Shown one piece after another: positions 1 to 64,000 of a DNA stretch of 64,000 nucleotides (position 1 is its first letter; each line of letters begins with the position of its first letter). The stretch lies in the NCBI GenBank assembly GCA_030765065.1, contig CM060990.1:280267341-280331340 (forward strand), given 5' to 3'. Source of the DNA: Deroplatys truncata. Taxonomy: Eukaryota > Arthropoda > Insecta > Mantodea > Mantidae. Position numbers and translations under genes: made by a program. A model generated the notes under the pieces. The model did not search any database. It was not told the origin of the DNA and saw nothing but the letters and a program-made list of their open reading frames with translations.

Positions 1-311
1 CATGTATACCAATCTTCAGTTCAACTATCAGACATAGAGAGGGATTACCTATAGCCCTCAGAAACACATCCTAATACTCATTTCACTCACTAAAAACTGA
101 GATTCTTTAAGTTCTCTACAGAGCATTATTTTAAAACTATTGTTAAAGCCACTGTTTTCAGTTCCTAAAATAGGGTACAAGAGAGAGCGACAGAACATAA
201 TTAATTATTGCTGAAGTTGCTCCAAAATACGCCTTTTAAAATTGTGGAGTTCTTTGGTACATACGTATATATTGAAAACAATATTATAATATAAAATATA
301 CATTTTTTCAG
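1..311. other. Sequence upstream of lipase exon 1
   Basis: AT-rich sequence with no coding or repeat signature that I recognise. It ends in a pyrimidine run and AG at 310-311 (cattttttcag) immediately before the first coding exon. This suggests an upstream non-coding exon outside the window or unrecognised here. I see no core promoter that I could defend. Confidence 0.4.
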
Positions 312-316
312 GTATA

Positions 317-493
317 ATGGCGAGATTTCCACTAATATCCTTTTGCTCGGTGATGGTGTATGCAGAAGTATCGTGGAACTCTGACACCAATAAAAATACT
401 CCAAACCTTGGTAGACAAGGAAGCCCTTTATCCTTGCCTTGGGAATTCATATTAAAGGAAGCGGAGAGTAATCCGGATGTATCTCTACCAGCG
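317..493 (+). CDS. Acid lipase, first coding exon (signal peptide and N-terminus)
   Basis: First coding exon of a secreted lipase of the lysosomal/gastric acid lipase family, which hydrolyses acylglycerols or sterol esters outside the cell or in lysosomes. It encodes 59 residues from ATG 317. A short basic n-region (MAR) is followed by a hydrophobic stretch to about residue 16 (MVYA), a typical signal peptide. The end, ESNPDVSLPA, matches the pre-domain stretch of insect lipases that leads into the (P)xLIxKYGYP motif. The exon is framed by an acceptor-like AG at 310-311 and a donor GTAAGA at 494, and it ends in phase 0. Exon 2 at 37112 starts in phase 0 with PKLIKKYGYP, so the join is seamless. 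The family call rests mainly on exon 2; linking the exons is inference from phase and motif continuity, and a transcript would prove it. Confidence 0.82.
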
Positions 494-1135
494 GTAAGAA
501 AAACGTTTTATATAATTGAAGTAATACAGCAATACTTCGTGTGTGAACAGAATTAAAGAAGAAACATTCAACTAAATGTTTTATTTTGGTTGAGGTATTT
601 TCAAAATCAATATAGGGCTTGTTATTGTTAAAGCTTATCTTTTTGGCAGTCAAAGATCTATAAATGGCGTTTTAGTACTATTACTTATACAAACCTTTCT
701 GTCCTGTCAAAACACATTGTTGAAACCTTGCTTATATACCTGTGAAAATCAGTTTTGTCTTGATAAAAGCCTCGGCATTATAAAATGCATATTGTTATTG
801 AAGAGCAAGCCCAACCGTAACCCTTGCGAGTTTTGTTTTATTTTTTTATTATTTAAACAAATATTTGAAAAAAAAAGAATTGATAACACTTAACTCACAA
901 AGTAAGTATAATAATTCTTATATTATTTTGACAATGCCATGTTTCTTGCAGTGTTAATTTTCTCATCTGAATGTATATAAATTTCCAAAAGTCTGTTTTG
1001 TTGGTTGATAGCTGGAGTACGATTGTGTATGTGTGTCAAAGCACTGATTCAAAGTTTCTGAAGCTCACTGCACTACACTTTCATCGTTTCCTACTTATTA
1101 GGAACACTTAATCTCAAAGAAATTAAATGTTAAAT

Positions 1136-3400
1136 TTAGAATTCTTCTTTACAAATGCCCCTACTTAAACAGAGAGAACATCTAAGTAGGAACCGATTAA
1201 CAACAGTGTCTCTCATTTTTTTCCGTTTTAATCGGGTCCGGTGGTCTGTCAGAAAAGTCTCGAGACCTCGTACACTTGGAGTGGGATCCTGCAGCATGTA
1301 ATGGGGATACCCCATGACAAGCCATATTTGGGCAAACACATGACGTTGAATCTGGATATAGAGCTGTAATATAGCCCTATGAATGACATTGGGGTTCTGC
1401 GCCATAGTAATGCAGCGAATTTTATGTTTGATCCATTGCCAAGTGCCGGGAATACAGGTTGTGAACCGGTGATGAAGGGTATCAATGTTGTGGAAACGGG
1501 TACAATATGGTGAATTGCAAATGTTAGTCGATACTGCTTTTCTGCTGTGGGTATTATGGCATTTAGGATCTTGTAGGCGGAGGCCTTCCAATCCGTCGAA
1601 ATCTCGGTGTATCGAAAAACCCTCCAGATATTCTTCCACTGTATGTTAGGATATTTGTCCTCTATAGTCGGAGTAGAGGAGCGTCTCAATAGAAGATGAC
1701 GATACAGCTGCTTGGTAGTAGGAGATGGATCCCCAGAGAAATAACTCTGAGGTAAAGTGGTAATGCATATTACGTTCGCGAAAAATGGCAAGATGCATTA
1801 GATTCCCACAACGGGTCTGAAGTTGTCTATTGACCTTTAGGAGTCCTAGATCGAACAAAGTTTTAATAAACAATGCTGAACACTTTTCAGATACTGCCGA
1901 GACCCCCACTAGTGATGGGACGCCAGAGTTGAGACTTCGCGACCTTGTACATATGACCCTTCCACAAATAATAGGACACTGCTAACTCGATGCGTTGGAA
2001 TATCTCCGTTGGAAGGGGTAGTACTTGTGCCAGATACCATAACTTGGACAATGCAAACAGGTTAATAAATCAAACTCTCTGAAGAATATTGAGGTTTCTA
2101 CTTTTGTGGCGACGTAAAGTGTAGCGGATTTGATGGAGTAAAGACGTCCAGTTTAAACTTATCATTTCAGTGACATTCGATACAATTTGGAGGCCGAGAA
2201 CAGTAACGCGGTCCTTAATGGGTATGTGCGCCAAAGTTAACATCCGAGGCCATCTCCCAAAAGGTAGTAATAAGGATTTCTGATAATTAATCTTCACAGA
2301 AGATGCTTGCTCATAAAACCGTAATATGTGGGGGAGCAAGTACAACTGTTTACTATGACGCAGGAACAAAGTCATATCATCGGCATAAGTCTTCATAATG
2401 AGTAAACCTGTCGACATAGCAGTGGAAAATACATGTTTCATCATCTGAACAAACGGTTCAGTGCAAATGGTAAACAACAGCATAGACAAGGGGCATCCTT
2501 GACGTATACCACTCAAAATAGGAATATGCCTAGTGAAATATCCATTTATGAGCAACCTGGAGTAGGCAGAGGTGTATGTTAATTTAACGGCAGTGAGGAG
2601 GCGGTCAGGAATATGCATGCGCTGTAAGACACCAAATAAGTAGCCATGATCAACTTTATCAAGTGCTGTCTCAAGGTCCAGTGACAAAAGAGCAGCCTCT
2701 TCCTCAGGATGTTCCTCCATATATAACTGCATCACGTAGTTGTACCAAGTTATGGGTTAATTTTCTGCCCGGAATTCCACAGGTTTGTTCAGGGCCAATC
2801 AATGCTGGCAGCACTTGGCGCAATCTGTTCGCCAAAAGTTTCGTAAAAATCTTAAAATCAGAATTCAGCAGCGTAATAAGCCTATAGCTGTTAAAGTATC
2901 GGGGCGAATACGTTTTGGAATTAAGATCACAATGCCCTCGTTGAATCCCGACAATTTTTCGGACATATCAAAAATGGCATTCATCAACTGTAACATACGG
3001 TCTTTAATAATGGGCCAAAACACTTTGTAGAAGGTATAGCTAATTCCATCTGGTCCTGGTGCAGAAGTGTTACTCGCCTTACAAATTGCCTCTCGAAGTT
3101 CGTCCATAGTAATGGGTGCTTCCAAGGCATCTGGGTCTACATCATCTAAAGTTCGGTCAATAGCTTTATAGAGGACGTATTTAGAGGAATCAAGAGTAAG
3201 GCGTTGTCCATATTGCCTTCGAAAATGCTCCTCGGCCCCTCTGAGAATCTCAGAGGTAGTGTGCAGCGCAGTATCATCATTAGTGAGAATATCAGACATG
3301 AATTTACGTTGATGTCGGTTCTTCTCCGAAGCCACATGATACAAGGCAGCGCGCTCATCGTCTGTAATTGACTATGCGCGGGATTGCACCTGTATACCAT
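1136..3400 (-). pseudogene. Reverse transcriptase of LINE copy 1
   Basis: Pieces of one reverse transcriptase in several frames. Fingers at 3344-2865 contain SAPGPDGISYTFYK and IVILIPK. The fingers-palm link at about 2870-2700 reads through NSDFKIFTKLLA, in a different frame. Palm at 2735-2070 has GIRQGCPLS and the catalytic YADD. The C-terminal region at 1909-1136 is typical of LINE ends, ending in a tract rich in Cys and His. The enzyme copies LINE RNA at a nicked target. At least four frame changes separate the pieces, so no functional protein is made. The YADD aspartates are intact, so the decay is by indels rather than catalytic substitution. Confidence 0.85.
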
Positions 3401-4473
3401 CCTTAATAGATTCTTGAATTTTGCTAATTCTTCGTCGAATCACTGACAGTCTGGCAGTAACTTTATTGCCGGCATTCTGTTGTTCTGTCAAATCATGCAA
3501 TAATGCGTAGTAATAATGTAGCATGGTAGCTCGTTCCTTGGCCTTAGCTTTATCAACAAATTTGAAAAAAGACTTACAAATAAAAATCCACTGCAGAAGA
3601 TCATTGTAGCGTGAGCTATCCGCTCTGAGGGTAACGCTATCCCAAATCATACAAAACTGTTGTTGCACTTCATCATTATATAAGAGAGCATTGTTTAATT
3701 TCCAGTAACCTCTGCCAAAAACGGGTAAAGGGGTGGTTGCGGCTACCTTAACAATTAAAGCATAATGGTCACTTACTGTAGCAGCAACAATAACAGCACT
3801 CCGAATGTTAGTTCTATGAAGTGCATTGACATACAGCCTATCAAGTGGTGATGCTGAATTATGACGACAATACGTGTAACAAACCGTATTACCATGTAAC
3901 AATTCCCACGTATCAGTCAATTGCAATTCAGTACAAAGCCGTTGTAGCGCAGGAGATGGATGGTATATCCCTCGTTGATCCTTGGCATGTAACACGCAGT
4001 TAAAGTCGCCACCCAGTAACAAGCAGCTGTATCTTTGGCGGAAAAAGAATGGCATATGAGTATCTATAAAAGCTTCACGTTCACGCCGTTTGTTGGAGCC
4101 AGAAGGCAAATAAACTTTAACTACCAAGGTATCGTTGTCGATAATAATAGTTCAAAATGCGTCCACTAGGATGCAACTCTTGATGAGTTATGTTCAAGGC
4201 AGCTCTGTATATTATCGCAGTACTCCTATTGCCGTCACCCACATTACAAATATAATTATATTGAGGACCAAGGAAATTGAAATTGTCAATGTTTACCTCC
4301 TGCAAGAGCAATATATCAACATCATAACTGTAAATAAAACCTTTCAGGAGCTGTTGCTTAGTGGCACTGCGAATACCATTAATATTTAAGGTAGCATAAA
4401 TTCGTGTATAAGACATGAAAATGAAGAGGAAAATGCATAACAAGCAAAGGAGAAAGAAAGGATAGCGAATCAT
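3372..4473 (-). pseudogene. AP endonuclease domain of LINE copy 1
   Basis: Apurinic-like endonuclease domain that nicks target DNA for LINE retrotransposition. Reading on the minus strand, the N-terminal strand contains NINGIRS and DILLLQEV (the Glu of this motif is a metal ligand) in 4473-4117. The rest, in 4127-3372, has GGDFNCVL and the terminal SDHYAL motif, with the linker to reverse transcriptase behind it. The two parts lie in different frames overlapping near 4120, a frameshift. Otherwise the catalytic motifs I can see (E, GDFN, SDH) are kept. It lies directly upstream of the reverse transcriptase pieces, as in all APE-type LINEs. Confidence 0.85.
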
Positions 4474-4479
4474 GACAGG

Positions 4480-4690
4480 AAAGTGTTTTCATCTGACTCA
4501 CTCTCAAAGGATGCGCGCGTTTTCTGTTTCTTTCTGCTACCAGAGGTGAGTCCACCAGTACTACTTTCCGTGCGTCGCTTTTTTACACGGGGGTCACGGC
4601 TGCTATGGTCATCGCAGTCTAAGGATCCCCAAGCGGCGGCCTTGGTGCAGTAGCCAAACACTTGTTCCCTACCCACCCTAACCACAAGTG
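4480..4690 (-). pseudogene. C-terminal tail of LINE copy 1 ORF1 (probable)
   Basis: On the minus strand a basic, Ser/Glu-rich stretch (DPRVKKRRTESSTGG, then RKKQKTRASFESESD) ends in a stop just before the endonuclease ORF start. Position and composition fit the low-complexity tail of a LINE ORF1 protein separated from its N-terminal part by the intervening 4.86-6.3 kb. I see no domain in it; the assignment is from context. Confidence 0.5.
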
Positions 4691-4859
4691 TCATAAACAT
4701 CTTAGTGACATCCATGTGCACGTGCGCGTTGTTGACACAGTTAAAATAGCATTTAAAAGCAAACTTTGTAGCTGATTTCCATATGTACAGAATACAATCA
4801 TGCAGTTTATCTGCTTGCTTTATACACAAATGCAGTAAACAACTATGCATCGCATAATA

Positions 4860-5550
4860 ATTACTTTTATGTTACAAACGCTTTAAAATATAACTGAGGA
4901 TGACCTGAACTATTATACTACGCTACAAGAATGGAAATGCAAGTTAATATATCCGAGAGAAACTTAGAAACATGTCCTCAATAAACTATACGTTGTGGGA
5001 CTATCACGAAATAATTAAAATACATAAATATGAATTTATTTTGAAAAGAACTCTTACTCCCAAAACAAAGTCTCATTTTTGATTATGCTATTTAACCTAA
5101 AAAGTAATTTTTATAAATAAGGGTTGCATGTTTGCAGTTTTGCTTAATGTAATTATTATGTGCGCGGAGCTATGGTGAAAGTATTTTTTATTTTGTTTGT
5201 CCTGCAACAACAGAATGCTAGAAAAACCAAGCTCCAGAAGATGTAAACAAAAACATAAATATGTAAAATTAAAAAGAAGAAGAAGCAGGTGAAAAACGTA
5301 AAGCGAACGCAGGTCTTTGTATCACTCTTGGAAGATAGGTGCTTTTTTACGTAGCTTTGAAAACATGATAAATTTGCTTCACAGCAGTGTTTTTATTAAT
5401 ATAAAGCTAATATAAGAAGAGGTTGTGTATTGTTTAAGATGTAAGATTTATAAGCATGACAGCTTCTGTTTACTTAAATGAATAGCTTTATTATAAAATA
5501 TAGGATAAGTAAAAATACGGAAGGCAAAAGAAAGAAAATAAAAAAGAAAT
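4860..5550. other. AT-rich stretch without recognised content
   Basis: No coding or known repeat signature seen. It sits between the ORF1 tail and an R-family repeat copy, so it is probably part of a later insertion into LINE copy 1. Confidence 0.3.
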
Positions 5551-5559
5551 CTTATGTGT

Positions 5560-6170
5560 TATATTCACATGATTATCTCTATTCACTCTTCTATAAATTA
5601 CTTTTACAAAAGCTTATACTTCTATCTACTTCTTCTTAAACGAGATAAAATTTCATTGCACATTTCGTTGTAAATATAAGGATTCATAGGCCAAAGCGAT
5701 AGTCAGATTATTAAAAACCAGATGATGACTTTGAAATTCCATGCTCTTAGCATGACCTCGAGGAAAATACAAATACGGCCTTCCAACTTGTATTTCAAAA
5801 TTCATACCAATAACAAAGATTTTCCCGGAAATGATTAACATAATTTGACCTAAAATGTGTCCTTTACTGAGATTGCATTTTACGCACAGTATGATTTTGC
5901 CTATCTCTTACGGTGTACCAGTTATACAAAAAGTTGAGAACGAGGAAGAATTTACAAATTATTCCCAGAACATAAAATTCAAGATACAAATTTTATTTTT
6001 CATGCAAATATCTTAAACATGCGGTATTTTACTAAAAATCGTTATAGCTGTTTTTGAGAAATTCAAAACAATAGCAAACATTTTCCACGTAAAGGATTCT
6101 TTTCTACATGTTCGTGAACATTACACACAAAAATCTGCCTTTGCTTATTCAAAGTTTTTGTAGCCCCTTT
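5560..6170 (+). repeat. R-family interspersed repeat, copy 1
   Basis: Diverged copy of an unclassified repeat also found at about 28240-28800, 31030-31420, 43340-43915, 59320-59690 and, inverted, 62800-63130. Shared landmarks here are the cacatttcgttgta start, ctttgaaattccatgct, accagttatacaaaa, and the stretch from tttttcatgcaaatatctta to agctgtttttgag. No protein is encoded. It interrupts LINE copy 1. Confidence 0.6.
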
Positions 6171-6369
6171 CTTCGTGGTCTTGGCACTACTGGTACTCGA
6201 CAGAGTCATTTGTTGGTGCGGCCGGAGGGTCAGCAACTTGGTTCGTTTCCCAAGATCTCCACATCTTAATTAAACTATTAAACGCTAATAACTATTAAAC
6301 ACTGATAAACCTACAAAACTGCACTAAGTAAAACAGTATATAACTTCTCTAAAGAAGCAAGATATAAGC

Positions 6370-7345
6370 TTAACTGTCGCAGCTGCTAAAACGTACTGAA
6401 ACCAAAGAAACAACAGCAATGACATTGCAACAACGCTTTGCTTTGGTGGAGCTACAGAAAGGACCACGCATTGTAGTTGAGGGATGGGAAGACCCTACTA
6501 ATCGTTTACTGATGGGTTTATGACCAGGCTTCAAAGCTTTATGTTCGCTTTGTAGCCGACTGGGGAAACATTGCCTGCGATCAGTATACAAGAAGCACTA
6601 TAAATCGTGGTGTTCAGTATTTCCATATCGCTGCTTTTCAGCGCTGCTGTACCGGCATTCGGCGCAAGATTTAAGGCGTAAGGTTCCTCCTCGGAGTGTT
6701 CCTCTTCCATCATTATAGTGCATAAGGTCAACATAACCATATCCGTTTCCATGTCACCATCACCAATGGTTGTAGAACGAGACAAAGTCGCATCCCCTTT
6801 TGCAATCACAGCACATTGCGATTTCCGTTCGACAGCGCTATCCCTTCCTGACGAATCGGACATAGTGACTAGCTCCTGCGTATTATTTGACATCTCCGTC
6901 GAGTGCAAAACTGGTACCTTCTCAACATCTAGCGGTGCCCGTTTAATGGGTAACTCGCCCTGTACTAGCTGCGACCACGTGGGAGCATCTGTGGTACGTG
7001 GTGTCTGTGTAATTACCCTCCTTCTGGGACATGTAGTACGTAAATGTCCCGTGCCGTTATATAATTCACACGTGATGGGTTGACCGTCATAGCTTATAAA
7101 GCTTTTAACTCCAGCAATATCTATATATGAAGGAATATGGTTTTGCAAATCCATCTTTGCTGTTCGTACTACATTACTAATTTGGTATCTAAGATGGGGA
7201 CCCCAAGTATCCATAGTCAACGATATCACCGTACCATAAGTTCCCAGTTGCTACCTAATAAAATCTGAGTTGAGATCCTTCGGTAAATGGTACAGTTTCA
7301 CAATACGAAAGCCTAGTCCTGCCGTTGTGATCGTAACCTTATTTC
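6370..7345 (-). pseudogene. ORF1 (RRM-like plus CCHC) of LINE copy 1
   Basis: ORF1-type nucleic-acid-binding protein. On the minus strand from about 7345, an RRM-like start (FRIVKLYHLPKDL) runs in one frame, then after a break MDTWGPHLRYQISNVVRT and a beta-rich stretch. Next comes a zinc-knuckle CELYNGTGHLRTTC, which is CX2CX4HX4C with the second Cys replaced by Tyr. It continues into a Ser/Thr-rich tail to 6370. The same layout is seen in LINE copy 2 at 14175-13744. In this family ORF1 binds the element RNA. Loss of a zinc ligand and stops mark it as a pseudogene. Confidence 0.72.
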
Positions 7346-7439
7346 TATGTCCATTACTATGAGGAAAAATTTACTCACCGTTAGTGGTGTCAATTTTTAC
7401 AGGGTATTGGTGTAACTTCGGAACTATTACGTGTTCATT

Positions 7440-8810
7440 GTATAATTCATAGGGAAGGTTTATGGGCTAAGTCAACTACTCTGAATAATGTTCTGTCCAT
7501 TGTAGAGAAGTGTGTGTATTTCATTAACTCTAGCCCCCTCCACCACGGACAATTCAAAGAATTATTAGAAGAACTGGGATCTGAATATTCACAAATATCA
7601 CATTATTGTCATATAAGATGGTTGAGTAGAGTTGCCATGTTAACAGTTTTTTCCACTTACGTAGCGAGAACAGGTAAGCATTAATGATCCTTAATATTCA
7701 TGCAGATTGTCCATATATTGCTGGTTATTGTTTTAATGAAGTAATTATTGCATTTTTTGCAGGGGAATGAATTGTTGGAATTGGCTCAATCAGAATGGCT
7801 ATGTGACCTTGCATTTCTGTCAGATTTATTTCAACACTTGAATATTTTGAATACAACTTTACAGGGTAAAGATAAAACAATAGTGGATTTAGTTGACATC
7901 GTTAACGAATTCATGGCGGAATTCTTTTTGTTTTATTTCCACAATTGCCAACCCTGTTTTACATATAGATGCATATTAGGGTTATAATTTATAAAAAATA
8001 AAAGCTAAATATTGAGCAACAAAAACTATAACCTTACAATTTGGCATGAATGTGTCGGACAAAACATAAGAATCTGTAATAACAATATTGCGTTTTAAAT
8101 AAATGATACAGAGGTGTGCAAAATTTATTAAGATAAACGATTAATAAAGAAATATCTTTTAATTTCGAAAATCGAATAGTCAAATAATAAATGTTTCACT
8201 GTTTGTTGACTGCCACAAAGACATTGGTTAGTACTTCCCACACTAATGTAGAACTATTTGAAGTAATCTTGAATTTTTCCATGGCCTGTCATGAACTGTA
8301 TGCATACAAAATTCGGATGGAAGTTTTTGCATTTAAAGCGAGTTGGCGGGATCAGCTGGAAGTAACAGATATGTATCATTTTCGTTGCTTGGATATGGTC
8401 TTCGCTATACAAGTTACCCTACTAAACAAATATATTGATATTACACAGCAATTATATGCCAATTTTGAATCACAATTTGTCGATGCTGAAATGGAAAATT
8501 CGCATATTTAACACGCCTCTGAGTTTCCCTTGCAATGAGTTCTCTACATAATTTCCAAATGGAACTAGTTGAATTACAGAATTCTAATACAATTACATAT
8601 TCTAATAAAGAAGGGTGGGGGCTCTTTAAATCGCTGCCCTCTGATAAATTTCCACGGTTACATGTGTTTGCAATAAATGTAATGGCGATCTTCGGATACA
8701 CATACATTTGCGAGCAAACTTTTTCCAAAATGAATTACATTCAAAGCCAATATTGTAATAGGATAAGCGACGATCACTTGGTAATTGTTCTGAGACCTTG
8801 TACGTCATAA
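7440..8810 (+). pseudogene. hAT transposase relic (GTF2IRD2/ZBED-like)
   Basis: C-terminal half of a hAT-superfamily transposase of the type related to GTF2IRD2 and ZBED proteins. Pieces in order: FKELLEELGSEYSQISHYCHIRWLSR at about 7550-7650 (given here only to locate it; the key part is the RWLSR helix), EWLCDLAFLSDLFQHLN with LQGKDKTIVDL at 7790-7890, FRCLDMV plus FESQF at 8370-8480, and the hAT dimerisation region 8550-8810 with LPSDKFPRL, FGYTYICEQTFSKM and ISDDHL. A perfect GT-AG intron, 7674-7762, splits the first two pieces in the right place. A non-coding stretch of about 270 bp at 7930-8190 interrupts the gene, and stops occur. No TIRs were found. It abuts the 5' side of LINE copy 1, so one inserted next to or into the other. 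Confidence 0.8.
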
Positions 8811-8819
8811 TTGGTGGCA

Positions 8820-9987
8820 AATATCGATAAACTTGTTAAAAATAATATGTGCTAGAAAAGTCACTAAGAGAAATGTGACTTCCAAACGGCACGATATACA
8901 CGATGCATTGCATTAAATATATTTAAAGAATATCACAGTGGATTCAAGCTACCATGAAACTCGATAAACATGGCCCATCTTTTGCAACATAAAGTAGGCT
9001 TACATGCTCACAATAACATGTCGGAGCGGATGGGCGGAGGTTCACCCAATCTCCCCTCTTCCGACTGCGGTTGGGCATCTCACTAGTCTCAAACCAACAC
9101 GACCAAGTTAAGAATACGTTTACAAGGCTAAACATTTACTCTGAAATAGGCAAGGTGATATTGAAATTATATGTTGCTACTGTCCAAACACTTTGGCTTT
9201 AGACGTAAACGTCCTTCTATCTGAGTCTTCGGTTTTATTTACAGCATCATTTTAACAGCCTATTAAAATATTCTACCTTAGTTTCAACTGTTTCTATCAT
9301 TACTCATAATAAGTTTCTAATATTAAACATATGGTAGAGTATTCGAGGCAAGAATCTTAGCTCTTAGAATAGTCCTTGATGTAAAACCCAAGGTTTACTG
9401 TTTTTTACATATCCCTAGACAGTTAGCCTTGATAGCATTACATTTTTCACCTCGTGAAATAACCGCTATGTTATTACCTTATCTCCAGCTTTTGAGGAAA
9501 ACTTTCCTTTGTTACCAAGTTTACAACCGGTGTTTAAAAAACAAATTGAACTGCACTATTTTATCATGGAAGGAGGTCTTTGCCTCCCAGCATTTACAAA
9601 CGTTTTTACCCACTACAGAATCGCCGGAGGAAGGATAGGTTGAGAAGTATAAGTGAATGAATGAATGCATGAATTTTTTTATTCAGTTGCTTCTTGCAAT
9701 TACATTTTTATATAGAGAAAATGCGTTCTCATTACGCTAAGGAAAGAACTTTTTTTCATTTTTTGTCTGCGAACAGCATAAAGTTTGTTTTTCTTTCTTA
9801 ATTTTCATTTTTTTATTTCTATGTAAATGCCGGAATAGGAAGGGATGGATACGGCAACTTGGAATACCAATGAATGACAGCAGTACTTTATAGTGCCGTG
9901 CTTTTGGGGGAGGGGATTAATCAAATACCCTTCTACATTTAGCACTTAGAATATCCGTAAATGCGGGGGAACCAAGGACAGAGGTGT
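8820..9987. other. Unassigned stretch
   Basis: Over 1.1 kb of AT-rich DNA between the hAT relic and LINE copy 2. Short open frames here have no domain I recognise. Nothing further can be supported. Confidence 0.3.
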
Positions 9988-11935
9988 CTATTTGCCCAAA
10001 TCCCAACATTCTTTCCGGATAAAAATCTGGAGGGCCTGTAAATTAGCCGCCTCTCCAACTTTTATGATCCAAAACCACGTGGCAAAAATCATCCAAGTAA
10101 GTGAATCTGTCAACTTCTTATCATCGTGATGGAATTCGAGGGCTAGGTGTAGAGGGACCACTGGAGACATTTACACGCGCTACAGATCACACAGATTCGT
10201 CCATATACACAGTTCCAAATAGAGCGTGCGGTGGCACAGGCTACTAATTTGTAGTGCAAGGTTCCCACAGGAGGACATGTATTGGAGAGATTTTATGTTG
10301 CTCTGCCATGCTACCACAATTTTTCAGCTGTCGGAACAACCTCATTGACAGTCGAGCATACTGAGCTTTCCAGTAAGTGGCGATCTTCGGATTCGTAAAT
10401 TTGTTCCAAATGGCCCACCATCGTCTCAGCGAATAGTTCCGTTGTACCCAAGGTAGAATACTGGTAGTAGTCATGAGATATTTGTAAAAGAAAGTAGCCC
10501 GTTTAAAAGCTAACCTTTGATTATTTGCTGCTGGCAGATTCGCAAAGGTATCCCACCACCGCCGAAATTCGGGTAGCCGCTTACCTGGAAGGTGAAGTTG
10601 TTCTGCCCAAAGATATTTCTGTAGCGGAAGGCCTTCACTATCCAGAATACGCAGTATAATTTCTCCAAGAAGTTCAAACGTGTTGCATCCGCTGCCATTA
10701 GTCCACAACCACCTTTTTTACCTGGAAGCCGTAGTTATTCCCTGGAACCCGATAAGCAGCTCCGGACCAAAGAAAGTACTCAATAAGACATTCAATCCTC
10801 TGAGAGAATTGCTTGGCAATGGGTAACACTTGAATAACGTACCAAATCCTACCGAGTGTGTAACTGTGCACATACCACACTCCTTTTAAAAGATTGAGGG
10901 TCCGAGTCCGCTGCTCTACTAAAAGAAACTGTAACTTGGTCAGTTTTTCAGTCCAATTAAGTGTCACAGTCTCCCGAAAGCAGTGCGTAAACACAACACC
11001 CAAGATCTTCGTGTGACTTACAATCTGCATATCTAGGAGGTTAAGTGGTTCTCGCCAATGACCAAATTGTAAAATCTCCGACTTAGTAAAATACAGTTTT
11101 GCTCCAGAAACGGGCTATGATGTTGAAGACACTGATGCAAAGTGACAATGTCAGGCTTATTTGTCAGGAATACCGTCACATAACCCGCGTATGCTGTAAG
11201 TTGGAATCGCTGCAGTTTCACACCGCCCAAAGATATTGTAGTTACGGCAAAAGAAGATCGAGGTTCAGAGCAAATATACCCATAGACAGGGGGCAACCTA
11301 TCAGACTGACCTCCATATTCGGATTATCGGAGAAAGATATCCGTTGCAAAATATTCTGGATGACGCTGCAGCATAAAGGTTCTGTGATAAGGAAAAAACT
11401 TTCTTGGGATCACCAAATGACGCATAAGCGATCAAAGGTAAGAATGACTAACATTGTCAAAAGGCGTTTCAAGGTAAAGATTAACCAAAGACTCTGGAAT
11501 CTTCACGGTTTCAACATAACAAAGAATATCCCTCAATAAGCCAATATGCTGCAAGCTGTTCCTGCCACTCGGTACTACAGCCTGGACGTTGTAGAGATTT
11601 GCCCTATAAACCAAATGTAGCCTGAAAGTTAATGCCTTTGCCAATAACTTTTACTCACAATTAAGCAAAATAATCGGCCTATACTCGGCAAAGTTTTTAG
11701 CATGTCGTTGCTTCGGTAGCAGAAGAATTACGCCTTCAACAAACTTCTCTGGAATCACAGAGGTACGTTGAACTTCTTCAAACACCACTGTCAATGCTGT
11801 AGCAATGACGTCCCAAAACGTGGAATAGAAGGCATACGGAACACCATTCGGTCCAGGAATCGTGTTCCGCTTTACACTCTTCAGACTAGCAGTTAGTTCC
11901 TCTATGGTAATAGGACGCAAAAGAAAGGAGCTCAT
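9988..11935 (-). pseudogene. Reverse transcriptase of LINE copy 2
   Basis: Minus-strand pieces in series. Fingers at 11935-11651 have PITIEELTASLKS, IPGPNGVPYAFYSTFW and GVILLLPKQ, then the RPIILLN motif. The middle palm, 11640-11030, is badly broken; pieces matching copy 1 (ITSDKL-type and FGLSEK-type shadows) cannot be read in one frame. The C-terminal region 11030-10244 has HTKILGVVF, LNWTEKL and KYLWAEQLHLPGKRLP, and the tail runs to 9988. I could not find an intact YADD. The enzyme type is assigned by these motifs and by synteny with copy 1. Confidence 0.75.
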
Positions 11936-12399
11936 CTGCGAAGATAGTTAAGACTGCAGCAGGGATGAGGTGGCACCGATATCTTCACTTTTATAAAATA
12001 AATCACTAAAATATTCATAAAACAGCTAATGATAGCAGGTGATCCGGAAATTACCTGCCCATCACGGCACAGTTCTTGTATATAACTCTGATTGTATTCC
12101 TTGTGATCTCCGGCAAAATGGAACAGAGAGAGTGTTAATCTTCTGTAGCCATGTGCCAATGATGGAAGACATCGCGAAGGCGAATCATTTGCAATTGATT
12201 TAGCGACATTTCTTCCTTGATAGCATGCAGAAGTTTGGACACATCACGACCGGCTACTTGCAGATAAGGGAGAGCCTGTAAAACAGCGTAATAGAAACCA
12301 AGTAGCACTCGCCGTTCCCTAGCTCGTTGGAAAACTACCCGTTGAAAACGGCAACAATTGCTGGCTTAGCCTTATAAAGGCCACCATGAGGATTTGTTG

Positions 12400-13043
12400 T
12401 GGGAGTTAAAGAAGGAAGGTTGCTACTTCCCCCACAGTAAGCGGAACTCTCCTCGTCACTCTTCCTCCGCAAAAATGGACACAGGAATCCTCCAGTAACC
12501 TCTTCCTGGAGAAGGAATATGTCCAACCAAGTAATCCGACAGACGATTGCGTGGTGATCACTGAACGCAAGAAATTGAACTCGTATATCAGGGAAAGTAA
12601 GAACAAAATTACAAGAAAATAAAATCTGTCAATTTTAGAAGCCGACAATCCACAGATAAAGGTAAAGTCCACACGTGAAGCATATTTTGACTTCCAGGTA
12701 TCAGCAAGGTCAAATTGCGTTGCAATCTGCTTGAGCATAGTACTAAGATTGAGCATCTCACGTTGATCTTTGACGGCAATACTGCAGTTAAAACCCCAGC
12801 AATGAGATATTTAGAACCCTTAGAGAGGAAAGTGGGATAAGCTGTTTTTAACGATTCCCGTTCGTATCGGCGTTGAGAGCTGGAAGGTGCATATACGTTG
12901 GCGGAGATGAGGCGCCCAGTGGGATGGAGTTTGTCACTAGTAATACGCATACCTTTTCTGTAAGCCAGTGCCTTTCCTCGGTCGTCCGGACCAAGATTTA
13001 AAACGTTATCGTAATTACACACAAAATCAACACTGGAACACAT
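12400..13043 (-). pseudogene. AP endonuclease domain of LINE copy 2
   Basis: Minus-strand endonuclease pieces: DFVCNYDNVLNLG, then GKALAYRKGM and RLISANVYAPSS in 13043-12780. DLADTWKS follows in 12756-12600, and FSDHHAIV, the terminal SDH motif, near 12560. The GDFN motif is broken: the frame reads LIAGVLTAV, while the FNC part lies in another frame, so the catalytic Asp is lost by an indel. The piece with LLQE at its end (12526-12335) is downstream linker. It matches copy 1 block for block. Confidence 0.75.
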
Positions 13044-13265
13044 TTACTTCCTGTAAAACTCCAACGCTAACATCATGTAGTTGTAGTAATACGGCAAGTA
13101 AACGCTGATTCGTCGAATTTCGATTGTCATTAACATTAATAGAAACAAAGACGTGAATAAGTATCATATAAGGAAATCATGGGAAAGAGGATCCTCCCGA
13201 ATAAGAAGCACAGAACAAAGGAATGAAGCAGTACTGAGGGACGGGACACCAACATAATGGAATAT

Positions 13266-14472
13266 TTAAACTGGTCCGCCACTTTTCTCGCCCGGTTTGT
13301 CCCGCTGTACTGTCGGTAAGGCATAGGGAAGCACTCTGTGTTTTTTTGAACATTTATCTTTCTTCTTATTAGTGTTCTCATAATTACCATCCGGAATCAC
13401 TGCGGCCAGGATAGCCAAATTCGAAGAATCCATTTTATTAGCCACCAATGGCAAGGAGCGGTTCAAATCCTCTGACCAGGGTTGAGGGATTGTGTCACCT
13501 TCGCGCCGTGAAGGTTCCGTTTTACGAAACCGTTGATCCCGTGACTGTGTCTCTTTCTCTGGTAGCAATTGCTGATTTACAGCCTGAACTCTCGGAGCTC
13601 GAGAAGCTACCACCTCATCTTTTAACTTCTTGGAGTCAGGTTCGCTTCTGGATGATTGGTTTGCAAGGAGTACGTGTCGGATGGGATTAAATTTGCTGCC
13701 TCGTTGTCAACATTGGCAGTCACCAAAGTTGCCGATGTCGATATTACGACATCCGTATGTCCGGTGATGTGTCTTCCGCTGTAGGTACTACATCACTTGG
13801 AACACCGTCTGTTTCGGGCACTGGTTTAAACAAGTCACTCATAAACTGTTGCCGTACTCGTGACTGAGAGGGAACAGTTGCCCATAACCAGCGTTGAGGA
13901 CAATCGGCTTTCAGGTATGTGTTAACCTTACAAATGAAACAAACTTGTTCTTGTACACTGTAAATGATGTATGTCTCAATACCTGAAATCTTTAACATTG
14001 AAGGTATAGTTTTAGTAATTTGAATATGTAGCAAACGTATACCAGTGTAAACTATAAATATGTAACGACCAGACCAGCAGCCAGTATTGATGTGCAGTAT
14101 TTTGCCGCAATGTTGAAGCTCGTTAGCAATTCTGTCGTTACTGACTTCCGGTGGCACATTGTAGGTGCGAACCAAAGTATATTATCTATCCGCCACCGTA
14201 ATCTGTCCATCCGTCACTTCACCAGATATTAGAGAAAACTGGAAAGTCCCCTCGTGTTTACGTTGTATCTCTTCATAAGCACTGCACTGGTGAAACCTGA
14301 TATAAACAACGATTTCTAGTCCACCCCCCAACTGAATTGTGTGTACCTGCTCTGGAGTGAGTTGCAATGCGTTGTGCATCCATTCGTGTATTTCAAAAGC
14401 TGTGGGCCGTTGCATACTCTTATTAAACATAACTTGTATATTATTTTTAAGTACTGCCTTCTGTTGTTTCAT
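13266..14472 (-). pseudogene. ORF1 (RRM-like plus CCHC) of LINE copy 2
   Basis: ORF1-type protein in three pieces. 14472-14182 starts MKQQKAVLKNN and contains RPTAFEIHEWMHNAL and LGGGLEIVVYIRF, a leader domain that I could not find in copy 1. 14175-13744 has MVRTYNVPPEVSNDRI, RRM-like, and a zinc knuckle VCFICKVNTYLKADC, CX2CX4HX4C with the His replaced by Tyr. 13613-13266 is a basic, low-complexity tail. Copy 1 lost a Cys of the same knuckle, so the two elements decayed independently. The protein would have bound element RNA. ATG 14472 is a plausible start, with the GC-richer 5' UTR just before it. Confidence 0.72.
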
Positions 14473-14600
14473 TGCCCTGGCGACTCTCGATACACAACGA
14501 ACACAAAAACAAGAGGCGCGCTAACACACTAAGCGCCCTCCAACTCACGCGGTGTGCACCAGCCAAGAGCCAGGCCGCGACTCTGAATTGGTGTTTTTAT

Positions 14601-15620
14601 TTTAACTTAAATATGCAGAGATTAACACTTAAGAATCACACTGGTCTAACACGCGGTATGCGTTTTTATGAAATAGGGGAACGATAGAGTAAAATTCATG
14701 AATTGTAATGCAATAGCAATGAAATAAGGCAAATGCAGAAAGAAAATATAACCGAGAGCAATAACTGAAGAAACTAATATGCAAAACACGAATCAATGAG
14801 CAATAGTATTGAGGGTGCAGCTGTTCTTCTATTTGTTGCCTAAATGTAATTAAAGAAGAAGGAAATAAACACAATATCCCAACATATGCATTAAGGAGCA
14901 TAAAAATGTAACACAAATATTCAGCAGAATTTTATCCGCTTTGTTCATAATCCCCTTTCTCAATTGTTAGCACCTTCAGGCTACTTTCCATTAGCAACAA
15001 ACATTGAATTCCATTTGATGCGGTAAAGGAATGCATCAATATTTTAACCCCATATTCCGTTACTCTAGAGATCGCCAAGATATGTAACCAGGATTGCTCT
15101 TCACAAATGGGAGAAATTCTCTGACCACTTGCATCGGCCATCTTTTGTCATCCGCCAAGAGCCGGCTCAAGGTAGTGTCCGGGTATGCCACTGCCCTTGG
15201 TTGCAAGCTTTTAGGGGCGGCAAAATGGTAAAGCATGAACAAGATGTGTGAAAATATGACGAAATAACAAATCGTGCTTAAAACCTAGCCACTTTCTGGA
15301 GGCTTTTTGTTATGAAACTGGTGACAAATGAAGCGCTAGAGTGGTTTGGATGCGACACTCATTGATGATAATCGTCAAAGCATCCCGTGCGCTTCAGATG
15401 TTAAACAAACATCACACATATAAACAGCCACTAGCTTTGGTTTATTGTCCTACATTGGCGACTCATGAACCTTTCAGGTTTGTTATCGTGCTGGTGGTTT
15501 CCTGAAAGTCGTGTGTGTGTGTTCAGTTACTTCTTGTGTTGTTAGCCTGCTTTGTTTGAGACTACAGCTTTTGACTTTAGAGAAACTCATTGGGCAACTT
15601 TGAATTAAATGCAATAATAA
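14601..15620. other. Unassigned stretch
   Basis: About 1 kb between LINE copy 2 and the transposase relic at 15.64 kb. Weak minus-strand open frames at 14932-15242 show no domain that I recognise. No tandem repeat or TIR was seen. Confidence 0.3.
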
Positions 15621-15639
15621 GGCAATCTACGGTTACTAC

Positions 15640-16150
15640 ACCGAAAATGAGCATCCTACCACAGCAAACTCATTTCTTTACTTAAAGAAGCAGAGCTACT
15701 TCAGGGAAACTCTAGCTCTTTGAGTAAGGTCCTCCATGATCTTGGATTTGTGTTTAAGACAAGAAATAATAGAAAAATTATACTCGAAATGTCCGGTATT
15801 ATACACCTAAGAGCATTCTTTTTAAGATAAATACAAAATAAGAACCTGAGGCATTTAGTATGCTTGGTTGAAACGTGGTTAAACGACGACCATGCTGTAA
15901 CAAAGGGCTGGTATGATGACAGAATTTAAAGGTCCATGAAGTCACCCTCAGGACTTTTTGCCCATGTTGGCAAACCTAATTTTTTTATGGCTCTTCAATT
16001 CGAGAAGATGTAGGGACTATCATGACGGCATTAAATATGACCATTTTTACACATGGTTTAAGGATCAGCTGCTCCTTAACATACCGTGATTTTGTTACTG
16101 ACAGTGCTCATTACTATACCGTCCAAGCAGATAAGCGCACATTCACAGTA
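15640..16150 (+). pseudogene. Tc1/IS630-type DDE transposase relic
   Basis: Fragmented plus-strand transposase. Recognisable pieces, in changing frames: LHDLGFVFKTRNNRKII at about 15730-15785, ETWLNDDHAVTKGWYDD at about 15870-15920, FAHVGKP near 15960, and VTDSAHYYTVQADK at about 16095-16135. The last matches the second catalytic-Asp block (TDNAxYH type). In the first block the usual DETW reads VETW, so the first catalytic Asp is lost, and the third block is absent. Stops are frequent. It belongs to the DDE_3 group common in insects. No TIRs were identified. Confidence 0.65.
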
Positions 16151-16487
16151 ACACTGAAGTACTAATGGTAGAGTGAATCACTCGCATAACGTGCCATGTA
16201 ACATTATAAAGAAATAACTGTTAACCTGTTAACTTATATTACTCATAAATAAAAACAAGCCCAGGAACAATATTTTTAGAGATTATTAACCAGCCAGTTG
16301 ACCGTCAATTGTGTTTTCATTTTGTTTTGTGTGTATTTTTAATCTTTTAATCTCCTAATGAAGGTGTAAATATTGACCGTTTTTATTGTGTGACTTCGAG
16401 TGTTTTACTTTTTCGCTCAGAACAATCGCGTTCTTTCACCTCACACACACACAATATATATACACTGTGTGGACCATTTAAGTGGAG

Positions 16488-16790
16488 GCTGTACAATATC
16501 TCCAAAACTAAGCATTGTAGAAAGGAATGTCTTGAATAAACGTTGCTTGATATTAAAGTAAATGCCATTAATCGCGTTTTATTTGGAGATGATATAATGG
16601 TCATTTTAGGGTCAATTTAAATTGACCCTAATTCTAGGTTCCCATTTAAAGAATAAAATTGACTCTAAAATGACTATCATGACGGCCCCAAAACAAAACA
16701 TGACTAATGCAATTTACTTCCTCCCATACCATCAAACAACGTTTATTAAGGAGAGTTTTTTCTACAACACTTAATTTTGTTGAAAGCTTT
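16488..16790. repeat. Imperfect foldback element
   Basis: The left half, starting tctccaaaactaagcattg and passing aataaacgttg and aatggtcattttaggg, reappears inverted in the right half (ctctaaaatgactatcat, caacgtttatta, agttttttctacaaca). The central part contains a perfect palindrome, tagggtcaatttaaattgaccc, around 16608-16631. It looks like a MITE or foldback element with long imperfect arms. No target duplication could be fixed. Confidence 0.6.
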
Positions 16791-16799
16791 AAGGACGAG

Positions 16800-17110
16800 A
16801 ACTCCATGCACTATAAACTCCCAAACCATGCATGCATTCATGTACCATCAAACTACAATACATGCACGATCGAGTGAAAAATACATTAAAATACGCACTA
16901 ATTTTTGTTCCCAGTTCATTAACTCACTTCTCTTTCTGCTTAGATAACAGCTACCAACACTACCAAAAATTTTTTTCCGTGAGGTTCCTGCACTTATCAG
17001 TCAAAATATTTTTGTAGGAAGAAAATGACCTCTATACATCGCAAAAGTTATAGACGCAAATTTGAACGAACATATTTGTGGGTGTTATGTCAAGTTCTTC
17101 ATTCATGCTT
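16800..17110. other. Unassigned stretch
   Basis: AT-rich DNA between the foldback and the hAT relic; nothing recognised. Confidence 0.3.
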
Positions 17111-18881
17111 TCACCACAAAATATCTTCTTCAATGAACAAAAGAATCTGTAGTCTGGGTTCCTGTTCATGACACTCTCCAGTTTGTTCTTTGCATCTACT
17201 CCCACTTTCCCTTGGGCATGACAAGAATCTATGGAATTCCTCAGCAGTTGACATTGAGTCTACCAGTGGCAGACACGTAGCTTCTAATTTTGTTATTGTA
17301 GAGGGCAATTTAGAGAAGTTTGTCTTAATGTAAATTAAATCCTGGTGCACATTTTTGCATTCAAATGCTACTTGTGCATCTGATACATACGGCATCATCT
17401 GGCAAGAAACTGTTTACTACCTAAAATGAAAGAAGTATTTACTTTAGAATTAAATCTTGAAGTATTAATTTTATTGCAATTAGCTATGTATTAATTTTAT
17501 TTCATATGAATTTAATTGCATTAAAATTGTCAGAGAAAAACATTGCAGCTTCCAACCAAGTACCCCATCTAGTAAGGATGGGCTGAGGGGGTAACGGTAA
17601 CCCAGGTAAGCAGCTCTTTGTAAGCAGATACATGAGCAGGGGTTTTTGAAAATGCCTGTATAAAACAAAATATCAAAATGACTAATTTGTTTTTACAGCT
17701 TTGGGACCATTAAAACGGATATAAACCTAAATTTTAAACATATCTCTTTAGTTGAGGATGTCAAATTATTGACATTGCCATAATTACAGCATATTGCTTC
17801 TACAACATGATGGAGCCCATGAGCAAGACATGTAATGCATGTTATATTTGGGTTGAATATTTTAATTGCTTTTCCGACCTTCAGCATGTAGGGAGCAGCA
17901 TCACTTAACAGCAAAAGAACTCTGTTTTTATTTAGATTGTTTGGCCATAGAATACCTAAAATATAATTTATAAAAATAGGACCTTAAATGAGAATAAAAT
18001 AATTATTTCAAATGTTATTCAAACTTATGCAATCCATCATCAAAGAAACTACAAATTGTGGAGTTATTTGTTTTTGCAGGACTTTACAACACACTAGATA
18101 GGGTTGACCAGGCCCATCCTCAGTTCATTTTCCTATATTTAGGTTAGCAACATAGTGCTCCATAGGATCAGTTGTTTCATCTACAGATGTCCATAAGTTT
18201 GAAGTTCCAAAGTTCTTGCAAATTTTATCCAATACCTGGTTAGCAAAACAACAAGAGTTTTTACATGTGTGAAAATAGTTTTCATTTATTTTTACAGAAA
18301 ATTAAATTTATTTTGGCAAATACATTACATGGGCCTACCTGATAAGATTTTGGAACAAATTTTCCTTAATGTTCGAGGGATCAGGGAAATCTTTTGATGT
18401 ATGCTTCTCCAAAGACCCTTAAGAATTGGGTTTCTGAGTTTCTCAAGTGGTATATTTGCTCCTACAAAAGTATTGCACAGATCCATGTAAAAATTATTTT
18501 GTGGTGCCTTAGGTGCGGGAGCATAATAAATGACTGGATTTGGTGTGTTGCAGATTCTTTTGTTTTTGACATTCTTGCAATACGTGTCACAGATGCGACA
18601 TGCTGTTCGACTTGAAATTTTTTAGTACATTTTATCTGAAATTATAAAAGATCTTACGGTTATATGGATATGATTTTTTAAAAAATCGGCATTATTATTT
18701 AAAATAAATGTTGTAATATTTTACAAAGAACAAGTGCTAATAGGAAATTTTCTGAAAAAGAATAGCTTACCTCTTTACTACAAGAATCACAGAATATAAT
18801 ATCCCCATCTGATCTAATACAATACTTTCCTTTTATGAACTGTGCAAGGAGTACACTTCTGGAACTTTTAATTGGAGACAT
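17111..18881 (-). pseudogene. hAT transposase relic with introns (CGGBP1-like N-terminus)
   Basis: Minus-strand hAT-type gene. Exon 1 (18881-18771) starts MSPIKSSRSVLLAQFI and holds a BED-like finger start, SDGDIIFCDSC; it ends at a perfect donor GGTAAGCT. An acceptor, tttcag, near 18640 opens the next piece, KFQVEQHVASV, then PQNNFYMDLCNTFVGANIPL. Further on: NLWTSVDETTDPMEHYVANL (18240-18150), LLSDAAPYMLKVGKAIK with ITCLAHGLHHVVE (17914-17700), TRWGTWLEAAMFFSDNF (about 17590-17530), and a last piece, LIYIKTNFSKLP (17398-17111). In-frame stops and frameshifts disable it. Retained introns mean that it moved as DNA, not by retrocopying. No TIRs found. Confidence 0.8.
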
Positions 18882-18899
18882 ATTAGAAGCACAGTAGCA

Positions 18900-20217
18900 C
18901 ATGCAAACAGAATAACACAGATATTTACCACTTATAAGGTTCATACACACACTGTGAAGACAGTTTAGCGAATAATTTCAGTTTTAGAAGAATCAAAATT
19001 GCTAGTAATTCCTTGTTAAAATTCCACAACAGCGTTCTTCAGATTCGCATAAGCGTTGTTTAATTGCTGTTATAGGAGGGAAACCATGATGGATATTTGA
19101 CATGTCAATTATCAAATGCTTATTTATTCGTTTTAGCATAAAACATAAATGTTGCAAATTACGCTTGAGCAAGCAATGTTCCGTGTGATAGCGTTGGTAA
19201 ATTATGTTCCCAACATAACTTTTAAGAGACGAATTTTAATAGGAAAATAAATGTTGTGTAATCTCGTATAGTGATAAAAAGCAACAGTTATTGATTTAGG
19301 AATTTTAGTTTAAGATAGCGTTAATCTTGTGTTGATTTGCATGGTTCACCAATATGTGTGCCTCATGCTTAGGTGAAGATTAGGAACTGAGCACTTTTGA
19401 GTGCTGTAGGATAATATAGCGATACGTTTTCGTTTCCAGAATTATTTTAAGATAACATGAAATCTGCTAAAAGAAGTGGCTAGCAGAAAGCTATTTACCA
19501 GCTTCTTGTAACAGTAGAAAATTAGATTTATACTGATGTTGCTGAAAGAGGAAGAACATAACAGAAGGCAGTCAGTTAGGCTGTAAAATGATAATTTATA
19601 CCTAATAAATTTGCGTACGAAAAGTCATCCGAAATAAATACTTGTAGCTGTAACATGTCCCCAAATAACGCAACTAGTGAAACTAACCTTTCTTTTCACT
19701 ACGATCTTCAACTTAAGGAATATCTAAAATAATATGGATATTACCGAATACCAATTATGTTTTCATTCAGAGATTAAGATGCATGCACATTTCCACCGAA
19801 CATTGCCAAATCATAAATAAAAAATAAGTGCCTACTTATGCTTGGTGGTATGCATTAACATTTCAGAAAAATCTGCATAACAACTGGCATCTTTAAAAAG
19901 TATAATTAAAATCCAAAGCTACATAAAGGGAATTAAACAATAATTGCCGGTTGATATGAATTAGTGAAACTTGCGTCAAAACAGTATGAAACTGCGCTGC
20001 TAATTCTTTTGTCTGTCTATCCTAATCTACAATTAAACTCATTCTACAGGGCCATTGCCACAGCTGTTCAACAGCTCAGCGAGTTTCCTTCATAAAAAAT
20101 CTAATTCTTTGGGTCTCAAGAAAATTAAATTAAATTGAGTTCTATTTATGAACGCTCTTTAACTGCTGTGAGTCCTTAGCGTCTCATTCTATATTGGGCG
20201 TGAAAGACTGATAATTT
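18900..20217. other. Unassigned stretch
   Basis: About 1.3 kb of AT-rich DNA in which I see no gene, repeat family or TIR. Confidence 0.3.
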
Positions 20218-20745
20218 TGCTCAAAGTTCTCTTTATCAGGCTTGAGGTTCTTTTACGTGCCATAAATCTATGACACAGGGCCACCGACTTTACTTCCCTT
20301 CCCTCCATTACCCGTCCCTCCATTTCGTTCCATTCATCAATTCATTCATACTTCACCCCGTTAGGTATGTTTAAGGGTTCGAAGTGTCGGCGATTTGGTG
20401 CGGCGTGGCAGAGATACAGTATGCTCTCTGTGGAACTTCCTCCGTCCCTCCGCTTTCGCCTGGTTACCGGGAGTAAACGGAACACCCCTTCGGATAGGGG
20501 TGTTGGACCCTCTGTGTGGGAGGGGTCATCGCTCTGCCTGTCCGATTATCGGAACGTCTTAAACGGGAAACTGTAAAACTGTAGGGACCCTGTCATTGCT
20601 GTGACGTCGCTCCTGGTTCAGGCCGCCCGGTGTTTCCTCTCACCTCCTCCCTATCGGAGGTGTCCCTTGTAGAGCATAGGTACAATATCTGGAGTACTGC
20701 CGAGTACCCTCCGATAATCAGGAAGTAAAAAGCCACAGTATCTAA
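20218..20745 (+). mobile_element. SINE-S copy 1 (head replaced)
   Basis: Body of the same SINE family seen intact at 62190-62787, plus orientation: ccgttaggt, cgaagtgtcggcgat, tggcagagata, then the pyrimidine-rich 3' part with tacaatatctgg and gccgagtaccctccg. The tRNA-like head is missing; in its place 20225-20280 has gaggttcttttacgtgcca, a motif of another arthropod repeat. It is either a chimera or an insertion next to an older repeat. Confidence 0.65.
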
Positions 20746-20832
20746 ATTTCACCAGAAATACATATTTTGAATGCCGTGAATATAAGCAAACCACTTTAGA
20801 AACATGTGTGAGCTTGTGTGCATATGTTTGTG

Positions 20833-20893
20833 TGAAAGAGAGAAGGGGAAGGGAGAGAGAGAGGGTGGGAGGAGGAAGGAAGATAGAGAGAAT
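20833..20893 (+). repeat. GA-rich microsatellite
   Basis: Purine run of gaga and ggaa units. On the opposite strand it gives a false proline/leucine-rich open frame. Confidence 0.8.
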
Positions 20894-21309
20894 AACATAT
20901 TTCCAAATCGTAATATCCAAATGAATATCAGGTTTGATACTTGAATCTGACACAATTTAAGGTTGCTGGGAGTGCATTTTTAAGAAATTGATGACTCCTA
21001 AAACAATCCGCTACATTAGAAAAAATTAATTGTTTCTCATTTTCACAAAAATTACCTTTCATCGACTTTTGTTACAGCAATAACATGTTTCAGATGTTGA
21101 CATTACAAATAAAAAGTGTCTAGAATTTTCTATGAAAACATGTCAGGCACTTTTCATTCTCATTGAGTTTATATAACATGGAAGTCATTAAAGGTAGAGA
21201 AATAAGTACTAAAAATAAAGATAAGCCCCTTACATCCCTGTTGGATAAAGGCCTCCTGTTATCTGCAAATATATTTGCCCAAGTGAAAATCACAGGCTGA
21301 ACCAAACTC

Positions 21310-22440
21310 TACAAGATTTTCTACGTTTGATCCTTGACCATTTAAATTCGGATTTCGTGATCAACGGTACTTTTACGCGGGCTTCGTTCACATACATAAC
21401 TACTATTTTTACTTGTATTCACTTAATCACTATTTACGGTATTTTCAACTATTTCCAACTTTCTCCATATCTTTCAATTCTGTCCAGTGTGTGGCCAACG
21501 CTAATTTGAACTCCCGTGACCGCATTTGTTTTGGGCTACTTCAACGTCTTGATTCTGTTCTTGGGTCCTGTCATAGGTGTGCTCATCTGTCTGACTTCAT
21601 TCTGGCACCAGAACCTCCCTATTGTCATTTTATGCCGTGTGGCTACATCCTCAATGTCACTTTTCCTCACCTTCGCTTATGTCTAGCAATTTTATTTCCA
21701 TTTTTCGCTGGAATATCTGGATCTTTTTAGTCAGGACTTTCATCAGTGACCAAGAATGACACGCGTACAGAAGGATGAAAATTACATAACTTTTTAGGAT
21801 TTTACACTTGATTTTGAGGCTGAAGTCCTTTACTCCAAAATATGAACTAAAAGCTCCATCATCTTCCAAATACCAGCCCCGTTCTTCATTTGACCCTCTT
21901 CTCTCTATTTACCGTTACGTTTTCTGTTTGCCCAAGATGGTGGATTTCTGAACAGTGCTACGTTTGCTTGCTCTCAACTAACATCGGGGTGACCCTGAAG
22001 TTAGTCATGTACCTCCGTTTTCAGACCTATTTCCTTGCCTCTGTTGCATATATCTGCCAGTATTCCTTCTACTTAGCTTGGCGAATTGAAAAATATCACT
22101 ATGTTGTCTGCAAATATAAGGTGGTGCAGTTATTTCCCATTGATATTGATGCAAACACTCTTCTCAGTCTATGTTAGTTTTCTAAACACCGTTTCTCGAA
22201 CATACGTAGAAATATTGGAGAGATGCAGTCCCCTTATCTGGCTCCTCTTCTTATTCTGAAGGTCTCCTCTTTCAATTTTAAACTGAGTTTAGTGCTACTT
22301 TCTGTGTATATATTTATTATAATGCGTATGTGCATTGGTTTCATACCCATTGCTTTCAGCAAGTCTATTTCGCCGAATACTCCACTGAGTAAAATGCTAT
22401 AAGCCTGTACGCTTCCACTAAAGCCCTGACGAATTATATC
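21310..22440 (-). pseudogene. RTE-like LINE reverse transcriptase relic
   Basis: Minus strand, heavily broken. Blocks in order: a GARRGDCISPIFL-type block near 22230, HHLIFADNIVIF (palm motif ADD mutated to ADN) near 22130-22090, then KILKSYVIFILLYACHSWSL at 21869-21657. It ends with the WRKLE-type tail near 21440. The block order and the sequence around LLYxCxxW are typical of RTE-clade LINE proteins in animals. There is no long open frame, and the 5' end is missing, as is usual for LINE insertions. Confidence 0.65.
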
Positions 22441-22456
22441 TCCAAGATAATGGACC

Positions 22457-22461
22457 AGTGT

Positions 22462-22493
<32 letters not shown>

Positions 22494-22495
22494 AT
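22457..22495 (+). repeat. (GT)n microsatellite
   Basis: Simple GT run interrupted by single A bases. Confidence 0.9.
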
Positions 22496-22509
22496 GAGAG
22501 AGGGGGAGA

Positions 22510-22988
22510 AAGAGAACGCTAAACCAAAAACAAAAGTTATATAGGTATTAAATGTCATGCTTTACTTCTTTGTCTTTCAAGTTGCAAGGATAAGACTTTT
22601 AAAGAATTTAACCCCACCCCAAACCAGTCTTTAGATGGAAAACATTGTTTATTTTTCGTTTACGTAAAAGTAGGTGTAACGATTCTTATTAACGTATCGT
22701 TGACATTTTGGAATGGCTATTGAAATGCATATTGAATTTTGTGTAAGTACGTTGTGGTTTCCTCTTCATTATCATTGATTTCTTTTTAAAGGAGAAACCA
22801 TAACAAATAGACAAAACGGCTCCAGAAGAGGTAGAAAGCTTTAAAATTCACAGTTAGTTGAAATAACAATGTTTGTGGAACGCAGTATTTCAAAACATTT
22901 TATTCATTTTATGAATTTTCCAAAATTTGTATTATTATAAAGCGTTCAATGATAGTACTATTGTTTCTCGTGGGCTCATGAAACATAG
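22510..22988. other. Unassigned stretch
   Basis: AT-rich; nothing recognised before the transposon that starts at 22991. Confidence 0.3.
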
Positions 22989-22990
22989 TA

Positions 22991-24841
22991 TACAGAATGA
23001 ATCACCTAAAACTTGCACCGCAAATATTTCGGAAATGGAAACTGCTATTGATGTGCAGTTTTCACAGCATTGATTGGTAGTCAAGGGCTCGTACATTTAG
23101 CCTATAAACAGATTTTAATAATACTGAGGAAGTGTATTTTTTGAACAAACATACAATTTTTAAATGGAATAATGCCTGGTTACATCAATAGAATAAACGT
23201 AGGGTAAATTAGAATGTCAATGGTCTTTGTTGCAGGATTCTAGTGCAAGTGGTTTACGAGAAATCGTATTTTGAAAAGTTTCCACCCCGACAATTGTTTG
23301 TGCCATTCAACCTGCTTAGTTGCTGGGTACGATGTTGTTATGTTTGTTTGCATTGTGTTTTCTCTTCATTGATTGCAATGCGACTTTCTGATCAGTTAGT
23401 TTGTGACAGTTCAAGCAGTACGTCGTGAGTGGAAGATGGGGTTTACTAATGCAGAAAAAGCCGACATGCTCATGGAGTATGGAGAGTGTAGTCCTGTACG
23501 GTGTATGCGGAAATGTATCCCAGTAGACATCAACCATCTCGGCATTTATTTATCAACCTCTTCAACCAATTACGTGAAAGTGGTACTGTAACGCCTAAAA
23601 AACGCAACAGAAACAAACCAGGGACTAGAGAAGAGGCAGAAACTAATGTTTTGGCTGCCGTTGCAGTAGATCTGCAAATTAGTTCCCGCACAATCGCACG
23701 TGGAAGTGGCATAAGTCCGGCAAGTGTACTGCGTATTCTCCATCGACATATGTCCATCCCTATCACATCTCTCTCCATTAAGAGCTGCATAGAAACTATT
23801 TTGAGAATCGTGTTCACTTTTGTACATGGGCATGAAGACATGATACTCCAGATTCATCATGTATCCTGTTTAGTGATGAGGCAACATTTACTAATCATGG
23901 CCAGGTACACCGCAGAAACATGCACTACTGCTCTGTTGACAATCCCCTTTCGATTCGTCAGGTGAAACGTCAGCGTCCATGGAGTTTAAACGTGTGGTGT
24001 GGGACAGTGAACCATCAGCTCATACGCCCATTGTTTATAGATGGAACAGTGAACTCGCACAAGTATCGCAGCCTCCTGACAGACCATCTGCCGCAGATGC
24101 TAGAAAACGTTCCTTTGAAGACTAGGAGGAACCTGTGGTACCAACATGATGGCTGTCCAGCCCATAGTGCACGAAGTACTACAGCTGGTCTTAACGGATT
24201 GTTTCCAAATCGTTAGATTGGACGAAGGGGACCTGTACCTTGGCCGGCTCGTTCACCGTATCTGACCCCTTTAGACTTTTTCTGTGGGGAAGGCTGAAAG
24301 ACACTGTCCACAAGGATGTACCAACTACACCAGACGATATGAAACGACGTATTACTGCTGCCTGCTCTGAAATTTCCGCTGAAATGCTAGAACGTGTGCA
24401 GCAGTCTTTCCATAGCAGACTGGAAGCGCGTATTCATGCTGCCGGTGATCATTTTGAACACAACCTTTGAAGGGCTATGTTGTCTTTACTTCTAAGAATC
24501 CACAGAAGTATTGCAATTCCGTTTTGTTTTTCTTTAGTTTGTGCTACCACAGGTTGTACAAGTGTCGGTAGGTAAAAGCTTCAAAATAAGATTTCTCGTA
24601 AACAACTTGCACTAGAATATTGCAACAAACGCGACTGACATTCTAATTTGCCCTACCTTTATTCTGTTGATGTAACTAGGCATTGTTCCATTTAAAAATT
24701 GTATGTTTACTCAAAAAATAGACTTTCTCACTATTATTAAAATCTATTTGTAGCCTAAATGTACGAGCCCCTGACTACCAATCAATGCACTTTCCATTTC
24801 CGAAATATTTGCGGTGCAAGTTTTAGGTGATTCAACCTGTA
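22991..24841 (+). mobile_element. Complete Tc1/mariner-superfamily transposon with ~270-bp TIRs
   Basis: 1,851-bp element with long imperfect terminal inverted repeats. The left end, TACAGAATGAATCACC, matches the right end, GGTGATTCAACCTGTA, in inverted form. The arms can be followed for about 270 bp, to the ctagtgcaagt..acgagaaatc motif near 23275 and its inverse near 24590. A TA lies on both outer sides (22989-22990 and 24842-24843), the expected target duplication. The single gene inside is inactivated. Confidence 0.92.
23436..24470 (+). pseudogene. Transposase (DUF4817-type HTH plus DDE_3)
   Basis: Transposase about 345 residues long if the breaks are ignored. It starts MGFTNAEKADMLMEYGEC (ATG 23436), the N-terminal helix-turn-helix typical of this insect group. 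Then come LFINLFNQLRESGTV and DLQISSRTIARGSGIS (second HTH), LFSDEATFTNHG (first catalytic Asp), NVWCGTVNHQLI, WYQHDGCPAH (second catalytic Asp) and RSPYLTPLDFFLWG. In the last motif the usual SPDL reads SPYL, so the third catalytic residue is lost. There are frameshifts near 23510, 23780-23860 and 23950 and a stop at 24214. It would cut and paste the surrounding element but is dead. Confidence 0.88.
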
Positions 24842-25084
24842 TAATATCAATGTTAGCACATATCAAGCTGGTTTTCAAAATCTTACGGTCGTGTGTCGCC
24901 TGAAATCCTGCAAATTCCTGTGTGTAGCATTATGCGTGCCATTGAGAGCAAACATGAAAATGGGTTTTCGTATGAATAACATGTAGAAAACCTATGAACA
25001 GTAATAATATAGTAATTAGAGAAAGATATGTACACGTTACACTTCGGAGTTTTCATTGATTCGGAAGTTTTATGCCTAAAATGA

Positions 25085-26370
25085 AATTGCTACAACCACA
25101 GCTTCATTTCTTGTGCTGCTAATCCAATGAATCTGGCAAATTCCTGGAGGAACTAAGAGCGTGTTGGCGTCTGTCCCATATAGTGTTTAAAGTTGGCCAG
25201 TTCTTCTGCAGCAACTTTAATGAGTATGCTACATTCCTTGGCGGACTATGATTCATGCTAAATTGTGTCCAAAATGGTGACTAATGTTGGTCATTTCTTA
25301 TACTGCTACTTCAACGAGTCGGCTATATTCTTTGGCGGACTATAACTCATGTTAGATTGTGTCCTACATGGTGAATAAGCTTGGTCATTTCTTGTGCTGC
25401 TAAATCGATGAGTTTGCTAAATTCTTGGGAGGACTACGATTCGTGTTAGATTCGGTCCCATACGGTGATTAAAATTGGTCATTTCTTCTACTGCTACTTC
25501 AATGAGTCTGCTGCGCTGATGACCTTAGCTGTTTAGCACCCTTAACCCAAATTCTTCATCATCAATGAGTCTGCTACATTCTTGGGAGGACATTCGTCCA
25601 TTCTAACACATTGGTGTTAGATTCGGTCCCTCATGGTGATTAAACTTGGTCACTTCTTGTGCTGCTACATCAATGAGTCTACTACATTCTTTGGCGGACT
25701 ATAATTCATACTAGATTGTGTTCCACATGCGATTAAGCTTGGTCATTTCTTGTGCTGCTACTTTTTGAGCCTGCCTCATTCTTGGGAGGACTATGAATCG
25801 TGTTAGATGCGGTCCCACATGGTGTTTAAACTTGATCATTCCTTCTGCTGCTACTTTAATGAATCTGCTACATTCATTGGAGTACTATGATTCATGTTAG
25901 ATTCTTTCCCACATGGTAATTAAACTTAATTAACTTATTGTACTGCTACGTCAATAAGCACATTCTTTGGCGATATGTGACTCATGTTATGGTGATTAAG
26001 CATGGTCATTTGCTATACTGCTATTTCAATGAGTCTGATACATTCTTTGGCGGACTATAATTCATGTAAAATTGTGTCCGACGTGGTGATTAAACTTGGT
26101 CATTTCCTGTACTGCTACTTTGATGAGTCTGCTATATTCTTGGGAGGTTTATGATTCGTGTTTCATTCGGTCCCACATGGTGTTTAAACTTGGTCATGTT
26201 CTACTTCAATCCTATTTGGCGGACTATGATTTCTGTTAGATTGTGTCCACATGTTGATTAAACTTGGCCATTTCTTGTGCTGCTACTTAATGAGTCTGCG
26301 ACATTCTTGGAAGGATTATGAGTCGTGTTGGCTTCTGCCCCACGTGGTGAGTATACTTGGTCACTACTTA
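25085..26370 (+). repeat. 94-bp tandem array (about 13 units)
   Basis: Satellite-like repeats with the landmarks ttggtcatttcttgtgctg, tgagtctgctacattcttgg, ggactatgattc and cccacatggtgattaaa. The ttggtcatttct landmark is spaced 94 bp at 25287, 25381 and 25475. The next interval is 171 bp because about 77 bp with ctgatgaccttagctgttt, a motif of arthropod retroelement tails, is inserted near 25510-25560. Units differ at many positions, so the array is old. Confidence 0.88.
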
Positions 26371-26377
26371 TACTGCT

Positions 26378-26605
26378 GGATTGGATTAGCGAACGGAGGG
26401 GATACCTAGCGCTGCGACCCTCATGGGATCTATGGTGCGTACACCTCCAGGAAGAACGGATGAGGTGAGGGAATTGCAGGAGACATACAGGTTGCAGAGC
26501 GAAGCCGGCGCAATTGGATAGAAATGTGCAGAATTTCCTTAGAGCTTTATGCTTGACTACCCGGCCACGGGAGGGCCGCTCGTAGACGTCCCTGCAGTGG
26601 GACCG
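26378..26605 (-). mobile_element. SINE-S copy 2, partial
   Basis: Contains the SINE-S 3' landmarks in minus orientation (agcgaacggaggggat, aacggatgaggtgaggg), then diverges. It overlaps the right edge of the 94-bp array. Fragment, low similarity. Confidence 0.4.
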
Positions 26606-27059
26606 GGAAAACATCTTCAAACAGAAGCCTCTTCACCATCTGTCCGACACCAACCAAATCACAACCCCATAGTCAACCTGAAACATGAAAGGGGAATGAA
26701 ATGAGAGGAAATGGGGGACGTAGTGGACGTAGAGTAAAAACAGATATTCTATCTCAAAGGAGAAAATATTAATAGATACGAGAAAACAACGTTTAGCGCA
26801 AAACATGTAGTGTCTATATAGCTGTTTTATTCGGTTAGGATAACATATAAGCTACATTTTAAAAATAGGGACTCGAAAGTGTTAATGTAGAACGCTTGAT
26901 ATGCTTTTGTTGCAATTGGTTCATTTGAAAGCATTCTATTCTGAAAATTACATTGCTTTAAAAAGTAAACTTGCTTTCAAATTACACATCTAAAGCAAAA
27001 AAAAGAAGAAGAAGAAGATTTAGATGCTTTGTATTACGATTCACGTTCTGAATTCTTAG

Positions 27060-27650
27060 AATGCTTCTCTTCCCTGGTCTGGAATGGAATAGGATGTGTA
27101 ACGGGGAGTATTCAACCCCGATCCAGTGAATGAGGATATTGTGCTTGTGCCCCTCGAGAGGGTGACCCCGGGACGGAGGGAGGGACGAAGGGAAGGAGGA
27201 ACACCGGGCGGCCAGAACCAGGAGTGACGGCACAGCAATAACAAGGTTCCTAAAGTTTCCAGATTGAGACACCCCGACAGTCGGGCAGGCAAACCGGGGA
27301 CCCCACCCCACACCGAGGGTCCAACGTCCTTCAAGAGGCGGTCCGTATACGCCGGCAACCAGCCGAAGATCGAGAGACGGATGAGATTCCACAGAGATCT
27401 CCCTTTTTCTCTGCCACACCGCTCCGGAACACCATCGCCGACACTTCCAACCCTGAAACAGACCTAACGGGGTTAAGGATGGATGAAATGAGGAATGGAA
27501 CGATATTCCGGGGCTGAGAGAATCAGCATTCGCCTGACGACCCAGGAAAACTCCCGAAAAATCCATGGATCAGAGTGGGCGGTCGCCGGGAAGCAAACCA
27601 GGGATCCTCCGAATGCGAGTCACACGCGTTACGCAGTGCCAGCTGGACGC
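27060..27650 (-). mobile_element. SINE-S copy 3
   Basis: Minus orientation. The 3' tail (ctggaatggaataggatgtg, read on +) lies at the left and the tRNA-like head (complement of the gagtcacacgcgttacgc region) at the right near 27620. The body has the family landmarks cagtgaatgaggatattg, gaccccacccca and caccatcgccgacacttcc. Block B carries the orthologous copy at 42505-43065. Long open frames across it are accidental. Confidence 0.8.
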
Positions 27651-27998
27651 AAACTGGAAGATCGGTAGTTCAAGTTTCGGCTATGACTGAATTTTTCAAT
27701 CTGGTTCTGTCTTTCCCACCTTGTCTTGCACACGGCTTGAGTAAAAGTCTTCTTGTTAATTGAGATGAACTGCCGTTACAATCTTCGTTGTAAGTATCAG
27801 AAGAATTCAGTAGCTCAAACGATAGTCAGATTTTTGTGTGGTGCCATTGAAACTCCACGATCTTTACGTTACCACGAGAAAAATCTAACGTGTCGCATTC
27901 ACATAACTTTCTCTTCTCAGCATTCCACAAATTATTTTTGTTAAATTTATTTTTCAGTCTACTTCTTATAATCCAGTTAAACTTTCAATTCACATTTA

Positions 27999-28243
27999 GC
28001 CCATCTTTGTGGTGAGGGGATCTGCCTCAGATTCAAAAGGCCCCGAGTTCGAATCTTGGTTAGAGTGAGTCACCTGGATAAGGTTTTTCCAGGGTTTCCT
28101 CTTATACTGAGAAGATAAATGTCAGATAACTAAGCTCTAGGAACCTCGGGCTCATTTGAGCATCATTTTAACCATTTCGTTCATTCACCGTCCCTAATGC
28201 TCTAACCGGTTAAAACACTTTAATTAAATACCAAAAGAAAAAG
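27999..28243 (+). mobile_element. SINE-2, tRNA-derived, intact copy
   Basis: 245-bp tRNA-derived SINE. The A-box-like tgtggtgagggg lies near 28009 and a B box, gagttcgaatc, near 28047. It is flanked by a 10-bp target duplication, TTCACATTTA (27989-27998 and 28244-28253). Block B has only its 3' part (43220-43335), so it inserted before the blocks separated and block B lost part of it. Confidence 0.85.
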
Positions 28244-28990
28244 TTCACATTTACGCATTTCGTTGTAGTATACAGTCACATTTTCAAAAAGCATGTCACT
28301 ACGTGATGCTTTGAAATTCCATGCTGTTTGTATGACCGCGACAAAAACAAAACGAATAGCGACTTCTCAATTACAAAAAGTATTCAAACAAATACAAAAA
28401 TATCTGGGAAATAGTTAATCTCATAAAATATATGCATGACAAACTGCGTGCTTCAACGGGATCTGCATTTCTTGTGTAGCAAAGATTTGTCCAGCTTCTA
28501 CAGTTTACCAGTTATACAAAAGTCATTTAGAACGTAGAAGACTTGAGTCGCTATTCTTAGAAAATTTAAAATATTTATTTCGTTTGTCATGAACATATCT
28601 TAAACAGAGAGTATTTTAATCAAACTCCTTACAGCCATTTTTGAGAAAATAACAAATTTAGAACATTTTTCAATTTAAAGGGTTGTTTGGGGTGGGGGCA
28701 ATTTTCTTAAAAATTCTTGTGTCACATCTTTGAAAGATGGTGAACTTAAATATCAAACTTGGTATTTAACCGACTTTTTGTTGGGGAGTTATGTTATTTA
28801 CAGAACATACTAGAATATGGAACTTTTGCTATAAAATATGTGTTGCATTCACATGACTTCTTCTACTCACTCTTCCACAAACTATTCTTACGAAGCCTAT
28901 TCTTGCATCTATTTCGTGTTAATGCAGATAAACCTTCATCACTTAATTACACAATTCGTTGTAGGTATAAATAGGACATATTAAGCTAAA
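28244..28990 (+). repeat. R-family repeat, copy 2
   Basis: Shares landmarks with 43340-44090 almost base for base (acgtgatgctttgaaattcc, aaatatctgggaaatagtta, accagttatacaaaagtca) and ends near the accgactttttgtt and ttatgtt motif at about 28770. The adjoining part, to 28990, is shared with block B as well. Unclassified. Confidence 0.7.
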
Positions 28991-29044
28991 GCGATAGCCA
29001 AACACCTTAAAGCTGATCGCTATGTGATAGCTTTGGATTGGTTG

Positions 29045-29572
29045 GCTACGGAGGGGACTCGGCACTATTGTGCCTATACCTCACAAGGGGTGTCCCCGGA
29101 AAGAAGGATGAGGTGATAGGAGACACCGGGCTGCCGGAACTAGGAGTGACGGCACAGGAATGGCAGGATACCTAAGTTTTCAGATAGAGACTTACCGTCA
29201 GACGGACAGGCAGACCGGGGAACCCACCCCGCACAGAGGGGTACAACGCTCCTCAAGGGGACTAGAATTCTCCGATAGCCAGCCGAAAGCCGAGGGACGG
29301 ACAGAATCACAAAGAGCATCCTTTTCCCCTGCCAAACTGCACCGAAACACTATCGCTGACACTTCCAACCCAGAAAGAAACCAACGGATGAAATATGAAG
29401 GGAAATGAGAATGGAGATGAAATGGAGGGACATGATATTCGGGGATGTGAGAATCCTTCCTAGCATTCGCCTGGCGACCCGGGAAAAACCCCCCGAAAAA
29501 AAACCAGGGATCAGGAAGGTCAGCCACAGGAATCGAACCCACGACCTCCCGAATGTGAGCCGCAGACGTGAT
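29045..29572 (-). mobile_element. SINE-S copy 4 (empty-site counterpart of the Maverick target)
   Basis: Minus orientation; landmarks ggaggggactcggcac, cagacggacaggcagacc, accgaaacactatcgctgac and aatcgaacccacgacctcc. It corresponds to the block B SINE that the Maverick split. Here the sequence runs unbroken through the site (aaacactatcgctgacac), which gives the pre-insertion structure. Confidence 0.82.
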
Positions 29573-29599
29573 AGCTTTGAGATTCTCTTCTCTTGATAT

Positions 29600-30860
29600 G
29601 AACACGATAAAGAAAGAAAGAAAGGAAGAAGGAAAAAAGAAATTAGGGAAAGAAGTAAGGAAGGGCAAAAGGAAGGAAAGGAAGAAGGAGGGGCAGACGG
29701 GAAGTTAGGGAAATAAGGGAAGTTAGGGAACTATGGGAAGTAAAGAAAGTAAGAGAAGTAAGGAAGTAAGAGAAATAGGGTAGTAAGGGAAATAAAGGAA
29801 GTTAGGGAAGTAAGAGAAGTAAGGAAGTAAGGGAAGTAAAGGAAGTAAGGAAAGTAAGGAAAGTAAAGGAAGTTAATGAAGAAAAGGAAGTAAAGGAGTA
29901 AGAGAAGTAAGAAAGTAAGGGAAGTTAGGAAATGAGGGAAGTTAGGGAAGTAAAGGAAGTAAGGGAAGTTAGGAAGTAAGGGAAGTAAAGAAAGTAAGGG
30001 AAGTTAGGGAAGTAAGGGAAGTTAGGGAAATAAAGGAAGTTAAGGAAGTAAAGGAAGTAAAGGAGTAAGAGAAGTAAGGAAATAAGGGAAGTTAGGAAGT
30101 AAAAGAAGTTAGGGAAGTAAGGGAAGTAAAGGAAGTAAGAGAAGTTAGGGAAGTAAGAGAAGTAAGGGAAGTTAGGGAAGTAATGGAAGTAAGGGAAGTT
30201 AGGGAAGTAAGGGAAGTTAGGAAAATAAAGGAAGTTAAGGAACTAAAGGAGTAAGAGAAGTAAGGAAGTAAGGGAAGTTAGAAAGTAAGGGAAGTAAAGG
30301 AAGTAAGGGAAGTTAGGGAAGTAAGGGAAGTTAGAGAAATAAAGGAAGTTAAGGAAGTAAAGGAAGTAAGGAGAGTTAGGAAGTAAGGGAAGTTAGGGAA
30401 GTAAAGGAAGTAAGGGAAGTTAGGGAGTAAGGGAAGTAAAGAAAGTAAGGGAAGTAAGGGAAGTTAGGGAAGTAAGGAAGTTAGGGAAATAAAGGAAGTA
30501 AAGGAAATAAAGGAGTAAGAGAAGTAAGGAAGTAAGGGAAGTTAGAGAAGTAAGGATAAGTTAGGGAAGTAAGGGAAGTTAGGGAAGTAAAGGAAGTAAG
30601 AGAAGTAAGGGAAATAAGGGATGTTAGGGAAGTAGGGGAAGTTAGGGAAGTAAGGGAAGTTAGGGAAGTAAGGGAAGGTACGGAAGTAAGGGAAGTAAGG
30701 AAGTTAGGGAAGTAAGGGAAGTAAGGGAAGTAAAGGAAGTAAGAGAAGTAAGGGAAATAAGGGATGTTAGGGAAGTAGGGGAAGTTAGGGAAGTAAGGGA
30801 AGTAAGGGAAGTTAGGGAAGTAAGGAAGTTAGGGAAGTAAGGGAAGTAAGGGAAGTTTGA
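29600..30860 (+). repeat. Purine-only minisatellite, GGAAGTAA/GGAAGTTA
   Basis: About 1.25 kb made of 8-9-bp units (ggaagtaa, gggaagtta) with almost no C on this strand. In block B the same position holds only about 80 bp of aaat and gaaa repeats (59105-59190), so the array expanded in block A. Confidence 0.92.
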
Positions 30861-31029
30861 CCCTATTCTCGGACTGTCACATAACCATTCTTCTAGCTAA
30901 CGTAACCAAAATCAACAATTAATGTGCCGCTCTAATGAAATAATGGTGATCTTTTCGACTATATGGAATACGCTAAACCCACTTTCATCGCGTTTTAAGG
31001 CCATTTAAGCTATTTTCATGGGGTTCGTA

Positions 31030-31425
31030 AACGGAAGTATGGCCAAAAATAAAAATTATATTTGATATAAATTTTCTGCTTTATTAAGATCTTCATTTGT
31101 TGTGCAGTAAGATTTTGTCCCTCTTTTACGATTTACTAGTTATCAAAAGTCATTCTCAATAAACACGAATTTAGAGACTATTCCTAGAAAATTAAATATA
31201 TACATTTTATTTATCATTAAAATTAATTTAAACATATGTATTTTAATCCAAATCCTAATAGCCATTTTTGAAAGAATAAAAAATTTCAAAATATGGCATG
31301 CCCAAACTAAATGGTAATTTGGAGTGGGGGGATTTTCGCATTCTTGGAAGAAGTTGAACTTAAACACTAAGTTTGGTTTTTAACCAACTTTTTGTTTTTG
31401 AGTTATGCTGTTCGCGGATAGACAA
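31030..31425 (+). repeat. R-family repeat, copy 3
   Basis: Landmarks tttgatataaattttctg, tgcagtaagattttgtc, agccatttttgaaagaat and ttttgagttatgctgttc, followed by a short CA run. The block B equivalent is 59320-59690. Confidence 0.7.
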
Positions 31426-31439
31426 ACAAACAAAAACAC

Positions 31440-32520
31440 ACACACACTTGGACCTTTTTCCAAAAATAGATTCATTGGATTCAGGGAGTCGCTAACGTGA
31501 TTTCTGGTGAAAATACGTCATTGAATATTTAGGTGGAACACAATGCTTTCTCTACTTATTGTAGCTGCGTGGTAATGCTAAAAAAATGCTTACTTTGGAT
31601 TCAGGGTGTCTCAAAATGTATATTTCCTGTGAATCTCGTTATTCAAATTTTGGGTGGAACACAATAATTTCTCGACTTACTGTAGCTACGTAGTAGAGAA
31701 AGTAAAAATGCTTACTTTGGATTCAGGGGTCTCAAAACATGTATTTCCGATGAATCTCTTATTCAATTTTTGGGTGCAATACAATGCTTTCTCTACCTCC
31801 TGTAGCTACGTAGTAGAGAAAGCAAAAACGCTTTCTTCGGTTTTAGGGAGTCTCAAAATATGTATTTCCGATGAATCTCTTTATTGAATTTTTGGGTGAA
31901 ACACAATACTTTCTCTACTTACTGTAGCTATATAGCAGGGAAAATAAAAACGCTTTCTATGGTTCCGGGGGTCTCAAAACGTGTAATTCCGGTGAATCTC
32001 GTTATTCAATTTTTCTGTGGAACACAATACTTTCTCGACTTGCTGTAGCTACGTAGTAGAGAAAGTAAAACAATTTACTTTGGATTCAGGGGGTCTCAAA
32101 ACGTGTATATTGGGTTAATCTCGTTATTGAATTTTTGGGTGGAATACAATACTTGCTCTACTTACTGTAACTGCATAGTAGAGAAAGTAAAAGTGCTTTA
32201 TTTGGTTTCAGGGAGTCTCAAAACGTGTATTTCCGGTGAATCTCTGTATTGAATTTTTGGGTGGAATATAATAGTTTCTCTACCTCCTGTAGCTATGGAG
32301 TAGAGAAAATAAAATTGCCTTCTTTAGATTTAGGGGGTCTCAAAACGTGTATTGAATTTTGGTTGGAATACGATACCTTCTCTACCTCCTGTAGCTATGT
32401 TGTATAGAAGGTAAGAACGCTTTCTTTGGATTCAGGGTGTCTCAAAGCGTGTATTTCCGGCGAATCTCTTTATTGAATTTTTGGGTGGGATACAATACTT
32501 TTCCTACTTATCATAGGTAA
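31440..32520 (+). repeat. 121-bp minisatellite, about 9 units
   Basis: Unit landmarks: ttggattcagggagtctca, acgtgtatttccggtgaatc, tgaatttttgggtggaa, ctctacttactgtagct, acgtagtagagaaagtaaa. The gaatctc landmark recurs at 31631, 31752, 31873 and 31994, exactly 121 bp apart. Block B has only about two units (59700-59935). Confidence 0.93.
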
Positions 32521-33055
32521 ATAGTAGAGGCAGTAAATAGAAGAGTTGTGATATAGATAAACGGTTGTTTGTCGTTACGGCAACTGGCATGCAACCAAAT
32601 AGGGAAAAGTGTAACTTAGGCTGTAACTTGGAATACTTTCTGGCCTAAATTGTTGTCACAATGCACGGAAAAACCATACTTCATAAGTGCATTATGAAAA
32701 TAAAGAACATATGTTAGTTGATAATAGGTAGAGAAAGCAGTGATTAATGAAAATCAAACCATTTTGTTTTAACACTTGCTTGTTATACAATGATATGATG
32801 CTTCTAATTCCTACAAATAAGTTTGTATACAGCTTATGTCGCTGTGCTGTAATGTTATTGCTGTTTTCTTTTCACAGTTATTACATTATTACAGCCATAT
32901 CTAAGGGAAATGTGTTGGAATGATATTTCTTTAGCACTATTACGTTCCCTAACCTTGTAGAGCAGGTATGAGCTAAGGCACCTGGCATAACCTCTCGATA
33001 AGACACCCCACTTACCCCTACAGGTGGAACGGAAACCATTTGGAGCCGTCTGTAC

Positions 33056-33806
33056 AATAAACCATTTACGGAATATCATTTTTAATACAGGGTATCCGCG
33101 AAAATGACGGGTGCAGTCTTTCTTGTGCTCATGTTCAACATGGAAATTAACTGCTCTCAATTGTTGTGTTCTTGCCTAAACACAATATCCCCCCACAATT
33201 TTGCTCTTACAGCTGTTACGTGACGTTCTCTGAAGCTGTTATTTCTTAAGCCTCTTAACTTTCACAACTTGATGCCTAGTTTCTCTTAACCTGCCCTTTT
33301 TATGATCAAAATCAAGCGACATGTAAGTCTCGTTGCATAAAAGTAACATGCTCATCTAGCTCTTATATACTGTGATAAGTGATCCATGATAATGTAGACT
33401 TATAAGTCTATGCTGGGTGAATCAAAATACGTGGGAAACCTCTGAGGATTTGATAGAGGATCTGAAAACAAGCAATAAAGCTCATATAAACAAATGATTA
33501 ATTTTCCTAAGCATCCTCAGTTTCTGAGTAACATTCACTTTTGGTGTGTAGATAAACAAGCCATGTGTAATTCTCTACTCCATTCACTTCTTGTTGATCT
33601 GTTTATCTTTAGTTCTTCATTCAAAGCTATCTGATGACAGTTGCTACAGCAAAGTAACAATATTTTCAAATGCACAAGTCATAAGCAAGAACCTTTATCA
33701 ATAATTCTGGAAAGTTGTTATTTTGAGCATAAACGCAACTTATGTATGGACGAACGAATTGCAATTCAAATGCAGCAAGGCGTTTGTAGGCTGAACGACT
33801 TTCAAA
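33056..33806. other. Stretch between block A and the nested transposons
   Basis: No sure feature. The last 60 bp (MDERIAIQMQQGVCRLNDFQ on +, 33748-33806) may be the N-terminus of the IS630-like transposase that resumes at 34750, interrupted by the mariner. That join is an inference. Confidence 0.35.
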
Positions 33807-33808
33807 TA

Positions 33809-34747
33809 CGAGGGCCATCCAGAAAGTAAGATTACAACATTTATGTAGGATCGAAAACTGCTTGTATCTGATTGAAATTCACAGGATACTTCACCAAAAT
33901 ATTAAACTATTTTTCAGCGTAGTCGCTAATAAGATCGATACGTTTCTGTAGTCGGGGCATCACTGGTGTTTTGTATCCCAGTGTCACAACCCTCCGTCGC
34001 CAGCTCTTTCAGCCAATTCTTCACAGCATCCTCGAACTCCTGATCATTGGAAAAACGTTTCCCACCCAAAAACTCCTTTAGTTTAGTGAAAAGGTGATTG
34101 TCCGAAGACGCCAAGTCGGGTGAATAGCGGGAATGGGTAAGAATATACCATCCAAAAGATGTCAGCAGCTCCTGTGAATCTCGCGCGGGGTGGGGCTTTG
34201 CTTGTCATGTAGAAGGCTGATTCCCCGGATCAAAATTTCCCTTCTGCATTTTTGAATGGCTCTTCGGAGATTTTTAGGGTGTTGCAGTAAGCCTTTGCAT
34301 TAATGGTAGTCCCTTCAGGCATAATATCCACCAAAAGAACCCCTTACCGTCCAAAAAAAAGATGCCATAATTTTTCCGGCTGAAGGAGTCGTCTTGAAAA
34401 TTTTGGTGGCTGGGGAAGATGAATGACGCCACTGAAGTGATTGTCTTGTCATCACATCACTACCCTAAACCTCCGCGAGCTCTTCCGATGGATATTCGCA
34501 GCGGTTTTGTTCTGCAAAGTCAAAAACGGATGACGACATGGATCTCGCACGGACGGAAGGAGCAGGAGCGCGCGACGACCTCTCCATCGGAAGAATTTAC
34601 TGTGACAACAAAATGTCCGACAAACACGCAGGACCAAATAAACTGACCATTAGAATCCACCGCACACGCCAGTTGCGTCAACTACTAAACAAAAAAATTT
34701 CCCCGGCATCAGGAGCCCTTGTAACCTTACTTTCTGGATGGTCCTCG
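33809..34747 (-). mobile_element. Internally deleted mariner (939 bp)
   Basis: TIRs of about 24 bp: the left end reads CGAGGGCCATCCAGAAAGTA, and the right end is its inverse with small differences (tactttctggatggtcctcg). TA lies on both sides (33807-33808, 34748-34749). The inside carries only fragments of a mariner transposase on the minus strand. Confidence 0.9.
33910..34440 (-). pseudogene. Mariner transposase fragment
   Basis: Minus-strand C-terminal part: LLVDIMPEG-type stretch near 34320 (shifted frames), HDKQSPT near 34210, YSPDLASSDNHLF near 34120 with the third catalytic Asp, then KLKEFLGGKRFSND and a C-terminal piece ending near 33926. The HTH domain and the first catalytic block are not recognisable, so about half of the gene has been deleted or lost. 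It differs in sequence from the mariner at 60062-61326 and so represents another subfamily. Confidence 0.8.
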
Positions 34748-34749
34748 TA

Positions 34750-36215
34750 GACATTTACCTAACAAAAAGACGTTCCAAACATGAGCGTCTTATGGAAGCA
34801 GGCTGTCTTAAAATATATGTTTCTGATAGCGAAAGACCAAAGACCACCAGAACACCTAATATAGAGGAACGAGTCCTGAATCGTATTGAGAAAAGTAGCA
34901 GGAGCAGCACCAGAGACAGCAGCAAACGAGAATATGAGGCATACAATAAGGTGGAGAATGCTACGAGAGCAACTCCTTTATCCACATCCCCTTCAAAGAG
35001 TCCAACGTATTAGTAAAGCTGGTTTTCTACCCAGAGCAGCATTTTGTACCTGGTTACAACGAACTTGTTTTCAGGATCAATATTTGTTCTCTGCTATAAT
35101 CTTCACCGACGAAGCCAAGTTTACAACAAAGGGAGTGCAGAATTTTCACAATAGGTTAGATATAGGTTATACGACGTAAGGGAACACTTTGCAACCTTAG
35201 ACGTACATACACTCATTGCGGCTACCACCCACGGAGGAAGGGATGAAGTGAAGGAACGGCATGAGGCTACAGGCCGCAGGCAGACAGACTACAGAGACGC
35301 ATAGAAGTCCCTAACAATTCCAGGGCGCGAAGACCTATCCCACTGTTGGAGCTGTCTAGAGAGGGCGATGAACGATCGTCAACCAAGCAGCTCTCTAGTG
35401 TCCACCGGGAGTGCTCCTTACTTTGAGCAAGCATCCGCGCCATCTCTCCGGCACCGCCATACGCCACGAAACCTAGAAGCACACCCAAAAGGTGAGAAAG
35501 AGATGAAATTAAAGGGAAATTATGGAAAGGAAATCATGGTAGATAAGAAAAAATCGCACCATTAGCCTACCGACCAGGGAAAGCCCGAATGCGAGCCTCA
35601 GACGTTACTGTGAAGTCATCTCGCTCGGTGAATTTTCACAATATCATAATATTCATGTATGGGTCAATGAAAATTCCAAAGAAGTTTTGGAAACAAGATA
35701 GCAACAACAATTCAGCATAACGTTTGGGCTGGAGTAATTGGTTACACATTAATCGGTTCCTTCATTTTACCTGAAATATTGGCAGCAGCATCATACTGCG
35801 ACTTTTTAACAAATCCTTTAATAAATGTTTTGCTGGAAGTAGTTCCACTGAACTTAATTCAACGCATGTACGAGGCTCATGAATGATGGGGCACCATCTC
35901 ATTTTGCCTTTGCCGCTTGAGAAATTTTAAATCAGCAATTTCCAAACAAAAAAAATAGGTCTTGAGGAACCTACGTCGTAGTCTGCTGGTTCTCCCGAAC
36001 TGAAACCATCAGATTTCTACTTATGGGGTCATTTAAAGGCCATAGTGTATTCCAGACGTATTCCTAATGTGAAAATTCTTCTTCAGCGAATAATACAGCA
36101 AGGATGTCAGCAGATATGGCAGACGCCTGAAATGTGTGCAAGATTAAGGCAGTCGATATACGGCGCTTAGAAGGCTTATTACAGCTCAGGGTGGTCATTT
36201 TGAGCACTTTCTGTA
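34750..36215 (+). pseudogene. IS630/mariner-type transposase relic (DUF4817 group), interrupted by a SINE
   Basis: Relative of the transposase at 23436-24470. Plus-strand pieces: ERLMEAGCLKIYVSDSERPK and TTRTPNIEERVLNRIE at 34780-34890, WRMLREQLLYPHPLQRVQ at 34940-35010, AAFCTWLQRTCFQDQY, and IIFTDEAKFTTKGVQN with the first catalytic Asp at about 35095-35140. Then comes a 476-bp SINE with target duplications. Next: NIHVWVNENSKE at 35650, and SPELKPSDFYLWGHLKAIVY at about 35995-36055, where the third catalytic Asp is Glu. Stops and frameshifts abound. The C-terminus is followed by unrelated DNA; I could not define its TIRs. Confidence 0.78.
35154..35629 (-). mobile_element. SINE-S copy 5, inserted in the transposase
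   Basis: 476-bp insertion flanked by a perfect 14-bp target duplication, GAATTTTCACAATA (35140-35153 and 35630-35643). It ends in the SINE-S head landmarks in inverse (gcgagcctcagacgttac, tctcgctcggt). The body is more diverged than in other copies (ggaaggaacggc..gaggctacaggcc region), so it is either an older or a variant subfamily copy. Confidence 0.8.
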
Positions 36216-36324
36216 GAATAAACAATTATTGTATGCCTAAGTTGTAAACAAATTGATCAAACTTCATCCTCACAGTTATTATGGGCACCGCAAAGGATGG
36301 CCGTTACTCATATTAATCTTATTA

Positions 36325-36885
36325 TCGGAGGGGACCCGGCGCCGATCCATGGAGGATATTGTGCCTAAGTCACACAAGGGGGTGTTCCCGGGAGGGAGGA
36401 GGAGGTGAGAGGAGACACCGGGTAGCCGGAACCAGGAGTGACGGCACAGGAGTGACAGGGTCCCTACATTTTCCAGATTGAGACATGTCGATAGTCGGAC
36501 AGGTAGAATGGGACCCCGCCCCACACAGAGGATCCAACACACTTTTCTGAAGGATCAGTTTTTTTACATCTCAGCAACCAGCCGAAGGCAGAGGGATGGG
36601 GAAAGTTCCATAGAGAGCATTCTTTTCCCCTACAACACCGCACCGAAACACCATCGCCGACACTTCCAACGCTGAAATAGACCTAACGGGTGAAGGATGA
36701 ATGGAACGAGGTGGAGGAACTGGAAATCCGGGGGCTATAAGAACCACTCCTTGCATCTGCCTGACAACCCGAGAAAACCGCCGAAAAACCCTATGGATCA
36801 CAGTGGGAGGTCGACGGGCATCAAACCCAGGGACCCTTGGAATGCGAGTCGCACTTATTACCGCGGTGCAACCTCGCTCAGTAAA
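36325..36885 (-). mobile_element. SINE-S copy 6
   Basis: Minus orientation: ggaggggacccggcgccg, agtgacggcacaggagtg, accatcgccgacacttcc, tcaaacccagggacc (inverse of the B box) and gcggtgcaacctcgctca (inverse of the head start). No target duplication fixed. Confidence 0.82.
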
Positions 36886-37111
36886 GATGACTGTTGCTCA
36901 TAAACTAAGGACAATTGACCATATCTTTATATTGTTTGTTTTCAGGTACTCCGTGGAGCTTTCTCACATATTTTCGTAGAAATCCTCTTCACCCAAGATT
37001 AGAGAATAGTACATTTTGGATTAAATTGCTGTCATCAGAAATAAGTATTACACTTAAATGTTAAGATATAACGTATTTATAAGATTTTAAACTGATTAAT
37101 TTTTGTTTCAG

Positions 37112-37289
37112 CCCAAGCTAATCAAGAAATATGGTTATCCTGTTGAAACTCACCAGGTTACAACATCAGATGGCTATATTCTTGAAATGCATCGGATGCC
37201 ACGGCCTGGAAAGCCTGTTGTTTTTCTGCAACATGGAATACTCTCTAGTTCTGCGGATTGGATTATTCTTGGACCAGAAAAGTCTTTGG
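37112..37289 (+). CDS. Acid lipase, second coding exon
   Basis: Exon of an acid lipase (abhydrolase-lipase N-terminal region, AB-hydrolase fold). It is 178 nt long and runs from the acceptor tttttgtttcag to the donor GGTAAAT. It encodes PKLIKKYGYPVETHQVTTSD, GYILEMHRMPRP and VVFLQHGILSSSADWIILGP, then EKSLG, with the last codon split after its first base (phase 1). YGYP..E.H.V.T.DGYIL..HR and FLQHG.L.SSADW are the family hallmarks; HG forms part of the oxyanion hole. The catalytic Ser, Asp and His lie in later exons outside the window. The sequence is intact in frame. It joins exon 1 (317-493) in phase 0. Confidence 0.93.
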
Positions 37290-37654
37290 GTAAATGACAG
37301 TAGTATTATTAATACCTACAAACAATTATCTTCAATTTTATGCACCTTAAGGACAGGCCACCACTACTCCTTTAGAAACACACATACACGCACACATATC
37401 CAGTGAGGAAAAAAATGACATTCACAAGAAGTAAACTTAATTTGCTTCCAAATGAGAGTAAAAGAAATGCAGAAATTCTGCAATGTAATTGGCCACCCGA
37501 GTTCACAGATACGTTGCATGTCGGAGGTTCGGTACTCTCATATTTATCGTTCTTTCTCCTCAAAACGGCTCCCTTTCAAATAATATGTTGGCGCTATTAT
37601 CCCTGTATCCCATTTTTCTCCCTACTATTAGGACATACGTTTGTTTTTAAAATC

Positions 37655-38245
37655 TCTCTTTCCTTGGAATGGAATAGAATGTGTATCGGAGGAGACTCGG
37701 CACCGATCCAATGAATCCGGATATTGTAGGTATACCCCAGGAGGGAGCGCTCCCGGGAGGGAGGGATGAAGTGGGAGGAGAGACCAGGCGGCCGGAACCA
37801 GCCTTGACGGTAGAGCAATGACAAGATCCCTCCAGTTTCCAGATGGAAACGCCCCGACAGTTGGACAGACGCAGCGGGGACCCCACCCCACACAGAGGGT
37901 CCAAAGTCCCCCAAGGGTGGTCCGTACACTCCGGCAACCTGCCGAAAGCCGAAGGACGGAGAAAGTTCACATCGAGCATCCTTTTCCCTGACACGCCGCT
38001 CCGGAACGCCATCGCCGGCAGTTTCAAGCCTGAAACAGACCTAACGGGGTGAAGAATGAATGAAATGATGAATGAAACGAAATGGAGGGACAGGAATTTC
38101 GAGAGATGAGAGAAATCACTCCACTATTCGACTGACGATCCGAGTAAACCCCGGATAAACCAGTGAATCAGAGTGGGTGGTAGCTGGGAATCGAACCCTG
38201 GATCTCTAGAATGTGAGTCGGACGCGGCGCCAGCTCGCTCGGTTT
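37655..38245 (-). mobile_element. SINE-S copy 7
   Basis: Nearly full length, minus orientation, from the tail ttggaatggaatagaatgtg to the head inverse gcgccagctcgctcggt. The body has all the family landmarks. It starts only about 365 bp after lipase exon 2. Confidence 0.85.
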
Positions 38246-39376
38246 GTTTCCTTTATTACATATCTACGCTTTTCATTAGTTTCTATAACGGATGGTACTT
38301 AATTTATGCCGTATTATTATTAAAATGCACACCTCCTTGTGTGTGATACTTTGAAGCATCTTTATTATTCGTTGCATTATTAAATAATTAACTCCATTTC
38401 ATACAGAGGTACCTACTGGAAAATATATTTTGATATTCTGATTGTCCTGCATGAAAGTAACGTTATCCGTTACTTGATAAAGCTGATTTAATTCTACTGG
38501 TAGTATAAAACAATACAACTCATTTTTATCAATCTTGCTTGGCAATGCTGCAGGAGATTCTTCACTTAGCGCTTGAACATACATACGTATGTATAGTCGT
38601 GCAGTACGTTTGGCAAATCAAATCCAACCGATATAGTGTTATAACCTTTAAGTATGTTGTTCTAAACTATCCTACATGAAAGTAACTATCTGAGTATACA
38701 TGTATTACACAGTCAAATGCAGAGTTTTAACTAAGTATGAAGTAAGATCATACTAAATCTATTCGAAATTTATTTATCCTTCATTTTCATACTTCCGTAT
38801 CTCAGAACGAAGGAAATATATTCTGTATTTTATATTTATTTAATTCAAATATATTGTTCGTTTATTTTAAATTACACAATGAGACATTTTCCTGTCCCAG
38901 AGGTGGTTAAAATAAGTGTCTATACTGCTTTTGAAAATCTGTGGTAAACAGCTTATCTAGTGTATTAAAAGTGTCTGAATTACTAGGGGTTTAGAATGTT
39001 ACTGCAGCTAACAGAAATTTTGAAACTGTTTGTTGCTTATTGGGCTTATTAAGTATGCTTCTTGAAATACCTGATTATTTTTCCTACATCATTCTCATGG
39101 TTTCACAGGAAAAGAAAACTTCTTTACCAGTGATTCCACCAACAGCTCTCTAATAGAAGATCCATAAGTGCCACTTGTATAAATCCATCAATTCTATATC
39201 CACGTATTAGATACAAAGTTTCTTTTCATGTATTTTATTTAAAAAGGTCTGATGTGTTACAATCACATGACCTTATTTACGCACTCTTGTAAACACAATA
39301 ATTACCAGAGCTAGGACTAATACCGCTTGGCTCACAATGTGAGCACGCTCCGGGTCTGTATCGAAAGTAAGGCAAT
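38246..39376. other. Unassigned stretch
   Basis: About 1.1 kb of AT-rich DNA; nothing recognised. It ends with the aat half of the Harbinger target duplication. Confidence 0.3.
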
Positions 39377-39649
39377 GGGTGGTATTAATAAAAGCTTGCC
39401 ATGGCTTAAAACTCGCATTTTCTGAGCCCTGACTCACTTCCGTATTAATAAAACGTAACGACTCAAGCTTAGCGTGACCTTGGACTTTGCAACGACTCAA
39501 CGCTCCTCCTAGCGAGCCACGGAACTGTGACTTCACTTTAAGAGCCATGGCTTACGATTTCTTAAGCCACCTCAGTAGCTGTCTCAAACTTGAAGGCCTT
39601 GGCTCAGTTGCAAGTGAACGTCAACCTGAGAAAAGAAAAATGCTAAAAC

Positions 39650-40090
39650 ATGCGCCGGGATTCTGAAGACTGCAATTATAAACAACTTTATAGGTTTGAG
39701 AAAGAAAACGTGAGGAGGCTCGCCCAGTATTTCCTTTCAGAAACTGTGGAGACAAGAGGAAAGGTCCTTACTAGAATTGGAAGAATGAGAATATTTCTAC
39801 GCTGCATTTGGGACCCCGGATTCCAGTCTGGCGCGGCAGAGAACGTTGGTGTTTCACAAGATACAGTTTCAAATATATTTTGTGCAGTTTCTTCTCTCAT
39901 TAAACAAAAATCGAGAAACTGGATCAAATTCCCAGCAACCACTGCAGCACTACAAGCTGCTAAATTTGAATGGCAACAGAAATACACATTTTCGGACGCT
40001 ATTGGCGCAGTACTGTACCCATATACTGATTAAGAAACCTCATGTGCACGGTGACGAATTTAGTTGCTCTCTTTGTTCTTTTTCGTATAA
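39650..40090 (+). pseudogene. HARBI1-like Harbinger transposase, N-terminal half
   Basis: Harbinger transposase N-terminal region: CNYKQLYRFEKENVRRLAQY, TRGKVLTRIGRMRIFLRCI, DPGFQSGAAENVGVSQDTVS (HTH) and FPATTAALQAAKFEWQ, then the start of the DDE domain, FSDAIGAV. After a 1-nt shift near 40010 it goes on with ILIKKPHVHGDEF. There it stops matching: the rest of the catalytic domain is gone, and the sequence at once becomes the antisense of the partner gene's 3' end. The normal protein is about 350-400 residues; 140 are left. The block where the first catalytic Asp is expected is altered (the GALDGTH-type motif is not intact). Confidence 0.82.
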
Positions 40091-40967
40091 TAACCTCTCC
40101 CTCTCTAAACATGCCACTTCTCTTCCAATTTTACTTTCTTCCTCTTGAGTTTTTAACACTGCTACTTGTCTCAGTAGCACAAATCTTTGTAGTTCCTCAA
40201 AAGACATATCTCTTGCATCGTCAGTCTCACAATCTCCAAATCTCCTTTTACCTACAGGTTTGCTGGTTCCTGCAGGACTATCATGTGTAGATTTTGCAGT
40301 AGATGTACATGGAAAAACCTCATCAGTATCAAGGATTGCATTTTCTTGGGACTCTGTGTTTTCCGAAGCTTCAGAATTTGCTGGAGGATAATCAAACCCA
40401 ATTTCTTCTCCTCCTGAAACAATTTAATTTACATTAAAATATAAATAGATTGTTTGCTATGTATATCAAATGCTTATAGTTATTTTTTGAAAATTAACAT
40501 GCACTTTATTCCGTATTAATTGTTGTGAAATGTATTGGAATTACGTTATTGCAATCTCTCAAAAATAGTAAAGAGTTTTGTAACCTTGAATTATTTAATA
40601 AAAACGTGCTATACTAGTAGCGTCAATAAACTGGAGATTAATTGAAAGTAGTCCTTACTATTCTTACCTCTTAACGAAACTATAGATGGATTTGATTCCC
40701 CTTGAATTAGGTCTAAAAACTTGTTTTCCCAGTCCGTCGCAGATCAGTCTTCATTTTTAGGCGACTTTTCATATTTCTTATTTTCTTCGCTATCTGGTGT
40801 TCTATTAGGCGAAGATTCAGATTCTCTTTTAGTTTTTGCTGCACTTCGGCCATAGCAGAAGCCTGTTTCCGCTTGTCCGCAGGCAGCTGAGATTTGCTCA
40901 TTATCTCTTTGTGGCTAGTTAGTAAGTTCACAAAACAAGATGCAAATCGATTGCTTTCTTCAGTCAT
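40040..40967 (-). pseudogene. Harbinger Myb/SANT-like partner protein, two exons
   Basis: Minus strand. Exon 1, 40967-40668, starts MTEESNRFASCFVNLLTSHK and passes KIRNMKSRLKMKTDLRRTG and LDLIQGESNPSIVSLRG to a donor GTAAGAA. Exon 2, 40413-40040, opens after the acceptor ttgtttcag, reads EEIGFDYPPANSEASENTES without a break for 124 codons, and includes FEELQRFVLLRQVAVLKTQE (coiled-coil-like). It stops at 40040. Exon phases match (split Gly). One single-base indel near 40715 (between RTG and LDLIQ) is the only lesion that I see. In this superfamily the Myb-like protein binds element DNA and helps transposase enter the nucleus. The intact exon 2 has no ATG, so it is easy to miss. Confidence 0.8.
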
Positions 40968-41224
40968 TTCAAATGGATATACTGCCACAAAAATACTTAT
41001 GCTGAATTGAATGTTTACTGGCGCTCGACAATAACGCATTTGCAATCAGGAAGTAGGGAAAACACGAGTCAGAGAGTCGCAGTCATAGAGCCAAGGCTCA
41101 GCACGGAGGGGAAGTTTTTATTAATACCAAATCTATGACTCCCGGCTAGCAGCTACCGACGACGCGGTTTTGCTACAAGCCATGGTTCATGAGTCACGGC
41201 TCGCTTTTATTAATACCACCCAAT

Positions 41225-42179
41225 GGGAAGTGTGTGCCACAGGTAATCTGGAACTATAAACAGAAATGTCAGGGGTAGAATAGAACATATACACAGAACT
41301 CCCAGAGAGCAACTCCACCATAACAGTAATGCAGGCGAACTACTGATTGTCGACTGCGCAGCCCTGGGTACGTGTATTCAGTAGGACATAATGTGTACAG
41401 AAGGCTCCAGATATTTTTCGATGGACCAAGGGGTGTAGAATAAGAGGGGGAATCCTTGTGCTCTCGCTAGTCATGCCTAGCTATAGCCAAAAGTAAGTGC
41501 CGGTATCGTCTCAAAGGTCACATTTAATTCTGTGTATTCTGCTATAATTCAACGACCTGACTCTAAGAGGAAAGAAGACGAAACCCAATACTTTTCTGTT
41601 TACTAGATCCATTCAAACGAAATAAATTAACATTTTCTTTGCATAATGAGTTGTTTAAAAATAAAATATTGCACTCTTTATGCGGGTGCTACACAAGTGC
41701 AAGATTCAGTAATTTTCTTGAGAAACAAGGTTCGCATAATGTATATCTTGTTTTTAACGTTTGTTGCTAGTAATAAATAATAATATTAATAACAATAGTT
41801 TCATAATTATCACCAATAGAACGTTCTACGCGTACTGCGAAGCAGAGGGTATTTACTACCTTGAATATAAGTTCGTTTTGCTTTTTAATTTTCATAGATA
41901 TTGATCACAACTTTTAGCGCTAAGTATGTAGTTCCATACAGCTGGCACATTCAGTTCTGATAATATTCAAGTAATGTTTTAAAAATATGGAAGAAAAAGT
42001 AATATTAATGTCAAACTTTTGAAGCAGTTTGGGCACAATTAAGTGCAACATTAATTTTTTTTTCAAAACGAGATATATTTTGCGTTTGTTACTGAAAAAG
42101 GAATAAAGCCTGTTTTATTTGAAACATAATTCCCCTTACACACACTCACAAGAGTAAGGCAGAAAAGCCGTGTCAGCCG
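41225..42179. other. Unassigned stretch
   Basis: About 950 bp between the Harbinger element and block B; nothing recognised. Confidence 0.3.
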
Positions 42180-42504
42180 TATAGTGGACGTAGAGTATAA
42201 AAAAAGAGTATCCAAAAGGAGAAAATGTTAATAGATACGAGGAAACAACGTTTAGTACAAAATATGCAGTTTCTATATAGCTGTTTTATTCGATTAGAAT
42301 AACATATAAGCCAAATTTTCAAAATAGTGACCCGAAAGTGTTAATGCAGACAGGTTGATGTCCTTTTGTTGCAATTAGTTCATTTGAAAGCACTCTATTC
42401 TGAAAATTAAATTGCTTTCAAGTTACAAATGTGAAGATGGCCAAAAAAAAAAAAACCTAGGTACTTTGTATTAAGAGTCACGTTCTGAATTCCTAAAATG
42501 CTTC

Positions 42505-43065
42505 TCTTCCCTGGTGGAATGGAATGGGATGTGTAATGGAGGGGACTTGACCCGATCCAGTGAATGAGGGTATTGTACTTGTGCCCCTCGAGGGAGAGCC
42601 TCGGGAGGGAGGGACGAGGTGAGAGACACCGGGCGGTCGGAACCAGGAGTGACGGCACAGCAATGACAAGATTCCTAAAGTTTCCAGATTGAGACGCCCT
42701 GACAGTCGGGCAGGCAAAGCCGGGACCCCACCCCACACAGCGGTCCGTATACCCTGGTAACCAGCTGAAGACAGAGAGATGGATAAGGTTCCACTGAGAG
42801 CATTTTTTTCTCTGCCACGACGCACAGGAACACCATCGCCGAAACTTCCAACCATGAAACAGACGTAACGGGGTTAAGGATGAATGAAATGAGGAAGCGA
42901 ACTATATTCCGGAGCTGAGAGAAACCATATCAGCATTCGCCTGACGACCCGTGAAAACTTCCAAAAAAAAAAACTCGTGGATCAGATTGCGCGGTCGACG
43001 GGAGGCAAACTAGGGATGTCCCGAATGCGAGTAGCACGCGTTTCCGCGGCGCCACCTGGACGTAA
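42505..43065 (-). mobile_element. SINE-S copy 8
   Basis: Counterpart of SINE-S copy 3 in block A, minus orientation, from the tail ggtggaatggaatgggatg to the head inverse cgcggcgccacctggacg. It carries the same flanks as copy 3, so it was present before the blocks separated. Confidence 0.8.
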
Positions 43066-43219
43066 ACTGGAAAATCCGTAATTGAAATCTCGGCTATGAC
43101 ATTGAATTTTTCAATCTGATTCTATCTTTCCAACTTTGTCCTACACACGGCTTGAGTGAAACAGTTCTTCTTGTTAATTGAGATGAACTGCCATTATAAA
43201 CTTCGTTGTTATGATTCTA

Positions 43220-43335
43220 ATTTTTAGGGACCTCGGGCCCATTTGATCATCATTTTAACCATTTTCTCCATTCACCATCCGTAATGGCTACCCGGTTAAA
43301 GGAACTTAATTAAATACCAAAAGAAGAAGTTCACA
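43220..43335 (+). mobile_element. SINE-2, 3' remnant
   Basis: Only the 3' part of SINE-2 (gggacctcgggcccatttg .. cggttaaaggaacttaatt) followed by the same right flank (agttcacatttac) as in block A. Its head and left duplication are deleted. Confidence 0.7.
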
Positions 43336-43339
43336 TTTA

Positions 43340-44095
43340 CACATTTCGTTGTAGTATACGTAGATAAAGCGTTAGTCACATTTTCAAAAAGCATGTCACT
43401 ACGTGATGCTTTGAAATTTCATGCTGTTTGTATGACCGCGACAATAACAAAACGAAAAGCGATTTCTCAGTTACAAAAGGTATTCAAACCAATAACAAAC
43501 AATATCTGGGAAATAGTTAATCTCATAAAATATATGTATAACAAACTGCGCGATTTAACGGGGTCTGCATTTCTTGTGTAGCAAAACTTTGTCCAATTTT
43601 TAGAGTTTACCAATTATACAAAAGTCATTCAGAATGAAGAAGACTTGAGAGGATGTTCTCAGTAAGTTCAAAATATATATTTGGTTTGTCATGAAAATAT
43701 TTTAAACAGAGAGTATTTTAATCAAAGTCATTAAAGCCATTTTTGAGAAAATAATAAATTTCGAATTTTTTTCCATGTAAAGTGTCGTTCAGGATGGGGG
43801 AGATTTTTTTGAAAATCCATGTGTCACATCTTTTAAAGATGCAGAACGTAAATATCAATTTTGGTATTAAACCGACTTTTCGCTTTGGATTTATGTTGTT
43901 CACAGACACACAGGCACATGGAGCTTTTCCTATAAAATATGTGTTAGATTCACATGACTTTCTCTACTCACTCTTATACAAAATATTCTTACAAAGCATA
44001 TTTTGCATCTATGTCATGTTAATACCGATAAACCTTCATCTTTTATTTACACAATTCCTTGTAGGTATAACCAGAACATATTAAGTTAAAGCGAT
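43340..44095 (+). repeat. R-family repeat, copy 4
   Basis: Counterpart of 28244-28990, clearly the closest relative of that copy. It has the ttaaaccgacttttcgctttg and ttatgttgttcacagacac landmarks near 43870-43915. Confidence 0.7.
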
Positions 44096-44137
44096 AGCCT
44101 CAAAGCTGACCGCTACTGATAGCTGTGGAATTGTTGG

Positions 44138-44466
44138 CTACGGAGGGGACTCGGCACTGATCCACGTACTGGATATTGTGCCTAAGCCCCACAAGGGGGC
44201 GTCTCCGGGAGGAGGGATGAGGCGAGAGAACATACCGGGCACCCGGAGCCAAAAGTAGCGGCACAGGAATGGCATGGTCCTTAAGTTTTCAGATAGAGAC
44301 TCCCCGTCAGACGGACAGGAAGACCGGCGACACCACGCAGCACAGAGGGGGTCCAACGCCCCTCAAAGAAGTTAGGATACTCCCGACAGCCAGCCGAAAG
44401 CCGAGGGACGTAGAGTCACAAAAAGCATACTTTTTCCCTGCCACACTGCACCGAAACAGCCACGCC
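44138..44466 (-). mobile_element. SINE-S copy 9, left part (split by the Maverick)
   Basis: SINE-S 3' half up to the target site (accgaaacagccacgcc). It continues at 58860 after the Maverick. Copy 4 in block A is its unsplit counterpart. Confidence 0.88.
44461..44466 (+). other. Maverick target-site duplication, left (CACGCC)
   Basis: CACGCC directly before the AGTAGG end of the element. An identical CACGCC follows the other end at 58860-58865. Six bases is the duplication length of Maverick/Polinton integrases. Confidence 0.92.
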
Positions 44467-44499
44467 AGTAGGTTATTATAGAGAGAGCGAGGCCACTTT

Positions 44500-45830
44500 T
44501 TTGGGCATGTATGGGAAAGGATAGGGAAAACGAGGCTAGATGGGGCGGTTGAAGGAGGAAAATGGGTTTATATGGGAGAGATAGAGAATAGGACGACCGA
44601 TACTATGCTAGACAGGGTTGAAGGAGGGAAATACGTTTATATGGAAGAGATAGTAGAGAGGTGTTAGGCTAGATAGAGGCTGAGGAGTAGAGTATGGTTT
44701 ATATGAAAGGTATAGGAAAAACGAGGAGAGGTGTTAGGCTAGACAGAGTTGAAGGGTAGAGTATGTCTTTTATATGAGAGAGGTAGGGAACAGGAGGAGG
44801 GGTGTTAGGCTAGACAGAGGTTGAGGAGTAGAGTATGGTTTATATGAGAGATATAGGAAAACGAGGAGAGGTGTTAGACTAGACAGAGTTGAAGGGTAGA
44901 GCTTGTCTATTATATGAGACAGGTAGGGAACAGGGGTAGGTGTGTTAGGCTAGACAGAGGTTGAGGAGTAGAATAAGGTTTATATGAGATATAGGAAAAC
45001 CAGGAGAGGTATTAGGCTAAGGAGGTTGAGTATGCGTTAATAAGGAGAGACGAGAAAAGGAACAGATCCTATGCTACGATAGACAGGTGTTAAAGGTAGA
45101 ATGTGTTTTATATATGTTAGATAGGAAACCAAAGAGATACTCAGCTAGACAGGGGGCAGGAGGGGGAATACGCTTTATGAGATGTAGTGGATACGGGGAG
45201 AGGTGTTAGGCTAGACAGAGGTTGAGAGTAGAGTATGCGTTTATATGTATGAGAAGTATAGGAAGAGGGGGAGGGGTGTTAGGCTAGACGGAGGTTGAGG
45301 AGTAGAGTATAGTTTATATGAGGGGTATAGGAAAACGAGGAGAGGTGTTAGGCTAAACAGAGGTCGAGGAGTAGAGTATGCTTTATATGAGAGGTATAGG
45401 AAAACGAGGAGAGGTACGAGGTTGGGAGAGTTTGAGTATGCATTTATAAGGAGAGACGAAAAATCGGAGAGAGATCCCATGCTAGGCTAGAGAGGTGTTA
45501 AAAGTAGAATGTGCTTTATATAGGTTAGATAGAAAACCAAAGAGATACTCAGCTACACAGGGAAGGAGGCAATACGCTTTATGAGAGGCAAGGGATAGGG
45601 GAGAGGTGCTAGACTAGACAGTGGTTGAGAGTAGAGTATGGTTTATATGAGAGGTATAGGAAAACGAGGAGAGTCGGTAGGCTAGACAGGTAGTGTAGCA
45701 GTAGGAATATGGATCTATATACAGGAGAGATATGGAATAGAAGGGAGATACTAGAACTTGAAAGCGACTTTAAGCGAGAACTTCATGAAAATATGTTTCA
45801 CGTCAATGTTAGAACGCTAATTCTAGACAT
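44500..45830 (+). repeat. Maverick array 1 (about 65-71-bp units), left arm
   Basis: Units with gtgttaggctagacagagg, ttgaggagtagagtatgg, tttatatgagaggtatagg and aaaacgaggaga. Spacing of the gtgttaggctag landmark is 64-71 bp. The mirror copy is 57420-58830. Confidence 0.9.
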
Positions 45831-45849
45831 GCCCATCACGTAACCTATT

Positions 45850-46500
45850 CAGGGAAAAGGTGACCCACAAAAGGAAAAACGTGACCCATAAAGGGAAAAA
45901 GGTTCCCCAAAAACGGAAAAAGGTGACCCACAAAGGGCAAAAGGTGACCCATAAAGGGAAAAAGTGACACACAAAGGGAAAAAGGTGACCCATAAAGGAA
46001 AAAAGCCTACCCCCAAAGGTAAAAAAGTGACCCACAAAGGGAAAAAGGTGACCCACAAAGGGAAAAAGGTATCCCATAAAGGGAAAAAGGTGACCCACAA
46101 AGGCAAAAAGGTGACACACAAATGGAAAAAGGTGACCCACAAAGGGAAAAAGGTGACCAGCAAAGGGAGAAAGGTGACCAGGAAAGGGAAAAAGGTGACC
46201 CACTAAGGGGAAAAAGGTGACCAATAAAGGGAAAAAGGTGACCCATAAAGGGAAAAGGTGACCAGCAAAGGGAAAAAGGTGACCCACTCAGGGGAAAAAG
46301 GTGACCCATAAAGGGAAAAAGGTGACCCATAAAGGGAAAAAGGTGACCCATAAAGGGAAAAAGGTGACCCACAAAGGGAGAAAGGTGGCCCGCGTAGGGA
46401 AAAAGGTGACCCACTCAGGGAAAAAGGCGACCCGCTAACGGGAAAAAGGCGACCCACAAAGGGAAAAGGGTAGGGAAAAGGTCACCCTCTCACGGGAAAA
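45850..46500 (+). repeat. Maverick array 2 (21-bp units), left arm
   Basis: About 30 copies of a 21-bp unit, GGTGACCCACAAAGGG followed by five A. Because 21 is a multiple of three, frames stay open on both strands (THKGKKV repeats on +, phenylalanine/proline-rich on -); this is periodicity, not evidence of genes. The right arm has only about ten units (57190-57415). Confidence 0.92.
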
Positions 46501-46504
46501 GCTA

Positions 46505-47165
46505 ACCCACTCACACTAACAGGGAAGTAATTCAGTTAGTATCACAGGATAGGACAGATCCCGGGAAGCGGATATAGCATAGTTCCGTATGATGTTACAG
46601 GTAATTCAGATAGTATTGTGGGTATTTAGGATAATTCAAGTATCCTAGGTGTTTAGAGTCACTCATCTAGTATCACAGGAGGCTAGATTCTTGGGCAGGA
46701 CGTATCATCGTTGTATATGATTTCACAGGCAGTTCAGCTGGTATCGTATGTATTTAAGCTAATTCAACTAGTATTACAAGAGGCTAACTGCATCATAGCT
46801 GTGCATGATTTCACAGGTAATTCAGCCAGTATCGTAAGTACTTAGGTTAATTCAGCTAGTATCACAGGAGGATAGATTCCAGGGTTGGTTATAACATAGT
46901 TTCGTATTTCACAGGTAGTTCAGGTAATATCGTAAGTATTTGGGGTAATCGACATAGTTTCAGAGATATTAGTGATAATTTTGATCGGCGATTTGTATCA
47001 CAGCTATTTAAGGTAATTTAAGTTGTATCGATGCTATTTGAGTCTTTTTAACAGGAAATTCAGATAGTATCACAGGTGCTCGTGCCAATTTAGAACAGGA
47101 ATTCGTATCAGAGCTAGTTAAGGTAATTCTACATGATTAGGGTAGTATCACAGGTATTTAAGTCA
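46505..47165 (+). repeat. Maverick array 3 (degenerate units), left arm
   Basis: Loose repeats of gtaattcagctagtatcaca and ggaggatagattcc with variable spacing. The mirror copy is 56580-57170. Confidence 0.8.
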
Positions 47166-47623
47166 TAGCAGCAGCAGCCTCATTACATAACAGCTGTAGC
47201 AGAAACAGCAGCAAATTCAACAACTGTAGATTCAGCATTCTCAGCAGCAGGAAGCATCACAACAGCAAATACGACAGATGTAGTAGCAGATACAGCATCT
47301 GTAGCAACAGCAGCTACAATCATAGCAGCAATAGATCCTACAGCTACAGAAACATCAGCCGCAGCCTGTACAATAGCCGTAGCAGAAGCAAATACAACAG
47401 CTACCGTAGCAGATACAGCAGCTATACAGCAGTAGATGTAACAGATCCTACAGCTGTAGCAACATCTGCTACAATAATAGCAGTGAAAACAACCGGTTAC
47501 ATAACAGCTGTAGCAGCAGTCATCACAGCAGCTGTAACATCAAATACGAGAGCTGTAGTAGTAGATACAAGGCTGTAACATCAGCAACAAGAATAACAGC
47601 ATCAGATCAGATAGCTGTAGCAG

Positions 47624-49383
47624 CATTAGACACAGTCAGCACAATAGCTTAGCAGAAGCAAATACAGCAGCTATCGTATCAGATACAGAGACTGTACAAC
47701 GATGACTAGCCGATTCTACAGAAGCAGCGTCTGCTACAACAATAACAGCAGCAGTCGCATTACATAACAGCTGTAGATTCAGTATCCTCAGCAACAGCCA
47801 GCATCACAACAACAGCAACAGCAAATACGACAGATGTAGTAGCAAATACAGCATCTATAGCAACAGCAACTACAACGATAGCAGCAATAGATCCCAGAAC
47901 TACAGAAACAGCCTACAGCCTACACAATAGTCGTAACAGAAGCAAATACAACAGCTACCGTAGCAGATACAGAAGCTGTACAACAATAGATATAACAGAT
48001 CTTACAGCTGTAGCAACATCTGTTACAATAATAGCAGAGATAACAACCGGTTTGTTCAGCAACAGCAAATACGGCAGATGTAGTAACAGATACAGCATCT
48101 ATAGCAACAGCAGCTACAATGATAGCAGCAAAAGATCCTACAGCTACAGAAACATCAGCCGCAGCCTGCACAATAGCCGTAGCAGAAGCAAATGCAAGAG
48201 CTACCGTAGCAGATACAGCAGCTGTACAACAATAGATGTAACAGATTTTACAGCTGTAGCAACGTCTGCTACAATAATAGCAGCAAAAACAACCAGTTAC
48301 TTAACAGCTTAGGAGTAGCAGCTAATCTAACAGCTATAGATTTACACTCTTAGCAATAGCAACCATCACAGCAATGATATTCCAGCTGTAGTTTCACCCA
48401 CCACAGCAACAGCAGTCATCAAATACGAGGGCTGTAGTAGTAGATACAATGCTGTAACATCGACTACAACTATAACAGCAATAGATCCTGCAGCTGTAGC
48501 AGCATTAGACACAGTCAGCACAATAGCTGTAGCAGAAGCAAATACAGCAGCTATCGTATCAGATACAGAGACTGTACAACGATGACTAGCCGATTCTACA
48601 GAAGCAGCGTCTGCTACAACAATAACAGCAGCAGTCGCATTACATAACAGCTGTAGATTCAGTATCCTCAGCAACAGCCAGCATCACAACAACAGCAACA
48701 GCAAATACGACAGATGTAGTAGCAAATACAGCATCTATAGCAACAGGAACTACAACGATAGCAGCAATAGATCCCAGAACTACAGAAACAGCCTACAGCC
48801 TACACAATAGTCGTAACAGAAGCAAATACAACAGCTACCGTAGCAGATACAGAAGCTGTACAACAATAGATATAACAGATCTTACAGCTGTAGCAACATC
48901 TGTTACAATAATAGCAGAGATAACAACCGGTTTGTTCAGCAACAGCAAATACGGCAGATGTAGTAACAGATACAGCATCTATAGCAACAGCAGCTACAAT
49001 GATAGCAGCAATAGATCCTACAGCTACAGAAACATCAGCCGCAGCCTGCACAATAGCCGTAGCAGAAGCAAATGCAAGAGCTACCGTAGCAGATACAGCA
49101 GCTGTACAACAATGGATGTAACAGATTTTACAGCTGTAGCAACGTCTGCTACAATAATAGCAGCAAAAACAACCAGTTACTTAACAGCTTAGGAGTAGCA
49201 GCTAATCTAACAGCTATAGATTTACACTCTTAGCAATAGCAAGCATCACAGCAATGATATTCCAGCTGTAGTTTCACCCACCACAGCAACAGCAGTCATC
49301 AAATACGAGGGCTGTAGTAGTAGATACAATGCTGTAACATCGACTACAACTATAACAGCAATAGATCCTGCAGCTGTAGCAGC
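47624..49383 (+). repeat. 880-bp tandem duplication in array 4
   Basis: Two near-identical 880-bp units, 47624-48503 and 48504-49383; for example, cagcagtcgcattacataac starts at both 47752 and 48632. Only a few differences are visible (aaag/atag near 48128 and 49008). The right arm has one unit, so the event is recent and local. Confidence 0.9.
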
Positions 49384-49796
49384 ATTAGACACAGTCAGCA
49401 CAATAGCTGTAGCAGAAGCAAATACAGCAGCTTTCGTAGCAGATACCGAGCCTGTACAACAATAACTGTAACATATCCTACACCTGTAGCATCTGCTACA
49501 ACAATAACAGCAGCAGTTGCATTACATAACAACAGCAGAAACAGCAAGCATCACAACAACAGCAAATACGACAGATGTAACAGATACAACATCTATAGCA
49601 ACAGCAGCTACAATGATAGCAGCAATAGATCCTACAGCTACAGAAACATCAGCCGCAGCCTGCACAATAGCTGTAACAGAAGCAAGTACAATAGCTACTG
49701 TAGCAGATACAGCAGCTGTACGACAATAGATGTAACAGAATTTATTTAAAGGTGAGTCGGAATTGTTACACTAACATCACTTAAGATTACTCACTT

Positions 49797-49837
49797 AACA
49801 TGTTTCGGGAAACCGTTGTTCCCATCCTCAGAAGGTT
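49797..49837 (-). ncRNA. Hammerhead-ribozyme-like motif, left arm
   Basis: On the minus strand CTGAGGA (CUGANGA core) is followed by a hairpin, GGGAAC..GTTTCCC, and then GAAAC, the two conserved parts of a hammerhead core. The putative stem III is the short ACATGT. Penelope-like elements are known to carry minimal hammerheads near their ends. An unpaired U at the base of stem II and a weak stem I leave activity uncertain. Confidence 0.45.
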
Positions 49838-50210
49838 AATTCGACTGGCCCGTGTTGTTGGTGTTTCCGTTTTTTGGACTGGATCCTGTGGTGGCATCTT
49901 GTGGTGGAGAAATGTACTTCCAGAGAGGATTTGGTGGCGGCAAATCAAAATTCATTAGATGTGTGTTGTGTTTTAGAATGGTGATCTTGTCCCATGCATC
50001 TAAGTCGGCTGCAAATTTGGCTGGTTTGACTAATGTAATATTGGGTTTGATGTTGTGATTTGTGATCCAAAAATGGTGTGAAACTGCAGATTTGTCCATT
50101 TGTTTGTATTTAATACATCTCATGTGCTCCTTTAGCCTAGTTTCTAGGTTTCTTTTTGTCTTACCTATGTATACTTTATTGCAATCTGAACAATTGATTT
50201 TATAGATTCC
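49836..50210 (-). pseudogene. GIY-YIG endonuclease, C-terminal part of a Penelope-like protein
   Basis: Minus strand from 50210: GIYKINCSDCNKVYIGKTKR carries the GIY and YIG motifs 11 residues apart, with the Cys pair found in the Penelope-type subgroup. Then ETRLKEHM with the conserved Arg, SAVSHHFW with paired His, and a tail ending DATTGSSPKNGN before the stop at 49836. The reading frame is open from the GIY motif to the stop. The reverse transcriptase part that should precede it is absent. The right arm (50221-50475, +) repeats the C-terminal part from SHHFW on, with one in-frame stop (WK* instead of WKY). The domain nicks DNA for target-primed insertion. Confidence 0.85.
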
Positions 50211-50473
50211 AGCTGCAGTTCTGCAGTTTCACACCATTTTTGGATCACTAATCACAACATCAAACCCAATATTACATTAGTCAAACCAGCCAAATTTGCA
50301 GCCGAATTAGATGCATGGGAGAAGATCACCATTCTAAAACACAACACACATCTAATGAATTTTGATTTGCCGCCACCAAATCCTCTCTGGAAGTAAATTT
50401 CTCCACCACAAGATGCCACCACAGGATCCAGTCCAAAAAACGGAAACACCAACAACACGGGCCAGTCGAATTA

Positions 50474-50517
50474 ACCTTCTGAGGATGGGAACTACGGTTT
50501 CCCGAAACATGTTAAGT
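50474..50517 (+). ncRNA. Hammerhead-ribozyme-like motif, right arm
   Basis: Same motif on the plus strand: CTGAGGA at 50479-50485, stem II with a TACG loop, GAAA at 50504-50507, then CATGTTAAG. It is the inverted partner of the left-arm motif; the stem II loop differs by one base (actacgg versus acaacgg). Confidence 0.45.
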
Positions 50518-51424
50518 GAGTAAACTTAAGTGATGTTAGTGTAACAATTCCGACTCACCTTTAAATAAATTCAATACACATCACTGTTTCTAGCTTCTTT
50601 TCATTACAATATCAACGAGATGTAACAGATCTTACAGCTGTAGCAACATCTGCTACAATAATAGCAGCGACAACAACCAGTTACATAACAGCTGTAGGAG
50701 CAGCAGCTAATTCAGCAGCTATAGATGTAGCACACTTAGCAATTACAGGCATCACAGCAATGATATTCTAGCTGTAGATTCAGCAACAGCAGCCATCACG
50801 GCAGCTGTAACATCAAATATGAGAGCTGAAGTAGTAGATGCAACACTGTAACATCAGCTACAACAATAACAGTATCAGATCAGGTAGCTGTAACAGCATT
50901 AGACATAGTCAGCACAATAGCTGTAGCAGAAGCAAATACAGCAGCTATCGTAGCAGATACAGAGACTGTACAACAATAGCTGTAACAGATCCTACATCTG
51001 TAGCAGCATCTGCTATAACAATAGCAGCAGCAGTCGCATTACATAACAACTGTAGCAGCAGTTAGAGATTTAGCAGTGTTAGCAATAGCAAGCATCACAG
51101 CAATGATATTCCAGCTGTAGATTCACCTACCACAGCAACAGCAGTCATCACAACATCAACAGTAAATATGACAGATGTAGTAGCAGATACAGCATCTATA
51201 GCAACAGCAGCTACAACGAGAGCAGCAATAGATCCTGTAGCTGTAGCAGCATTAGACACAGTCAGCACAATAGCTGTAGCAAAAGCAAATACAATTGCTA
51301 TCGTAGCAGATACAGCAGCTGTACAACAATAGATGTAACAGATCCTACAGCTGTAACAACATCTGATACAATAATAGCAGCGACAACAACCGGTTACATT
51401 ACAGCTGTAGCAGCAGCAGTTAAT

Positions 51425-51715
51425 CCATTTTTGTTCAAATGTAACAGCTTTATCAGTTAAATCATTACTTCATTAAACAAGGATTGTAAGAGTAGACGTC
51501 TCTTCCCTTTATATAGGCCTGAGACTAACACTAGTATTTGCTCCTAATGACAATGCTTACCGCTTCCCCTTCCATCTTCTCCTTTCTTCACCATTTGTCT
51601 GCTATGTGCATACACACCACATGAGTAAACTTTAATTTTTTAACATTGTAGACTCGCGGAGATCATCAAAGAGATTCAATATAATTTTATTCACGTTCAC
51701 AGTAGTAACAGGGTG
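51425..51715 (-). repeat. Inner end of left arm with inverted PolB 3' end
   Basis: Inverse of 54520-54795. It includes tttgttcaaatgtaacagc, gacgtctcttccc, ccatcttctcctttcttca and gatcatcaaagagattcaat. The last part (51640-51710) is the end of the polymerase reading frame in antisense, with its stop codon. Confidence 0.85.
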
Positions 51716-51837
51716 TTAATCAGTAGGGGACATTTGGGGTGAGGGCTAATTAGTGGTGTTGGGGATTATTAGCATATGAATTGTACATTCTTGCATATTA
51801 ATCGTGCCAGAATCCGCAAATGTCACCTACTGATTAA
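51716..51837. repeat. 122-bp palindromic MITE-like unit at the arm boundary
   Basis: Starts TTAATCAGTAGGGGACATTT and ends with its near-inverse, aaatgtcacctactgattaa. It begins exactly where the inverted arm stops matching, so it either inserted there or took part in the rearrangement. Confidence 0.7.
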
Positions 51838-53185
51838 TCGCTTTTATCTCCTGAATGAAAAGAGATAGAACAATGTGATACAAACTATTCAATTCTTTGG
51901 AGTGCACCGCGTTCTTGAGATATTGTTCCAAGTTGTTTGAGATGCCTGGGTTCGAATCCTAGGAGTGATTACAAATTCATCTTCTAATTACTCAGGAACT
52001 AATTAAGATAAAGACGCCAAATAAACTTTATTACATTAATGTTATTAGTTACTTTCTTGTGAATGTCCTGGGTTTTATTCATAATTTTTAAATCACCATT
52101 ATCTCGGAAACTAAAAAGGATAGAGGGTTTGTCCAAAGCATGTTTGATAGCTGTTATAATGTGTAATTAATACTGTATATAATTTTGAATCAGTTGTCCT
52201 TAGTTCGAATCCCGATCTTTCAATGACTTCGTTAATTTTTCTGTATACTCTAGAACAAGGGTGGCGAAAACGACTTCCTTCCGCGAGTCACCAAATATGC
52301 AACACGCACGGCGTCACTCAGAAGCATGTGAAAATCAAACGGACGGTTGCAGAGAGGGAACGTGCGCCTGCGAGTCAAAATAACTCGCGAGTCACGTTTT
52401 CGCCACCTATGCTCTAGAATATATCACTTAGATTGATGCTGTAACTGTATACAGCTCGTTTAAGCATATCAAACTAATATTGTAAACAATTTTGTTTCTG
52501 GTGTTCTGGGTTCGAATACCGATAAAATGTAATTTTATTATAAACTTAATAACTCCTAAACTGCTTAAGATAAAGAAGTCAAATAAACTTTATTACGTTT
52601 ACGTCATTCTGTAGTATCTTGTGAATGCATATTTAGATACCTGACGTCCTGAGTTCGAACCTTAATTCTTTAATTTCCATTATCTCGGGAACTAAGCAAT
52701 ATAGAGGAGTGGACCAAAGCATTGTTGATAGGTTCTGTAATAGGCGATTAATGCTGTATATAATTGCCAATCAGTTGTGCTTGGTTCGAATCCCCAATTT
52801 TAATGATTTCCTTAATTTCCCTCTATACTCTAGACTATATCACTTAGATTGATAGCGTAACTGTATATAGCTTTGTTTAACATGTAAAGGTAATATAAAT
52901 TATTTTGTTCCTGGTGTTCTGGGTTCGAATACCGATTCAATGAAATTTACTTACAAATTTAATAACTCGTAATTTAATTTACATGTCAAGGTAAACGTAA
53001 ACAGAATATCTAGTCTTTAAATATCGTTATCATGACAAAAATTACTTTAAAGTACTCAGATCGAATCCTGAAGGGGTCATTTCATATATCTTCAAGGTTA
53101 TGGATCATATCAGGTTCGAGTAAAGATTAAATGGTAGATGTTGATGTGGGGGAGCTAAGTTACTAAAAATACATTTATTAAAATA
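51838..53185 (+). repeat. Interior repeat with recurring ggttcgaat words
   Basis: Loosely repeated stretch; words such as ctgggttcgaat (51948, 52508, 52918), aagtcaaataaactttatta, attatctcgg.aacta and actctaga.tatatcactt recur about 540 bp apart, giving two to three diverged units. The ggttcgaat words resemble B boxes, but no A box accompanies them, so I do not call tRNAs or SINEs. No protein. Confidence 0.6.
52256..52411. mobile_element. hAT-type MITE (156 bp)
   Basis: Inverted ends CAAGGGTGGCGAAAACG and CGTTTTCGCCACCTATG, and an 8-bp duplication, CTCTAGAA (52248-52255 and 52412-52419), the hAT signature. The inside is GC-richer, with repeated cgcgagtcac words. No coding capacity. Confidence 0.88.
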
Positions 53186-53482
53186 TTACCGGGTTTGATT
53201 TAGAAGCTTATAATCTGTGTAACTCTGGAAAAATTGCTTTTCTCGTGATTGTAGTGAAATGTAATGGTCTTTCTGTGGGAAGATGGAAAGGAAGAATTGA
53301 AAAGGGAATGAAAACATGAAATAATGTAGTATATACATACATTTAAGTAAATAAGGGGGAAAATCTTCTACATTACCTTTTAAGACTTTACTTTTAAGTA
53401 TTTTGATAATAGAGATTGTGCTAGCTTTGGTGTAATGGGTGGTGGTAGGCTTTGAATGGAACATCTGACTGAATGAGCGTGT
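53186..53482. other. Unassigned stretch before the PolB relic
   Basis: A minus-strand open frame of 92 codons shows no domain that I recognise. No repeat structure seen. Confidence 0.3.
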
Positions 53483-54596
53483 GTGAATACTTCTCTTGTT
53501 GGTGTGACAGCATATACAGGTACTTACGAGACGAGTTTAAACGTGTTTGATACTGCCAGACATCCTGTCTCTGGGCGTGACATCATAGACATCGAGCATC
53601 CTATAGAACTTCACGATCTACACAACGATCTACCTTTCCTGCCTGAGTGTATGAAACCATTGATATCATATACAAAGAAACCGATACCTCGTCTTGGACC
53701 TTGAAAGAAGTATGTAGTACTATACATGACTTAGAAGCAAGCTCTTAATCATGGGTTACGACTAAAAAATCCATCATGTGCTGCAATTCTAACAGTCACA
53801 GTGGTTAAAACCTTATGTGGAATTTAACAACGGGCTACTACAATAAGCTGCAAATGATTTCGAAAAGGACGTCTACAAGCTCTTTAACAACGTCATGTTT
53901 GGAAAAACTATGGAGAATCTGCCTGATCGTATGGATATACGACTGGTGATAAATGAGAATACTCTAGAGAAGCTGATCGCCAAGCCTACGTTTATCGATA
54001 GGACAATATATGCTGTTATTCTAGCTGTTGTATATATGTCCTCTCGACAAGCCTATATACATTGGTATGAGTGTGTTGGACATCTCCAAGACAATGTATC
54101 ACCATCATTATGATGTGCTGTTACCACATTACGGAGCAGGAAACCTGAAGCTTATGTACATGGACACTGATTCATTCATTCATCGTGTAACAACTGGAGA
54201 TGTGTACCATGGCAAGTTACGTTTACTTGAGCATCTGGATACTGCTGATTATCCTACAACTATATATGCTATTCAGCTCTAAACAAAGTGCTTGGGAAAT
54301 CTAAAGATGACGCTAATGGTAAAATCTTCCAGCGCTTTGTCGGACTACGTCCTAAGATGTATACCTTAGATATTCAAGGCTCAATGATAAAAAAGATTAA
54401 GGGTATAAAACGTAGTGCTATTAAGCAGTACATTACGTTTGATATCTATACAGACTGCCTTAAAACCTGTGAAATCATCAGAACGCCTATGAATCTAATC
54501 TTATCACGAAAGCACGTTGTTACTACTGTGCAAGTGAATAAAATTATATTGAATCCCTTTGATGATCTCCGCGATTCTACAATGTTAAAAAATTAA
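53483..54596 (+). pseudogene. Polinton-type DNA polymerase B, C-terminal part
   Basis: Relic of the protein-primed family B DNA polymerase that replicates Maverick/Polinton elements. Pieces in order: HDLHNDLPFLPECMKP (53610-53660), then KKYVVLY after a stop, then FNNVMFGKTMENL (53885-53925) with the conserved motif B pattern NxxFGK. RLVINENTLEKLIAKP follows. YIGMSVLDISKTMYH comes after a shift (54050-54090), then LMYMDTDSF (54150-54180), motif C with both catalytic Asp residues. The last piece, FQRFVGLRPKMYTLD to the stop at 54596, is open. At least four breaks; the exonuclease and N-terminal part are absent. The catalytic motifs remain, so decay was by indels and truncation. The last ~25 codons also exist inverted in the left arm. 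Confidence 0.88.
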
Positions 54597-54794
54597 AGTT
54601 TACTCATGTGCTGTGTATGCACATAGCAGACAAGTGGTGAAGAAAGGAGAAGATGGAAGGAGAAGCGGTAAGCATTGTCATTAGGAGCAAATACTAGTGT
54701 TAGTCCCAGGCCTATATATAGGGAAGAGACGTCTACCCTTACAATCCTTGTTTAATGAAGTAATGATTTAACTGATAAAGCTGCTACATTTGAA

Positions 54795-56580
54795 CAAAAA
54801 ATGGATTAACTGCTGCTGCTACAGCTGTAATGTAACCGGTTGTTGTCGCTGCTATTATTGTATCAGATGTTGCTACAGCTGTAGGATCTGTTACATCTAT
54901 TGTTGTACAGCTGCTGTATCTGCTACGATAGCAACTGTATTTGCTTTTGCTACAGCTATAGTGCTGACTGTGTCTAATGCTGCTACAGCTACAGGATCTA
55001 TTGCTGCTCTCGTTGTAGCTGCTGTTGCTATAGATGTTGTATCTGTTACATCTGTCGTATTTGCTGTTGTTGTGATGCTTGCTGTTGCTGCTACTGTTAT
55101 GTAATGCAACTGCTGCTGTTATTGTTGTAGCAGATGCTACAGATGTAGGATATGTTACAGTTATTGTTGTACAGGCTCGGTATCTGCTACGAAGGCTGCT
55201 GTATTTGCTTCTGCTACAGCTATTGTGCTGACTGTGTCTAATGCTGCTACAGCTGCAGGATCTATTGCTGTTATAGTTGTAGTCGATGTTACAGCATTGT
55301 ATCTACTACTACAGCTCTCGTATTTGATGACTGCTGTTGCTGTGGTGGGTGAAACTACAGCTGGAATATCATTGCTGTGATGCTTGCTATTGCTAAGAGT
55401 GCTAAATCTATAGCTGTTAGATTAGCTGCTGCTCCTACAGCTGTTATGTAACTGGTTGTTGTTGCTGCTATTATTGTAGCAGAAGTTGCTACAGCTGTAA
55501 GATCTGTTACATCTATTGTTGTACAGCTGCTGTATCTGCTACGGTAGCTCTTGTATTTGCTTCTGCTACGGCTATTGTGCAGGCTGCGGCTGATGTTTCT
55601 GTAGCTGTAGGATCTATTGCTGCTATCATTGTAGCAGCTGTTGCTATAGATGCTGTATCTGTTACTACATCTGTCGTATTTGCTGTTGCTGAACAAACCG
55701 GTTGTTATCTCTGCTATTATTGTAACAGATGTTGCTACAGCTGAAAGATCTGTTATATCTATTGTTGTACAGCTTCTGTATCTGCTACGGTAGCTGTTGT
55801 ATTTGCTTCTGTTACGGCTATTGTGTAGGCTGTAGGCTGTTTCTGTAGTTCTGGGATCTATTGCTGCTATCGTTGTAGTTGCTGTTGCTATAGATGCTGT
55901 ATTTGCTACTACATCTGTCGTATTTGCTGTTGCTCTTGTTGTGATGCTTGCTGTTGCTGAGGATACTGAATCTACAGCTGTTATATAATGCGACTGCTGC
56001 TGTTATTGTTGTAGCAGACGCTGCTTCTGTAGAATCGGCTAGTCATCGTTGTACAGTCTCTGTATCTGATACGATAGCTGCTGTATTTGCTTCTGCTACA
56101 GCTATTGTGCTGACTGTGTCTAATGCTGCTACAGCTATCTGATCTGATGCTGTTATTTTTGTAGCTGATGTTACAGCCTTGTATCTACTACTACAGCTCT
56201 CGTATTTGATGTTACAGCTGCTGTGATGACTGCTGCTGCTACAGCTGTTATGCAACCGGTTGTTGTCACTGCTATTATTGTAGCAGATGTTGCTACAGCT
56301 GTAGGATCTGTTACATCTATTGCTGTATAGCTGCTGTATCTGCTACGGTAGCTGTTGTATTTGCTTCTGCTACGGCTATTGTACAGGCTGCGGCTGATGT
56401 TTCTGTAGCTGTAGGATCTATTGCTGCTATGATTGTAGCTGCTGTTGCTACAGATGCTGTATCTGCTACTACATCTGTCGTATTTGCTGTTGTGATGCTT
56501 CCTGTTGCTGAGGATGCTGAATGTATAGTTGTTGGATTTGCTGCTGTTTCTGCTACAGCTGTTATGTAATGAGGCTGCTG
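54795..56580 (-). repeat. Maverick array 4, right arm
   Basis: Inverse of the left-arm tract (tgctgctacagctgt words). About 1.8 kb against 4.3 kb on the left. Confidence 0.9.
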
Positions 56581-57170
56581 CTATGACTTAAATACCTGTG
56601 ATACTACCCTAATCATGTAATGTGATACTACTGAATTTCCTGTTAAAAAGACTCAAATATCAGCGATACAACTTAAATTGCCTTAAATAGCTGTGATACA
56701 AATCGCCGATCAAAATTATCACTAATATCTCTGAAACTATGTCGATTACCCCAAATACTTACGATATTACCTGAACTACCTGTGAAATACGCAACTATGT
56801 TATAACCGACACTGGAATCTGTCCTCCTGTGATACTAGTTGAATTAACCTAAGTACCTACGATACTGGCTGAATTACCTGTGAAATCATGCACAGCTATA
56901 ATGCAGTTAGCCTCTTGTAATACTAGTTGAATTAGCTTAAATGCCCACTATACTAGCTGAATTGCCTGTGAAATCATATACAACGATGACACGTCCTGCC
57001 CCAAGAATCTAGCCTCCTGTGATACTAGATGAGTGACTCTAAACACCTATGATACTTGAATTATCCTAAATACCCACAATACTATCTGAATTACCTGTAA
57101 CATCATACGGAACTATGCCATATCCGCTTCCCGGGATCTGTCTTGCCCTGTGATACTAACTGAATTACTT
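56580..57170 (-). repeat. Maverick array 3, right arm
   Basis: Inverse of 46505-47165, with words such as tgtgatactagttgaatta and acctgtgaaatcat. Confidence 0.8.
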
Positions 57171-57189
57171 ACGTGTTAGAGTGAGTGGT

Positions 57190-57415
57190 TTAGCTTTTCC
57201 CGTGAATGGGTCACCTTTTCCCTACCCTTTTCCCTTTGTGGGTCACCTTTTTCCCCTGAGCGGGTCACCTTCTTCCCTGAGTGGGTCACCTTTTTCCCTT
57301 TATGGGTCACCTTTCTCCCTTTGTGGGTCACCTTTTTCCGTTTGTGGGTCACCTTTTTCCCTTTATGGGTCACCTTTTTCCTTTTGTGGGTCACCTTTTC
57401 CCTGAATAGGTTACG
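57190..57415 (-). repeat. Maverick array 2, right arm
   Basis: About ten 21-bp units (ccctttgtgggtcacctt). Inverse of 45850-46500, with a third of its units. Confidence 0.92.
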
Positions 57416-57419
57416 TGAT

Positions 57420-58830
57420 GGACATGCCTAGAATTAGCGTTCTAACATTGACGTGAAACATATTTTCATGAAGTTCTCGCTTAAAGTCGCTTTCAAGGTC
57501 TAGTATCTCCCTCCTATTCCATATCTCTCCTGTATATAAGTCCATATTCCTACTGCTACACTTCCTGTCTAGCCTACCGACTCTCCTCGTTTTCCTATAC
57601 CTCTCATATAAGCCATACTCTACTCTCAACCACTGTCTAGTCTAGCACCACTCCCCGTATCCCCTGCCTCTCATAAAGCGTATTCCCTCCTTCCCTGTCT
57701 AGCTGAGTATCTCTTTGGTTTCCTATCTAACCTATATAAAGCTCATTCTACCTTTAACACCTGTCTATCCTAGCATAGGATCTCTCTCCGTTTTTTCGTC
57801 TCTCCTTATAAACGCATATTCAAACTCTCCCAACCTAGTACCTCTCCTCGTTTTCCTATACCTCTCATATAAAGCATACTCTACTCCTCGACCTCTGTTT
57901 AGCCTAACACCTCTCCTCGTTTTCCTATACCCCTCATATAAACTATACTCTACACCCCAACCTCTGTCTAGGCTAACACCCATCCTCCTGTTCCTATACT
58001 TCTCATACATATAAACGCATACTCTACTCTCAACCTCTGTCTAGCTTAACACCTCTCCCCGTATCCACTACTTCTCATAAAGCGTATTCCCCCTCCTGCC
58101 CCCTGTCTAGCTGAGTATCTCTTTGGTTTCCTATCTAACATATATAAAACACATTCTACCTTTAACACCTGTCTATCGTAGCATAGGATCTGTTCCTTTT
58201 CTCGTCTCTCCTTATAAACGCATACTCAACCTCCTTAGCCTAATACCTCTCCTGGTTTTCCTATATCTCATATAAACCATACTCTACTCCTCAACCTCTG
58301 TCTAGCCTAACACACCTACCCCTGTTCCCTACCTGTCTCATATAAAAGATAAGCTCTACCCTTCAACTCTGTCTAGCCTAACACCTCTCCTCCTGTTCCC
58401 TACCTCTCTCATATAAAAGACATACTCTACCCTTCAACTCTGTCTAGTCTAACACATCTCCTCGTTTTCCTATATCTCTCATATAAACCATACTCTACTC
58501 CTCAACCTCTGTCTAGCCTAACACCCCTCCTCCTGTTCCCTATCTCTCTCATATAAAAGACATACTCTACCCTTCAACTCTGTCTAGCCTAACACCTCTC
58601 CTCGTTTTTCCTATACCTTTCATATAAACCATACTCTACTCCTCAGCCTCTATCTAGCCAAACACCTCTCTACTATCTCTTCCATATAAACGTATTTCCC
58701 TCCTTCAACCCTGTCTAGCATAGTATCGGTCGTCGTATTCCCTATCTCTCCCATATAAACCAATTTTCCTCCTTGAACCGCCCCATCTAGCCTCGTTTTC
58801 CCTATCCTTTCCCATACATGCCCAAAAAAG
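57420..58830 (-). repeat. Maverick array 1, right arm
   Basis: Inverse of 44500-45830, of almost equal length and very similar unit by unit. The outermost array therefore looks best preserved or most recently homogenised. Confidence 0.9.
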
Positions 58831-58859
58831 TGGCCTCGCGCTCTCTATAATAACCTGCT

Positions 58860-58865
58860 CACGCC
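58860..58865 (+). other. Maverick target-site duplication, right (CACGCC)
   Basis: Second copy of the 6-bp duplication directly after the CCTGCT end; SINE sequence (gacacttccaaccctgaa) resumes at once. Confidence 0.92.
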
Positions 58866-59085
58866 GACACTTCCAACCCTGAAAAAGATTACCGGATGAA
58901 GGATTAAGGGAAATGAGAATGGAGATGAAATGGACGTGCAGGAAATTCAGGAATGTGAGAATCCTTCCCAGCATTCGCCTGGCGACCCGGGAAAAAAACC
59001 CGAAAAAACCCATGGGTCAGGAAGGTCGGCCAGAGAAATTGAACCCACGACCTCCCGATTGCGAGTCACAGACTTGATAGCTTTG
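58866..59085 (-). mobile_element. SINE-S copy 9, right part
   Basis: Continuation of the SINE split by the Maverick: gacacttccaaccctgaa, agcattcgcctggcgaccc, attgaacccacgacctccc. It matches copy 4 of block A in order and flank. Confidence 0.88.
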
Positions 59086-59104
59086 AATTCTGTTCTCTTT
59101 GTAT

Positions 59105-59190
59105 GAACACAATAAATAAATAAATAAATAAATAAATAAAGAAGGAAAGAAAGAATGAAAGAAAGAAAGAAAGAAAGAAAAGGGAAAAAA
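59105..59190 (+). repeat. AAAT/GAAA microsatellite
   Basis: Runs of aaat and then gaaa units. It lies where block A has its 1.25-kb purine array. Confidence 0.9.
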
Positions 59191-59319
59191 TTAAAGAAAG
59201 AAAAACAATAGCTATTCGCAGTTGAGAGAAGTATAAAGTATTTGAAAATTCAAACTAATACCAAAAAATATTTCGGAATAAGTAAAACATAAAAGTTATT
59301 TGACATAAAAGAACTATGT

Positions 59320-59690
59320 TATTTGATATAAATTTTGTGACTTAACAAGATCTACAGTTTTTGTGCAGTAAGATTTTGTCTCAATCTTACGATTTACTAA
59401 TTATCAAAAATTATTCTCAATAAAGACTAATTTACGGACTATTCCTAGAAAATAAGATATATACATTTTATTTAGCATAAAAGTAGCTTAAACATATGGA
59501 TTTTAATCAAAATCCTTAGAGCCATTTTTGAAAGAATAAAAAATTTCGAAAAATTCCCAATGTAAAGGGTAGTCTGGAGTGAGGGATTTTCTTTAAAATC
59601 TCAGTGTCGCATTCTTGGTAGAAGTTGAACTTAAACACTAAGTTCGGTTTTTAGCCAACTTTTTGCTTTTGAGTTATGCTGTTCGTGGAT
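59320..59690 (+). repeat. R-family repeat, copy 5
   Basis: Counterpart of 31030-31425: tttgatataaattttgtg, tgcagtaagattttgtc, agccatttttgaaagaat, ttttgagttatgctgttc. Confidence 0.7.
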
Positions 59691-59699
59691 ACACACACA

Positions 59700-59935
59700 C
59701 ACTTGGATGTTTTTCTAAAAATAAATTCATTGGATTCAGGGAGTCACAAAACGTGATTTCTGGTGAAATTACGACATTGAATTTTTAGGTAGAACACAAT
59801 ACTTTCTCTACTTACTGTAGCTACATAGTAGAGAAAGTAAAAATGCTTTCTTTGGATTCAGGGAGTTTCGAAACGTGTATTTTCAGTGAACCTCGTTATT
59901 CACTTTTTTGGTGGAATACAATACTTTCCCTACTT
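59700..59935 (+). repeat. 121-bp minisatellite, about 2 units
   Basis: Same unit as 31440-32520 (ttggattcagggagt, actttctctacttactg) but only about two copies. Confidence 0.88.
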
Positions 59936-60061
59936 GTTATAGATAAATAGTAGAGACAGTAAAATGAAGAGTTGTGGTATTGATAAGCGATTGTTTGTCG
60001 TTACGGCATCTTGCATGCAACCAAATAGGGAAACGTGTAACTTAGACTGCAACTTGAAATA

Positions 60062-61326
60062 CGAGGGATGTCCCAGAAGTACCCGACCTAACAAAGAAAA
60101 CACAAAAATTTTGGGATAAAACATCTTTATTTCTCTAAATGGTCACCTTTCAGCTCGATACAATTTTCCCAGTGATGTTCAATCGATTCGATACCCAGCT
60201 CATAGTAAGAACCGTCGAATTCTGCAAAATAGCCATAAATTGCAGATTTCACCTCTTCATTGTTGGCAAATCTTTTACCACCAAGCCATTTCTTGAACTT
60301 TGGAAACAGAAATTAATCAGAGGGGGCTAAATCTGGCATGTTGGAGGTATGAGGAAGCAATTCGAACCTTAACTCATTGATTTTGGCCATGGCGATAATG
60401 TATGTGTGAACTGGTGCATTGTCTTGATGCAACAAAACTTCCTTTTTCGCTAAATGCGGCCGTTTTTGCTTGATTTCATCATTCAAACGCTGCAATAAAT
60501 TCGCACAATATTCACCATTAATTGCTTTTCCTTTTTGAAGATGATCAATGAAAATTATCCCACGCGCATCCCAAAACATCTGACGCCTTGCCTGCAGATG
60601 GAACTGTCTTTGCCTTCTTTGGAGTTGATTCTCCCCTTTCAATCCACTGCTTTGACTGTTCCTTCGTCTCAGGTGTGAAGTGATGGACCCATGATTCATC
60701 ATGGTTATGAATCGACGCAAAAACTCGGCTTTAAGGCAGCGAAACATGGCCAAACACTCAACTGAATCATCCTCATGATGCTGTTTTTGTTCCACTGAGA
60801 GTAAACGCGGCACCCATCTTGTACACAGCTTTCTCATGTCCAAATTTTCAGTCAGTATGCGAGCTACAGTCTGGTAAATTGCGCACTTTCATTCGACGGT
60901 CATCCAATACCATTTTGTGGATTTTCTTCACAAATTTCTGGCATGGTCACCTCATTTGATCGACCACAGCGATGTTCGTTTTGGCAACTCTTACGGCCTC
61001 GCTTAAACTCTGCCACCCAATATTTTACTGTTGTAAACGAAGGAACAGACTCCCTAAGAGTAGAATATATCTCAGTTTTAATATTAGTTGGACTAAGACC
61101 TATCAAATGAAAGTATTGTATCATATAACGATGGCCAGTTTTATCCATGTTTACAAATTTACTGAGAGCATTCACTATTGATGGCTGCCAAACAATTACT
61201 AAGCAATGTAGCATTGTCAATCTTAAAACTTAAGCTTTATAAGGTTTGTACTTTCTAGCATAGTCATTTGTTTGAAACAACAACCGCTATCTGTACATCA
61301 GTTCGGTACTTTTTGGACTGCCCTCG
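60062..61326 (-). mobile_element. Mariner element, nearly full length (1,265 bp)
   Basis: Ends CGAGGGATGTCCCAGAAGTA and the imperfect inverse ggtactttttggactgccctcg. TA duplication at 60060-60061 and 61327-61328. Block A shows the empty site: its aacttggaatactttctgg contains a single TA where block B has the element. Size and layout are those of a standard mariner. Confidence 0.93.
60180..61148 (-). pseudogene. Mariner transposase (DD34D type), lightly damaged
   Basis: Minus strand from a likely start MDKTGHRYMIQYFHLIG (61148). The N-terminal HTH is followed by SFTTVKYWVAEFKRGRKSC, KLCTRWVPRLLSVEQKQ, CLAMFRCLK and EFLRRFIT. The first catalytic block (DESWVHH type) is in another frame after a 1-base deletion near 60700. 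FWDARGIIFIDHLQKGK, LLQRLNDEIKQKRPHL and LHQDNAPVHT (second catalytic Asp) follow. MPDLAPSD has the third. A TAA then replaces the next codon (60313), although the C-terminal sequence (KKWLGG) goes on. All three catalytic Asp codons seem present; few lesions suggest a recent death. It would move the surrounding 1,265-bp element. Confidence 0.88.
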
Positions 61327-61328
61327 TA

Positions 61329-61747
61329 ATTTCTGGCCTAAATTGTTGTCAGATTAATTTAAAGCACACGGAAAAATCATACTTTATAAGGACATTAGGA
61401 AAATAAAGAACATAGGTTAGTTGATAATGGATAGAGAAAATAGTGAATATTGAAAACCAAACCATTCTGTTTTAACACTTGCTTATTATACAATAATATG
61501 ATGCCTCTAATTGCTAAAAGTTAGTTTGTATACTACTTACGTCGATGTACAGTAATGTTATTGCTTTCTTTTCACATTTATTACTCTGTTACAACCAAGT
61601 CTAAGGGAAATGTATTGGAATGATATTTTCTTTAGCACTCTAACTTCGTAGAGCACGTATGAGCTAAGGCACCTGGCATGACCTCTCGATAAGACACCCC
61701 GCTTACCGCGTACAGGTGGAACGGAAAACATTTGGAGCCGTCTGTAC
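61329..61747. repeat. Shared tail of block B
   Basis: Matches block A 32640-33055 (tttctggcctaaattgttg, gcacctggcatgacctctcg, ggtggaacggaaaacattt). Unclassified DNA without a gene. Confidence 0.75.
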
Positions 61748-62178
61748 TAGGTAGGGTGGTGATTATGTTGATTCCTCCGTCAATGGATATTTGTCCTAGC
61801 TCTAATAATTACAAAAGTTTATTCGTTCACCTACTTCACGTTAGATGTTTACAGAGCTACTTTTATTACGCATTTGTTTGTAGGTACTAGATGGATACAG
61901 TAAGCTGAAATTATTGGCTAATATTTAAAAAGGGGGTTGCTAAATTATGGCTTTTAAATGCAATATTCCTTACATGGCCACCAGGAAAAAATGCAGTCCC
62001 TTATCAGTTGAAAAAAACAGGATATATGAAAATTCTAACCCCAACACACGGACCCGAAGGAGACACACGTACCTTTTTCTTAAAATGTTCTTTTTTATTG
62101 AGGAAAAGCTTGAATTTCCAGTGAAACATCAATATCGAAGTTTTGAGTGGAATAAAATTACTTACCCTATTTACTAAT
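61748..62178. repeat. R-like and minisatellite-like remnant
   Basis: Contains weak matches to the R-family flank (cattcgttcacctacttcac, gttgtaggta) and, at the end, to the 121-bp unit (gtggaataaaattacttaccc). Too diverged to delimit. Confidence 0.4.
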
Positions 62179-62189
62179 GTAAATAGTAA

Positions 62190-62787
62190 CCGAACGAGGT
62201 GGCGCTGCGGTAACTCATGCGACTCGCATTCGGAAGGTCCAGCGTTCGACTCCTGGTGACCCCACTCTCACCCATGGGTTTTTTCGGGATTTTCTCGGGT
62301 CATCAAGTGAATGCTGGAGTGGTTTATCTCTACCACCAAATTTCCTGACCCGCCATATCGTTCCATTAATCAGTTCATTCATACTCCACACAGTTAGGTC
62401 TGTTTCAGAGTTGGAAGCATCGGTGATAGTGTTCCAGTGTGGTGTGGCAGGGGAAAAGGATGCTCTCTTGTTGAAATTACTTCCCCCCTCGGGCTTCGGC
62501 TGGTTGTGGGGTATACCGACCGTCCCTTGGGGGACGTTAGACATTCTGTGTGGGACTGTGGGACGAGGTCCCCGGTCTGCCTATCCGACTAACGGAGCGT
62601 CTCGATCTGGAAACTGTAGAGACCCTGTCATTGCTGTGCCGTCACTCCTGGTTCCCGCCGTCCGATGTCTCCTCTCCCCTCATCCATCCCTCCCAGGGGC
62701 GCCCCCTTGAGAGGTATACGTACAATATTCTCAATCACTGGATCGGTGCCGAGTCCCCTCCGCTACACATTCCATTCTATTCCATAG
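62190..62787 (+). mobile_element. SINE-S copy 10, full length (598 bp) reference copy
   Basis: Head CCGAACGAGGTGGCGCTGCG gives an A-box-like tggcgctgcgg, and gcgttcgactcc a B box, so it is tRNA-derived. The body carries all the landmarks seen in the other copies, and the tail ends in attccattctattcc repeats. It is flanked by a perfect 11-bp duplication, GTAAATAGTAA (62179-62189 and 62788-62798). An unusually long SINE; it best defines the family consensus in this window. Confidence 0.92.
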
Positions 62788-62799
62788 GTAAATAGTAAG

Positions 62800-63130
62800 A
62801 CAAGTGAAACGTAATGCATTCCAACAAAATATTCGATATAGAAATTTCACTGGAAGTACAAGTTTTGGAGTCCCTTCAATTCCAAGAAAAACATTTTTAT
62901 AGAAAGGTCTGTGTAGCGGTGCATGTGTCTGTTCGTTCGTGTATCTGTCTGTGAGCAGCATAATCCAAAAACGAAAATTCAGTTAAATACGAACCATGGT
63001 GTTTAAGTTCAGCATTCTACAAAGATGCAACACGAAGGCTTTCAAGAAAGGTCCCTATTCCAAACTATCCTGTACATGGTAAAGGTTTCCTTATATTTGA
63101 CTTCTCCAGAAATGACTTTAACGATTTTTA
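62800..63130 (-). repeat. R-family repeat, copy 6 (inverted)
   Basis: Inverse orientation: gagcagcataatccaaaaac, accatggtgtttaagttcag, tttccttatatttgac. It matches the inverse of the gagttatgctgttcac and cttaaacactaagtt landmarks of the other copies. Confidence 0.6.
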
Positions 63131-63249
63131 TTAAAACACCATACGTTTGTGTATTTGTTTGATAAAGAAAATTAAATCTTGAATTTGTTCCGAATGGCCC
63201 ATTTGACCGGTGCATTCTGAGAAAATGTGACTTAATTTTGAATTACTGG

Positions 63250-64000
63250 TTAACCATAAGAAATAGACAAATGCCTGATGATGATGATTCCTTAGTGACC
63301 TCTTTAAGAGGCCTGCATGTAGACTCTTAGAGTCCTTTATGCCTCTTACCCTGGGCATTACTCAAGTCTAATAGTCCGACTAAAACGGAGCACGTCCTTG
63401 ATATCTGCCCTTCTTATATACTCAGGGTCCATAAAGAAGGGCTCTAAGGATACACATCTCTGCATAGCGAAACCTTTGCATTCACATAGCATATTATGCT
63501 GTGAGGTCTCAAAATACCTCACACATTCTGCCATAAAGAGTCTTGTATAAGCCCCATTGTATATAAGTGTCTGCGCAAAGTGTTGTGGCTTGTAAGATGG
63601 CCCACAATTCCTCTGAGCTTAGATCTAGTCAAATTCAGGAAAAACTCGCCCACTTTCCCGTCAGGCCCCGATATGAATGCATGGGCCCGCTTGGCGGTAG
63701 TTTGCTTTCTTAAGATTTCAGGATAAGCCTTCCCCGTAAGCTGGGTTATCTCATACTTGACAGTTGTAGGCGACACTGCAGAAGGGCTCAGCCCAATAAA
63801 CTCAAGCCTCTGTTTGCAAGACTGTCTGCCATCTCATTTCTTCCAATACCAGCATGCCCAGGAACCCAAAGAGTTGTAACGGGACATCAGACAGAGAGTA
63901 TATCCAACATCCTCTGGTATTGCCACACCAATATGGATGTAGTTTTAACCACTCTAAGGGCTTTCAAAGCTGCCATGCTATCTAAGCAGATGTACACCTC
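63250..64000 (-). pseudogene. LINE RNase H domain and C-terminus, cut by the window edge
   Basis: End of a LINE ORF2 with an RNase H domain (I/R1/LOA-like group). Minus strand from the edge: EVYICLDSMAALKALR (catalytic Asp), a one-codon break, VTTLWVPGHAGIGRNEMADS (conserved His and Asp) near 63870-63810. Then SPTTVKYEITQLTGKAY and AHAFISGPDGKVGEFFLNLT at 63776-63519, and GHLTSHNTLRRHLYTMG. Stops follow, and the C-terminal part goes on to about 63250. The reverse transcriptase must lie beyond 64000. The nearly intact 85-codon stretch suggests moderate age. Confidence 0.8.

What the first reader, a model, noticed from the sequence alone, without database searches (positions are those of the whole stretch)
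44467..58859. Maverick/Polinton derivative whose terminal inverted repeats are 4.3-7.2 kb of tandem arrays
Seen: AG ends, perfect 6-bp CACGCC duplication, mirror-ordered arms of four unrelated arrays, and a PolB relic in the middle. Known: Polintons have 6-bp duplications and arms of some hundred bases, replicated by a protein-primed PolB. Inferred: arms that make up about 80% of the element and have swallowed coding space may be a distinct Polinton lineage, or a non-autonomous form that keeps only what its helper needs.
Basis: partly seen in the sequence, partly recalled or inferred. Interest (0 to 1): 0.88.

Follow-up and report, generated by a model that had tools for sequence, protein, structure and literature searches.

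The report
Half-eroded giant palindromic Polinton-derived element
The window holds one copy of a widespread family of virus-like jumping DNA that has shrunk to a single DNA-copying enzyme and turned itself into a giant mirror image, a shape not known to us for this kind of element and one that may record how it copies itself.

Summary
Window 44467-58859 starts AG, ends CT, has a perfect CACGCC duplication and mirror-ordered repeat arms (96.9% identical over 4268 aligned bases). It is a real insertion: a paralogous empty site lies in the same window, near 29350. The 4.29-Gb host genome shows at least 62 loci of the family; 9 of 10 copies with both ends have perfect 6-bp duplications. Eight of those ten are fold-backs whose two arms carry the same side of the element, with at least part of PolB in each. 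Twelve of 34 loci keep two divergent halves, seven of them 199-221 bp apart around a conserved hairpin. So the element is a giant palindrome, and the window copy lost part of one arm, from the central hairpin outward. It belongs to a PolB-deleted subfamily (18 of 34 loci), hence non-autonomous. Probes from one ordinary Polinton found no integrase or capsid gene in the ten copies, but a 25-27-residue relic of its packaging ATPase in the arms. One relative's PolB is predicted to fold like phi29 polymerase. Best mechanism: protein-primed copying with snap-back hairpins that keep the arms alike, and integrase in trans from ordinary Polintons. Anatomy strong, mechanism inferred.

The parts
44461..44466 (.). 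target-site duplication CACGCC, left
44467..44655 (+). left terminal region, AGTAGGTTATTATAGAGAGAGCG..., shared by the ten copies compared
44656..45689 (+). 69-bp tandem array, left arm
45748..45840 (+). relic of Polinton packaging ATPase N-terminal region (ELESDFKRELHENMFHVNVRTLIL), just outside the 21-bp array
45851..46514 (+). 21-bp tandem array, left arm
46527..46941 (+). 125-bp-class diverged array, left arm (mirror at about 56753-57167)
   Evidence: not reported by TRF
47170..51425 (+). CAG-rich 246-bp-class arrays, left arm (with an 880-bp duplication and a nested insertion)
49738..50572 (-). nested inverted pair (353 bp arms) with GIY-YIG open frame, Penelope-like; left arm only
51428..51715 (-). 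inner end of left arm; carries an inverted copy of the PolB 3' end
51716..51727 (.). 12-bp relic of the deleted inner end of the left arm (left stem of the central hairpin)
51728..51838 (.). central loop and right stem, conserved palindrome centre
51847..53593 (+). non-coding region with 416-bp-class repeats between centre and PolB
53588..54596 (+). PolB relic: 3' part only; about 2.8 kb before it lost in the shared subfamily-B deletion; frames broken
54513..58859 (-). right arm (mirror of the left), from the PolB 3' end to the right terminus
57224..57403 (-). 21-bp tandem array, right arm
57420..57509 (-). ATPase N-terminal relic, right arm
57840..58670 (-). 69-bp tandem array, right arm
58860..58865 (.). 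target-site duplication CACGCC, right
29340..29360 (+). paralogous empty site: the flanks of the element run on without it (83-84% identity either side)

Best explanation
SHOWN: the window element is one copy of a large family of Polinton-derived mobile elements whose basic form is a giant palindrome: terminus - 69-bp array - ATPase relic - 21-bp array - PolB (reading outward) - 416-bp repeats - central hairpin - the same in mirror image. The window copy belongs to subfamily B (PolB internally deleted, extra CAG-rich arrays) and later lost the inner part of its left arm from the hairpin outward. INFERRED: an intact relative supplies a protein-primed PolB that copies the element as linear DNA from its ends by strand displacement; the displaced palindromic strand snaps back into a hairpin several kb long. 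Repair of mismatches in that hairpin, or gene conversion between the arms, keeps the arms alike, so a change in one arm spreads to the other. Cleavage near the hairpin tip starts one-sided deletions. Integration (AG/CT ends, 6-bp duplication) is done by the rve integrase of ordinary Polintons of the same genome, in trans.
Against: No extrachromosomal or hairpin form was seen; genome sequence alone cannot show it. Arm likeness could come from gene conversion in the chromosome. In copy C84 long blocks with 0 mismatches alternate with blocks of up to 6%, and in the PolB middle C84_R is nearer to another copy (97.9%) than to its own other arm (95.05%): homogenisation is patchy, not a full re-copy each round. 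In the 190-bp terminal region each of the window's arms is nearer to some other copies (up to 98.4%) than to its partner (96.8%), and C13 and C16b are not sisters there; in the ATPase-relic region C2 and C16b are not. Several sister pairs have weak support (0.64-0.86). Copies C6 and C7 lost the centre, so they do not show it. C13 has no matching duplication. The helper integrase is not shown: the ends of the two ordinary Polintons read were not found.
Confidence: 0.6

Rival explanations
1. Copy-back genomes made afresh: each fold-back copy arose on its own when a polymerase copying from the right end switched strand and returned, as in defective-interfering genomes; no palindromic master exists.
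For: Outer switch points differ from copy to copy; arms of one copy are mostly sisters.
Against: The inner point is the same conserved hairpin edge in W, C16b, C2, C1a, C1b, 7 loci share the same 199-221-bp spacing and like sequence, and the window keeps a stem relic of the missing arm: a shared ancestral centre is simpler.
Confidence: 0.15
2. Arm extension by chromosomal gene conversion or break repair, as proposed for Galileo: an ordinary element with short terminal repeats whose left end was overwritten by longer and longer copies of the right end; no special replication needed.
For: Discussed for Galileo, whose authors also cite inverted-repeat expansion in Polintons (PMC3573991, passages). 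Patchy identity in C84. Copy C1b has a left terminal repeat of only about 450 bp.
Against: Does not predict a shared hairpin centre with both arms reaching it, nor the left-stem relic in the window. The nearest relative of C1b found (C16:273.59, 98%) still has the central loop, so C1b itself looks like a deletion product.
Confidence: 0.2
3. Assembly artefact: inverted duplication of one arm by read or assembly error.
For: Palindromes are a known weak point of assemblies (recalled).
Against: Arms differ by 0.2-3.6% plus indels in eight copies, outer duplications are perfect in 9 of 10, the structure recurs on many contigs, and an empty site exists.
Confidence: 0.03
4. Not Polinton-derived: another foldback transposon (P or Mutator type) that captured a PolB fragment.
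For: Foldback shape is known from those superfamilies; a Mutator-like transposase is found inside copy C13.
Against: That transposase is an insertion at the centre of one copy, flanked by TTAA; ends are AG/CT with 6-bp duplications; PolB and an ATPase relic are in the arms of the family.
Confidence: 0.02

Closest known systems
Polinton / Maverick (vertebrate Mavericks, PMC8097293, passages)
   Same: AG(T) ends, 6-bp duplication, protein-primed-type PolB; ATPase relic
   Different: Intact vertebrate Mavericks have seven or eight conserved genes and terminal repeats of 46-1447 bp; here no integrase or capsid was found, arms reach 9.2 kb, and PolB lies in both arms
Galileo (P superfamily), Foldback, Tm1 (Mutator/Foldback) (PMC3573991 passages; PMC3169594 search listing)
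   Same: long inverted arms with internal tandem arrays, small or no middle, great size variation
   Different: transposase, target duplication and ends are of other superfamilies; no PolB; a conserved central hairpin is not known to us there
Bidnaviridae and adintoviruses (PMC4061559 passages)
   Same: PolB of the same protein-primed kind; the top structural matches of a relative's PolB are densovirus, adintovirus and MELD-virus polymerases
   Different: those are viruses with capsid genes; none was found in the present element
Linear protein-primed plasmids and transpovirons (PMC11071308 passages)
   Same: replication gene without structural module
   Different: extrachromosomal; here integrated with target duplications. 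Palindromic hairpin derivatives of yeast pGKL plasmids are recalled only

Membership tests
Polinton/Maverick | 5'-AG...CT-3' ends | tested here: met
   18 of 20 ends of ten copies; first base changed at one end of C6, second base at one end of C13
Polinton/Maverick | 6-bp target-site duplication | tested here: met
   9 of 10 copies with both ends
[quoted passage not shown]
   Pfam DNA_pol_B_2 in frames of C84 and C16b, not in the other four PolB pieces of C84, C7 and C1b scanned; about 40% identical to PolB of an ordinary Polinton; model of relative P0011 matches phi29 polymerase. Window copy: relic only
Polinton/Maverick | rve integrase gene | tested here: not met
   no tblastn hit in ten copies of the rve-matching frame of L034 nor of its neighbour frame, which has no Pfam match itself
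Polinton/Maverick | packaging ATPase gene | tested here: not met
   only a 25-27-residue relic
Polinton/Maverick | major and minor capsid genes | tested here: inconclusive
   no hit in ten copies with frames of one ordinary Polinton as probes; not all frames of 110 aa or more in the copies were scanned
Foldback-type architecture | long inverted arms with internal tandem repeats making up most of the element | tested here: met
Adintovirus / bidnavirus | capsid genes with PolB | tested here: inconclusive
   no capsid hit with the probes used

The most novel reading that the evidence does not exclude
A PolB-only palindromic replicon: a capsid-less offshoot of Polintons that lives as a linear protein-primed element replicating through giant snap-back hairpins, borrows an integrase to enter the chromosome, and may be widespread in arthropods (its PolB has thousands of relatives, whose surroundings were not seen). 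It would be a new class between self-synthesising transposons and linear plasmids, with its chromosomal copies as fossils of the replicating form.
Probability: 0.3. Interest if true: 0.85.

Novelty: new variant of a known kind. Interest (0 to 1): 0.64.

Why it matters
How Polintons replicate has been argued largely from their polymerase. A family whose copies carry mirror-image arms that evolve together, with deletions starting at a hairpin tip, is natural evidence on the replication intermediate and makes it testable by looking for linear, protein-capped or snap-back DNA. It also suggests that a Polinton can shed integrase and capsid genes and still multiply, and brings the foldback shape, known from P and Mutator transposons, to a third and unrelated group.

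Tried and rejected
Rejected: chance; artefact; capture of PolB by a Mutator-type foldback (the transposase is a nested insertion in one copy). Tried without result: tRNA and Rfam scans (nothing); Pfam on three PolB pieces of the window (none); IMG/VR for relatives of the PolB (16 stretches matched a pattern, none confirmed); PDB by sequence (one match at E 0.58); terminal repeats of two ordinary Polintons, L034/L035 and L051/L052 (none found, so their ends could not be compared). The N-terminal part of the PolB model, where terminal-protein and vOTU domains are expected from PMC11071308, was not folded apart; the rows test residues 206-997 only. Paper searches for a foldback or palindromic Polinton: searches gave no such title or abstract start in the rows listed (listings capped); some searches looked for mechanism parallels and were seen as listings only. 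Dropped rows: copy C16s was cut at its midpoint (78.6%), which is not its centre, and is left out of the arm identities; C1b (444 bp aligned, 97.3%) is also left out of the range. The PolB protein search of the whole genome did not complete, so PolB copies were not counted directly.
Full report
OBSERVATION. The element at 44467-58859 is as described: AGTAGG...CCTGCT ends, CACGCC on both sides, arms of 7249 and 4347 bp that align over 4268 bp at 96.86%, four classes of tandem array in mirror order. The terminal motif is found only at the two ends in the window, and never in 100 shuffles. The flanks of the element are paralogous to 26.7-33.0 kb of the same window (80-86% identity in pieces); there the two flanks run on without the element at about 29350. 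That is an empty site, independent of the duplication.

OTHER COPIES. The terminal 194 bp gave 40 scored places of 3919 candidates, which pair into 10 elements of 2.2-18.5 kb and leave 20 single ends. The non-coding region next to PolB gave 47 matches at 34 loci, 40 candidates scored of 6437. The two lists overlap at 2 loci, so 30 + 34 - 2 = at least 62 loci exist; both lists are capped. Of the 10 paired elements, 9 have perfect 6-bp duplications (CACGCC, CATATG, CGCATG, GTGCTA, GTCATA, GACGGC, TATGTC, GTTATA, TAGAGA); C13 does not.

ANATOMY. Using the copy C1b (C1:59146804-59156709, one PolB gene) as a ruler, eight of the other nine copies have the same side of the element, the one downstream of PolB, at both ends; the 2.2-kb copy C16s has one arm too short to tell. 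In C84 the arms are 9.2 kb and meet at a loop of about 0.1 kb; PolB lies in both, reading outward. C13 is alike, with a Mutator-like transposase (PF20700) inserted at the centre between TTAA sites. The others are asymmetric: one arm stops early. The outer junctions, in ruler bases, are about 5918, 5758, 1657 and 959 against the centre for W, C16b, C2 and C1a, and 3595/1984 and 4177/about 1283 for C6 and C7, which lost the centre.

THE CENTRE. The stem GCGATTAATCAGTAG...CTACTGATTAATCGC, whole or in part, and a loop with two CTAATTAG-like boxes behind G-rich runs are shared by W, C84, C13, C2, C1a and C16b and by the centres fetched from nine further loci, of which C4_81, C12_165 and C6_47 have only one complete stem side. 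Of 34 loci, 12 keep two halves of the non-coding region, in all 12 divergent, and 7 of the 12 have 199-221 bp between them; the other 22 show one half. In the window, the left arm stops inside the PolB 3' end at 51715 and is followed by TTAATCAGTAGG (51716-51727), the inner tip of the missing arm, then the loop. So the window copy most likely descends from a full palindrome.

TWO SUBFAMILIES. W, C13 and C1a share an internal PolB deletion (ruler bases about 2138-4980) and 3-4 kb of CAG-rich arrays; the deletion is in both arms in C13 and C1a, the left arm of W does not reach it. In the 34-locus search, matches that end at query base 1539 (ruler 2138) mark this subfamily: 18 loci; the other 16 run on. 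A form without most of PolB has thus multiplied, so the polymerase must act in trans on it, or it is copied by other means.

POLINTON ANCESTRY. Ends and duplication fit. PolB frames of C84 and C16b match DNA_pol_B_2, and frames of C84, C1b and C16b match endonuclease VII; the family's PolB is about 40% identical to that of an ordinary Polinton in this genome, L034/L035, which also has an rve frame, a Pox_A32-type ATPase and a double-jelly-roll capsid frame. Probing the ten copies with 13 frames of that Polinton gave PolB hits, no hit for the rve, capsid or other frames, and one surprise: the first part of the ATPase matches 25-27 residues in the arms, ending just before the glycine-rich stretch that I take, from memory, to be the ATP-binding loop, and next to the 21-bp array. 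Eight of eight ATPase frames from other loci hit the same place (best E 2e-6 to 2e-3); the reversed sequences gave none. None of 38 Pox_A32 places is within 30 kb of a listed copy.

ARMS EVOLVE TOGETHER. Whole-arm identities are 96.4-99.8% in eight copies. In region trees the two arms of a copy are sisters in 5 of 5 (PolB 3'), 3 of 3 (PolB middle), 4 of 4 (non-coding), 6 of 8 (ATPase-relic region), 8 of 10 (190-bp terminus) and 6 of 8 cases (136-bp middle piece; C2 and C6 tie there); several of these have weak support. Against: in the terminal region each of the window's arms is nearer to some other copies (up to 98.4%) than to its partner (96.8%), and C84 is a patchwork of blocks with 0 mismatches and blocks of up to 6%, one of its arms being nearer to C16b there. 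Part of the mismatch in array stretches may be misalignment. A full re-copying of one arm in each round is therefore not shown; piecewise conversion fits better.

MECHANISM. From passages read: polintoviruses have been suggested to replicate through a single-stranded, protein-primed route (PMC4061559), and most eukaryotic PolBs of this kind carry their terminal protein (PMC11071308). A palindrome copied by strand displacement must give strands that can snap back. That explains together-evolving arms by mismatch repair, and one-sided deletions that begin at the hairpin tip (centre-break repair of palindromes is recalled; one search was seen as a listing). Galileo offers the plainer rival, conversion in the chromosome (PMC3573991). 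Integration in trans by ordinary Polintons is inferred from the ends and duplications.

VERDICT. Intact vertebrate Mavericks have terminal repeats of 46-1447 bp (PMC8097293, passages). The searches listed no palindromic or PolB-only Polinton family. I call it a new variant of a known kind.

Noticed in passing
window 49738-50572: Nested inverted pair (353 bp, 98%) with an open frame matching GIY-YIG (E 3e-6), probably a Penelope-like element, in the left arm only.
   Followed up: partly
window 52257-52417: Small palindromic insertion (GGGTGGCGAAAACG...CGTTTTCGCCACC) flanked by CTCTAGAA, read by eye; looks like a hAT-type miniature element.
   Followed up: no
window 29699-30856: 130-copy array of GGGAAGTAA (9 bp) just beside the empty site; TRF reports no such array in the paralogous flank at 59128-59320.
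   Followed up: no
window 26.7-33.0 kb and 42.2-61.7 kb: Paralogous blocks at 80-86% identity, including a 122-bp repeat family (31471-32353 and 59726-59964).
   Followed up: partly
L009/L010 centre: Mutator-like (PF20700) transposase frames inserted at the palindrome centre between TTAA sites, about 3 kb; the element C13 lacks a matching outer duplication.
   Followed up: partly
L013 (C16:514458049-514460241): A 2.2-kb miniature with the same ends and duplication GTTATA and no PolB hit.
   Followed up: partly
L035:415-1062: Ordinary Polinton with a frame that matches a phospholipase A2-like domain (E 2e-12) and, below cut-off, adenovirus protein X.
   Followed up: no
L011: Patches of up to 6% divergence within otherwise identical arms of C84.
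   Followed up: partly
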